From: Hemerocallis citrina
Taxonomy: Eukaryota > Streptophyta > Magnoliopsida > Asparagales > Asphodelaceae
Direction: 5' to 3'
Assembly: GCA_017893485.1 (NCBI GenBank)
Contig: CM030364.1
Span: forward strand, 247,803,122 to 247,867,121
Length of the DNA: 64,000 nt
The first letter of the stretch is position 1, and every line of letters starts with the position of its first letter. Both the position numbers and the translations under genes were made by a program. This document shows positions 1-64,000 of the stretch, in pieces. Under the pieces are notes generated by a model. That model made no database searches and was not told the origin of the DNA. It saw only the letters and a list, made by a program, of their open reading frames with translations.

Positions 1-785
1 TTTTCGAAAATTCTCTAAGTCCCATAGAGAGTTTCACTCTCTGTGAAATTTCATATATCATCGCCGTTCTTAACTGCGAGTCTAGTATGAAGAACCTTGT
101 TGTTGAGAACAGCTAGTCTAGTATAAAGAACATCGTCGTTCCCAAGGGCGAGTCATGTTTGATAAATTTGAACTAAACTTGCATTTCTCAATAGCGAGTT
201 TCTCCACACAAAAATAATAATAAAACTAGGTCCGCCGTTCCCAACAGTGAGTCCCCGAGCGCAAATAGTTTAGCAACCGTCCTTTTTTTGCAAATAATTT
301 TAAAAAAAGGCATATATTAAATTTTGAAAAAATCAGTTGTGGGGGTTATGTTAAAAGGTGTAAACCGTGAGGAGTATGTGTAAACTTCATACTTGATTAC
401 TTGCGGTCTACTTGCAATTTAATAGTTTTTTAAAATAATTTATGTGTGAAAACTGAGATTCGTTTGAGAAGCTTTACTGTACTGCAACCCTGTTCAACTA
501 TGGGGCATAAAGCCCCCTTTCCAAATAAATAGTTTCAAATTACTCGGTTGCAATTTTTGCTTACACAAAATTTCATGTATGCATGAGAAGATTTATACGA
601 TACTGATCTGCTATTAGTACCCAATGTGAAAGTGAGACCCAAAAAGAAGTACATCTGAACGAATACACATGTGAAGCTGTTTTGATAGGGATTGGATGAA
701 GAGTTAGAATTCGATGAAAGTTATCGAGACATATTTAAGACATTGTACTTAACAGTATAAAAACACACTTGTTGAGGGCGCAAAG
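1..785. other. AT-rich flank of the first retrotransposon, no gene
   Basis: No convincing coding sequence. Around 61-82, 130-152 and 231-253 there are three imperfect copies of a short inverted motif (CGCCGTTC... ...GCGAG type), which look like decayed palindromes of the kind that are well preserved at 51.2-53.5 kb. The last ~280 bp are repeated on the far side of the retrotransposon (see 503-785). Origin otherwise unknown. Confidence 0.5.
503..785 (+). repeat. Flank repeat A, left copy
   Basis: About 280 bp beginning with TAAAGCCCCCTTTCC that recurs at 17505-17772 in the same orientation with scattered substitutions. The two copies lie immediately left and right of the LTR retrotransposon 786-17504. 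A normal insertion duplicates only ~5 bp, so either the target already held a tandem repeat or the flank was rearranged afterwards. Confidence 0.75.
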
Positions 786-1020
786 TGTAAAGCCCCGACT
801 TTCATATACAGAAAAATCGTAGTACACCCAGAAATCTTTTTCTTCAATTGAGTACATAAATATAATATAATATAGGAAAATTCGGAAATTTTAAGATAAA
901 TCCAAACCACTTGGATTTGATCGATTCTATGATCAATTTGAAGACGATAGCAACACGAACAACGACAATGGCTCTATGGCCGCAACTGTTCGTCGAATTC
1001 GGAAAGCGAACAAAGTGAAA

Positions 1021-1021
1021 T

Positions 1022-1052
<31 letters not shown>

Positions 1053-1215
1053 AGAGCGGGAGTAGGAGTGAGAGAGATAGTGAGAAAGCTAGAGAGAGAG
1101 AAAAAGAGCTAGAGATAGAGAGACTGAATTAGAGAGAGAGAGAAAATGTGAGAGAGAGAGACTGAGAGAGAGAATGAGAGAGAAAAATAGAGAGAAAGAG
1201 TGTGAGAGTGAGAGA
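1021..1215. repeat. Microsatellite: (GT)n(TA)n then (GA)n-rich tract
   Basis: A short GT/TA run is followed by ~150 bp of GA-rich sequence. The equivalent tract is at 15703-15900 in the other LTR. Reverse-strand Ser/Leu-rich open frames across it are low-complexity artefacts. Confidence 0.9.
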
Positions 1216-2862
1216 TATACAGTGAGGAGCTTCGGGTTTCGGAAGTTGAGTGAAGCGGCGAGATGCTCGTCAACTGCGATGGAGCTCGGAGGTGGAACTT
1301 GTAACGCCCCGAATTCCAAAATACACTGAATTCGAGATTCCACAGGATCTTTCCACTTCATTTAGTACAATTTTACAAGGAAATTTGAACTTTCCACTTT
1401 ACATCAGAGTTACATGAAAAACATTACACTTTACATTGCACAGCGGAAGTAAATTTACAACATTTAAATAAATGTACAACAATATTGAATAATCTTTAAG
1501 CATCTGTTCCTCTTTAACCTTTATCATGTCATTTACCTTACATACAAAACTATGGGTACGTCAGTTTATTCAACCGACAAACATTATACACGGCCATCCT
1601 CTCTATGCCGGAAATAGTATAACTCATTTTCCATATTTAACAAACACAAACTTGTCACATATCAAACTAAATGGAATACCCTAATGATGTCGTGTTGTGA
1701 TTGTGCACTTAGTCCTTAATGAAATTATTTATATTATATGACACTAATGCGCACTTGTTCGGATTCTATGCATCCCATACTATATAGGTCCGAGGGCAAG
1801 CCTCTTATTCGTTCTTCATCTTTGTAGGGTTCAATCCCTCGTCATGACTTAATCTACTACTGTAACTACGGTGAGTATCCTAGATGATCTATGAGTACAA
1901 GCACGTGTACCGGACCCTGCAGGGGAATCCCACGCCATGTCTTGACTCATCAAGCATGCATTCTGTGGCAATTCAGCCTCCTCCCTGAACACGATCCTCT
2001 TGCAGTCACCAAACATCCCACAAGCATTGCTAAAGTCCGATCATTACTGAGTTGTGCCCATGCCATGTCTTGACTCATCAAGCATGCATTTTGTGGCTCA
2101 CACACCCGTATCGTAAACTAACTCTCATACTTGTGTTTTTCTCTTACTTTCATCACGTCTTCACTATGTACTAATCCTTAGTTTTTATTAGAATCATGAA
2201 CAAAATCAAAGCTCTAGAGTTAGCCTCTCCACTAAACTGGACTTATTCATTCATTCAAATATGACCAACCTTGGTCTTTCATTTCAAATTTCATTTCATT
2301 TCTTTCCAAATGCCGGGAGAGACTTAGCTACTCTTTTGTTTAAATTCCAATTCACAATTTCCAAAATTGAGCGTTTCCAACTCATAAATTCATTTTCATA
2401 ATCATAATAGATTTTCTTTTTCAATAGCATGATCTCTAATTTATTCATAAGTCCATAGCCATACATGGAATTCAATTATTCCTTATGTATTTCCTCAATA
2501 AAATCACAACACTATTGAATATTCACATTTCATATTTTTCACACTATTCTCCCAATGAGAATAATTCACATCACATCATATAATTTCTATCTTTATTTCA
2601 CTTCTTTTCTAATATTTTATTTCAAGTCCGTTTGCAAAGTGCAACTTTCATAACATACAAGTGTATCACCATAATTCTAAATTATACATTTATTTTTAAA
2701 ACATACTCCCTTTAATGCAAATAATCCTCAAATTATTTTTCACAAGTCCCACATAATTTTAGGATAATAACCATATTTTTTTCATAATTTTTCAATCATA
2801 AAAAACACTAAAAAAATATTTTTTTCCCAAAGTTTAGTACTGGCCGAGCCCCATATTCGAAC

Positions 2863-3080
2863 CACCAACCATAGGGAAACCAACCCAAGGCACAGACCAC
2901 TAGGCCGAATGTTGTATGCGTTAATGAAGAGCGCTGAGAGAATTAAATGCTCTCGGCTGTAGTTATTTATTTTTTTGTCAAAAATACAAAAAGTATGGTG
3001 CTAAGGGGATTCGAACCAGCGACTCGCCAACCCACTGTAGCGATTAAGATCATGCCGACAACTTGAGCTATGCGGCCATG
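2863..3080 (-). other. Two tRNA-like (SINE-head-like) segments
   Basis: On the minus strand, 3080-2995 holds an A-box-like TAGCTCAAGTTG and a B box GGTTCGAATCC at tRNA-like spacing. Around 2912-2863 there is a second pair: GGCCTAGTGGTCTG and GGTTCGAATATG. Neither folds into a proper T-arm, so these are not functional tRNA genes. They could be heads of decayed tRNA-derived SINEs inserted in the solo LTR, or chance internal pol III boxes. Confidence 0.35.
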
Positions 3081-3349
3081 TTGTCATATTTCAACCCGTA
3101 GTCTAGTTAAATCTATCCTCTCTATTTAGTAAATATTTCGATGTTCAACAATCTCTCATTTAATTTTGCCTTTACTAAAGTTGCTGTAAATGTCCAGATT
3201 GGCTATTCTCAACATAAATTATACTCCAGTATAATAAAAATAATTTTTTCAATAATTAACACATAATTTTGCATATAATTAATTCGAATTATAAACTACC
3301 ACTACCACATTTCTTTCACTACAACACAGAAGTTATTCGCAGGCATTTT

Positions 3350-3870
3350 TTTAGACAAACACCGGCGGTTTTTACGCCGGTGAAATATTCACCGACATTT
3401 TTATAAACGCCGGTACAAATGCCGCCGAATCGAGCGTCGCGGAAAGATAGGTGCATTCACCGGCGTTTCTGCTGGACGCCGGTATTTCTTGAAAATATAC
3501 CGGCGACCAGACAAACGCCGGTATATGCGAATTTCTGAGTGTCGTTCTTTCCCCCAATATACATTCACCGGCGGTCACATACCGCCGGTATATATCTTTC
3601 ACCGGCATTTGTAGAAACGCCGGTGTATGTCCAATATGTACCAGCGGTCATAGAACGCCGGTGTATGCTTGTTTCTGAGCGCCCTATTTCCCTAATTACA
3701 ATCACCGGCGTGTTATAAAACACCGGTATATAGCTATTCACCGGCGTTTTATGACGCGCCGCTATAGATATATGGGTACACCGGCGTGCGTGGAAATGCC
3801 TCCCTAACGAAGTTTTCAATTAAACAATTAGATACACCGGCGTTCTATGAAACGCTGGTGTATCCTCGTT
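3350..3870. repeat. Left subterminal CACCGGCG repeats of CACTA 1
   Basis: More than a dozen copies of CACCGGCGTTT or its complement, often as facing pairs separated by a few bases so that each pair forms a hairpin. By analogy with TNPA sites of En/Spm these are inferred binding sites for a transposase supplied elsewhere. Confidence 0.85.
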
Positions 3871-3879
3871 GGTTTTTCC

Positions 3880-4670
3880 TGCTCCAAATTTTCATTCGAT
3901 TTCAATTCACAATTTCATTTAAAAAACCTGTAAACTAATTCACAACTGATTCAACCAATTTTAGGCATATTAATGCGCAAATCACAACCAAACACAAGAA
4001 TTAATTAAGATAATAAAGTTTCACACATAGTCCATTAATCGTCCAAATTCACCGCATAATTAACGGTGTCATAATTAACAAATACAGTAATTAACATCCC
4101 AAATATCTCAACAATTACTTAAAACAACAATCTAGAACATAACAACAACAAGGACAACATAACAACAACAACTAGAGTAGGCCGACCACAGATCCATACC
4201 CCTCGAGTAGCTTCAGTGCTGATCATCAGAATTTCCTTCATCTGGGTGACCGCTCTATGAAAAAAAAACAATAATTTAGTTCAACAGGAATCCAAATATA
4301 AGAAAAATAAGAAAAATAAAAAGGGGCTCATATCAAGTGTAGTTTTAAGGAACTGTCATCGTGGAAGGAAACCAAATATAGAAGCCAGAAATGGAAACAG
4401 AGAATGGTAGAGAATGAGGATACACCAGGCTAACATAGCGGCATTTTTCTCATCTCTCTCTCATCCCTTCTTTCCCTTCAGCACACGCACACAAAGAGAC
4501 ATCAGCAACAACAGCAAGAGAGACAAGAACAACAATAATAATAAATTATTATAAACGAGATGTCTCTATATGGGTTTCCAGATCTCCACTCGAGCCCTCT
4601 CTTTCTAATCACGGCCCAATTAAGAACATAGACGACAGCCACTAAACAATCCAATCACAGCCTAATCAAA
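3880..4670. other. CACTA 1 interior, no gene
   Basis: AT-rich sequence between the left subterminal repeats and the tandem array. No open frame with recognisable similarity; 4260-4560 has A-rich and CA/AAC-rich stretches only. Confidence 0.6.
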
Positions 4671-4674
4671 ATTT

Positions 4675-7665
4675 GCCATCCTGAATCTTAAATCTTCAGA
4701 TGCATGAATTCAGCTTCTTTAACAGTAAAAGAAAATGAAAATTTCCAGAATCTAAGCATATATGTTTCTCTTTTAATTCTTCATCCCAACTAAATCATGA
4801 TGTTTGAGGCTCCAAAATAAACCTGCACAAGGTTTGTTCGACCTAATTCTTGTACAGATTTGGAGGATTTTGGTATACAGCTAGCATCCTTAGTTGACAG
4901 TTAACCCATTTTGGTAAAAAAATCATGCTAAGATGATAATCAGATGCATGCGATCAGTTTCTTTAACAGTAAAAGGAAACGAAAACTTGCCAATAGTATC
5001 TAAGCATATATGTTTCTCCATTAATTCTTCATCCCAACTAAACCATGATGTTTGTGGCTCCAAAAGTAACCTGCACAAGGTTTGTTCAGCCCAATTCTTG
5101 TACAGATTTGGAGGATTTTGGTATACATACAGCATCCTTAGTTGACAGTGAACCCATTTTGGTAAAATAATCATGCTAAGATGGCAATCAGATGCATGAA
5201 TTCAGCTTCTTTAATAGTAAAAGAAAATGAAAATTTCCAGTATCTAAGCATATATGTTCGTTTATTAATTCTTCATCCCAACTAAATCATGATGTTTGTG
5301 GCTCCAAAAGAAACCTGCACAAGGTTTGTTCCGCCCAATTCTTGTACAGATTTGGAGGATTTTGGTATACAGCTAGCATACTTAGATGACAGTCAACCCA
5401 TTTTGGTAAAAAAATCATGCTAAGAAGGCAATCAGATGCATGAACTCAGCTTCTTTAACAGTAAAAGAAAATGAAAATTTCCAGTATCTAAGCATATATG
5501 TTTCTCCATTAATTATTCATCCCAACTAAACCATTGATGTTTGTGGCTCCAAAATAAGGCTGCACAAGGTTTGTTCCGCCCAATTTTTGTACAGATTTGG
5601 AGGATTTTGGTATACATACAGCATCCTTAGTTGACAGTGAACCCATTTTGGTAAAAAAATCATGCTAAGATGACAATCAGATGCATGCAATCAGTTTCTT
5701 TAACAGTAAAAGGAAATGAAAATTTTCAGTATCTAAGCATATATGTTTGTCTATTAATTCTTGATCCCAACTAAATCATGATGTTTGTGGCTCCAAAAGA
5801 AACCTGCACAAGGTTTGTTCAGCCCAATTCTTGTACAGATTTGGAGGATTTTGGTATACATACAGCATCCTTAGTTGACAGTGAACCCATTTTGGTAAAA
5901 AAATCATGCTAAGATGACAATCAGATGCATGCGATCAGTTTTTTTAACAGTAAAAGAAAATGAAAATTTCCAGTATCTAAGCATATATGTTTGTCTATTA
6001 ATTCTTCATCCCAACTAGACCATTGATGTTTGTGGCTCCAAAAGAAACCTGCACAAGGTTTGTTCCGCCCAATTCTTGTACAGATTTGGAGGATTTTGGT
6101 ATACATACAACATCCTTAGTTGACAGTGAACCCATTTTGGTAAAAAAATCATGCTAAGATGGCAATCAGATGTATGAATTCAGCTTCTTTAACAGTAAAA
6201 GAAAATGAAAATTTCCAGTATCTAAGCATATATGTTTGTCTATTAATTCTTCATCCCAACTAAATCATGATGTTTGTGGCTCCAAAAGAAACCTGCACAA
6301 GGTTTGTTCCGCCCAATTCTTGTACAGATTTGGAGGATTTTGGTATACATACAGCATCCTTAGTTGATAGTGAACCCATTTTGGTAAAAAAGTCATGCTA
6401 AGAAGGCAATCAGATGCATGAATTCAGTTTCTTTAACAGTAAAAGAAAATGAAAATTTCCAGTATCTAAGCATATATGTTTCTCTATTAATTCTTCATCC
6501 CAACTAAACCATTGATGTTTGTGGCTCCAAAATAAACCTGCACAAGGTTTGTTCCGCCCAATTCTTGTACAGATTTGGAGGATTTTGGTATACATACAAC
6601 ATCCTTAGTTGACAGTGAACCCACTTTGGTAAAAAAAATCATGCTAAGATGGCAATCAGATGCATGAATTCAGTTTCTTTAACAGTAAAAGAAAATGAAA
6701 ATTTCCTGTATCTAAGCATATATGTTTCTCTATTAATTCTTCATCCCAACTAAATCATGATGTTTGTGGCTCCAAAATATACCTGCACAAGGTTTGTTCA
6801 GCCCAATTCTTGTACAGATTTGGAGGATTTTGGTATACATACAGCATCCTTAGTTGACAGTGAACCCATTTTGGTAAAAAAATCATGCTAAGAAGGCAAT
6901 CAGATGCATGAATTCAGTTTCTTTAACAGTAAAAGAAAATAAAAATTTCCAGTATCTAAGCATATATGTTTCTCTATTAATTCTTCATCCCAACTAAACC
7001 ATTGATATTTGTGGCTCCAAAATAAACCTGCACAAGGTTTGTTCCGCCCAATTCTTGTATAGATTTGGAGGATTTTGGTATACATATAGCATCCTTAGTT
7101 GACAGTGAACCCATTTTGGTAAAAAAATCATGCTAAGAAGGCAATCAGATGCATGAATTCAGTTTCTTTAACAGTAAAAGAAAATGAAATTTTTCAGTAT
7201 CTAAGCATATATGTTTCTCTATTAATTCTTCATCCCAACTAAACTATTGATGTTTGTGGCTCCAAAATAAACCTGCACAAGGTTTGTTCCGCCCAATTCT
7301 TGTACAGATTTGGAGGATTTTGGTATACATACAGCATCCTTAGTTGACAGTGAACCCACTTTGGTAAAAAAAATCATGCTAAGATGGCAATCAGATGCAT
7401 GAATTCAGTTTCTTTAACAGTAAAAGAAAATGAAAATTTCTAGTATCTAAGCATATATGTTTCTTTATTTATTCTTCATCCCAACTAAATCATGATGTTT
7501 GTGGCTCCAAAATAAACCTATACAAGGTTTGTTCAGCCTAATTCTTGTACAGATTTGGAGGATTTTGGTATACAGCCAGCATCCTTAGTTGACAGTTAAC
7601 CCATTTTGGTAAAAAAATCATGCTAAGATGACAATCAGATGCATGAATTCAGCATCTTTGACAGT
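4675..7665 (+). repeat. About 12 x 245-bp tandem repeat inside CACTA 1
   Basis: The unit contains AATCAGATGCATGAATTCAG and ends near GACCCATTTTGGTAAAAAAATC with regular ~245-bp spacing (for example 5921, 6410 and 6900 are two units apart). Units differ by scattered substitutions, and similarities between alternate units suggest expansion partly as a ~490-bp dimer. The repeated ~61-residue minus-strand open frames are by-products of the array. Confidence 0.93.
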
Positions 7666-7964
7666 GAAAAGGAGAGAAATCAAGAGAAATTACCGAAGAG
7701 AGAGAGGGGGGCGACGAGCGGTGGCATAGGAGATAGAGAGAGAGAGCGGGGCGACGAGCGGTGGTTTTCGATCGCAAATTCACCGCGAAATAGAGAGAGG
7801 GAGGAGGGAAATCGAATTGGGCTGTCGAAGATGACGAAGGGACGAAGGCGAAGCGCGAGAAATAGAGAGTGGGAGGAGGGAAAACGAAGGCGGCGAAATT
7901 AGGTTTGGGAAATTAGCGAGCGAAATGTTAGGGTTCGCGGGGATTTATCTCAGTTAATTCACTG

Positions 7965-8185
7965 GCGTTTGAAATTACAAACGCCGGTGAATGTATCTAT
8001 ATATTCCCCGGTGTGTGTTATTAAAATGCCGGTGAATACTACCATCCACCGGCGTTTCTAAATAAACCGCCGGTGAATATCATGAATCCCCAGCGTTTTA
8101 TAGAGGCCACCGGTGTATAACCATCTAATCTGACGCCCCATTCCTGGTCACTCCCTACCCCGGCCCGAATGGTGAAATGCCGAGG
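7965..8185. repeat. Right subterminal CACCGGCG repeats of CACTA 1
   Basis: Around eight forward or reverse copies of the CACCGGCG motif before the terminal inverted repeat, several mutated (for example CCCCGGTG and CCCAGCG). Confidence 0.85.
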
Positions 8186-9305
8186 AATATACGCGGTAAA
8201 TCGCGCACGTGTTGTAGTGTTTTTCGACATTTCTTATCAAGTTTAACAACCCTAATCTTTTTATTAGCAATCAATTCTCTGTTTTTAATCATTTCCCAAA
8301 CATACAATCTATATCTTAATTCATCCATCACAACATTATCACAAAAAGTTCATTTAAGCACATAAAGTAATATTGCCAATCTACTAACTCTTGTATATAA
8401 TTTTTAATGTTAATAATGAAGTTTTCTTTACACAATCCATAGCCATAATCATTTCGCACACAACTTGAATTTTAATAATAGAACCACATACAATTGCATA
8501 TCAACATTTCAATCAATCAATAGGTCATTTTTCCAATTAAATGTGTACTCTTATTAGTCTTTTTCATGCATCATTCTTTCCATTCAAATCTAGCATGCTT
8601 CCTAATTAGAAATATAGAAAATTTACCTACCTTAATTGGAGAGACTACATTTAACAACACCTCCTAAACTAATGTCCTTGCAAAAGAGCGATCCTCCTCC
8701 TTGATGCGCGCACACAAGCCTCCACCAAGCCAAACCGAGAGCTCCTATTGATGCCAGCCTTGGTGCAAGCACAAACCCCTCACAAACTCTCAATCTTTTA
8801 CTCACTTGTATACTACTAAATAATGTATTTTAAACTATAGGTTTGGAGGAAATAATAAGCACAAGAATAACTAGGCTAGGGGGGGGGGGGGGTATTTATA
8901 CTAAAAATCTAGGAAAATGGAAGGCTAAGATTAACTTAGGAGTTAGGATTAAAAGGCTAGGATTCAAGGAGGAGTTACAATAACCAACCATGATCAAGTA
9001 ACCACCACCCATGACTCCACTCAAATTTTCCCTTTTCCCTCCAAAGCTCCAACCGGCCATGCTCATCATGTGCATTTTGCACGTGTACGTGCAATGCACG
9101 TGCATGCAACTTGGTCTCCAAAAATTTGTACATTATATTTTGCATAAAAATAATCTTTAAAATGTATTCTACATTACAAGTTGTATTTAAAAATAAAATA
9201 GCTCATGGGCTTTAGTATATGGGTCAAAATAATAAATTGAATTAAATTTGGGCTTTAAGAAGAAAGGCTTTTGTCTAATTGAAAAAGGGCTTTATATGAA
9301 AATAA

Positions 9306-10120
9306 TTAAAGAGCACATATATAAATATCTATACTCATCATAATGAAAATAATTACCAAAACATTGCACGTGCACACTACGTACAAAATAAAATAATTTT
9401 CATTAGATGAAAATCGGGGCATTACAGAACTACGAGGTTGAGAGGCGGGGGTTGTGGCGATAGTGGAGAGGAGCTTCGGCGAGAGGTGATAATGGCAACG
9501 AGTTGGAGCGGAACTCAGGGTGATGGTTGACGGGGCGATGGCAAGGAGGTTGATGAGGAGCTTCGGAGTTTCGAGTTTTCGAGGTGGAGAGCGCAGTGAG
9601 GAGGAGAGGTCTAGCGGTGGCGGAAGTGATTGGCGATGGAAGCGATAGAGCTTGTGGCGGTGGTGGCAGCGAGCGGGGAATTGACGGCGATAATGTGGTG
9701 GAGGCAGTGGGGCAATGGTGATGTGGCGATCAAGAGCTCGGAGGGAGCTCAGTGGTGGCTCATTGGCGAGGAGGCAGTGGGCGACGAGGAGGCTGGCAAA
9801 GAGCTTTGGTGTTTCGTAGTGGGGACAGGAAGGCAGGTGAGGGTGGTGAAGATGATGGTGGTGAGGCTGCTGACGACAACTGTGAGGAGTGGGAGGTGGT
9901 GACAACGAGAGGAGAGGATCTGTGAGTGGGGGTGGCAGCAATGGCGAGAGCTTCGGCGATGATGGTGTAGGTGGCAATGACGATGGCGATGGTGATGGCG
10001 ACAGTGACGAGGATGAGGGTGAAGGTTGGAGCTTGGTGATGGCGATGGTGGAGAGCTGCGGTGGCGGAAGGCAGTAGCGAGGAGTGTTTGGGGTTGGGTT
10101 GAAGAAGATCGAAGAAAGAA
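9306..10120. other. End of solo LTR and G-rich LTR segment, no gene
   Basis: From 9432 the outer LTR resumes with a GGN/GA-rich segment that is open in several frames on both strands. The same segment recurs at 15975-16690, and similar G-rich segments occur in the TGTCAC solo LTRs (37550-38500, 40050-40740). Compositional openness in unrelated frames argues against a protein gene. Confidence 0.7.
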
Positions 10121-10122
10121 GA

Positions 10123-10126
<4 letters not shown>

Positions 10127-10195
<69 letters not shown>

Positions 10196-10211
10196 CTTAT
10201 ATATATATAAG

Positions 10212-10265
<54 letters not shown>
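10127..10265. repeat. (TA)n microsatellite with central hairpin
   Basis: Two long TA runs separated by a short inverted sequence (TTTCTTATATATATATAAGAAA). It is strongly expanded relative to the short TA run at 16722-16740 in the sister LTR. Confidence 0.95.
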
Positions 10266-10268
<3 letters not shown>

Positions 10269-11024
10269 AAAGAGAGAGATTGTGACTGAGTGAGAGAGAG
10301 TGTGTGATTGAGTGAGTGTAGGAATGTATTTATAGGGGTGTTAAGGTGTTGCAGAGTGAGAAGATGAGTGTGTTTTAGGGTAGAGTATACTAGATAGTAG
10401 GGGTATAGGAGGAGGTGTGTGCTGTGGAGTGGGAAGGCGGAGACAGTTGAGGTAAGAGCATAGTAAAATAATAGGAAGTAAGCAGAGGGTTTAGATGGAG
10501 GTGGAATTAAATGAGGTTGGGGTTAGGGAGGGAATTAGGATTAGGGATTAGGATTAAGGGACAACTTAGATTTAAAATAACTTACAACAAAAAATCAGAT
10601 TGAAAAACTGCAAGATGTTTTGGATTTTAGACTCGATGGGCTACGATTTTTATGTATAAAGTTTCTCAATTTCAATGAAGAGAACTAGGTCAAATTCTCA
10701 GTGCAAGATCAAGAAATTTAAAGATAGCAAAGTTAAATATTCGATAATACGATAAATCAACGGTCTTATACTGAATCAAAAACCCGACATGATAAGGAAA
10801 CTAAATCAATTAAATCGAAAAATTTAGAATGGGTCAGAAAATATTTGGGTTGGGTTCAAATAAGAGATCAAAATGAGTTCGAAAGATTGGGAAGATATTT
10901 ATAAAATAAAAATACAAAATACGAAAAATATAATATTACGGATATTATCCGTAACAGTACAAAATACACGTGTATAACACATGCAGGACAAAATTGTCGT
11001 AGTTTAATTTTATGGGGTGTTACA

Positions 11025-11406
11025 CCCTCCCCCCCCCCCCCCCCCAAAGTTCTGTCATCAGAACTTAATAGGGTGCGAATTTGTAACAAGAACACTCTAC
11101 TAATATAATTGATGGAGTCCTTAATTACAAAAGAGTATATTGAAATCCATAAGTTCATCTTGTAACAGAAAGAAAAGATTAAGAAAAAATGTCTGTTTAT
11201 TAAGGGGAACATTGAAAAGAACAAGCCACAATCAAGTGATTTAATAGTACCTTATCGTGTGCTACGATGTTCAACCACTTTAACATCCACATCGACATCA
11301 GTCACTCCTAAACCAAAACACTAAGAAAACCCAATACAAAATTTTGCACAAACAACTGGAAGACTTAACAAATTAACACCCGGGCTCCAAATCTGAACCC
11401 CCACTA
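11025..11406. other. 3' untranslated part of the LOG-carrying element
   Basis: Sequence between the LTR edge and the LOG stop codon: a C-rich run at 11025-11045, then AT-rich DNA without an open frame of note. In minus-strand reading this is where the polypurine tract should lie; the G-run next to the LTR is the best candidate. Confidence 0.5.
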
Positions 11407-12123
11407 CTACTGGGCTCCCCCAACATCCCAATTCAGTTGGGTCACCAGCTCGTCCCGCTCCGGCACATACTCTTCCAATTTTCTGATTAGTTCTTTGGGT
11501 GATGGAGCTGAAACCAAGATGCGTCTGGCCTTACTGGATACAAACTCTTCGGCCACAGTCGAATCTATGAAGGATAAAAGCGAGTCGTAATATCCCTCAA
11601 CATTCAAAAGACCTATTGACTTTCTGTGGACCCCCAGTTGAGCCCAAGTGAGCACCTCAAACAATTCTTCCAGTGTTCCATAACCTCCGGGCAAGGCATC
11701 AACAATGCGACACATCTCAGCTTTCCTCTCGTACATGTTAGAGACAACTCTAACCTCTCATACATTCCCTCCAGTAATCTCCTTTGGCATCAGCGCCTTA
11801 GGAATCACTCCCAAAGTATGTTGGCCACCGGCATGAACGGTGTCAGAGAAACGGCCCATCAATCCTATGCTTCCACCGCCATAGGCCAAATTGATATTCC
11901 TCTCCACTAGCTCCTTGCCGAGCTCGATAGCAGCTTCTTGGTAACTAGCTCTCTTGCCAGAACTACTGCCACAAAATACGCAGATCCTGCCGAATCTCGA
12001 TGAAGATGATGAAGATGAAGAAAGCTTCATCTTCTTTCCCGCTTCACCTTCTTCTTCCATCGATTTTCTTTTCATTCCTACTTCTCTTTCCGCTGATTGT
12101 AGATCTCTCCTATTTTCTTCCAT
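11407..12123 (-). pseudogene. LOG-like: Processed LOG gene copy (cytokinin phosphoribohydrolase), one stop codon
   Basis: LOG enzymes release active cytokinin bases from their riboside 5'-monophosphates. Reading from the ATG at 12123, the copy spans a full family-length frame (~238 codons). It has a Lys/Glu/Ser-rich leader of ~45 residues, then [41 protein letters not shown] (catalytic Arg), [10 protein letters not shown] (signature with catalytic Glu) and [15 protein letters not shown], ending near [10 protein letters not shown]. There are no introns, although plant LOG genes are normally split into several exons, so this is a cDNA-derived copy. It is broken by an in-frame TGA at 11758-11760 (GGA to TGA likely) and lacks about three residues before PGGYGT. 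It sits in the same orientation as the host retrotransposon, between protease and 3' LTR, as expected for a transduced transcript. Identity is confident; function is unlikely. Confidence 0.9.
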
Positions 12124-12129
12124 TGCCAA

Positions 12130-12640
12130 GCCGATCTCTTTCTCTTCTTTTTCCGCCGCTTCGTTCTTTCTTTTTGCTCCGCTGCTTCTCGTTCTTTCTC
12201 TTCTCCGAGGCTCGCTTTCGAGTTCTCTTGCTCGTTCTTTTCTTCCTCTTTCTTCTGCGGCTTCCTTCTTTCTTCTTCGGCTTCTTTTCCGCTGATTCCT
12301 CTCTTTCTCTTCCTCTTTCTTTCTTTCTTTCTTTCTTTTTCTTCCTCCTTTTCTTGACTTATCTTCTACTTCTTTTATTTCTTCTTCCTCTCATTAATTC
12401 CCCCTACAACAACTCATACAAAAATTTTCACTTCAATCCCCATAAATTCCAAATTTTTATTTCAATCCTAAACTCCAAAATTTATTGATATAACTAACCC
12501 GAAAAGTCATAATCAACGATTACTAGAAAATTAGGAAAATTATATCCTTCGTCCAATCCTGATATCACAACTGGCGTAATATTGGTCAGTAATCAGCATC
12601 TCTCATGAAGGCGTGGCTACAGCCAAAATTCTACCGAGAA
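12130..12640. other. CT-rich spacer upstream of the LOG copy
   Basis: On the plus strand 12040-12390 is extremely CT-rich (TTTCTT repeats). On the minus strand this is the GA-rich leader of the LOG copy and may be part of its captured 5' UTR. 12400-12640 is ordinary AT-rich sequence. The plus-strand Ser/Phe/Leu-rich frames are artefacts. Confidence 0.6.
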
Positions 12641-13070
12641 AATCATAGGCTCAACACTCATCTCATTTGCAAATTCGGGAGATACAGGAGTATATGAAGA
12701 TCCAGTATCAAATAAAACATTGGTCTTTATTCCATTGATCAAGAGATGTCTTGTTACATCAAAAGATTAACAATACATCATTATTATTGCAAAGCCTTAG
12801 TTAAATAAAACACCACTCATTTCCCTTGAATTGATCCGTAGCGGTGATGACATTCTCTGGATCTTCTACACAATGTTTTGTGAGTGCCAAATCTCGCCTG
12901 TGGTTGTATAGCTTTTCCTCCTGATTTGCGGGCTCTTGGTTTGACTCTTTATGCTGATATTCGGGACAGTAGGATTTGATGTGGCCCCTTTTGCCACAGC
13001 TGAAGCATGTGCTTTCCTTCGGGCAATTAGACCTGTAGTGCCCGGCCTATCCACAATTATAACATCTCAT
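12640..13070 (-). pseudogene. gag zinc knuckles and protease fragment
   Basis: Minus-strand translation near 13065-12960 gives two CCHC knuckles, C-x2-C-x4-H-x4-C, the second intact (CFSCGKRGHIKSYC). The first is interrupted by TAG at 13047-13049 in the position of a likely Gln codon (CAG to TAG). Further on, around 12740-12640, is a retroviral-type aspartic protease core with VLFDTGSS. Nothing of RT or integrase follows before the LOG copy begins. Together these place the element with Ty3/gypsy retrotransposons. Confidence 0.75.
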
Positions 13071-13357
13071 TACCTTTTTGGTGATCCACCACTATTTTCT
13101 CCAGTTAATTTGAGCTTCTGAGCTGATGAGTGTTTTTCGTAGTGGTTTGATGCTAATGGTCTTTTTCCTTTGTTCCCATTGTTCCTCTTGTCCTTCTATA
13201 ACGGGTAGTGTTCCATGTATGACTCAGTGACAGCAGTCCTGAGCTCTGTTCGCAATTCGACCACTTCTTCATGTAGATAACTATGAGCTCGATTGGATTT
13301 CCTCTTTTCTCCTACGAGCATGCTCGTGAGTTCATTGAATTGCCGTGCCGCTCAAAA

Positions 13358-13699
13358 CTAGATTCTCCTTAGAATCTTGACCTCTGTCTCTAGGGTTGTA
13401 ATGTGCCGCTGGTCTTCCAATCTTTGTCCCCTTAGTTGGCCTGTCCTCCACTGATATCGGTAGATTTGTCGTTGAATTTCGACCATCTTATGATCATTCC
13501 TGCTCAGGGCTAAAGGGACACCCGAAGATTCGTCTGAAGAGTCAACTGGAGGTGGAGTAAGTGGGTGCATCTTTTGGGGTTCTTCTTCCTCTTCCAGTTC
13601 TTCCGCAGGATCTTCTTCTTCAGGTTCTTCCTCCTCAGGATCTTCCTCCTCTTCTTCATTGAAGAGCTCATCTTCCATAGGATTTTGGTCATCCTCCAT
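13358..13699 (-). CDS. Acidic coiled-coil gag N-terminus, partial
   Basis: Open frame of 113 codons starting at ATG 13699. The first ~50 residues are almost all Asp/Glu/Pro; the rest (KMVEIQRQIYRYQWRTGQLR...) looks like a coiled coil. It precedes the zinc knuckles, but the usual retrotransposon gag core domain is not seen between them, so the capsid region appears lost. It starts ~175 bp from the PBS, the normal place for a gag start. It ends at a stop and is probably truncated. Confidence 0.6.
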   Translation of the reverse strand: MEDDQNPMEDELFNEEEEEDPEEEEPEEEDPAEELEEEEEPQKMHPLTPPPVDSSDESSGVPLALSRNDHKMVEIQRQIYRYQWRTGQLRGQRLEDQRHITTLETEVKILRRI

Positions 13700-13858
13700 C
13701 CTACAGAAGAGAGAGGGAAAAACCAGTTCACATAGGATATCATAAATGCTAAGCTAAAAAATGATCATAGCATTCACGGCCCCAAACAAAAAAAAACACA
13801 TCTAGTGTCATCCTAAGCCCATTTCCAATACTATGTTTAGTACAACAAATTGAAGTTA

Positions 13859-13870
13859 GCTCTGATACCA
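13859..13870 (-). other. Primer-binding site (initiator tRNA-Met)
   Basis: On the minus strand TGGTATCAGAGC lies three bases inside the right LTR. This matches the 3' end complement of plant initiator tRNA-Met and fixes the direction of the element. Confidence 0.9.
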
Positions 13871-13873
13871 CTC

Positions 13874-15697
13874 TGTAACGTCCCGACTTCCATACACAGG
13901 AAAATTGTAGCACACCCAGAAATATTTTCCTTCAATTGAGTACATAAACATAATATAATATAGGAAAATACGGAAATCTTAATATAAATCCAAACCTCTT
14001 GGATTAATAAGATGATGGGCTCAGGATGTTACACCTCTATGCCTAAACTCCAGGTACTCTTACCTGCATAACACAATCTGTGGGTTCGTCAGTATGTGAG
14101 GTTGATGGTAAGAATCACAACAGCTTTAACTAACTCCAAAAATAACATAAAAACATACATAGTATAATAGAAATAAAACTGAAATCAGTAAATGTAAACA
14201 TGAAATAGTCAAATATACAATGTCATATGAGCGTGTGTATAAACAATTTATTAAAAAATTAAACATATATTTATCAAGAAAACATGCACAATCCAAATAT
14301 GCTCTTTTAATACACGCTTATTAGGAACGATATGTCGCTCATATAGCATATTTTCCGAATGCAAGTTACTAGCATTTCTTTTCATTACAGGATTCAATCC
14401 CGCATTTATGCAATACATACTCATGTATTCTACACTGTTTCTGATATTTATCTAGTGACTAGTGAGGTTTCATTTGTTCGGTCCAATTCCGTTACTGCAG
14501 TCGGTAGTGGTCATACCAGAACCCTATGGTATTTCTCCACTCCTGAGTATCCATAATGATGCACAGCCCTGGTAGTCTCTCCCCACTCCCGGTTTTATAT
14601 ATTCCACCCCGCCCGAACCCCAACGGTCTTTCTCCACTCCTAAGCATCCATAATGGTGCCCAGCCCCGGTGGTCTCTCTCCGCTTCCGGACCTCACTAAA
14701 AGTTATCATGAATATAAGACGCCCTGGTAGGCATTTTCTTCTCCTCCTCATTTGTATCCTATAACATAGATCATCAACGGACACTTATGGGTCCATCCCC
14801 TAAGTTCCGATAGGAGTTTACAGCCTATACATCTGCACCCCCGTTCTTAACACTGGATCCCAGAAATTAACAATCGAGACAACTCCGCACGTGTCCCCTT
14901 GACAGGTGAATACAACTTCCAATAATTATATAAATTCCAATACTTGTTCGAAAATTAATTTCTTAGTCTCATATGAAACCTCAATGAGTCTACTACAACA
15001 TTGTAGTTAAGAACCTCTAGTTTCAACCGAATTAAATCTGTCTAAAATCATTTATAAGATAGTAGGTTCAGATTCCAGAAATCATAGCTCTTGCTACTTT
15101 TAGAAATCACAGAAAGCCACACTTCTTGGAAATTGGATTTCTTAGACTCAAAAGAAAATAAGTATGATATTTAGCCAGAATTATGAAATAAATTCTGTTT
15201 CATTTCTAAATCAGTAATGTATTCGGAGGTTATTAAAATACCAAACGACATCCAACAATTATGAAATTTTGAGGAGATGTTGTACACACATACATGATAT
15301 GCATACAAAAGTTTCAGTCTCATAATCCATGTATTTAAATAGAAACGATTTTATGAAGTGAGATCAAATTCTGGACAGAATTATAATAACGTTTCTAAGA
15401 TAATAATCATCTCACAAATTAATTAACACTCATAATCAAACAACATTTATACACAATCTAAGCACGATTACTCAATTTATTAAATTATCTAGCATGCACA
15501 CAACCTATAATTTTAAATAGAGTTGGTTCAAGTTGTTACCCACTTTTTATTTTTTGGATTTGATCGATTCTACGATCAATTTGAAGATGATAGCAACACG
15601 AACAACGACAATGACTCTACGGGCCACAACTGTTCGTCGAATTCGGGAAGCGAACGAAGTGAAAATTGTATTAATATATATAGAGATATATACATGT

Positions 15698-15747
<50 letters not shown>

Positions 15748-17504
15748 AGCGAGAGTAGGAGAGAGAGAGGTAGAGAGAAAGCTAGAGAGAGAGAAAAAGA
15801 GCGAGAGAGAGAGACTGACTTAGAGAGAGAGAGAGAGACTGAGAGAGAGAACGAGAGATAGAGTGAGAGAGAAAAATAAAGAGAAAGAGTGAGAGAGTGA
15901 GAGATATACAGTGAGGAGCTTCGGGTTTCGGAAGTTGAGTGCAGCGGTGAGATGCTTGTCGACTGCGATGGAGCTCGGAAGTGGAGCTACGAGGTTGCGC
16001 AGGTTGTGGCGATGGTGGAGGGGAGCTTTGGCAGGAGGTGATAACGGAGACGAGTTGGAGTGGAGCTCAAGGTGATGGTTGACGAGGCGATGGCGAGGAG
16101 GTTGATGAGGAGATTCTAAGTTTCGAGTTATCAAGGTGGAGAGCACAGCGAGGAGGAGAGGTCCAGCAGTGGCGGAGGTGATTGGCAATGGAAGTGGCGA
16201 AGCTTGCTGTGGTGGTGACAGCAAGAGGGGAGTTGAAGGCGACAATGTGATGGAGGCCGTGGGGTGATGGTGATGTGGCGATCAAGAGCTCAGAGGGAGC
16301 TCAGTGGTGGCTCAATGGCAAGGAGGTAGTGAGCGACGTGGTGGCTGGCAAGGAGCTTCATTATTTTGAAGTGGGGACATGAAAGCAGGTGATAGTGGTG
16401 AAGATGATGGTGGTGTGGGTGCTGATAGCAGCAGCAAGGAGTGGGAGGCGGTGACAGCGAGAGGAGAGGAGCTGCGAGTGGGGGTGGCAGCAATGGCAAA
16501 AGCTTCGGCAATGAATGCGCAGGTGGCAATGGCGATGGCGATGGCAATGGTGATGGCGACAGTGACGAGGATGAGGGTGAAGGTTGGAGCTTGGTGATGA
16601 CGATGGTGGCAAGCTGCGGTGGCAGGAGGCTATAGCAAGGAGTGTTTTGGGTTGGGTTTTGCCTTCGGTGAAGAAACGAAGAGGAAGAAGATCGAAGAAA
16701 GATGAAGACAGTGGGCGGGTGACTATATATATATATATATCTATATAGGGGTGTGAGGGTGCTACTGCGTGAGAGAGAGTGTGTGATTGAGTGGGTGTAG
16801 GAATGTATTTATAGGGGAGTGAGGATGCTGCTGAGTGAGAAGATGAGTGTGTTTTAGGGTAGAGTATAGTAGATAGTAGGGTTATAGGAGGAGATGTGTG
16901 CTGTGGAGTGTGAAGGAGGAGAGGGTTGAGGAAAGAGCATAGTAAAATAATTGGGAGTAGGCAGTTGGTTTAGATGGAGGTGGAATTAAATGAGGTTGGG
17001 GTTACGGTGGGAATTAGGATTAGGGATTAGGATTAAGGGACAACTTAGATTTAAAATAACTTACAACCTATAAATTGGATTGAGAAACCGCAAGATGTTC
17101 TGGATTCTAAACTCGATGGGCTACGATTTTCATGTATAAAATTTCTCAATTTCAATGAAGAGAACTAGGTTAAATTCTCAGTGTAATGTCAAGAAATTTA
17201 TAGGTAGCAAAGTTGAATATTCGATAATACGATAAATCAACAGTCTTATGCTGAATCAAAAACACGGCATGATAAGGAGACTGAATTAATTAAATCAACA
17301 AATTTAGAATGGGTCAGAAAATATTTGGGTTGGTATCAAATAAGCAATTAAAATGAATTCGAATGATCGGAAAGATATTTATAAAATAGAAATACAAAAT
17401 ACGAAAAATATAATATTATGGATATTATCCCTAACGGTAAAAAATACACGTGTATAACACGTGCAGGGTAAAATTGTCATAGTTCAATTTTGCGGGGTAT
17501 TACA
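13874..17504 (-). repeat. 5' LTR of the LOG-carrying element
   Basis: Starts TGTAACGTCCCGACTTCC and ends GGGGTATTACA, 3631 bp, uninterrupted. It keeps the 1555-bp segment (13999-15553) missing in the other LTR. Features: (TA)n at 15703-15743, GA-rich tract to ~15900, G-rich segment 15960-16690, then a ~180-bp block at 17080-17260 that also occurs at 10590-10780 and, more divergently, at 37195-37400 and 39665-39860 in the TGTCAC LTRs. The shared block suggests the two families are related. Confidence 0.9.
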
Positions 17505-17772
17505 TAAAGCCCCCTTTCCAAATAAATAGTTTCAAATTACTCTGTTGCAAATTTTCGCTCACACAAAATTTCATGTATGGGAGGATGGATATGATGTTGG
17601 ACTTCTATTAGTACCCATTGTGAAAGTGAGACCCCAAAAGAATATCTGAACGAATACACATGTGAAGCTATTTTGATAAGGATTAGAGGAAGAATTTGAA
17701 TTCGATGATATTTATCAAGACATATTTAAGACATCGTACTTAATAGTATACAAACCCTCTCGTTGAGACGAA
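17505..17772 (+). repeat. Flank repeat A, right copy
   Basis: Direct repeat of 503-785, starting TAAAGCCCCCTTTCC and ending GTTGAGACGAA, just before the copia target duplication. Confidence 0.75.
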
Positions 17773-17777
17773 GCCCT

Positions 17778-18464
17778 TGTCTGGTTTATATGTATTGCAT
17801 ACTTATTCGATGAGAAGAGAAGACAGTGTTGCGATGAGGAGGAATCCAGGCGATTGGAAACAGTTGGAAGCAAGGTGAACATCAACCAGAAGCAACAGGG
17901 ATAACAAGCAAAGACGGTCGAGACAGTCGACTGACTTGCTTTCTGTTTTGGGACCAGCAAAAGCAGTCGACTGTCCAAATGGAAAGTCAATCGACATATG
18001 CAGTGGGCGGCAAACAAGGTATTGGGTCTTGTGGATCTGATTGAAGCCTGATTTGTTTTCTAGGTTAGATTGTACGGTTCTCATCGTATGGCTATCTCTT
18101 CAGTGTAGATCGGATGATTATTGTATCAGAATTGCAAACTAGGGTTTCTCTAGATCTCTAAATCAATGTAATTGCTCAAAGAATGATATGATTTTATTGA
18201 GTGATGAATATCTGAGAGGTGAGTGAATTCTCCATTGTAAACACAAGTATTTCCAATTAGGCTCGAGAGATGGTCGTGGTGAGAGTTGTAACTTTTGTAT
18301 GTTCTCTAGTTGTATAGTGTCTAAAAAATTTCCCTCGATTTAGGGATTGCCCAAACCTGGAAAAATATTGTGTGGTTTGTGTGTATGGTGTGATCTACTA
18401 TTTGCTTGGTGATTTGTATTGATCGTGTCAAAGACTCAACAAAATCGGCATATAATCCCTAACA
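17778..18464 (+). repeat. 5' LTR of the copia container
   Basis: Begins TGTCTGGTTTATATG (the right LTR begins TGTTGGGTTTATATG) and ends CCCTAACA; 687 bp. Contains CAGTCGACTG palindromes near 17935 and 17967, a motif shared with the unrelated gypsy LTRs here. Confidence 0.88.
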
Positions 18465-18466
18465 AT

Positions 18467-18477
18467 TGGTATCAGAG
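18467..18477 (+). other. Primer-binding site of the copia container
   Basis: TGGTATCAGAG two bases after the LTR, complementary to initiator tRNA-Met. Confidence 0.88.
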
Positions 18478-18513
18478 TATCAGATTTGTGGGTTTGTTCG
18501 AGTTCCTTGGAGA

Positions 18514-19430
18514 AGATGACAAATCATAGCATGGGGATCAAGCAGTTTAACGATAAGATAAACTTTAATTTATGGAAGGTGGACATGTATGGCACATTGG
18601 TTCAAAAGGGCTTGCATATTGCCCTAGAAGGAGATAAAGGAAAACTAACCGACATGAAGCAGGAGAAATGTGATGAGATTTGTTTGAAAGCATTGAGAAT
18701 TGGTGGACGAAGTCATGATGAGACAAGTGCAATGAGTCTATTACGAGACTCAAAACTAATTACTCGGGATCGTCGTTGTTGGATCAGATATAATGGAAGA
18801 GAAAGCTGTTTCGTTTCTCAATGAAGGAGGGTATCCATCATCAAGATTATATTGTGGAGTTCAACAAGGTAATATATAAACTGAAGGCGATAAACAGGGA
18901 TGATCTAAGCGGATGAAGGAAGATGAACTTAGGAAAGATGAACTTAGAAAAGAGACTCATAAATCAGGGTCTATTTTTGCAAGTTGTTTGGTGGTGGATG
19001 GCAAGACTTCAATTGGAAGGGATATGACACACAGGGATATGATCCGTTGCCAGCATTGCAGAGGCATTGGGTATTACAAGAGATATTATCGCAAGTGGTT
19101 GAATCAGAAGGGTGCACACATAGTCATCACCAACACCTCTAACTTAGAGGATAACTTAGATCATCTTCTTGTTTCAAAGTTCTTTAAATGTGAATTATGG
19201 CTGGTTTCTTGATTCTGGAACTTCTTCTCATATTTGCTAAGCGAGTAAGATGTTCTCACACTACAACAAGTCATAGTGTGAGAACGACCATTAGTGAGGT
19301 TTGTGAAGTAGTGGTGAGGGAACAGTTATGTTGGAGACACCAGATGATAAATGATTCAACTAGAAGAGGTCATGCATATTTCTTTGAGGAAGCTAAAATT
19401 GATATCTTTGGGGACTCTTGATGTTCAGGG
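18514..19430 (+). pseudogene. copia gag and protease remnants
   Basis: From ATG 18514 the product begins like TNT1-type copia Gag: FNDKINFNLWKVDM, then LVQKGLHIALEG (UBN2-type capsid start). The frame breaks near 18760. A degenerate zinc knuckle follows at ~19040-19100 (CQHCRGIGYYKRYYRKW), where the expected His and last Cys are both Tyr, changes that single transitions would give. Around 19200-19240 another frame encodes LDSGTSSHIC, the aspartic protease active site, directly followed by a stop. All pieces are in order and in the same direction as the LTRs. Clearly dead. Confidence 0.82.
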
Positions 19431-19508
19431 CTACATGCACACAGCTTGAGATGGAGTTTTGACAATTTGAGAAAGTCATCGTAAGGTGATGAAGGGTAAG
19501 AGGGGAAG
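19431..19508 (+). pseudogene. GAG-pre-integrase remnant, left part
   Basis: Continues at 33139 after the gypsy insertion. Across the junction one frame reads VMKGKRG, then (after the insert) GYGQHNLYQLCGS, typical of the GAG-pre-integrase domain of copia polyproteins. The gypsy element therefore landed inside this coding region. Confidence 0.7.
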
Positions 19509-20219
19509 TGTAGCGCCCCGAATTTCTAATATAATATCTTAGAAAATACGTGGCACAATCCCAGCATCAACTTCAATGTAACATTAAACACAACCAACAC
19601 CAATGAAATTTTTAACTTTTATTACAATAATCTTTTACATAGCACAGCGGAATTTAAAACATCTCAAATCATAATTTTCTTTTATTCACAACACAATATT
19701 TTTACAACACTGCTTTACAAATTTACACAAAACTCTATTAAATCAATTTATCTCAAAACTAACTCAAGCATCCACACCTCCAAACTCTAAGTAACAACCT
19801 GCAACACATGAGGCTAGAGATGATCCCTAACCCCCAAAACTAGAGGGGTCAGCCATAAATGGTGTGAGTGACATAAAAGCAAACAACATAAATAAACATT
19901 AAGTAAGGATTCTTAAACAACATGTAGTGAACCAAAATACATAAAATATGAAGTAGCAAGAAATGAAAACAACAAGTGATACTAAACCAAGTGTCAAGTG
20001 TAGAAAACAGGAAAACCACGTGCATAAAACCGAGTCAGGAAAACACAATTTCTATATGCGGACTCTCTAATGCGTACTTGTCGAAGTCTATGCATCCCAC
20101 TCTACATAGGTTCGGTGCAAGCCCTGAACGTCTTCACTTCATAGGGTTCAATCCCCCGCTATGCAACTAATCCTATCACGATGGCTACTACGAGATAAAG
20201 ATAAACTGTAAGCATTAGC

Positions 20220-20500
20220 CAATGCCCGATAATTCCGGAGATAAATCCCACACCATAGGTATTTTACCTGGATAATTCCGGAGATCATCCCACACCGAAA
20301 CATTGACACATCATCACACAAATACCACATGTGTGTCGCCTCGACCCCGATAATTCCGGAGATCAATCCCACACCACAAGTAATTACCTGGATAATTCCG
20401 GAGATATATCCCACACTACAGGTAATTTACCTGGATAATTCCGGAGATAGATCCCACACCACAAGTAAGTTACTTGGATAATTCCGGAGATTAAATCCCA
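20220..20500 (+). repeat. Tandem ~40-bp repeat in the 3' LTR
   Basis: About six to seven units with core GATAATTCCGGAGAT followed by ATCCCACACCA. The same array is at 31065-31345 in the 5' LTR. The homologous place in the nested solo LTR instead holds a ~101-bp unit (23690-24110). Confidence 0.9.
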
Positions 20501-20889
20501 CACCGAAAGCCATACTGAGGTACATAACTCATGTTCCCATTCATCATATCACCACTAGTGCCTGTCCTTATCATTTTTGGGTTATTTAATTACTTAACAA
20601 ATCTCCTAGAGTTGGTGTACCCTACAAGACTTAACTCAACAACTGAACAACTAAAATGCCTCAACAGGCCTCAACAAAAGAACTCAAACGCCGGTATACT
20701 AGGGTCACACACACCCTCTAGAGACTCAAACTCAAATATCTCAACCAATCTTACTTCATAAACTGCTCAACTTAACATCTTGAAAACATAAGTTCAATAG
20801 GAGATACGGCGTAAGTAGTTATAGATCAAAATATCTAGAGAATAAACCATTTGGAAGAACCTTCATAAATATAAAAATACATCAGTACC

Positions 20890-21160
20890 AGTCGACTGTA
20901 GTAAGCATAAGTCGACTGTCCAGAAAGAATGTTCCATGATTTTAAGAAAATAAGCTGAGTGTTATAAGTTGACTTATAAAAGTCATAAGTCGACTTACCA
21001 GAGAAAAAAAATCTACGATAACTTTGAAAAATAAATTCTAAGAGTGCCAGTCGACTGAAAAGGGTCTAAGTCGACTGTCCAGAACGGATTTTCAAGAAAC
21101 TAAATATCATAGCAGCTGGGTCGTACCAGTCGACTGAAAGGTCTGCCAGTCGACTGTCGG
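20890..21160. repeat. GTCGAC palindrome cluster in the 3' LTR
   Basis: Eight sites of the form (C/A)AGTCGACT(G/T), mostly in pairs ~15-20 bp apart; one is mutated to GTTGAC. Duplicated in the 5' LTR at 31730-32000. Confidence 0.88.
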
Positions 21161-22093
21161 CCTACAGACTGCTTAGTTTTGGTTGTACATGATAATCAAA
21201 ATTAGAGTTTTCTAAAGAAATCATTGTTTACTAAAATAATTTGTAATCCGATAAAAACGACAATCTCAAAGTATCCTCAGTTTGGATACATTCCACAAAT
21301 CAACCAATTTCTCAAAACTTAAATTCTCATGTTCTAAATTCTAATTCTTCCATTAGGGTTTCTCAATACTGAATTTCTTCCACAACTCATAACCAAAAAT
21401 CTGATTTGTAATCACAAGATCCAGATGTTCATCCATCCGATCCCTTATTGCATAATCATACTCAAATCTTAAACATGCTTTCTAGCAATACAAACCTATA
21501 AACCAAGATCCACTAAACATTCATAGATTTCACATACATAATACAAACAACAACTATTGCATCGCTCACATACAAAATATACTAAATAAACAAACATGTC
21601 GAAACAAACTGTAGAACCCTGTATTTTCAAATATTATTTTAAATATTTGAAAATGAATTTAAATGATTTTCTGGAGATTTAATAAATATTTTCTAAAAGA
21701 TTTATCTTTTTACACGTGCAGAACACGTGCAACTACTTTCTTGAGAAGTTCAAAAGTCAAGTTTTCTTCAAAAAAAAATCATTATTTAATATTTGGGATT
21801 TATTTAGTATTTTTCCAGATTTTTCTGAAATTAATTGGATCTATTTGCAATTTTTGAGAAAAGAAGGACCTTTTAGCAAATTTGTCGTTTTTAGGGGTTA
21901 AAATGCAAAATCTATTTTCTGGATGTTTTGAACAGTAATGGTTGAGATTAATGAGTATATTTTACTTTTAAATCCTAATTTAAATGATTTTTTATTGAGT
22001 TTCCAGGAATAGAACTATATATATGTAAAGTTATATTTTGGAAGGACTATTTTGCAAATGCATTTCCAAAACCCTAAATCTTGATTTCCGGCC

Positions 22094-22105
22094 TATATAA
22101 AAAGG
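22094..22105 (+). promoter_or_regulatory. TATA box of the solo LTR
   Basis: TATATAAAAAGG preceded by GGCC, a canonical plant TATA element at a plausible U3/R position. In the host element's LTRs the same place reads TATTTAAAAG, a weaker version. Confidence 0.55.
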
Positions 22106-22767
22106 GTTTGCAGCCGTCATTCGCTGCACAACTCGAATTTTATTATACCTTTTATTTTCTTGGTGATTCAAGAGGAAGTTTTGGGATCTCGCAAAGGAGA
22201 GACTTTATTGTTTGATCTCGTCGTTTCTAATGTGAGTGATACTGTTTTGTTTTATTTTGTTTTGAGAGTGATATGAACTTTTTTTTGTGGTTTGATTTAT
22301 GTGAACGATTGTTTTGTTGTTTGTTTGACATGTTGTTTATTTAGTGTATTTTGTATGAGATCGATTTAATGGTTATTGTTGTATGATGTATGCGAAATCT
22401 ATGAACGTCTAGTAGATCTTGATTGATGAAATCTTTATTGCTTGAAAACATGTTTTAAGATTTGAGTATGGTTATGATAATAAGAGATCGGATGGATGAA
22501 CATCTGGATCTCGTGGATACAAATCAGATTTAGTTTTGAGTTGTGGAAGATATTTAGTATTGAGAAATCATAATGGAAGAATTAGGAGTTAAGAACATGA
22601 GAATTAAGTTTTGAGATAATGGTTGATTTGAGGAAATGTATCAATAATGAGGATTATTTGAGATTGTCGATTTTACCTAAATACATATTATTTTAGTAAA
22701 CAATGATTGCTTTTGAAAACCCTAATTTCGATTATCATGTACAACCAAAATTATGCAGTCTGTAGGC

Positions 22768-23340
22768 CGTCAGTCGACTGGTAGACCTTTAAGTCGACTG
22801 GTATGACCCAGCTGCTATGATCTTTAGTTTCCTTGAAAATCCGCTCTGGACAGTCGACTTAGACCATTTTCAGTCGACTGGTACACTTAGAATTTTTTTT
22901 TCAAAGTTATCGTAAATTTCTCTCTGGTAAGTCGACTTATGGCCTTTTAAGTCGACTTATAATCTCTTTTAAGTCGACTTATAACACTTAGAATACTTTC
23001 TTAAAGATTTCTGGAATTTCTCTCTGGTAAGTCGACTTATGTTTTTATAAGTCGACTTATGTTTTTATAAGTCAACTTATGATCTGGTAAGTCGACTTAT
23101 GACTTTTATAAGTCAACTTATGTTTTTGGTAAGTCAACTTATGTTTTTGGTAAGTCAACTTATGATTTTTATAAGTCAACTTATAATACTTAACTTATTT
23201 TCTGAAAGTTACTGGATTTCTCTCTGGACAGTCGACTGGTGAGTTTTGCAGTCGACTGTAGACACTTAGATCTTACTTCTTAAAGATGTTAGTTTTCACT
23301 CTGGACAGTCGACTGGTGACCTTTTGCAGTCGACTGGTAC
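22768..23340. repeat. Expanded GTCGAC palindrome array in the solo LTR
   Basis: About 19 sites in ~570 bp: perfect GTCGAC cores with flanks CAG...CTG or ATAAG...CTTAT (the latter a 14-bp palindrome), plus about five copies decayed to GTCAAC. Many follow CTCTGGTA or CTCTGGAC. Host-element LTRs have only eight. Looks like local amplification of a regulatory or structural motif. Confidence 0.92.
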
Positions 23341-23689
23341 TGATACTTTTCTAAGGTGTTTTGATGTTCTTTAAAAGACTAACTCTTTAAATGTTTTGGA
23401 TCTATAATCTACTCTTATAAATATTATTCTTCTATAGAACATACGCTTTCAATATATATTATGGTTGGATTTGGATTATAGAATTTATTAAAGACTTGGG
23501 TTTTGTGGAGTGGAGAGATTTCCCCTTGATCGTTTGACGGTGGATTAGTGAGTTTTGGTTCCGTTGAAGTCCCTAGGAGTTGAGCGGGAGTCCCGTGAAC
23601 CGGCAGTTGAGATTTATTGAGATAGGCTTGAGGGGTCTTGGTTAGTTGTTGTTTTTTTAGTTATTTAGATGTTCGCGTGATGAAGGTCT

Positions 23690-24110
23690 ATGGGCCTATT
23701 CCCGGATAGGCAGGGAGATGATTCTCCGGATAGGCAGGGTGCATTTGTATGTACCGGGTGTATCTGCACATTTCGTGGGGTACACGGCAGGAAGGTAATT
23801 CTCCGGATAGGCAGGGAGATGATTCTCCGGATAGGCAGGGTGCATTTGTATGTACCGGGTGTATCTGCACATTTCGTGGGTACACGGCAGGGAGGTAATT
23901 CTCCGGATAGGCAGGGAGATGATTCTCCGGATAGGCAGGGTGCATTTGTATGTACCGGGTGTATCTGCACATTTCGTGGGGTACACGGCAGGGAGGTATT
24001 TCTCCGGATAGGCAGGGAGATGATTCTCCGGATAGGCAGGGTGCATTTGTATGTACCGGGTGTATCTGCACATTTCATGGGGTACACGGCAGGGAGATAA
24101 TTCTCCGGAT
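23690..24110 (+). repeat. 4 x ~101-bp minisatellite in the solo LTR
   Basis: Units contain TTCTCCGGATAGGCAGGG, GCATTTGTATGTACCGGG and ATCTGCACATTTCGTGGGG; starts of the GCATTTG block are at 23741, 23842, 23942 and 24043. The region is open in several frames on both strands only because the unit lacks stops. Confidence 0.93.
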
Positions 24111-25379
24111 GTTGTTTAGACAGGGTACATTTGTATGTACCGGATGTATTCTTGGTTTTATGCTTGTGTTTTCCAGTTTTCCTACACTTGACACTTAGGC
24201 TAACTTCACTTGTTGTTTTCATTTCATGATGTTTTCATGCTTTACATCTTTTGTTATTTCTCATTCATTTATCCTTGTTGTTAATACATGCTGTTGATGA
24301 CTTTATGTTTTATGATTAAATTATGTTGTTTTGTTTTTATATCACTCACACCATTTATGGCTGACCCCTTTAGTTTGGGGGTTAGGGATCATCTCTAACC
24401 TCATGTGTTACAGGTTGTTGCTTAGAGTCTGGAGGCCTGGATGCTTGAGTTAGTTTTGAGATAAACTGATGTAATAGTGCTTTGTGTAAATTTGTGTAAA
24501 AAGAAGTATTGTGAAAAGAAAGTTGTAATTCAAGGTGTTTGTAATTCCGCTGTGTTTGAAAAAGATTGTTGTAATAAAAGTTTGGAATAAAATTATTTGT
24601 GTTTTTGGGCTATGTGTACTATTACATTGAAGTTGATGCTGGGATTGTACCACGTATTTTCTAAGTTATTAAATTAGAAATTTGGGGCGCTACACAAACA
24701 ACGAAACAATCACTCACGTAAATCAAAACAATAACCACATTTACATTATTCACATAAAGCAAACAACAAAACAAAGTTCATGTCACTCACCTTTAGAAAC
24801 GACGAGATCCAACATTAAAACCTCTCCTTTTGCGAGATCCAAACCTCCTCTTGAGATCCCAAGAAAAATCACAAAATTCTATATTGTGCAGCGAATGACG
24901 GCTGCATTTTCTTTTAAATACCCGGGATAAGAAGTTTAGGGTTTTCCAAACACTTTTGCAAAATGATCCCTTCAAAATACAACTTCATATATATAGCTCT
25001 ATTCTTGGAGATTCAATAAAATTCATTTAAATTAGGATTTAAAAGAAAAATATACTCATTAATCTCAACCGGTACTATTCAAAACGTCCAGAAAGTAAAT
25101 TTTACATTTTAACCCCTAAAATGACAAATTTGCAAAAAGATCATTCTTTTCTCAAAATTTGCAAATAGATCCAATTAATTTCAGAAAAATCTGGAAAAAT
25201 TATAAATAAATCCCAAATATTAAATAATGATTTTTCATGAAGAAAACTTTACTTTGGATGCACGTGTTTTGCACGTGTAAAAAAAATATTTTCAGAAAAT
25301 ATTTATAATTTCTCCAAAAATCATTTTATTTCATTTATAACCTTTAAAATAATATTTAGAAAAAATACGGGGTTCTACA

Positions 25380-25395
25380 TCACTCTCTCCTTAGA
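25380..25395 (-). other. Polypurine tract of the chromovirus
   Basis: On the minus strand a purine-rich AAGGAGAGAGTGA directly precedes the 3' LTR, the normal primer site for plus-strand DNA synthesis. Confidence 0.8.
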
Positions 25396-25582
25396 AGAGT
25401 TCTGTCCTCAGAACTACTACTAATGAGTCCAAACAACTCACCAACAAAGAAAACAATATTTCATAAATGGAAACATAGTCCAAACAATTGCATATGAGAA
25501 TATTACCAAAATAGAAGGATTATAACTCATTCAAGGGTACGATCATTCAAGAGAATTACAATCACATAAAAGAAAAATACAT

Positions 25583-26044
25583 TCATACAAAAAGCTCAGG
25601 AAAATCCTTCTGCATGCGATCCTCTGGCTCCCAAGTAGCCTCATCGAACTGCTTATTCCTCCACAGCACCTTGACCATAGGTATCACCTTGCTCCTAAGA
25701 ACTTTCTCCCTATGATTAACGATCTCAACAGGCTGTTCTTTATAACTCAAGTTCACCTGTAGATCTTCAGGAATCTCTACCAACTGATGATTCTGATCCG
25801 GCACATACTTCCTCAATAATGACACATGAAATACATCATGCACTTGTGCCAACTCCTCTGGAAGCTTCAACCTATGTGCTGTCTTACCAATCCGCTCCAC
25901 GATCCTGTATGGCCCAATATACCTTGGCGCCAACATGCTTCCCATACCGAACCTGATCACTCCTTTGGTCAGAGAAACCTTGAGGAAAACTGCATCCCCA
26001 ACCTCAAACTCCAAGTCTCTTCGTCGAGTATCAGCATAACTCTT
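25583..26044 (-). pseudogene. Integrase C-terminus with chromodomain-like end
   Basis: 143-codon open segment in the same frame as the integrase, separated from it by TAG at 26045-26047 (a likely CAG Gln codon). It starts with the conserved FEVGDAVFLKVS and GPYRIVERIG motifs of the integrase C-terminal fold, then VHDVFHVSLLRKYVPD. It ends with a chromodomain-like KVLWRNKQFDEATWEPED stretch and stop at 25583. Chromodomains of this type steer chromovirus integration towards heterochromatin; that role is known for the clade and inferred here. Confidence 0.88.
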
Positions 26045-27040
26045 CTACCGACTCTGAGCCTCGACCAACCTCTTGCGAATCATCTCAATCTGCTTTGACA
26101 TCTGCTGTACGATCTCAGGACCATACTCGCCAACCTTGTACCAACAAACTGGTGTCCTGCACCTCCGCCCGTACAAAGCCTCATACGGTGCCATCCCAAT
26201 ACTCGCATGGTAACTGTTGTTATAAGCAAACTCAACCAATGCCAAGTATCTCTCCCAACTACCACCGAAATCCATAACACAAGCCCTCAGCATATCTTCC
26301 AGCACTCGATTCACCCTCTCGGTCTGACCATCGGTCTGTGGATGAAATGCGGTACTGAAATCAGTTCTGGTGTCTAAAGCTGCTTGTAGGCTCTTCCAAA
26401 ACCTTGAAGTAAACCTTGCATCTTTGTCTGAAACAATCGACATAGGAATTCCATGAAGTCTCACAATTTCACCAATGTACAACTCAGCCAATTTCTCCAT
26501 CGACCAAGTAATCTTCATGGCTAGAAAGTGAGCCGACTTAGTCAAACGATCCACAATAACCCAAATCGAGTCATTGCCCTTCGAACTCCTCGGCAAACCC
26601 GTGATGAAATCCATACTGATATTCTCCCATTTCCACTCCGGAATGGGCAACGGCTGTAACAAACCTCCAGGTCTCTGATTTTCTGCTTTGATCTGCTGAC
26701 AAGTCAGACACCTTGCCACGAAATATGCCACATCCCTCTTCATACCAGACCACCAAAAATATTGTTTGATGTCCCTGTACATCTTCGTGCCTCCTGGATG
26801 AACTGACAACAAGGTACCGTGTGCTTCCTGCAAGATACTATCTCTCAAATCTGCATTATCCGGAACACACAACCTCTCACCCATCCAAAGAATTCCATCT
26901 TGGACACGAAACTCTGATAGCTTGCCCTCTGAAACCTGTTGCAACATCTTCTGAATCTCTGAATCTGATCTCTGACCTTCCACAATCCTTTCTCTCAAGG
27001 ACGGTTGTAGCCTCAACTGAGCCAAAGATGCCCCTAAACC
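26045..27040 (-). pseudogene. Integrase (zinc finger and DDE core)
   Basis: Open for 326 codons. Near residue 70 is an HHCC zinc finger (HGTLLSVH ... CLTC). The catalytic core follows: first Asp in NISMDFITGLP, second in VSDKDARFTS, Glu in TDGQTERVNR, giving the DDE triad. GAG/YNNSYHASIGMAPYEALYGR near the end is typical of plant gypsy integrases. Bounded by TAG at 27041-27043 and at 26045-26047. Catalytic residues are intact, but the polyprotein is not. Confidence 0.92.
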
Positions 27041-27619
27041 CTACAACACCACCTCGATACCTGCCTGATCGATCTCTGCTGCCAACTCACTTTGAGTAGT
27101 GATCAAACTTGATAAACTACTCTTCCTGCTAAGTCCATCAGCTACCACATTCACCTTGCCCGGATGATACTTGATCTCAGGACGAATGTCTTCCAATACC
27201 TCCAACCACCTTCTCTGCCGAAGATTAAGATCCTTCTGTTGATAAATGTACTTCAGGCTCTTGTGGTCAGTGTACATGTTAACCTTCTCGCCATAAACAT
27301 AATGCCTCCACTGCTTCAAGGCATAAATAATAGCTACTAGTTCCAAATCATGCGTCGGATAATTCTTCTCATGTGGACGCAATTGCCTCGAACCATAAGC
27401 AATAACCTTGCCTTCTTGCATCAAGACACAACCCAAATCTCTGAGAGATGCATCACTGAAGATATCATAATCCTTCCCAGCTTGTGGCAAAGCTAAGATA
27501 GGTGCAGTAGTCAACCTCTCCTTTAACTCAAGGAAACTCTCCTCACACATATCAGTCCATAGAAATGCCACATTCTTCCGGGTCAAGCCTGTCAAAGGAA
27601 CTGCAATCTGAGAATAACC
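27041..27619 (-). pseudogene. RNase H and RT connection
   Basis: In frame with the RT segment, separated by TAG at 27620-27622. It contains the RNase H-like core: [18 protein letters not shown] (first Asp), [17 protein letters not shown] (Glu) and [13 protein letters not shown] (second Asp), then VVADGLSRK at the end. It ends at TAG 27041-27043. Both bounding stops sit where Gln is expected. Confidence 0.92.
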
Positions 27620-28475
27620 CTAGATGAATCTCCTGTAGTAACCAGCTAAACCCAAGAAACTTCTGACTTCCTTCACATATGTTGGACTGGGCCAATCCTT
27701 AACTGCTTCAACTTTCTGAGGATCAATGGCCACTCCCTCCTTAGAAAGGATATGACCAAGGAAAGCTACCTCAGACTTCCAAAACTCACACTTCGAAAAC
27801 TTGGCATACAAGCTATGCTCCTGCAATTTCTGTAATACCGCTGTCAAGTGCATAGAATGCTCCTCCTCCGACTTCGAATACACCAAAATGTCATCGATGA
27901 AAACCACCACGAAGGAATCAATAAATGGCCTCAAAACCCGATTCATCATATCCATGAACACTGCTGGCGCATTCGTCAACCCGAATGGCATCACCAAAAA
28001 CTCATAGAGTCCATGACGAGTCCTGAAAACTGTCTTACTCACATCTTCCTCCTTGACTCGAACCTGATGATACCCCGATCTCAAATCAATCTTCGAAAAC
28101 ACCACTGCTTCTCGAAGCCTGTCGAACAAATCATCAATCCGCGGCAGTGGATACTTGTTCTGAATAGTCACCCTATTCAACTCCCGATAGTCAATACACA
28201 TCCTTATTGACCCATCCTTCTTCTTGAATAACAACACTGGCACTCCCCACGAAGAAGAACTCGACCTAATAAGCCCCTTGCTCAACAGCTCCTCAATCTG
28301 CTTCTTCACTTCGTCTTGCTCTACAGGTGCCATCCTGTACAGAACCTTAGAAATCGGCGCGCTCCCCGGCTGAACATTGATGCAAAATTCCACATCTCTC
28401 TGCGGCGGTAATCCTGGAAAATCTTCCAAGAACACCTTAGGATAATCTCTGACAATCGGAATGCCCTTGACTTTA
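27620..28475 (-). pseudogene. Reverse transcriptase
   Basis: The domain begins after a frame change from the protease near 28475. It shows [45 protein letters not shown] (first catalytic Asp), [19 protein letters not shown] and FIDDILVYS (the YxDD-type motif), then [18 protein letters not shown]. It ends with [13 protein letters not shown] and TAG. All catalytic motifs are preserved; inactivation is by stops and frameshifts around the domain. Confidence 0.93.
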
Positions 28476-28911
28476 TCTGGAATGCCATCTTGGATACCAT
28501 TGCAGCCACCTTCGGAATCTTCTTCTTCCCTTGGAAAGTCACTGCGGGTCCACCTGCTGCTTTCACCAACACCTCTTTCTGCTTGCATTCAATTGTGGCA
28601 TCATATATTGCCATCCAATCAATGCCCACGATGACATCCACACCTAAGACTTGCAGCTCTATCAGATCAATGCCGAACAACCTCCCACCAATCTCGATAT
28701 CACAGCCCTCGTAATATCGATCCGCAATCAATTCTTTACCTGACGACGTTGCCACCGACAATACCTTGCCTGGAAACAACTTAGGTTTCACACCTAAGAT
28801 CTTTGCAAAATTTGGCGATACAAAAGTGTGCGATGAACCAGTATCAAATAAAACCTTGACCTTTATTCCATTAATCAAAACAATCCATGTTACATGAAGA
28901 GTGATACTCAA
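28476..28911 (-). pseudogene. Aspartic protease
   Basis: Frame differs from both gag and RT. Near the start it has VKVLFDTGSSHTFVSP with the DTGSS active site and further on VLGVDVIVGIDWM, the second conserved protease motif. It is separated from the zinc knuckle by ~120 bp with stops (28912-29033). A frame change near 28475 joins it to RT. Confidence 0.9.
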
Positions 28912-29033
28912 TCTCCAATTATTCTCAAATAAAGGTTTTACTTATTACATTGATTAAAATAAAATCAAAACTCTTGCATACCCTGTATTACATCTTCCGA
29001 GTTACCCGCGTCCTCCTCGGTTAATGCAAATAC

Positions 29034-30048
29034 TCACCCTTGCCTCTGGAAATTGCTTCCACCCGAACCATCCTTCCTCAATTGTGGACAATGAGGCTTA
29101 GAATGTCCAGTCTGCTCACATTGGATACAAGTCTGCTTCGCCAACTTCGGACATGCTGACCTGTAATGACCTGCCTCCTTGCAGTAGTAACAAGTCACTC
29201 CCTGAGTTGCAGGTGCCTTCAGCACTGGATCACTGAACTTGGCTTGTTTCGCTGGGAATCCCTTCCCACTCTGACCTGATGCTGGCCTCTTGTTCCGGTT
29301 CCATGTATCGTGCCTTTTTTGGAACTAGTCCATGTCCTCCTCAGTCATAGCTGCTCTCCTGGCCAGCTTGTCGAACCTCCTTATGCGCAACAGAATCATT
29401 CTCGACCTCAAGTTTGGCCTTAAGCCCTGCTCAAACTTCTTGGCCTTCTTCGCCTCGTCAACGATCAACTCTGGCGCATACCTCGACAGCTGAGCAAATT
29501 TGGTCTCATACTCTCGCACGGTTATGTTGCCCTGCTGTAGATTCAGGAACTCTGTTGCCTTCTTCTCCTGAATATCTAGGGGAAAGAAGTGATCCCTAAA
29601 TTCCTCCAGAAAAGCTTCCCAAGTCATCTGCTGGTCTCCCAAAAAATCTCTTCAGCGATTCCCACCAGACACCAGCGTCCTTTTCCAGTTGCATAGTAGC
29701 CAACTTCACCTTATTGGCTACCGGAGTCTCTGATACCTCGAAGATTGTCTCCATCCTCCTAATCCAATCGTCAGCTGTGTTTGGATTAGATTGCCCCTCG
29801 AAAATTGGCGGCTTCATCCTCTTGAAGGACTCGATCTGCTTGATAGGGTCGGCGTTAACCAATCCCTGTCCAGCTCCATGATTCTGCTGCTGGTTCTGAT
29901 TCTGATTCTGTGCCAAATTAAATGCCATTAGCGTATTCAGAGTCTGATACACCTTGGTAAATTCGGCCTCAAGATCAATTCCAGTTCCTCGAGAACTCCC
30001 AGATCCATCATCATTGTTACCACCATTCCTGGGCCTGGGTGCAACCAT
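29034..30048 (-). pseudogene. gag polyprotein (capsid and zinc knuckles)
   Basis: Starts at ATG 30048 (MVAPRPRNGG...). It has a Gln/Asn-rich stretch, then the retrotransposon gag core: FKRMKPPIFEG, ADDWIRRMETIFE and WWESLKRFFG. A frame change occurs in the A-run near 29641-29646, after which WEAFLEEFRDHFFP continues. TAG at 29325-29327 interrupts it, and two CCHC knuckles follow (CYYCKEAGHYRSAC, CIQCEQTGHSKPHC). It ends at TGA 29034-29036, probably once a CGA Arg codon. Confidence 0.92.
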
Positions 30049-30215
30049 ACTGAATACTGCAAAACGAGGAAAAAGTTAAAGCACCACACTCAATTCAAAC
30101 TCACATCAATATCCTTTGGCAAAACCTCAATTGTATCCCAAAGGTTAAACATCATGTTTCAGTTCTATGTGATACTCACTCTTTAATTTCCACACCTAGG
30201 TACTCACACTCTAGT

Positions 30216-30353
30216 GTCCACACCTAGGTTATTTTTATGCCGTGTTTATTATTACTATTGAAGCATGCTCTGATACCAATCTTTGTCCACACCTAGGTTA
30301 TTTTTATGCTGTGTTTATTATTACTATTGAAGCATGCTCTGATACCAATCTCT
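30216..30353 (-). repeat. Tandem 69-bp duplication spanning the primer-binding site
   Basis: Two copies, 69 bp apart, of the segment from GTCCACACCTAGG to CTCTGATACCAATCT, each containing a complete primer-binding site (30267-30278 and 30336-30347 on the minus strand). The copy next to the LTR is the normal one. Confidence 0.92.
30336..30347 (-). other. Primer-binding site of the chromovirus
   Basis: TGGTATCAGAGC on the minus strand, five bases inside the 5' LTR, complementary to initiator tRNA-Met. Confidence 0.92.
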
Positions 30354-33133
30354 GTAACGCCCCGAATTTCTAATATAATATCTTAGAAAATACGTGGCAC
30401 AATCCCAGCATCAACTTCAATGTAACATTAAACACAACCAACACTAATGAAATTTTCAACTTTTATTACAATAATCTTTTACATAGCACAGCAGAATTTA
30501 AAACATCTCAAATCATAATTCTCTTTTATTCACAACACAGTATTTTTACAACATGCTTTACAAATTTACACAAAACTCTATTAAATCAATTTATCTCAAA
30601 ACTAACTCAAGCATCCACACCTCCAAACTCTAAACAACAACCTGCAACACATGAGGCTAGAGATGATCCCTAACTCCCAAAACTAAAGGGGTCAGCCATA
30701 AATGGTGTGAGTGACATAAAAGCAAACAACATAAATAAACATTAAGCAAGGATTCTTAAACAACATGTAGCGAACCAAAATACATAAAATATGAAGTAGC
30801 AAGAAATGTAAACAACAAGTGAAACTAAACCAAGTGTCAAGTGTAGAAAACAGGAAAACTACATGCATAAAACCGAGTCAGGAAAACACAATTTCTATAT
30901 GCGAACTCTCTAATGCGTACTTGTCGAAGTCTATGCATCCCACTCTACATAGGTTCGGTGCAAGCCCTTAACGTCTTCAATTCATAGGGTTCAATCCCCC
31001 GCTATGCAACTAATCCTATCACGATGGCTACTACGAGATAAAGATAAACTGTGAGCATTAGCCAATGCCCGATAATTCCGGAGATAAATCCCACACCATA
31101 GGTATTTTACCTGGATAATTCCGGAGATCATCCCACACCGAAACATTGACACATCATCACACGAATACCACATGTGTGTCGCCTCGACCCCGATAATTCC
31201 GGAGATCAATCCCACACCACAAGTAATTACCTGGATAATTCCGGAGATATATCCCACACTACAGGTAATTTACCTGGATAATTCCGGAGATAGATCCCAC
31301 ACCACAAGTAAGTTACTTGGATAATTTCGGAGATTAAATCCCACACCAAAAGCCATACTGAGGTACATAACTCATGTTCCCGTTCATCATATCACCACTA
31401 GTGCTTGTCCTTATCATTTTTGGGTTATTTAATTACTTAACGAATCTCCTAGAGTTGGTGTACCCTACCGGACTTAACTCAATAACTGAACAACTAAAAT
31501 ACCTCAACAGGCCTCAACAAAAGAACTCAAACGCCGGTATACTAGGGTCACACACACCCTCTAGAGACTCAAACTCAAATATCTCAACCAATCTTACTTC
31601 ATAAACTGCTTAACTTAACATCTTGAAAACATAAGTTCAATAGGAGATAAGTCATAGTAGTTATAGATCAAAATATCTAGAGAATAAACCATTTGGAAGA
31701 ACCTTCATAAATATAAAAATACATCAGTACCAGTCGACTATAGTAAGCATAAGTCGACTGTCCAGAAAGAATGTTCCATGATTTTTAGAAAATAAGCTAA
31801 GTGTTATAAGTTGACTTATAAAAGTCATAAGTCGACTTACCAGAGAAAAAAATCTACGATAACTTTGAAAAATAAATTCTAAGTGTGCCAGTCGACTGAA
31901 AAGGGTCTAAGTCGACTGTCCAGAACGGATTTTCAAGAAACTAAATATCATAGCAGCTGGGTCGTACCAGTCGACTGAAAGGTCTGCCAGTCGACTGTCG
32001 GCCTACAGACTGCTTAGTTTTGGTTGTACATGATAATCAAAATTAGAGTTTTCTAAAGAAATCATTGTTTACTAAAATAATTTGTAATCCGATAAAAACG
32101 ACAATCTCAAAGTATCCTCAGTTTGGATACATTCCACAAATCAACCAATTTCTCAAAACTTAAATTCTCATGTTCTAAATTCTAATTCTTCCATTAGGGT
32201 TTCTCAATACTGAATTTCTTCCACAACTCATAACAAAAAATCTGATTTGTAATTACAAGATCCAGATGTTCATCCATCCGATCCCTTATTGCCATAATCA
32301 TACTCAAATCTTAAACATGCTTTCTAGCAATACAAATCTATAAACCAAGATCCACTAAACATTCATAGATTTTACATACATAATACAAACAACAACTATT
32401 GCATCGCTCACATACAAAATATACTAAATAAACAAACATGTCGAAACAAACAACGAAACAATCACTCACGTAAATCAAAACAACAACCACATTTACATTA
32501 TTCACATAAAGCAAACAACAAAACAAAGTTCATGTCACTCACCTTTAGAAACGACGAGATCCAACAATAAAACCTCTCCTTTTGCGAGATCCAAACCTCC
32601 TCTTGATCCTCCCAAGAAAAATCAAAAAATTCTATATTGTGCAGCGAATGAAGGCTGCATTTTCTTTTAAATACCCGAGATAAGAAGTTTAGGGTTTTCC
32701 AAACACTTTTGCAAAATGATCCCTTCAAAATACAACTTCATATATATAGCTCTATTCTTGGAGATTCAATAAAATTCATTTAAATTAGGATTTAAAAGAA
32801 AAATATACACATTAATCTCAACCGGTACTGTTCAAAACGTCCAGAAAGTAAATTTTACATTTTAACCCCTAAAATGACAAATTTGCAAAAAGGTCCTTCT
32901 TTTCTCAAAATTTGTAAATAGATCCAATTAATTTCAGAAAAATCTGGAAAAATTTAAAATAAATCCCAAATATTAATTAATGATTTTTCATGAAGAAAAC
33001 TTGACTTTGGATGCACGTTTTTTGTACGTGTAAAAAAATATATTTTCAGAAAATATTTATAATTTCTCCAAAAATCATTTTATTTCATTTATAACCTTTA
33101 AAATAGTATTTTAAAAAAATACGGGGTTCTACA
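30353..33133 (-). repeat. 5' LTR of the chromovirus
   Basis: 2781 bp, TGTAACGCCCCGAATTTC ... GGGGTTCTACA. Holds the 40-bp tandem repeat (31065-31345), eight GTCGAC-type sites (31730-32000) and, at 32445-32465, the empty target site that proves the solo-LTR insertion in the sister LTR. Confidence 0.95.
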
Positions 33134-33248
33134 GGAAGTGGGTATGGTCAGCACAATCTCTATCAGCTTTGTGGGAGCAAGAAAACTCGGCCGAGTGTTT
33201 GGAAGCTCATTGTTCCTAAAGCAACATCTAGTAAGTCGTCACTAGAAT
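33134..33248 (+). pseudogene. GAG-pre-integrase remnant, right part
   Basis: Continuation of the copia container after the gypsy insertion. One frame gives YGQHNLYQLCGSKKTRPSVW, as expected for this domain. Coding resemblance stops where the TGTCAC solo LTR begins. Confidence 0.7.
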
Positions 33249-34234
33249 TGTCACTTCCCGCTTCCCAATATACGGAAACACATGCACGCAACTAAGTTCT
33301 AGTGAATGATACAAGTATTCCAACTCACTGCATTCATAAGTTATACGGTTATAAGCTCAACAAGATAGAAAAATACAACCACATAGGTAACAATAATGAT
33401 CAAATGAACAAGAATAGAATAAAATAACAAATATCCAAGATACAAAAACTTTGGATCAAAATGCCTGAGAATATAGTGTACTGGTAGAAATACAATGCAA
33501 ATAATAGTTCGCTACGAATCACTAGATAAACTAGCGACTGGAAAGTAAAGAAAATAGCACTAGCAATTCCATCACGGCCGGCGAGAAAGTCTTCTCATCA
33601 AGTTTCTCTGGTATCCCTTCGTTTGTACCTATATAAACATTATCTGAAGTGGTGGGGAGGGAATGTTCGTTAGAGTAAGCTTCGGACAGCAAGTAGCTAC
33701 AAGCAATACGACAATGAAGTAACAAGATATAACATGAAAGGAAACAAGACGTAGTGGCGCAAATACTGGAATAACATGATCATGTATGATGCAAGTAACA
33801 ACTATAAGCAAGTGCAATCAAGACTTCAAGGTATAATCAATCGGTAACCAGGGATCATGTAATCAAGAATCATGTTATCATGTAGTATGAGAATCATTTA
33901 ATCAGGAGTCATGTCAACGCTCGGTGTCAATCTTAAGTTTATCGATTTTATTAACCTATCTAATGCACGTAATCTTGTGTCTCATACCACAGGTTCAGGT
34001 GCATATCAAACAAGTGAACGTTTGGACTTAAGTTGTGAAGTCTACAAAATTATGTACTCAGATCTTCCAGTGATAGTATCAATAAGCAAGACATGTAATC
34101 AAGAACCCAGTAATCAAGAATCAAGAATCACTATTATGGGAAACACGAGCCTTCCGAGTACACTCCCCTATATTGTTCACAACTAAGTCGTACACTTTAT
34201 TACCCCAGCTTGTATTATTTTACTATGATTTATC

Positions 34235-35727
34235 TGTTGGTGTATGCCCTATAGGCCAGTTGTGTATTTATATTACTAGTTTACATTGTATCATGACATT
34301 TATTTCATATTTAGACATTTCATTTATTGTGAATTAAATGAATATAATGAAGTCCTTAGAATAGTAAGTTCAATGTCATGGGATATCAAGTACATGACTT
34401 GATTGTGAGATCCAATTGGCTGGAATCATAATATTGTTCTTAAATGTCCCTAGTTAAGTATTATTGTGAATTAGGACAACAAAAATACACATAGACTAGT
34501 GTGTTTGTAGACTGATGACCATTCTCACGGGTCACAGATATGAGATATCAAGTCTTCATATGGATATATATCAGAGTAATAATGTACTGGACTAACCCAC
34601 TATGAGAACGCTGCATGGACCGTTACGTGAGTGTCATAAGTGATTCTCACAGTGACCATTGTGTACATAGTCCTTTGACTTAAGTCATTACGATTCCCTA
34701 CATGAAAAGTTATATATTTTAATGCCATCAAACATTATCTGTAATAAGGTGATTATAAAATTGACTATTGGATATACGATAGATCATGTAGAGGGATGGG
34801 AGTGACTTAGATCGGATTTGTCCCTCTTACATAACAAGAGCGATATCTACAGGCTCCTTGATTGAGTAAGACTGTAAAACACATGGTCGTGCTCAAATGA
34901 GTCAATATAATATATTGATCTCATTTATTTTCGTAAGTCTACTCAGGCATCAAAAAACCAAAAATTGAACTATATAAGGGTGACATGCTCTATGCTTGTG
35001 GTCAATTATGATATCTAGACAAAGGAACTAGACTACATGGTAATATTGGTCACAGATAGGTTATGTCAAATCACTGACATTCCCATTACGTGAGTAGCAG
35101 TGATGTACTGCTAGATATCGCTCACTATTTGTAATACTAGAATATGATTTTAGTATTAATGTCAACTTAATGAGAACCTATAGGGTCACACACTTAGAAT
35201 GGATCGAAATTGAGATTTGAATTCATAAGATGAAATTAATTAGGAATCCAAGTAAGATTTGGACTCTTGACATTGGTTGGACATTTAATTAAATGGGCCG
35301 ACTAAAGTTCAAAGGCCCACACACGAATCTGACCCAGGTCAGATTCGTGAGCCCAACAACCTCATTACTCTCTTAGGGTTGGTTTTCTGCACCTATATAT
35401 GACATGTATCTGTGAAAAAGACACGTGAAAAACTCTAGCTATCACAGAAAGTGAGATAGAGAGATCGTGAGGAACAACATCCTCTTCTCGCAGCTAGCAC
35501 TGCGGTCTGAGAGAGAGCCATTTTTCGTTTCGTTCGCGTGGATATCGTAGAGGCATTGTGATACTGCAGTGTTTTGATCGGCATACCGTGGAGACAACGG
35601 ATCCATCTTTAAGGTATAACTCCTAAACACGATTTATGGTTTTCGCATGGATCCATGGCTAGGTTTTGATATTTTTGTTATTTTTTTCGTTGTGTATTTA
35701 ATTTATGATTGCATTCGAAACCTAACA
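34235..35727. mobile_element. Copia-type solo LTR nested in the TGTCAC LTR
   Basis: Starts TGTTGGTGTATGCCCTATAG and ends CGAAACCTAACA; 1493 bp. Flank TTATC (34230-34234) on the left and CTATC on the right, the latter now at 39188-39192 because the next element inserted at its edge. A TATA-like CCTATATATGAC lies at ~35391. No coding sequence. Assignment to Ty1/copia is from end sequence and size. Confidence 0.8.
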
Positions 35728-35730
35728 CTA

Positions 35731-38700
35731 TGTCACGCCCTGCTTCACGTTATACGGAAACACAGGTACGTAACGGAGACACATCGATTGATATAAGTAT
35801 GTCAACTCATATCATCCATAAGTTGTACAATACCAGTAAGCTCAATAATACAATATTAATAATCACACGAACAAGAATGTAATACACTACCAATATTTGG
35901 GATACAAGAACTTACAAAAGTCCAAGAAGATACAATGTAGTAAACGATTCGTCAAGTTCCTTCAGTTTCTCATCATCTGTACCTGTATAAACAATAGCTC
36001 AAAAGAAAGATAAAGATTACCCGATAGAGCAAGCTTCGGGCAACAAGTAGTAGAAAATAGTGAAACAATAACGTACGATATAACAAGAGCAAGGAATTGG
36101 AATGATATCAGAGTCAATAAATGATAGAAGATAACAGGATCAAAAGTAGATAATCAATTATAAAATGGTTGATAAATAATAGTCAATAATCAGTGAAATA
36201 ATAATCGATAAACAATAGTCAATAATAGAATTAATATTCGATAATCAATGATGCATTGGTCGATAATCTATAATCGATAAACAATAGTCAATGGGGCCAA
36301 TAGTCGATAGTCAATAATCAATAAACAATAGTCGATAAACAACAATTAATAATCTATAATCAATAATCAATAAATCAATAGTTGATGTTTAGTGTCAAGT
36401 TTTAGGTCTATCAATCTTTTATTAACCTATCTAATGCACGCAGTCCTTCGTCTCATACCACATGTTCGGGTGCATAAAATCAAGTGAACGTTTAGACTAT
36501 AGTGGTGAACTCTATAGATCATGTACTCGGCAATAATAATCAATAATAAATAATCCACAATCAACGATCAATAACGAGAATCGGTCCATGATACGATACA
36601 TGATACAATCGAGATACTGTAGCAGTAGTCCACAATCAATAGATAAAATAATAACCAATAACAATAAACAATATAGAGAAATACAGGCCCCTCATCCGAG
36701 TACAGTCTCTGATTGTTCACTACCAAGTTGAACCCTTATTACCCTGGCTTGTTATCATTTTATTACAATCAATTATGGACATGCAATCAATACAATTAAT
36801 GAGAACAGTGATATCAAGAATTATGCAATGGGTACAATCGATGAGAACGGTAGTATTAATATAATATCAAGAAGATACCAAGGCTATGGAATACATGAAA
36901 TATATATAGTTCAATTCATTAAATATGGAAAATAGTGGGTTTATATGCAAAAACATAACAATGCAGGTTCTAGACAGCAACACCTATTGATACTCAAATT
37001 CACTTTTCCACTGCTACGGGAATGCAATTCCAATTCCGTCATGGGTTTCAGAAACTAGACTCCTTGCCGGTCAATGCATATTCCCATGATGCATTATAGT
37101 TAAATTAACTAGGTCGATCAATCAATTCTTTACGGATTTCGTGCACAGTCTCGATTTTGAAAATTATAATATAACAATACTAAAACAACAATAACTTACA
37201 ATCCATAAATCGGATTGAGAATCCGTAAGATGTTCCGGATTCTAGACTCAGTGTGCTACAATTTCTATGTACAAAGTTCTAAATTTCAGTGGCAGAAACT
37301 GGGTTGAAACCTCAGTACAAGGTCAAGCAATTATATGGCAGTAAAGTTGAATGTCCAATAATACTATAAATTAACGGTTCAAGGTTTAAATCAATAAAAA
37401 TGGTATGATAAGAAGACTATGAATCAATAACATGGTACGATAAAGAAAATAATGAATCAATAATGGAATTCAATTAGATACGATATTCAAATCAATAACT
37501 ACTTACCGGACGTTAAGAAAAATACTTACACAAGAACAATAAAATGTGTACAAGTGATGCTTGCCTTATCATGTGACGACTACGAATGCGATGGAACAGA
37601 GATGAAGCGACAGCGGCGACACACGACAGTAAGCAAGAGCTACGAACAACAACATGCAAGAGTGACAGAAGCAATAAGCAAGTCGACAACGCGAGGCATC
37701 GACTACGACAGCAAGAAAAGCTCAGTGGTTGCAGAGTGAAACACGGCAAGGTGGTCGGCGTCGGCAATGGTGGAGTTGTCAGGAAATAATGGAGTTGAAA
37801 TGGAGATGAGATGGTGGTCCCGGAGATATGGCGACGAGGAGGGGGTGACTGGGAAGATGCGGGAGGCACAATAATGGTGGATGGAGGCAGCGACGATGAG
37901 GACTGTAAGGCGAAGGTGGCGACGGTTCGTGGTGGAGACTAGAGGGCAACAAGGAGCCTGCGGTGTGGAGCATAGTCGCGGTGGAAGGCGACGACACAGG
38001 CGGTGGAGTGGCAACGTGCAGGTTGAGCGAGGGCTCGAGGTGCAGCGCGCACGGGAGCGAGCAGAAGGGGAAGTAAGGGGCTCCAAGGACGGGCAGTGTC
38101 GACGGAGAGGGGATGCGGTGGTGGTGCACAGTCGTGGCGATGGAGTTGGCGTAGGAGGTACGGGAGTGGAGAACTTCGTCGGGATCGCAGATTCTGGCTA
38201 GGAAGAAGTGCAGTGAGGTGCGGAAATGGTGGAGTTGACGATCAGTGCTACTATGGGGGAAGGCAGCGGCTTCATTCGGGCGGCGCACTAACTTTGGGGG
38301 ACCTCAGGGATGAAGCTTGTGGTCGAGGCAGTGATGGAAGGAGATGGCAGTGGCGGTGGTTGGCGCAGTAGCCGGAGGAAGATGGTCGGTTTGCTATTAT
38401 GAGGTAGTATGGAGAAAGCTTGTAGTGACTGGTGGTGGAGGCAGGGCGATGAGGCGCTTCGGGTGCTGTTGACGATGGCGGTGGAGTGTAATGGGTTTCG
38501 GGAAATGGCTGATGAAGAAGAAGCCGGGAAGGGATTATGGTTAATTAATATAATTAGGGGATAGGTTGAGATAATGATGGGGTTAGTGGGGAGATAAATG
38601 AAGGATTAGTTAGTAAAGTGGGGTGATTAAGATAGTTGAGATAATGGGGTTGGATTAGAGGGAAGAGTGCAGTTAATAGGGGAAATCGGGTAGGGCTTGG

Positions 38701-39185
38701 CTAACGGGCTTGAGTTTTAGTTAACGGGTTGGATATTAGGATATGGGTTTGAGTTTGTTGGGGGGGGGGCTTCAACCAATGATAAAATGATTATAGTAGG
38801 GATTAGAAATTAAATATAGGCTTACAAAATTAAATAATATAATTGATTGAGAGATTGGGCTTGACAATAAAAGAAGAATCAAATAATCAAATTATAGAAT
38901 GGATTAGGTGTTGGAGTTCACTATTGAATAAAGTATTCAAATAATAACAATATGATAGTATGGATTAGAATTTCTAAGTTCAAACAAATTAATCGAATAT
39001 CCAAATGAAAGCAATTGGGTTCAAGAAGAATAGAAAATTTTATGTGCCGACATGGGTTCAATCAAATAAGAGATGCATAAAAAAATGAATTTAAACGAAC
39101 AAAAGAATTTATAAGGAAATACAAGAATATAGAAGAGAAAAAGAAAAAAAAAATGAAACCCGTATAATTGGAAATGGGGGTTACA
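35731..39185. mobile_element. Solo LTR, TGTCAC family, inner copy
   Basis: Starts TGTCACGCCCTGCTTCACG, ends GGGGGTTACA, 3455 bp, perfect duplication CACTA (35726-35730, 39186-39190). Homologous to the outer copy in the same orientation. 36150-36660 is rich in AATAATC/AATAGTC short repeats. 37550-38500 is a G-rich segment open in many frames but without a recognisable protein; 38760-38769 is a G-run. Confidence 0.92.
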
Positions 39186-41348
39186 CACTATCACGAACAT
39201 GTAATCGGTGCAACCAGTAGGAATGGTGGTTTCAAGACAGTAATCAAGAAAGTATCAAGGGCGATAATCATGAGCACGCAAAGAGGTAAAAGCAAATACA
39301 TGTATTAAGGAAAGTAATAATAAAAGTATCAAGTGGTATATGCAAATGAATAATATAAAAGCAATATGTCGTTCTACAATATCAGTTCAATTTATCATGC
39401 ACAAATAACAATATATATATAATAAAAGACACTATCAACAAATCTGGACAACATCATATGTCTGCACTAAAACTTACTTTTCCGCTTCTACCGGAATGCA
39501 AATCCAGTTCTGTCAGAGATTCCAGAAAGTGTGGACTCTTCTGAATCCAACGCCTACTCACTAGATAGATTCTAAGTCCATTAGCAATGTCTATCAATCT
39601 ATTCTTTGCGGGTCTAGTGCACATGCAGCAATCTGAAATTTACGACTTGGTGGTACTAAAGCATCGATATCTCACAATCTATAAATTGGTTTGAAAAACC
39701 AGAAGATGTCTGGATTCTACACTCGAAGGGATATAACATACATATATTAAACTCTAACTTTGATTACAGGAAACCGGGTCTAATCTCAGTACAAAATCAA
39801 TCGTTCTGTCAATGAAAGGTCTGAATTTATCAATTAACATGACACAAAAAGGAAACTACGATTAGGATTTGCTAATGAATCAAGAATAGAATTCGATGTT
39901 GAAACAAGAATAAAATTCAACAATACGATAAATCGATTAACAATAAAGAACTACTTGCTAGGAGTTCAAGAGAGAAAGTGAGACAGGATGCTTACCTTGT
40001 ATACGATAATTACAAGTGGGGAAGGAACACCGGGAAGAAGAGAAGCAATGATGGCAATGGGTGGTCTCACAATGGACAGCAAGCAATGGCATCAACATGA
40101 CAGCAACACGGCAGCGAGGTGACGGTAGTAAGCAGTGGCAGCAAGGATAAAAAGGTGTTCGGGTTCAAGATGGAGATGGTGTTGTAGGTTTCTGTTTGGT
40201 TAGAGGTATGCGGGTTGATGAAGGTTGCTGATGTGGTGTGGGGATGGTGGTGTTCGGGTGGAGGCAGCAAGGGGTGATGGAGGGGCTTTCGGGTCTGATG
40301 GAGGAGGATGAAGGAGTTGGGTGTCGGGTGAAGGATGGCAGCAAGGTCGGGATGGTGCTTGGTGTATATGGTAGTGGAGGTCGGGCTAGTGGCTGTCGGG
40401 TGTGGTGGAGGAAGGGTGAGGTGATGGTGGACTATAGGGGTTGGTGATGAAGTGGAGGTCGGGTGAAGACGAGGTCCGGATGAAGCTCGGGTTCGAGACT
40501 GATCGGGGATGAGCAAGATAGGGTGTGGGGGTGTAGGTGGTGGTGCAGGCTGGTCGGAATGGTTGGCTTGGAGGTGGAGTTTGGGTGGTGCTGATGGAGT
40601 GCGGGGATGGTGGTGTTCGGGTGGAGGATGAAGATGGATGCATCAAGGGAGTCGGGTTTGAGGTGGAGTTGTTGGGTTCTAATGAAGTTGGGCTTTGATG
40701 GAGGAGTTGTTGGGTTGAAGTGGACAATGGGTTTGAAGGTGGCTGTTTGGAGTTGAAGAAGGTGGTGTTTATATATCTATATAATAAAACACAAAGAAAG
40801 CTATCAAGTGGCTCATCTTCAATCCTCCCAAAATTAAAGGCTCAGATTCAACCTCACAAAACACATTTTCTCCCCCAAAATTTCAAACCCCAAACCAATT
40901 TTTTTCCCCCAAAGCTAAAAAACTCATTACTTTATTACTACTCTCTCTTCTCTCATCACTTTTTCATATTTCTCTCTTTCTCTCTCTCCCCCTCTCTCTC
41001 TCCCATTCTTTCTTTATTTACTTAGAAATTTAGATTTAAAGATTTCAGTTTTGTAAAATTTTCAGAATTTTTATGCTTTTTTTATTGCACATGTTATATT
41101 GAAAATAGCAAATATCTCTTCAACAGTTAAATTTCATCATTTTCCACCCTTAAAGTTCTAAGAAGTTGGATTTTATACCCCCATTTATAATTATTTTTCA
41201 ACATATACTAATGGAAACATGGACTTTTATTTACAACTAATTATTGTCATACTATTCAAACTTGAGCTACATAATTGTTGTTTTACTGTTTACAGGGCTT
41301 TTCGTGTGTTGTATTGTTCCGAAGACATGCCGTTGGCACGTGCCCATG

Positions 41349-41351
<3 letters not shown>

Positions 41352-41401
<50 letters not shown>
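41352..41401. repeat. (TA)n microsatellite
   Basis: About 25 TA units in the outer TGTCAC LTR. Confidence 0.95.
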
Positions 41402-41406
<5 letters not shown>

Positions 41407-41675
41407 AAACAGAGGTTGGGAGTTGGTGGGTGTGAGTTAGGAGATATAATTAGATTATGAAGTTAATATTATGATTAATCAGGGTTAGAGTTATAATTTA
41501 AACTCAAATTGAATAATCAAAATAATTTAGAATGTATCAGAAAATATTGTGCTTTAACAACAATTAAATAGTTACATTGCATGATAAAGAGTCCAAAACA
41601 GAAGAGGAAAATGGTCTGATAAATAAAATACGAGATTCACGTAATAAAAATACGTACAGATAAAACAGAGTTACA

Positions 41676-41949
41676 AGGATCACCGAAGCGCAACATTCGA
41701 ACATCATTGCAAGGTGGAGAGATCCTTGGATTAGGTAGAGTTTGCGTGGAGGCTGTCACCTTCGTGTTCACACATAAAATGGTGTACCCTTGAAGGGGGT
41801 ACACGATTGGAGAAAAAATAGGTGGATGTAGATTCAACTAGAAGAAGAAGTCATTGAACAGAGTTGTTTACAAGCGGAGATGGAAAGAATTTAGAAGAGT
41901 TTTAATCACACAGATGTGGATTCATGCGTATGCAATCTAAGGTGGAGAT
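41676..41949 (+). other. 3' end of the copia container with polypurine tract
   Basis: Short interior sequence between the solo LTR and the right copia LTR. It ends AAGGTGGAGAT directly before the LTR, a typical polypurine tract. No pol domain is detected. Confidence 0.75.
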
Positions 41950-42648
41950 TGTTGGGTTTATATGTCTTGCATACTTATTCGATGAGAAGAGAAGACAGTG
42001 TTGCGATGAGGAGGAATCAAGGCAATTAGAAACGGTTGGAAGCAAGGTGAACAACAGCCAACAACATCAGGGACAACAAGCAAAGATAGTCGACTGTCTG
42101 GTTGGATAGGCGATCGACATGCTCTCTGTTTTGGGACCAATAAAAGCAGTCGACTGTCAAAGTGGGTAGTCGATCGACATATGCAGTGGGCGGCAAACAG
42201 GGTATTGAGTATTGTGAATCTGATTAAAGTTTGACTTGTACTCCCGGTTAGTTCGTACGACTCTCATCATATGGTTATCTCTTTAGTATACATCGGATGG
42301 TTATTGTATCAAGAATAACAAACTATGGTTTCTCTGGATCTCTATATAATCAATGTAACGGCTCAAAGAATGATATGATTTATATTGAGTGCCGAATAGA
42401 AGAAGATAGTACTTTATTTGAGAGGTGAGTGAATTCTCCATTGTAAACAAGTATTTTCAGTTAGACTTGAGAAATGATGGTGGTGAGAGTTGTAACTTTT
42501 GTATATTCTCTAGTTGAATAGTATCTCGGTTTTTCTTCCTCGAATTAGGGTTTGCCCAAACAAGGACAAATATTGTGTGCTTTTGTATGTTTGGTTATTT
42601 GTATTGATCGTGTCAAACACTCAACAAGATTCAGTGCATAATCTCTAA

Positions 42649-45600
42649 GAGCATCCATAGTCGTTGAGGGTCAAAATATGCATAAATGGATAAACGAATA
42701 TAGCAAAGTTACGTTTTGCTGCAGTGGTTAAATGCTATTTTTTATAAAAGGTGCGACGGCACTTCAAGTGCCGTCCGAGGGAAAAATTCGTCCTCGAAGT
42801 GCAAATAAAAAATTACGAAAAAATCTAAAAATTACAATTTTTTTTAGAAATTACGAAAAAGCACTACAACATTTTTGGGCTACACCAGCAAAACTACCCC
42901 AGCATTTTATTAGTAGCACAGGGGTAGGATTGGAGCAGGAAGACGTCCCAAAATTTTAGACACCTACACCGGTGTTTTATTACAGCGCCGAGGTATGTAG
43001 AACATACACCAACGTTTTTTTGGAAAACGCCGGTGTTGGTATATCCTACACCGGCGCTTTCAGTTAAAACGCCGGTGTATACGTTTGGAATAAATTTACC
43101 CCATCGAAACCCTATAGCATTTCAGTAATCGACTCCCAATTCTTTTTTCCCCAATTTTCCCCTCTCTCTCCCACGCTCTCCTGCCACTGCTTGGCCGTCA
43201 TCGCTGTGCCCACCATCGTCATCCCCGCCGTCTGTTGTCGTCTCCACACTCGTCCCCATCGCTGTGCCCTCCATCACCGTCGTTGTGCCATCCTCAAGCG
43301 TAAGGTAACCCCTCAATCTTCTAGGGTTTGATTAGATTTTTACTGGGTTCAGAAAAAGAGAAAGAAGAAGTTGACCTGGCTGAGGTCAGCTATGTCTGGT
43401 GCGCCACCGTGGTGGTGTTCAGGGCAGAAGCATCGGTGGACTGCGTGGTGGCCACCGGCTGAATTTGAAGGAGGAGAATGTGGTGTTATGAGCTAGGTTT
43501 AGGTTGCTTTTCATAAGGGGAAACCTTAAATTAGCTCTTTTTGGGGGAAATTCATTTGGGAGATGGATGCCCTAGTTGGAATTGTGATGTTTTGATGAGT
43601 GCATGAAGTTTTGAAGGTTGACATGATCTTCTTCAGCTTATTGCATCATGATCTTTGTTGTATTGCTTCAATTCATGAATTCTGTCGAATCTTTTGAGTG
43701 TTGTTTGTTTTTGTAGAAGTATATAATTAAGCATAAATGGGGATTGGTTGGTTTTTAATAAGTAAGCTATAGATGGAGATGCTTTAACTGAATTCATCAA
43801 TTCGATGCTATAACTGGGGAATAGCTTTCTTTCCTTTGTGATGGTTTATGTTCATTTTAGTATCTTTGATGGATTTGAAACTATATCTTCTTTATTTACT
43901 GTGATCCTATTTGTTGTGCTTTGTTGTGCTTTGTTGTGCTTCTGTGATCCTATTTGTGTGGAATTGTTGTGCTTCTATGATGAAGGAACACCCTATGTCT
44001 GGAGACCTACAGTGAACATGGAAATCGAGGTGTTGGTTGTCACAAGTTTGGTTAAGTTTGTTTTGTCCTGGTTGGATAGATTGAAATAGGCTATGAATCA
44101 AAATTCGATGTTAACAAAGTACATTCGGAACTGTTTGGGCTTTCATATTATAGGACAGAGACGGAACATACTTTGCAAGTGCAAATGATGCATATAGGCA
44201 ATGAGTCAAGTTTTTATGCACTCTTCATGGCATACTTATAGCATCCTTCAAGCTACTAAGACAATAATTTTTTCCCTTAGGAAAAGATTGTATGGTGAGT
44301 AAGACACAAAATTGATCTTTGTTGTAAGTTGAAACCAAGTTTTGAACTTAGAAGTTTGTGGTCATTGGATCTGAGAGGAGTTTCCATATGTGGTTCATTA
44401 TGGTTTACATTATTTCCGTATGTAGTTATCAAAAAACATTGATTCACAATGTGAGAAAGGTCAATTGCTTTGTAGGATTGCAAGTAACTTATTCGGTGGG
44501 AAAAGGGACCTTACCTTATTTCACATAATGTTTTGAGGAACACGAAGCTATTATATTCTTATTCAATGCTACACAGGTTGGAAGTTGTAATTATATGAGA
44601 CTCCGTTGTTAGCATGTGCATTGCACGAGCTTTCTTATACTTGACAAATAGAAAGAAATAGACGGTGAACATGAGCTACTCTCTTTCTCATGAGTTACGT
44701 TTCAATCTCAAACTTTTGGGCATACTCAATGTATGTTATTGGATTGTTTTACTGGATTGTATGATTTTTCTCATCTAATAAACCAGCTTCATCTTTCTTG
44801 CAGTGAAGGCAAACTACTTCAGGTTATTGGATTTTGTATGTTACTGGATTGTAAAATTTGAAACTCATGCTTCAGGTTAGTGCAGCTTCACGATTTGCTT
44901 TTTTGTCTGAATTTGGAGATGAGATGGATCATGTATCTGAAGTTGCACACTCTGATTTTTTGAGGAGTGACTAGTGATGGAAATTTTTTTATCTAAACTT
45001 TATATACAATTATATCATGATGTCTAGATGAGTATCAGTTTCTAAGATAATGTTCATGCATGCTTGTTGCTTGGGTTTGAAAATGAGATTGTTCTTTCTC
45101 ATTGGTTTTAAGTGATGATGAGATGGATTATGTAACTGAAGTTGCATACTATGATTTACAAAGGAGTGACTAGTGATGAAATAATCCTGTTTGAACTTAT
45201 GTTGTGGTTTCAATTGATAGTTATCTCATGAGTATTATAAAAGTATAAGTTTCATCTCAGTTAGTATCTTATTTGCCTGAATTTGACAGTGAAAATATTC
45301 TTTTTCACTCTTTGTAACTCAATATTTTGAACTCCATATTTTGGTAATGAATGTGATGAGATCACATTATTATGTTTCATTATGAGATTACAATTTGATG
45401 ATATTGTACTATTATGCTTCATTCATATTTTAGGGATTGAAGATTTTCAGAATCTGTGCAATGATCAACTTAATTTGGGTCACTTTTAGTTTTGCAATTG
45501 GTTTTGCTTCATTCATATTTTAGCGCTGAAGGTCTTTTTTTTGTAATTATTTTTTAAAAATATATATATATATCTACCTGACATTTTTACAAGCGCCGGG

Positions 45601-46242
45601 ATAGCTTTGAGCAAAACAGATAAGCCTACACCGGCGTTTTTTAAAACGCCGGTGTAGGTGGTTGCTGAAAATGGGACCCCAAACGAAGACAGCCCTTCGG
45701 TGGTATTTTTCAACCGCCGGTGTAGATTTAACCTTTACCGGCGTTCGTAAAAAATGCCGGTGAATGTCCCGAAGATACAGCGACACACGATTCAGCGACA
45801 CTTGCACCGACATTTTATAAAATGCTGGTGGTATCTACGGCGGCGTTTAAAAATGCTGGTGAATGTGGGAAAAAATGCCGGTAAAGACGATTAATGTTGT
45901 AGTGAAGTTCCAAAAAATTACAAATAAATTACAAAAATTACAAAAAAAATACAAAAAATTGCAAATAACCCCCTGCATGGTGGGATGGCACTTCAAGTGC
46001 CGTCCGACCATTAATTTTTTTTTTGTGCGACGGCACTTCAAGTGCCGTCCGACAATTAAAAAAGTTATTTTTTTCGGTTCAAGTGCCGTCTCTCATATAT
46101 GCATATTTCTCATTTCCTTTCTCATTTATGGCAATCTCCTGTAGCGAATTATGCATATTATGCATATTTGGCCAACGACTGCAGCGTTGTTTTTGGCCAA
46201 ATATGCATATTATGCATACTTAGCAAACGACTACAGATGCTC
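42649..46242. mobile_element. Palindrome-bearing MITE (TAA target), split by CACTA 2
   Basis: Inverted ends GAGCATCCATAGTCGTT / revcomp GAGCATCTGTAGTCGTT with TAA on both sides (42646-42648, 46243-46245), as in Harbinger-type MITEs. Net size ~548 bp. Just inside each end are 21-bp palindromes with half-site GACGGCACTT (42755-42775; 45984-46004; 46029-46049; a half copy near 46078). Non-coding. Confidence 0.88.
42862..45904. mobile_element. Non-autonomous CACTA transposon 2
   Basis: Perfect ends CACTACAACAT / ATGTTGTAGTG with target duplication AAG (42859-42861, 45905-45907). Subterminal CACCGGCG-type repeats at 42895-43085 and 45590-45895. The interior has no transposase. From ~43130 it resembles the 5' end of a plant gene: pyrimidine-rich leader, then CAAGCGTAAG|GTAACC as a possible splice donor and a long T-rich intron-like stretch, so it may carry a captured or fossil promoter/leader. 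Same family as CACTA 1 by ends and subterminal motif, but different interior. Confidence 0.92.
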
Positions 46243-46247
46243 TAAGA

Positions 46248-46390
46248 GCCCTCATGACTTTGCAAGTATATGCAATCTTGTTTCAGCTTTCAAATATCAG
46301 GAAGCATGTGCCAAACGTGAAGGCGATTAATGTTCAATCAATTCGAAATGAATAAGGGGCAGCAGTATGAGCAAAATCAGGCAGGATATA
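46248..46390. other. Host flank between copia and Harbinger elements
   Basis: 143 bp starting with the copia target duplication GCCCT. Continuous in principle with the end of flank repeat A (17505-17772). No gene recognised. Confidence 0.6.
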
Positions 46391-46410
46391 GGAGCATCTC
46401 CAATGGGGGT

Positions 46411-46483
46411 CTCTATTTCTCATCTCTATAATGGAATATTCCTGGGAATATTCCATTATAGAGATGAGAAAATAGAGACCCAC
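46411..46483. repeat. Long hairpin at the left end of the Harbinger element
   Basis: Arms of ~35 bp (GTCTCTATTTCTCATCTC and ATAATGGAATATTCC with their complements) separated by a 2-base loop, one 1-base bulge. It looks like the terminal sequence duplicated in inverse orientation. Confidence 0.9.
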
Positions 46484-46957
46484 TCCAACCATGCATCTCT
46501 ATAATTTTTAGGAATTTTTAATTAGTTTTGTTATAAATAATTTTACATTAAATTGCTTATATTAATAATCTATTTGGGAAAATAAAAATTATGCTGTTAG
46601 AAATATCTCGCCGAATGCTTTAAAACGAGCCTAATATTAGTACTTTTTGGAACTAATTTTAAATTATGAACTTTTTACTTGTATTAACAATGTAAAATAA
46701 TCAAGTGTAAAATTACTTTGGAATTAATTTAATAATATCATATATAACATTAATCAAATAAATTTTCTAATTTAGTATATTTTAATATTAAATTTTGACA
46801 GAAATAGAAAATTTCGGATTATAATAATTAAAAATGAAAATACAACATGAAGATGAAAAAAATACAGATAAGCTAATACAATAACAACAAACTACAATAA
46901 CAGGAAAAACAAATTACATAATAGCAAATTACGATAACATTAAAAATTAGATATAAT
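46484..46957. other. Non-coding left part of the Harbinger element
   Basis: AT-rich DNA between the terminal hairpin and the ORF1 stop codon, serving as its 3' region in minus-strand reading. No gene seen. Confidence 0.6.
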
Positions 46958-48105
46958 TTAATATTCCGGTAAGTCATCTCCAAATCTATGTCCTCCCTGT
47001 CTGGTTCCTCCATATCCACTTCCTCCATAATAAGCTGCGGATGATCCACCTTCACATTGGTATCCAGTTTGATATTGGTTACAGTCAGGAAAATTATTAT
47101 GCATAAATTGAGAGGATGACCCAAAGACTTCAGAATTACTACTCTTATTTAAAACTTGTTCTTTTTTCTTCCGAAAGTATTCTCGTTCGATGGGATCGGT
47201 TATAGAATTTAGGTCTTTCTCCATATAGAGCATCTCTTGATGTTGAGCCTCTAGTTCTAATTTTTTCTTCTCATTTTCAGCATTCAACATTAAGAGATTG
47301 TAGCGTAACGATGTTTCTTTCTCCCGTTCTTCTTGCCCTCTTTTCAATGTTTTTAGAATTTCTCGATTTTCTTCAGCTAGTGATTCGATAAAATAATTTT
47401 GCTTATCGAATTGTTTCTTTTTCATCTTTTCTTTTTTCCTTCCTATAGGGCGGCTTAATGATTCATTGATTGGTGTTTGTTCCTCTTTGATTGACACTCG
47501 CTCATCGTCGTCTATATTCATATCAATGGATCTTGGACCTAACGGAGACCCCATTTCGGATCCTTGCGACATGTTGGTTTGTGAACCTTTGGAGGCCGCA
47601 GGAGATGCGGAATTTGTATTGGTCCATTTCTCAGCATCCTTGAGGATGAACCACACATGATCAAATACAAACCCTTTTTTTTCATCTGAATCTTGTGAAA
47701 ATAGTACTTTGGCACGTTTAATCTACATGTAGAAACATGTAAAAAGTAATTAATACAAATGTAATAATATTATTAGAAGAAAGATATGAATGAAATACTC
47801 ACAATATCTAGCTCAGAAGCACCGCTTGGATTAAGGCGTCCGACTTGACGAATGCAACCACGAAACTTGCTTACAGCTCTTACGATTAGGGTCATACGAC
47901 ATTGTAGAGACTTCGGTGATCGATATGTAACACAAAGAGAAGGGTTACGTTTACCGAAAGTTGCTGCAACTCTCTCCCATAACTTGTCTTTTTTTTGATT
48001 ATTACCCAAGATAGGATCTTGAGAAATGTCAAGCCATATGGAGCACAAAGCTTGATCTTCTTCTATAGAGAATGATTTTCCACGAATAAATTTGACTGTA
48101 TCCAT
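46958..48105 (-). CDS. Harbinger ORF1: Myb/SANT-like and NAM-associated protein
   Basis: Two exons: 48105-47803 and 47722-46958, with intron 47723-47802 (GTGAGT donor, TGTAG acceptor); together 354 codons without a stop. Residues ~8-75 (FSIEEDQALCSIWLDIS ... LWERVAATFGKRN) form a Myb/SANT-like DNA-binding domain. The rest resembles plant NAM-associated C-terminal proteins, with a basic RPIGRKKEKMKKKQ nuclear-signal-like stretch followed by a Glu/Lys-rich coiled coil, and a Gly/Tyr-rich tail. In PIF/Harbinger elements this partner binds the termini and helps the transposase reach the nucleus; that role is from the family. Start chosen as the ATG giving the complete SANT domain. It is transcribed away from the transposase gene, sharing the intergenic region with the 49-bp repeats. 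Confidence 0.85.
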
Positions 48106-48209
48106 AGGAGAGGAGGAAAAAGTTTTCAGCTCAGAAGATAGGAAAAGAGTTATGAGTTTGAAAAATGGTGACTGAATGATGTCAATATTTATAAGACAAC
48201 CCACTTTAT

Positions 48210-48570
48210 GAGAGAATCCAATGTCACAGGAGAAGACGAACGACTTGACTGATGAAGACAGGGTATCCAATGCCACAGGAGAAGACGAACGACTTGACTG
48301 ATGAAGACAGGGTATCCAATGCCACAGGAGAAGACAAACGACTTGACTGATGAAGACAGGGTATCCAATGCCACAGGAGAAGACAAACGACTAGACTGAT
48401 GAAGACAGGGTATCCAATGCCACAGGAGAAGTCAAACGACTTGACTGATGAAGACAGGGTATCCAATGCCACAGGAGAAGACAAATGACTTGACTGATGA
48501 AGACAGGGTATCCAATGCCACAGGAAAAGACAAACGACTTGACTTATGAAGACAGGGTATCCAATGCCAA
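48210..48570. repeat. 7 x 49-bp tandem repeat between the divergent Harbinger genes
   Basis: Unit: GATGAAGACAGGGTATCCAA then TGCCACAGGAGAAGACAAACGACTTGACT in order. Copies are nearly identical, so the array is recent. It lies between the two start codons (48105 and 48704), in the expected bidirectional promoter. Confidence 0.93.
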
Positions 48571-48703
48571 TTAATGCATTTACAGAGAATCCAATGCTGG
48601 TTATGTAACTCAATATCTATATAAGCAACATATAACCATGAATACTACATCCTTCATCCATAATCTATTCATATAAGACGACCAAATCCAACATTCTCTA
48701 ACA

Positions 48704-50092
48704 ATGAGCTTTAGAGAAGGGTCATCTTATCTACCATCTTCCAATTTTGACGATGAACAAATACCTCTTTCACCAACATCAGCCAATCTTCTGATTCCAT
48801 CGGCGACAGAATGGGAGGAGAAAATGAAAGAATGGGAAGCGGAAGAAGCATTATTAGCTCGTTTATATGCATCTAACAAGGCCATCATGAGTGAATACCT
48901 TGTCGATGATGATGAACCAGCACATCGAGGATCAATTCTGGGCCACATTGTGATCAACCGTGAAAGAGAAGATGGGAATTCTCGTCTATGGAATGATTAT
49001 TTTTCTGAGAATCCTACATATGGAGAAAATTTATTTCGTAGAAGATTCCGGATGCAGAGAAGTCTATTTCTTCGTATTGTCGATGCGGTAAAAGATCATG
49101 ATACCTTCTTCGTACAAAAGAGAGATGGTATCGGAAAGCTTGGATTATCCACTTTGCAGAAGGTCACGGCAGCATTTCGAATGTTGGCATATGGATCAGC
49201 AGCGGATTGTACCGATGAATATATAAGAATTGGTGAGTCTACTGCAATTTTATGTTTAAAGAAATTTTGCAGGGCAATTGTAGAGGTTTACGGAGATGAA
49301 TACTTAAGAACACCCAATGCCAATGATGTTGCAAGATTATTACAGAAGGGTGAAGAACGAGGTTTTCCAGGAATGTTGCGAAGTCTTGATTGTATGCATT
49401 GGGCATGGAAAAACTGTCCAACGGCTTGGGCGGGACAATACTCGGGTCGTCATGGTAGTCCAACTATCATTCTTGAGGCAGTGGCTTCTTATGACTTATG
49501 GATATGGCATGCATATTTTGGACTACCGGGCTCGAACAATGACATCAATGTGTTGCAAGCGTCAAATCTATTCGCTAACCTAACTCAAGGTATTACTCCT
49601 CCTGCTAATTATACAATTCAAGGTAAAGAATATGTTGTCGGTTACTATTTAGCCGATGGCATATACCCCAAATGGTCAACCCTTGTACAAACTATTTCCC
49701 AACCCCAAGGTCCAAAGAAACAATATTTCGCAATGATGCAAGAATCATGCCGAAAAGACGTGGAGCGTGTATTTGGAGTCCTTCAAGCACGATTTGTCAT
49801 CATCAAAGGACCATCACATTTTTGGAATAAAAGTGTACTACATGACATCATGTCTGCGTGTGTTATACTGCACAATATGATCGTCGAGAATGAACGCGAT
49901 GACTCTGAAAGACTAGTTTTGTCTACTCCTGCAATTATTCAGAATACTCAAGAGATTGATGTCAACGAAGCTGAGCAATTCCAACGATTTCTTGCTCGAC
50001 ACAAGCAACTCAAAGACAAAAATGCTCATATTGCACTTAGAAATGCACTGATAGAGCATTTGTGGGCAAGACAAGGCAATGAAATGGATTAA
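48704..50092 (+). CDS. PIF/Harbinger DDE transposase
   Basis: Single open frame of 462 residues from ATG 48704, the usual length for plant Harbinger transposases. An HTH-like region spans ~145-190 (KLGLSTLQKVTAAFRMLAYG). The DDE domain follows: Asp229 in MLRSLDCMHW, Asp280 in PGSNNDINVL and Glu354 in RKDVERVFGVLQARF, with YYLADGIYP and ACVILHNMIVEN also characteristic of the plant transposon/DDE_4 family. It cuts and pastes the element, normally at TWA targets, with help from the ORF1 protein. No frameshift, stop or missing catalytic residue seen. Domesticated relatives exist, but terminal repeats and the partner ORF favour a transposon gene. Confidence 0.93.
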   Translation: MSFREGSSYLPSSNFDDEQIPLSPTSANLLIPSATEWEEKMKEWEAEEALLARLYASNKAIMSEYLVDDDEPAHRGSILGHIVINREREDGNSRLWNDYFSENPTYGENLFRRRFRMQRSLFLRIVDAVKDHDTFFVQKRDGIGKLGLSTLQKVTAAFRMLAYGSAADCTDEYIRIGESTAILCLKKFCRAIVEVYGDEYLRTPNANDVARLLQKGEERGFPGMLRSLDCMHWAWKNCPTAWAGQYSGRHGSPTIILEAVASYDLWIWHAYFGLPGSNNDINVLQASNLFANLTQGITPPANYTIQGKEYVVGYYLADGIYPKWSTLVQTISQPQGPKKQYFAMMQESCRKDVERVFGVLQARFVIIKGPSHFWNKSVLHDIMSACVILHNMIVENERDDSERLVLSTPAIIQNTQEIDVNEAEQFQRFLARHKQLKDKNAHIALRNALIEHLWARQGNEMD

Positions 50093-50660
50093 AAGTTGGG
50101 GATTATTAATGTTATAATTTTAATTTTTTTTTATTATTCAGTTCTATGTATTTCAATGTCCAACGTTTGTATTTTCAATTAATGATTCTATGTATTTGTC
50201 GTTTATCTATTTCCAATTAATGATCACATTGTATGAGTGGGTAGTCTTTTTAAAATATGTTAAGCTAATACAAAATAACTAAATAATCTTATCTATAAAT
50301 ATTGTATCAATTATTTTTTTCAAACAATAAAAAAATATTCAAAATTGGTCTCATTTTAAAGGTATCGTCGAGACATTTCCAACTGTACCAAAATAATAAA
50401 ATTTTGTTTAATATTTTATAAGATACATTCACGAAATATACAATACACATTTTAATTAAAGGATATGGAAGGAATTTTTAAAAAGATATTAAGGTAAAAA
50501 AGGATAAAATGGAAAATAAAAAAATTGAATAGTGTTTTGGAGATGGGATGAAAGGTCTCCAAATTTGGAGACGTTTTTCACCCATCTCCATTTTGGAGAT
50601 GGAGATAGAGCCCCGTTGGGGCTTCATTTCTTCAAAATGAAGCCCCATTGGAGTGTATCA
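50093..50660. other. Right non-coding end of the Harbinger element
   Basis: AT-rich, then from ~50530 a cluster of palindromes (GTCTCCAAATTTGGAGAC; CATCTCCATTTTGGAGATGG; GGGGCTTCATTTC with its complement) leading into the terminal repeat. No gene. Confidence 0.75.
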
Positions 50661-51109
50661 TTCTCTTTCCAAATGCTTAGCAAAACGCCACCATTTTGGA
50701 AGCATTCAAACACATGTTGTTACTAATAGTAAGAACAATAACTCTACGGTGTAAATTCAGACAGAAGCAGCCCCGTTAGCAATCAGAAAGAGATGAATAC
50801 TTTGTGGGGACTCTAGTCTGCTTTGTCTCCCTAGTTAGTACCCATTTGGTAGGCGCACTGAGTTCTGCAACTTATAGTAATCAAAGCAGTGCTGAGTGGG
50901 AACTCAGAAGAAGGTAGATATTACTACCCAAAGCATTAATGTGTTTTGGTGCATTATGAGGTAGTGCAAGTTCCTTGTCCTCCAAGTTACTTAATGCTTA
51001 TCCTGAACTTTAATTTCAAAGCTCTTAAACCAAAGCCCAGGCTTTTATCATAGCCTTGCTTCTTTTTTCTTTTCAAGGAACCATTATGGATGCTATGTGT
51101 TGTTGTGAT
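50661..51109. other. Unassigned sequence, no gene
   Basis: Ordinary-composition DNA between two transposons. No open frame of note, no TE ends recognised. Possibly a remnant of host intergenic or intron DNA. Confidence 0.4.
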
Positions 51110-51739
51110 TTGAAACTTTTACCAAAATGACCCACTTTTTGAAAGTATTTACCAAGCCGACCAACTTTAGAAAGTATTTATCAAAATGACCCACTCGCTA
51201 TCTCAGATAGCCAGTTTGACGAAAATAACCTCGCTGTCTGAGATAGTGAGTGTATGTTGCGTTGTTAAAACGTGAAGAAAATTTTCAAGTTTAGACTTGC
51301 TATCTCATATAGCGAGTTTGGTGAAAACAACATCGCTATCTGAGATAGCGAGTGTATATTGAGATGTTTCTCCATCACTTGGAGAAAAACTTGAAGAAAA
51401 ATACTAAGTTTAGACTCGCTATCTCAGATAGCGAGTGTGTTTATACCACACTCGCTAACTAAGACAGCGAATGTTGGGAAGTTTTTAAAGACTCGCTCGC
51501 TGTTTTGCTATTACACTATTGCATGTAATATTGTTGTTCAACTGTTATGACATGCAATAATAATAACTATAGCTGTTGTTTGGTAATAGCTGCAAAGCTT
51601 TACACTCTTCAATTGACTATATATTTGTTTCTTGCAACAGTGGTACGAACTTAATAAGTTGTATAATTAGCATTATTAGTTGCAGTTGAAAATGATAGGA
51701 TGAGGTAAGTAAGAACTAACCAAAAATACACTCAACTAA

Positions 51740-52905
51740 TTAGGGTGCGTTTGGCCTAGCTTTTTTTAAGCTTTAAAGCTATTTCAGAAGGAGAAGCTAG
51801 AAAGTAGAGCTTTGAAATTAAAAGCTGAAGCTATTTAGATAGTCAGCTTTTTTTCAACTTTAAAGCTACTTTTAAGTTAGAAGTTGTTTGGCATAAGATA
51901 TCAATTGTAAGCTACTTTTATACTTAATTTAAGTTTTTGAAGTACAAAATTTTGTAAGCTCAGAACAATCAGAGAGAGAGCGTGAAGTATCAAATTTTGT
52001 CAGCTCAGAACAATCAGAGATAGAGCATGAAGTATCAAATTTTGTAAGCTCAGAACTAACACAAACAGAGCACGAAGTATCAAATTTTGTCTTCTGAGAA
52101 CAAACAGAAACACATCATGAAGTATCAAAATTTGTTAGCTCAGAACAAACAGAAACACAGCATGAAGTATCAAATTTTGTAAGCTCAGAACAATCAGAGA
52201 CAGAGTATGAAGTATCAGATTTTGTAAGCTCAGAACTAACACAAACAGAGCATGAGGTATCAAATTTTGTCTTCTGAGAATAAACAGAAACACATCATGA
52301 AGTATCCAAATTTGGTAGCTCAGAACAAACAGAAACACAGCATGAAGTATCAAATTTTGTAAGCTCAGAATAAACAGAAACACAGCATGAAGTATCAAAG
52401 GAACAGATCTAAAAGTTCCAAATAAATCAATTTCAAGAAACAGATCTAAAAGGGGAAGGGGAAGGGGCAGGGGAAGGGCGGCGAGGTTCGACGACGGCGG
52501 CGGCGGTGGTTCGACGGCGGCGTGGTTCGATCCCGGTCAAGGAACAAATCTACATCATGCGTGGTTCGACGGCGGCGTGGTTCGACGGCGGCGGCAAGGT
52601 TCGACGACGGCGGCGGTGGTTCGACGGCAGAGTCAACTGTTCGGCGAGGGAATGGAGGAAGGGGAAGGGGAAGGGGAATTTTTTTGATCTTTAGTTTTGG
52701 GTGAAAAAAAGAGAACAGGTAGAAAAAGAAGAAAAGGAGAAGCCAGAAGTAGATTTGGAGGGCTTCTTTTGGAGCTCCTTTTCTTAATAAAAAATAAGCT
52801 ACTTCTACTTTTTTGGGCTTTTCAAAATATGTGTTTGGCCCAGCTTCTCCTTCTAAAGGAGAAGATAAGCTAATTTTAAGCTGGGCCAAACACTACCTAA
52901 AACAC
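51740..52905. mobile_element. MITE-like element with GTTTGGCC ends
   Basis: Left end GGGTGCGTTTGGCCTAGCTT and inverted right end GGTAGTGTTTGGCCCAGCTT, both continuing into AGCTT-rich and GAGAAG-rich sequence. It looks like a hAT- or Harbinger-type non-autonomous element; no clear target duplication (TTA/TAA at the two edges). The interior has a 45-bp minisatellite and a GC-rich GGCGGCG-repeat stretch (52480-52640), but no gene. Confidence 0.7.
51938..52400. repeat. About 10 x 45-bp minisatellite
   Basis: Unit GAAGTATCAAATTTTGTAAG plus CTCAGAACAAACAGAAACACAGCAT; starts at 51984, 52029, 52074, 52119 and so on. Because 45 is a multiple of three, the minus strand shows a repeating 15-residue hydrophobic frame that is unlikely to be a protein. 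Confidence 0.92.
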
Positions 52906-53771
52906 ACTATAAATCCATTCTATATTAACTCTACCTGAAATGCATACAACAGCACTCATTATCTGAGATAGCGAGTTCATTTGAACTATACTCGCTATCT
53001 CAGATAGCGAGTGTAGTTGTACTCAATTTCAGAATATTTTTGAACATGAAATGTATACAACTACACTCGCTATCTGAGATAATGAGTCTAGTTCAAATGA
53101 ACTCGCTATCTCAGATAGCGAGTGTTGTTGTACTCAATTTTCAGATAAATTTTGAACATGAAATATATACAACTACACTCGGTATCTGAGATAGCGAGTC
53201 TAGTTCAACAGAACTCGCTATCTCGGATAGCAAGTGTAGGTCTATACATTTGCATATTTACATTTTTTCTAAAAAAAAATAAGTACAACTATACTCGCTA
53301 TCTAAGATAGTAAGGTCAGTTGAACTAGACTCGCTATTTGAGATAGCGAGTGTATTTATATACATTTCAGGTAGAAATTGCATGTTTAAAATTTTTCTAA
53401 AAAATGAGTACAACTACACTCGCTATCTGAGATAGCAATGCTAGTTGAACTAAACTCGCTATCTGCGATAGCGAGTGTAATTATATACATTTCAGATAAA
53501 AATTGCATGTTCAATTTGGTATTTGAGATAGCGAGTTCATTTGAACTAGACTCGCTATTTCAGTCAATTTGGTAAATAGTTTCGAAAGTGGGTCTGTTTG
53601 GTAATACTTTCGAAAAGTGGGTCATTTTGGTAAAAAATTCTGTGATTTGTTACTTACCATCCACAATCGTTTGCTTGTTTGCCATTTTTTCTATTTTTTT
53701 TTACTGTAGTACACACAGACGTGAGCTATTTTGCCATTTTTTGGCAATTCGGATACAGGAGAAAGGGATAA

Positions 53772-54527
53772 ATAGCATTCGATATAGCAAAATGCATATT
53801 ATAGCTTATTTAATTATTATTTTAATTGATCGGACGAAACATGATGTTTCATGTTTCGTCCGAAGTTAAAAAATATTAAAAACCAAATAAAATAACCGGT
53901 TAAATGAATTTAAGCGTGGGAATCAACATCATGTTTCGTCTCAATCCAATTTTTTTTAAAAAATTAATTTTAAAAATTAATTTTCTAAATTTGTAATTTT
54001 TTTGCAATTATTTAAATTGATTTTGCAAATTTTTAAATTGTTTTTGCAAATATTTTTTACGAACTATTTTTTAAAATTGCTTTTGCAAATTATTTTTTGC
54101 AAAAAAAACTTCCTTCAAATCCGGACGAAACATGATGTTTCGTCCGGTTATTTTGATTTTTTGCAAATTATGTAAAATTTTTAATTGTTTTTTGCAAATT
54201 TTTTAATTGATTTTGCAAATTTTTAAATTGTTTTTGCAAATATTATTTACAAACTATTTTTTAAAATTATTTTTACAAATTTTTTTTGCAAAAAAAAAAC
54301 TTACTTAAAACCTGGACGAAACATCATGTTTCGTCAGGTTATTTTGATTTTTTTTTCTTCTTTGGGACGAAACATCATGTTTCGTCACGTATTTTTTTAT
54401 TAATAGTCTGTTTATTTTTTAACAAACTTATGTATTTTTTGTCATTCGACGACTGCAATGTTTCGTCGAATTGGATGAGTAAAATATGCATTTTGTCATT
54501 TTTTATATTGAACGACTGTGGATGCTC
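53772..54527. mobile_element. Palindrome-bearing MITE (TAA target)
   Basis: Right end, inverted, GAGCATCCACAGTCGTTCAA matches the MITE at 42649. The left end is decayed (ATAGCATTCG followed by a small deletion) but realigns at AAAATGCATATT. TAA flanks both sides (53769-53771, 54528-54530). The interior has repeated palindromes with half-site GACGAAACAT, including a 27-bp near-perfect one at 54121-54147. Non-coding; the T/A-rich TTTTTGCAAAT repeats lie between. Confidence 0.85.
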
Positions 54528-54530
54528 TAA

Positions 54531-54707
54531 GTGCTCAATTCCAGTAATAGACTTTGAATCAAGTTTGTGTGCATTCAAAGCTTTTAGATGTACTACATTT
54601 TACTATAAAGATGATTGATGATTGATGATTCAAGATATAGCTGCAAATACCTCACTCAATCAGTACATATGGATGAAGATGATTGATTCAAGTCTAGAAG
54701 AGTGTAA
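54531..54707. other. Unassigned spacer
   Basis: Short sequence between the MITE and the copia LTR. Nothing recognised. Confidence 0.4.
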
Positions 54708-55019
54708 TGTTAAGGATGCTTGTATCACATCAGTGATTTAGGTGCTAAATCCTGAGACAAGAGAAAGTTCTAACATAAAAACACAAGGAATAGCATTCAT
54801 AACAAATAAGTACGGAATATTGAAAACAAATTTGGAAGAAAAAGAATATATTTCTTATTCATATGTTTCTCTTCTGTATACATCTATGTATAAGAATTAT
54901 ATTCTTAGAGAAAAAGAAAGGAGATTGAGAGAAAATTGAGGAGATGAGAGATTTGGGAAATTTTTTTCCTATAGATTAGGAAATAAAATATACACATTAG
55001 CAATTACTATATTTCAACA
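54708..55019 (-). repeat. 3' LTR of the copia element (inferred)
   Basis: On the minus strand starts TGTTGAAATATAG right after a purine-rich AAAGTGAAG and would end near CCTTAACA; 312 bp. The RNase H stop codon overlaps its first bases. The far end is inferred from a TG...CA pair only, as no second LTR is available. Confidence 0.6.
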
Positions 55020-55565
55020 CTTCACTTTAGATATCTCAATGATTTTCTCATCCAATTTCTCCTTGATGAAGAATCTATCCACCTCTACATGTTTCGTCCT
55101 ATCATGTTGAACTGGATTGGCGGCAATATCACATGCTGCTTGACTGTCACAATACACCTTCATAGGTTCATTCGGACCATAGCCTAATTCCTGCAACAAG
55201 AGTTTCGGCCATAAAGTTTCTGCTATACTTAGAGCTACTCCGCGATACTCAGCCTCTGCACTAGAACGTGCAACAATATTTTGCTTCTTTCTTCTCCATG
55301 TAACTAAATTTCCTCCAACAAAGGTGATGTATCCTGAAGTGGAGCGTCTATCAATTATAGATCCTGCCCGATCAGCATCAGTACATGCCTCAACCTTCAA
55401 GTGACCATGTTTCGCAAATAGGACCCTTTTTCCTGGAGCAGACTTAATATATCTCAGAATTCTCATCACTGTATCCATGTGATGTTCCTGAGGTGCATGC
55501 ATAAACTGACTTACCGCACTTAAAGCATATGATAAATCTAGTCGTGTATGCGCAAGATACATCAT
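55014..55565 (-). pseudogene. copia RT C-terminus and RNase H
   Basis: 183-codon open segment in the frame of the RT segment before it, separated by TGA at 55566-55568 (a likely CGA Arg codon). Begins MYLAHTRLDLSYALSAVSQF; TDADRAGSIIDRRSTSGY is the RNase H start, SSAEAEYRGVALSIAETLW holds the catalytic Glu, and YCDSQAACDIAANPVQHDRTKHVEVD... the following Asp and His motifs. Ends at TGA overlapping the LTR. Confidence 0.92.
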
Positions 55566-56350
55566 TCATCCAACCAATCTCTGATATCTTTCCTTATCAC
55601 AAGGCACATGATCAGATTCGTTGTAAAGTTTCAGTCTTTCTTCTAACGGTGCACTAATCGGCTGACAAGCAGACATTCCAGTTTCCTTCAATAAATCAAG
55701 AACATACTTTCTTTGAGAAAGAAATATACCCTTTCTCGAGCGAGAAACTTCAATACCAAGGAAATATCTCAAAGAGCCAAGATCCTTCATTTCGAACTCT
55801 TGTGACAAGTAGCTCTTCAATGTCGTTCTCTTCTCAGGATCATTCCTAATTACTGTCATATCATCCACATATATAATGAGAGCAGTAATCTTACCTTCTT
55901 TCCTTTTCAAGAACATGGTATGATCTGAGTTACTCTGACATTATCCAAATGTCCTTATTGATTTTGCAAATCTCCCAAACCAAGCTTTTGGCAACTGCTT
56001 GAGACCATACATTGCGTTCTTCAACCGACACACTTTATTACTGTATTGGACTGGTCTGTTTGATCCGGTGGTAAATCCATATAAACTTCTTCTGTCAATT
56101 CCCTATGCAAAAAAGCATTCTTCACATCAAATTGCTCCAATGGCCACTCAAGATTTGCAGCATGTGACAGTAAAACTCGAACAGTGTTGAACTTTGCTAC
56201 ATGTGCAAATATTTCGTCATAATCGATTCCATAAGTTTGAGTATACCATTTGGCAACCAGCCTTGCTTTGTATCGCTCTATTGAACCATCAGACTTATAC
56301 TTCACTGTATAAATCCATCTGCATCCTACCGGTATCTTTCTTGCTGGCAA
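55566..56350 (-). pseudogene. copia reverse transcriptase
   Basis: The N-terminal half, 56350-56021, has [40 protein letters not shown] and [17 protein letters not shown] (first catalytic Asp). A frame change and TAA near 55930-56020 follow. The second half has ALIIYVDDMTVIRND (YVDD motif), FEMKDLGSLRYFLGIEV and KYVLDLLKETGM. In copia LVAK-W is normally followed by Gly; here a Tyr-Thr-Gln stretch suggests a point change. Dead. Confidence 0.92.
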
Positions 56351-56362
56351 TTCGACTATCTC

Positions 56363-57287
56363 TCAAGTCTCATTCTTCTTCAAGGACTTCATTTCTTCAT
56401 CCATAAATGCTTTCCACCTTGGATCGGTTAAGGCTTCCTGCACATTGTTAGGAATAGATACAATAGATAATTGATTCACAAATGACTTATTTGATTCAGA
56501 CAATCGGTGAGTGGATGCATAATGACTCATGGGATACTTAATATTACTAGTGGGATCAGGCTCATAAGTAGGTTTTGGGATTCCTCTAGTTGTACGATTT
56601 GGGAGTTCTCTTCTTGGAGCTTTAGACAGCGATGACGATTGGTTTTGGGGTTCTGACGGTGTTGGTGGCAGAGATGATTCTGACGGTGTTGGTGGTTGAG
56701 ATGGCTTATCTTCGTGGAGGTTCGACACTGATTGCAGTTCTTCGTGGAGATCTCTTTCTTCAACCAAATTTTCATTCGAGTGATCGTCACTACTTACATC
56801 CAAATTTTCACTCCTTATATCTGATTGTTCAATCTGAATGATAACCACTTTATCATAGGCAAGAGTTTGAACTTCACTTTGGTACTCCCCTTGAAGTTCA
56901 ACCTCAGAGGAAAAATACATCTCATCTTCATGGAACACATGATCCATAGTTACAAACATCCTTTGAGTTGGTGGGTGATAGCACCGATACCCTTTCTTAT
57001 CTTTTGCATATCCCACGAAAACACAACTGACAGCTCAAGGAGTTAACTTATTACGTTCATGTTGATGAAGATGAACAAATGCAACACACCCAAACATACG
57101 AGGCAGTAAGTTAATAATTTTTGGTGCATCCACAGCTTCAGTTAATGCTTGAAATGGTGTGAGAAAGTTTAGGATACTAGAGGAAACTCAGTTGATTAGG
57201 TATGCAGCAGAAGCAAGGGCTTCCCCCCAATAAATGAGTGGCATATTTTCATGGATAAGAGAAGCACGGACCACCTCGAGCAAGTGT
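56363..57287 (-). pseudogene. copia integrase C-terminal region and linker
   Basis: Open from 57016; before that the homology continues in the same frame through TGA at 57188-57190 and at 57035-57037, both fitting CGA Arg codons. Contains VGYAKDKKGYRCYHPPTQRMFVTMDHVFHED, the conserved C-terminal copia integrase block, then a Ser/Pro/Glu-rich linker (PPTPSESSLPPTPSEP) and DPRWKAFMDEEMKSLKKN at the RT border. It ends at TGA 56363-56365, where Trp is expected. Confidence 0.88.
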
Positions 57288-57743
57288 CTATTTTTTTCTT
57301 TCTGCAACCCCATTTTGTTGAGGTGTATACGAGCATGTAGTCTGGTGAACAATCACGTGTTCCACCAAACATTGTTGCAGATTCGAACTCAGGTACTCTC
57401 CGCCATTATCACTCCTAAGAACTTGAATCTGTGGTTTATACTGAGTCATAACATACTTGTGAAGTTTCTGAAACAAGCCATTAACTTCACTTTTCAACTT
57501 AATCAAACAAATCCAGGTCATACGAGTACATTTATCAATAAATATCACAAACCATTTGGCTCCTCCAAACGTAGTGTTTTTAGATGGATCCAAAACATCA
57601 GAATAAATAATCATAAAAGGAAGAGAGCTTCTACATGGATTTGGAGGAAAAGAGACACAGTGACCTTTTACGAGTTCACACACATCACACCAAAAGATAG
57701 AAATATCCATCTTCAAAAATAATCTTGAAAATAATTTCTTCAA
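57288..57743 (-). pseudogene. copia integrase core
   Basis: Contains the tail of the zinc finger (CDVCELVKGH), then YSDVLDPSKNTTFGGAKWFVIFIDK, with the catalytic Asp expected in SDV and RSDNGGEY, and TPQQNGVAERKK with the catalytic Glu, the hallmark end of copia integrase cores. The first segment before 57743 is in another frame. Confidence 0.9.
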
Positions 57744-58045
57744 ATAACCAAAAGAAGCATGCCGTAGATGTCGATGCCATAGCCAAATATCTGATTTCTT
57801 CTTCTAACCTTTGGGTACTTCCACACTTAGAGCTTGAGTCAACTTGCTTGAATTTTCAGATTCTAAATCCAAGTAATAGAGCTTCTCTTGTCTAACCCCA
57901 TAACCAATCGTCTTGCAAGTCCGAATATCCTTAAACACACAATGTGAAGGTCAAAAAACTACAATACAATGTAAGGCAGTAGTTATTTGAGTAACATATA
58001 ATAGATTAAAATTCAAGGATGACACAACTAGGGCATTATCTAAGG
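57744..58045 (-). pseudogene. copia GAG-pre-integrase region, decayed
   Basis: Between protease and integrase. Minus-strand reading gives broken pieces with stops and frame changes, including a HLRHASFGYLKKLFSRLF-like histidine-rich stretch near 57765-57720, which is the start of the integrase zinc finger. No continuous frame. Confidence 0.6.
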
Positions 58046-58462
58046 TTAGGTTGTTTGTGAGAGGTATGGAACCCTTGCCAGTAACAGTGGCAGGATCACC
58101 ATTGGCAGTGGACATAGTTGATTTGGTGGATGGTTAAAATTTTGGACTTGTCTACAATTAAAAGTCATATGGTCGGTAGCACCGGAATCAATTATCCATA
58201 CATTATTCATAACAGAGGCAAAAATATTAAAAACCTTACCATCATTACCTACAACAGCACGATCAACAACTCTAACTATGACAGTGGGTTGATTGCAAGT
58301 CTTCTTCCAAATATCCTTGCTATGATTGCAATTCTCCGGATAGCCGATGATCTTATAACAACGAGCTTTCGTGTGATCGATCTTGCCACAATGAGTACAC
58401 TTCTTTGATTCATACGATAGTTTTGGTCCCATGGTGAAAAGCAACACAACAAGCACAACCAA
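58046..58462 (-). pseudogene. copia gag zinc knuckle and protease
   Basis: Frame of 138 codons. CTHCGKIDHTKARC is a CCHC knuckle, followed by YKIIGYPEN as in many plant copia Gag proteins. About 60 residues later VWIIDSGATDHMT is the aspartic protease active site. Upstream gag is missing: similarity ends before 58534. Confidence 0.88.
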
Positions 58463-58953
58463 TAGAATAGCTCCGTTTAGATCTGATCTGGGTCAAATCC
58501 AAGAGCTCAAACACCAAATAGCAAAAAAAATTATGTAACGCCCCAACACAATACTCAGACAATTTATATATTTTTATCAGAAAAATTATATTTATAGTAC
58601 AACTGCCCACCACAGGCTGCCTCATAAAAATGTGTTATAGCTTATTGGTGACCTCTAATCCCAGGCTATTATATTTATTATTATTTAATCTATTTGTATT
58701 CCTGATATGGGACAATTCAAATCCATCTCTCCCCAAATCCCTTGCACATACAACAGCCCCATATGTGGGCCCCATGCGCCATGTCATCAGACAAGATAGG
58801 ACAGCATGCGTGCTGCCTCTCTTTCTCAAATCCGGGTGGGCCCTCCCTGCTGATGTCATCAGATGACGTCAGCCGCAATCAATAGCAGGTTTTCGTTGCT
58901 TGTTCTCTCAAACAGTGCCCCCCCTTCTTTCTCTCATCATTAATACCTCTTTA

Positions 58954-59157
<204 letters not shown>

Positions 59158-59278
59158 CTAGTGCAGGATCCTCATTTCTATCCTGATTTGGAGTAGTCCC
59201 GTGAGCGTCGCTCTCGTCTTTGGAATACTAGAGACCAATCCCACCTCGTGAATCATTCTGTGGCCCTTACATTCCATT

Positions 59279-59690
59279 TGTAATGCCTCGCCCCAATACT
59301 CATACAATTTATATACTTTTTTCAGTCAAATTATTATTTATAGTACAACTACCCACCACATGCTGCCTCATAAAAGGTGCTATAGCTTATTGGTGACCTC
59401 TAATCTCAGGCTATTATATTTATTATTATTTAATCTATTTGTATTCCCGATATGGAACAATTCAATTCCATCTATCCCCAAATCCCGTGCACGCACAGCA
59501 GCCCCATATGTGGGCCCCATGCGCCATGTCATCAGACAAGACAGGACAGCAGGGGTGCTGCCTCTCTTTCTCAAATTCGGGTGGGCCCCTCCCTGCTGAC
59601 GTCAGCCACAACCAACAGCAGGTTTTCACTGCTTGTTCTCTCAAATAGTGCCCCCCCCCCTTTTCTCTCTCATCATTAATATCTTTTTAT
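59279..59690. repeat. LTR-like direct repeat, copy 2
   Basis: Starts TGTAATGCCTCGCCCC and matches copy 1 through TCATCATTAAT, then is cut off by the Mutator-like element at 59698. Confidence 0.8.
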
Positions 59691-59697
59691 ATATATA

Positions 59698-60840
59698 GGG
59701 GAAGCTTCAATTGCGCACTCCTCTTTGCGCACTCCTCCTACGCACTCCTTCTCAGCCACCAGTGGCTCTCCTTTCAAGCGCTCTCTCAGTTACAAATGAT
59801 GGGGGGGCACTAAGGTCATTTTCCCATCTTTTACTCTATCTCCTCCCTCTGCTCTCTCTATCTCCCGCTCTCTTTTCTCTCGTTCTCCAAATCCCTTGTT
59901 AAGCCAAACCCTAGCTTCCTCAAATCCACCTCCACCTCAGCGCCGCTTCAAATCCAACTCTCAAAATCGCTCAAACCCTCTCCTATCTTCTCTCTCCCCC
60001 GCTCTCAAATCTCCTGATCGAAACCCTAACTCATCGATTCGAAGACGATCGAAACCCTAACTCCTGCTTCCAAAATTTCTCGATGCCCTGCTTTCGAAAA
60101 TTCTCGACGCCCCTTCTCCTGCTTTTGAAATCCCCCATATCCACCCCGACATCTTCGTTCAGGTATAATTTTGTAAACATTTTTTACCATTTTTTTTTCA
60201 ACTCCCTTATTTTGTAATTTTCGTTAGTTTATGTTATGCAAAAAATAATCTTTAGGTTGATTTATGTTTGCATTGGGTTAGATAACTTGATAACATATTT
60301 AATCTCAATATTAATTAGACAATGTTGCTATGCTTTGACAATTGTTATATGTTTTTCATTCACATTTTCAACCTCATTATTGTTAATTAATTTGTCAGGT
60401 AATGTTTGCATCTCCAGAATAGTGTGTGGAACAAGATGATCAACTACAATATGTCAGGGAAGTATTTGATTCCCATTTATGCATTTTGAGATTTGGTCTT
60501 TCTATATTTTTTGGTGTTGGTATAGGCAGTGATGACACACCTTATTATCTGAAAACCCATTTGCTGTTAGTTACTTGAGGGCGACTCTTGTTAGATTTTC
60601 GAGCATATGGTTTTTATGCATATTCTTCCACATCCACCCGATACATGTTCATGATCTTGATTGGGCCGATAGAGTAAAAGATGGGAAAATGACCTTAGTG
60701 CCCCCCCATCATTTGTAACTGAGAGAGCGCTTGAAATGAGAACCACTAGATTTTGATCATGATGAGGATCAAAATCCAGTGGCTGAGAAGGAGTGCGTAG
60801 GAGGAGTGCGCAAAGAGGAGTGCGCAACTGAAGCTTCCCT
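59698..60840. mobile_element. Mutator-like element with ~150-175-bp terminal inverted repeats
   Basis: Left TIR 59698-59840 and right TIR 60665-60840 are nearly identical when inverted (GAAGCTTCA(A/G)TTGCGCACTCC..., ...CACTAAGGTCATTTTCCC). The left copy lacks a ~37-bp hairpin (arms GATTTTGATC) that the right copy has. Long TIRs are typical of MULEs. Flanks are TA-rich so the 9-bp duplication cannot be judged. The interior has a gene-leader-like pyrimidine-rich stretch with CCAAACCCTAGC and a donor-like TTCAG|GTATAA at ~60160, perhaps captured 5' UTR. Confidence 0.82.
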
Positions 60841-61930
60841 TATATATGTTCATGATCTTGATTGGGCAACTCTCCTTCTCCCGCTCTCTCGCTAATGTTG
60901 AAGGGTGTATTTATGCATTTGAAGTGATGCGTGATTATAAAATTGATGGAGGGTGTATTTATGCACTTAAGCTGATGCTTGATTATTTAATTAACTGATG
61001 CTTGATTATATATGCATTTGAACTAGTTGGCATGGCACCGCAGTGCAGCCCTAGTGTGAATAGTGTGTTCTGAGTCTACTAATATTTTTGACTTTTTAAA
61101 TTATGCTTGGGTTAGTTTAATTAATCATACTTCAATATTATGCTTTTTACTTTTGTTTGGGTTAGTAGAAGAAGTGGCAGCAACTAGGAGTTGATAAGTT
61201 GAGAAGCACATATTCCAGGCAGCAGCAATACAAGTAGCAGCAGCAAACAATGTTCATCTTTGTAAACAAACAATGTTCATATTCTTTCTATGTATAAGTT
61301 AGTTTTTGAATTCATGTACATTACAGTATTGATGGAATATTATGTTCTGAAATGAATGAAGCAAGGTATTGAATTCATGTTTGGAGCAAGGTATTGAATT
61401 GAACAGTTACAGTTTGAATAATATTCGAGGTATTTGTCGGTATGTTACATATGCATGTTCCTTATGAGGTATGTTTATGAGCATGCCTGCTATTGTTTCT
61501 CAATTGGAGGTCCTGTAGCTGGACTATTTATGGTATCATAAGTTGAATTCAGACTTGCATGATGTAATGTAATTGCTAACTCTGATTTGGGAATATGTTT
61601 ATTCTTTGCTTTGTTTGCAATTTCAAACTCAATTCTCACTTTCGAGTTATTAACAGGATGTTTGTTGTAGATTTTGATTGTGGATTTCTAGAGCCCAAAC
61701 TTTCTAAGTGCACCAATAAATTATTTATCATACAATAAAGCGTGTAGTGTGCACGTACAGACTAACAGATGAAGTTATTTACTTTGGTTCTTCATTTATG
61801 GTTATATATTTATAGCTTTTAGGTCATTTGGTGCAGTTTTAATAATGGAGAAAATATGAAAAGGGGCTAATACTTTTTTTAGCCTGAGTTCAATCTTGAA
61901 TTATTCCTGGTGTTGCAATGATGATTGCAG

Positions 61931-62119
61931 AAATATGCTGCTTCTGGGACTCTGAGGCAAAACTATGTTAGTATACTTGTGATGCTTTTCCGTCTTCGGC
62001 AAACTTGCGATCACCCAGTTCTTGTGAAAGGGATTCTTTCAAATACTAGTGGAAAAGATAACTTGGATATGGCAGGACAACTTCCTAAGGATTTGCTCTC
62101 AAAATTACTGAGTCAGTTG
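61931..62119 (+). pseudogene. Single exon of an SNF2-family helicase gene (CHR27/28, RAD5/16-like)
   Basis: 63 codons, open, with acceptor TTGCAG before and donor GTAGGG after. The product has QNYVSILVMLFRLRQTCDHP and VLVKG, the conserved link between the two helicase lobes in plant SNF2 proteins of the RAD5/16-like group, then LPKDLLSKLL. No other exon of the gene is recognisable within several hundred bases either side. Isolated between Mutator-like inverted repeats, it is best explained as a captured gene fragment; a host gene disrupted by TEs is the alternative. Confidence 0.8.
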
Positions 62120-62149
62120 GTAGGGTCTTTGGCAATTTGTTTCATATGA

Positions 62150-62920
62150 AATGTAGTGCTTCTCATCTCATCAGATGTCTCTTTACTTTCTCTCCCATTT
62201 TCTGGTGCACAGTAAGACTTAGATATTGAAGGTTCAATAAATTCCCGAACTCTCAGGGAATTACTACTTGAAGCAAAAATGAAGAAGCAACCATCTATAG
62301 TACTACATAACTCAAAAATGAGCATGCCACTCACTGTTTCCTATTTCAGAAAGGCATAGCCAGAATATCTTAGTATCTATTTGTGGAGGACAAACTGAAA
62401 TAATTACAATTCAAACAAAAGAGAATTCACGAGCACAGTATATAAAATTATAGAACTTGAGAAGAAATGCAACATTGAGAAGAAATTCAAAATAAACTGA
62501 TGAACTGACAGCATACACACATTTACTGTTTAATATGAGATTTGGATTATCATTTCTGAGAGGAGATATAAGGTGCAAATTTACTAAGCAGTAGCTTGAG
62601 TTTAAAGTCACACAGTAGAGGAAAGTTATTTACTGATTTACATAATTTACATTAATGTTTTGTTTCCTACTTTAGAATTTTACTGATGACTAATTGTCTG
62701 AACTATGGCTCCAGCACTGTCAACTATGGCTTGTGCGAGGCTTAAAAGCAGCTTCAGCTGCAGCATGGAGTGCATCCCATATCTCTACCAAGCTAGTTTT
62801 GCTGCTACTCATAAATAACAATAAACAAAACAAGGATCAAACAATAAACAAAAGAAGACAAAAATAAACAACACAAGACCGAAATAAACAAAACAAAGTA
62901 GGCACAGAACATATAATTAA
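62150..62920. other. Interior of the Pack-MULE-like element, no further exon found
   Basis: AT-rich sequence; the open frames on the minus strand have no recognisable similarity. Confidence 0.5.
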
Positions 62921-63264
62921 AACTAGGGCTGCATTGCAATGCCATGCCAACTAGTTCAAAAACATAAATAATCAATAATCAATATTTGAAGGAAGAAGTA
63001 GAGGGAGAAGCAACAACTAAATTCTTGCTTTCTATTAGCATATACAGGGATCAAAATAAGATACATGTTAGCTTATATTAGCATAATAACTGAGAGAAGA
63101 GATAGCGAATGAGGTAAAATGACCACAGTGCCCCATTCGTTAAGTGAGAGAATAGCTGAAAGGAGAGAAACACGATTATGATCATGATGAGGATCAAAAT
63201 CGTCTAGCTGAGGGGGAGTGCGCACGGGGGTGCACAGATCTGAAGTGCGCAACTGAAGCACCCA

Positions 63265-63486
63265 CTATCGATTGCGCACTCTCTGTTGCATCATCACTGC
63301 CATCTTTGTAAATAAGATTCATATAGTCAAATACTTCCCTGATCAGATCATAGGATTTACATAGTTGTCCAATAGCTGCATTCTCTTTCATTACCTGCAA
63401 AGTCATTAAACTTGCTCATCAGAAAATGTTTGAACAAATGAATACTGAATAATGTAAGTAAATGAATAAATGCATGATAAGATACC
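63265..63486. other. Region downstream of the FRS-like gene
   Basis: Minus-strand 63406-63275 is open and could be an additional 3' exon or 3' UTR (it has an acceptor-like TTTGCAG), but the coding frame of the gene already stops at 63487. The Mutator-like terminus ends right at its left edge. Confidence 0.4.
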
Positions 63487-64000
63487 TCAATAATCTATAT
63501 CATCAGATGTGTCTTCTTCGGAACTTTCTTCTTCGATATTTTTCTCTCTAAACAAATGACAGTAAGAGGTAGTTGGTCAAAAACACATTTTTTTTCTTTC
63601 TAAAACACAATATTTAAGAGAATTAATTCAAATTCAACTTAAAGTTAGAAATTTAACCTAACAAATTTGGTTGGGCAATTCCTTGAATTGTGTTCTTGGT
63701 CACGCAAACCGCAAGCATTGCACTTTCGGGGTTTTCCTCTTTTTTTCTCTCTTGTAGGCTTCATTCTCTTCCCACGGGGTCTTCCTTTTATTGTGCATTG
63801 TACTGGCTCCTCCACTTCAACTTGAGACAATTTCAATTGTTCTTTACATGCTTCTCCACTTATTCCGGGTTGCATAAGATGAAAGTCTTTGATATTTTGG
63901 AACATTTTCTCACGTATGAATTCGTAGCCTTCATTAGAAGCTATTCCAATATCAACTTGTTGTTTTGCTAGATTACTCAACTCACAAAAGCGAGAACCAA
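63487..64000 (-). CDS. FAR1/FHY3-related (FRS-like) protein, C-terminal exons, continues past the window
   Basis: FAR1/FRS proteins derive from Mutator-like transposases and many act as light-signalling transcription factors. The exon 64000-63658 is open from the window edge. It carries a helical segment (GSRFCELSNLAKQ, then NEGYEFIREKM), the basic IKGRPRGKRMKPTREKKRGK motif, and a CCHC knuckle C-x2-C-x6-H-x4-C (CNACGLRDQEHNSRNC). A GTTAAA donor joins it to 63547-63487, which adds an acidic tail (EEESSEEDTSDDIDY) and TGA at 63487-63489. The splice phase fits. The DNA-binding and MULE transposase domains should lie to the right, outside the window. It may be a host gene or part of a FAR1-type MULE. 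Confidence 0.8.

Follow-up and report, generated by a model that had tools for sequence, protein, structure and literature searches.

Is a hormone-activating gene, found broken inside a retrotransposon, a chance passenger of that element or the relic of a gene that a mobile lineage has maintained? The question is raised by a 64,000-nucleotide stretch of the Hemerocallis citrina genome (hereafter the window; C7:247803122-247867121 in an assembly of 3.78 Gb, the contigs C1 to C11 of which each exceed 200 Mb). It holds a processed coding sequence of LONELY GUY (LOG), a cytokinin-activating enzyme. The original prediction had placed this sequence inside an LTR element lacking pol, on the same strand as the element and between a protease remnant and the 3' LTR, and in all these respects it was borne out. 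The element is laid out as follows.

786..17504, minus strand: whole LTR element including a nested insertion, delimited by LTR homology blocks; flanks CAAAG (781-785) and TAAAG (17505-17509) match at 4 of 5 positions
13874..17504, minus strand: 5' LTR, from self-comparison; its part 14006-15553 is not represented in the 3' LTR
13859..13870, minus strand: primer binding site (PBS) TGGTATCAGAGC, read from the sequence
13358..13753, minus strand: acidic open reading frame, a gag remnant by position, without Pfam match (ORF list, Pfam scan)
12801..13046, minus strand: gag remnant with CCHC zinc knuckle (Pfam PF00098, E=1.2e-6)
12620..12740, limits approximate, minus strand: protease remnant with DTGSS at about 12709 (translation)
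12124..12392, minus strand: GA-rich leader 5' of LOG, common to the young copies L033 and L065 (alignment)
11407..12123, minus strand: processed, broken LOG coding sequence (translation, Arabidopsis LOG3 match, Pfam)
11758..11760, minus strand: in-frame TGA in LOG (translation)
11025..11045, minus strand: G-run polypurine tract, read from the sequence
9427..11024, minus strand: 3' LTR, first part (LTR homology)
1300..9426, no strand assigned: nested TG...CA insertion dividing the 3' LTR, with target duplication GAACT at 1295-1299 and 9427-9431
786..1299, minus strand: 3' LTR, last part (LTR homology)

The window LOG spans 239 codons, stops counted, and translation of 11407-12123 confirmed that it is broken by a single in-frame TGA and, besides, by a 3-residue gap. 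Its two parts match Arabidopsis LOG3 (2a33) with E=8e-42 and 5e-34, the 3' part is recognized by the Pfam model Lysine_decarbox (E=4.7e-29), and Tyr replaces the active-site His97 (CgLOG numbering). The limits proposed earlier for the 5' LTR (13874-17504) stand, while the far end of the element, where the split 3' LTR reaches 786, had been missed. Pfam revealed no pol domain among the scanned ORFs of the element, which has no reverse transcriptase (RT); it appears Gypsy-like solely from the CCHC motif of its gag remnant, the DTGS motif of its protease remnant and its PBS. The PBS is presumably of the initiator-Met tRNA type. The two LTRs differ by a K2P distance of 0.144 over 1515 aligned sites (the longer part of the 3' LTR being used), and the insertion is therefore old, about 5.5 million years at a substitution rate of 1.3e-8 per site per year.

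Several other repeats were observed in the window. The sole direct self-matches longer than 80 bp within the 8.1-kb nested insertion (1300-9426) form a tandem array of 13 copies of about 245-bp units at 4554-7792, and the insertion may be a solo LTR of great length that contains a satellite-like array. The segments 19509-21304 and 30353-32145, about 10.84 kb apart, are 97-100% identical and are accompanied, both in the interval and on their outer sides, by further direct partial copies (24857-25156 and 32610-32909) as well as inverted ones; together they probably represent an LTR element of recent origin that includes nested or inverted pieces. A palindrome like ACTCGCTATCTGAGATAGCGAGT underlies repeats at 51190-51489 and 52935-53514, which occur in inverted order too and adjoin a 45-bp tandem array at about 51848-52477, and one more tandem array, with 49-bp spacing, lies at 48162-48618.

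Complete elements carrying LOG were found elsewhere in the genome. Three copies, L031, L032 and L033, were read with their 10-kb surroundings and proved to be complete LTR elements with TG...CA LTR pairs and target site duplications CACAT, TAACC and TGCTT; their LTRs measure 2.8-2.9 kb and their internal regions 1.93 kb, arranged in the order LTR-PBS-LOG-PPT-LTR, with the same PBS (TGGTATCAGAGC) after the 5' LTR and a purine tract before the 3' LTR. With gaps excluded, the LTR pairs show 3 differences in 2811 aligned sites (L031), 2 in 2923 (L032) and 18 in 2822 (L033), a range of 0.07-0.64%, and these elements are therefore young. Their internal regions encode LOG (248 aa stop to stop), a frame of 86-96 aa near the PBS and GA-rich low-complexity frames of up to 175 aa. 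The Pfam scan of the internal ORFs of L002, which is the same copy as L031, gave no match besides LOG, the sole gene with a Pfam match in the three elements. A fourth young copy, L065, has an internal region of 2.66 kb and bears, in addition, a gag remnant ORF of 271 aa with a zinc knuckle, which is the same frame in extended form. No pol domain was present in the scanned ORFs of L002/L031 and L065. Thus, the young LOG carriers are non-autonomous LTR retrotransposons.

The relation of the window element to these copies proved to be less direct than had been expected. LOG copies are abundant, but the young ones belong to a sister subfamily, the LTRs of which can be aligned with the window LTRs only in short stretches (about 96-183 bp, with identities of about 76-82%). 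The window LOG together with its leader is about 75% identical to L033 and L065 over 1.1 kb. The internal region of the window element matches that of another copy, L068, the LOG of which is also broken, with 83% identity over 11046-12036 and 12250-13864, so the window element has at least one relative. The window copy itself is old and dead and belongs to a subfamily that is sister to the young copies, the synonymous divergence between the two subfamilies being about 0.66. Because the leader is common to the window and young copies compared, the window LOG did not arrive separately. As a separate observation, an LTR block of about 85-240 bp recurs at 17055-17290 (in the window LTR), 37190-37428, 39667-39751 and at 1628-1805 of L031 (in the young LTRs), as if LTR modules had been exchanged between families.

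Of the 1025 candidates from the genome-wide PF03641 profile search, 150 were scored. All 150 scored matches are intronless and hold the LOG domain in one frame over at least positions 1-130 of 131, and 146 of them are stop-free inside the domain. This domain-only score overstates intactness because 5 of 30 whole coding sequences fetched from the same list (L007, L014, L019, L027 and L030) turned out to be broken. Still, the expectation of an intact LOG in other copies was realized in the remaining 25 of these 30 protein-picked copies, which are free of stops and frameshifts over the whole coding sequence, and in 17 of 22 copies picked by their leader (see below). The second LOG search scored 150 of 883 candidates, seven of which are exons of intron-bearing LOG genes (L035-L038, L040, L058 and L060). 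Both match lists, minus these seven host exons, give at least 236 distinct places with an element-type LOG, a count taken from the lists, with a minority of the places inspected individually.

Nine pairs of neighbouring LOG copies lie on the same strand within 9 kb of each other, five of them spaced by 4731-4807 bp and four by 3785-7219 bp. Head-to-tail copies of the former spacing class were seen at C10:31369233, 31374040 and 31378847, and at C1:110132722/110137460, C2:295290962/295295737 and C4:238855890/238860621. In the C10 locus (L034) the spacing equals one LTR plus one internal region, and the identity between the two units is 99.9% over 5119 bases. Six matches to the LOG pattern, all AGGAGGTTATGGAACACTTGAGGAGTT, fall within about 120 kb at C7:247222507-247341770, about 0.5 Mb before the window; they form a local cluster of related copies, which perhaps arose via segmental duplication.

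The gag remnant is followed 1.6-2.3 kb downstream by a listed LOG in 48 of its 150 best matches. As a control for decay, 48 of the 150 best gag matches are stop-free, which carries little weight, as a listed LOG is near no more than 48 of these 150 and the gag and LOG lists were ranked by different queries. An autonomous partner was sought via this gag remnant only, a search that would miss a partner with a different gag; none was found, the longest open frame among the best 150 of 26499 candidates being 343 aa.

The protein encoded by the young elements has the features of a LOG enzyme. The L031 LOG scores 205.7 bits against TIGR00730 (cut-off 96.35) and 161.5 bits against PF03641 (cut-off 27) and possesses the PGGxGTxxE motif; against NF058542, the NCBIfam equivalog for LOG, it scores 132, under the cut-off of 300. 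In the Corynebacterium LOG, according to the available part of PMC4979012, Arg99 and Glu122 are the proposed catalytic residues, with AMP contacts also described, and Met96, His97, Lys100, Glu125 and Trp129 form the prenyl pocket. We checked twelve active-site positions, the roles of which were taken from that part of the article, with the position of Ser19 being our own mapping. Of the 17 intact leader-picked copies, 16 retain all twelve, the exception being L072 with Asp in place of Glu121; among the 44 protein-picked copies, 40 retain them and four are changed.

The origin of the gene was traced through the splice-junction pattern search, which revealed 29 places in the genome; two of them, L067 (C1) and L068, were fetched with regard to the parent. 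The C1 gene consists of seven exons separated by six GT-AG introns, encodes a 240-aa product and is 79% identical to the L031 LOG over 233 codons. Alignment confirmed the predicted exact intron loss, as all six introns are missing in the element. A naturally intronless parent lying in the same flanking DNA would have spoken against retrotransposon capture, and the nearest host LOG, with its six introns and its location on C1, is not of this kind. The C1 gene and the element have features in common, such as IHSKPV and EYVPE-DELVT-LNWDV, that were not seen in the corresponding exons read from the remaining host LOGs. The C2 place carries the same 27 junction bases as the C1 gene, and the exact parent may be this place or another paralogue rather than the C1 gene itself. 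No captured UTR was found in the comparison with the host gene, similarity being confined to the coding sequence (L031 4612-5248), with other short matches at E of 0.019-0.79. In the protein tree of 21 sequences, 15 element LOGs, including that of the window, formed one clade with ultrafast bootstrap of 100, to which the C1 host gene was sister (support 99); the window and L068 LOGs paired at 99, and support inside the young family was mostly low. Independent capture in the window and young families was ruled out by this single-clade tree. Apparently, LOG was captured once, from a spliced mRNA of a host LOG gene, as the tree and alignments suggest.

Selection on the captured gene was assessed in copies obtained with 720 noncoding leader bases as the query, chosen so that copies were not picked for LOG. 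This search scored 40 of 2284 candidates, each over at least 718 of the 720 positions, and LOG regions were obtained for 22 of the 40, a sample skewed to L031-like, i.e., young, copies. LOG was present in all 22, being intact in 17, interrupted by a stop in four and frameshifted in one. Mean dN was 0.030 and dS 0.164 (dN/dS 0.18 over 231 pairs), the codon bootstrap for the 17 intact copies gave 0.12-0.27, and the window LOG against these 17 gave dN 0.090, dS 0.655 and dN/dS 0.14, with the reservation that dN/dS between close copies is a rough measure. Variants found in at least two leader-picked copies comprise 38 nonsynonymous, 58 synonymous and one stop, and private ones 49, 29 and two, the nonsynonymous to synonymous ratios of the two classes being different (Fisher p=0.0036). 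Relative to a neutral expectation of 71% nonsynonymous changes (about 2.5:1, interpolated for the observed transition bias), shared variants depart toward silent changes (p=2e-10), with no significant difference for the private ones (p=0.11). The same pattern emerged in the 44 protein-picked copies, with 83:95 for shared against 123:52 for private variants (p=9e-6); this set comprises 55 rows minus 11, namely repeats (L022, L023, L042, L048, L062 and REF031), gapped or degraded copies (L044, L046, L056 and L059) and the window LOG as outgroup (WIN). As private changes are not distinguishable from the neutral ratio, most single copies are not under selection.

Divergence along the element agrees with this picture. 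In the 44 copies it amounts to 0.1125 at LOG third positions, 0.072 in the leader and 0.0455 at first plus second positions; since the latter vary less than the leader and the third positions more, the constraint lies on the protein, in replicating lineages. Variants common to at least five copies number 20, 13 and 49 at codon positions 1, 2 and 3, and private ones 59, 56 and 65. Leader divergence correlates with that of LOG third positions at a Spearman coefficient of 0.49; for the 3' tail, in 47 copies, the coefficient is 0.44. This moderate correlation means that the elements recombine or the measures are noisy. These sequence data suggest that LOG is an accessory, protein-coding gene which the mobile lineage has maintained, and not a chance passenger.

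Considering these facts, we regard the following account as a whole as likely. An ancestor in a Gypsy-like lineage captured a spliced host LOG mRNA, apparently once. The lineage shed pol, and gag either largely or entirely, and retained LOG while multiplying, as is seen in the four young copies read with long flanks. Its mobilization would presumably depend on enzymes of an autonomous relative, of which the gag-based search found none. According to the frequency-class test, selection appears to keep the LOG protein in replicating lineages and not in each landed copy. Most likely, the LTR-driven enzyme would release active cytokinin bases from 5'-monophosphate ribosides where the element is expressed, and the released cytokinin may favour division or meristem fate of the host cells and thereby the passage of the element to progeny, this benefit being our guess.

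Other readings of the same data were weighed against this account. If LOG merely hitch-hiked, with the silent bias inherited through repeated captures of a selected host gene, one would expect the partial correlation of leader and LOG divergence, and also the mostly silent per-site divergence of the host C1 gene from the element LOG (dN 0.133, dS 0.833); yet the compared element LOGs form one clade with many changes absent from the host gene, the silent bias is seen among the element copies themselves, and leader and tail are common to the copies, so that we hold such passive carriage to be quite improbable. Conservation might also be an artefact of choosing copies for their resemblance to LOG, as both LOG searches select by protein score; the leader-picked sample nevertheless agrees in LOG presence, intactness and dN/dS, and private variants stand at the neutral ratio even in the protein-picked set, which makes this reading very unlikely. 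Equally little credence is given to selection at the level of the plant, which would employ the many copies as additional LOG genes: many ORFs are intact and extra dosage is conceivable, but private changes, most of which postdate insertion, show no departure from the neutral ratio. That the LOG DNA is useful as nucleic acid, for packaging or spacing, would suit a non-autonomous element in need of cis signals; given the 3-periodicity of the shared variants and third positions more variable than the leader, it seems hardly credible.

The rival that we rate highest, though still as unlikely, concedes selection on the protein and assigns to it a different job, namely, action on ordinary nucleotide monophosphates with pool- or RNA-related effects in replication, or a structural role, instead of cytokinin activation. 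CgLOG does possess phosphoribohydrolase activity with AMP, as stated in the available part of PMC4979012, and dimeric proteins are recruitable. On the other hand, the prenyl-pocket residues His97, Glu125 and Trp129 are kept with the proposed catalytic pair.

The original prediction considered a LOG passenger unusual. A LOG-type domain in plant LTR elements had, however, already been published: the accessible part of PMC9289625, citing Steinbauerova et al. (2011), describes consensus LTR elements with the LOG-family domain YgdH from two Citrus species (Citrus sinensis and C. clementina) and, without filter, from Populus, all non-canonical domains of that screen being in Gypsy-type consensuses. 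Our elements resemble these by description; the screen began from RT, whereas the four young copies have no recognizable RT, and RT-less elements would be missed because RT was its marker. On LOG, the same part of that article contains no selection test, parental gene or copy survey. Gypsy elements of Phalaenopsis with an ORF for an AlkB m6A demethylase (PMC9289625, same part) likewise have a host-type enzyme fixed as an extra ORF; there the enzyme was added to a 25-kb element, whereas here LOG is the remainder. Bs1 of maize, as presented in the available part of PMC13317346, is also an LTR element with transduced host coding sequence, but it comprises segments of three genes with no full-length ORF, in contrast to one full-length selected ORF in many copies. 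Our literature search, covering titles and the beginnings of abstracts, did not turn up any description of a pol-less LTR element with a LOG gene under selection; the retrieved text of PMC13317346 mentions neither 'hormone' nor 'phytohormone', and the main text of PMC7264820 and PMC11963269, as retrieved, neither 'cytokinin' nor 'lysine'.

Plant LTR elements often hold captured genes in fragmentary form; here a full-length host enzyme is apparently selected as a gene of the element, in many copies, some of them very young. Should the enzyme be active, a mobile element would produce the activating enzyme of a growth hormone, and whether plant retrotransposons manipulate host development could be tested in a single species. 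In practice, unless the elements are masked, counts of LOG genes in such genomes could be too high. Among known systems, the TR-GAG and LARD-type elements of plants are non-autonomous, with long LTRs and without pol, as are ours, and differ in that the protein kept here is a host-derived enzyme. Acutely transforming retroviruses are replication-defective and carry a captured growth gene; in both cases a processed host growth-control gene replaces replication genes and a helper is required, presumably so in ours. These viruses are infectious and have a growth effect, whereas the LOG element involves no infection and its effect on growth is putative. It is possible, albeit doubtful, that by this analogy the LOG elements are a plant counterpart of the oncogene-carrying defective retroviruses, that is, helper-dependent elements that would steer host cell growth or fate, and thereby improve their own passage to the germ line, via their one maintained protein, a hormone-activating enzyme selected over a long span.
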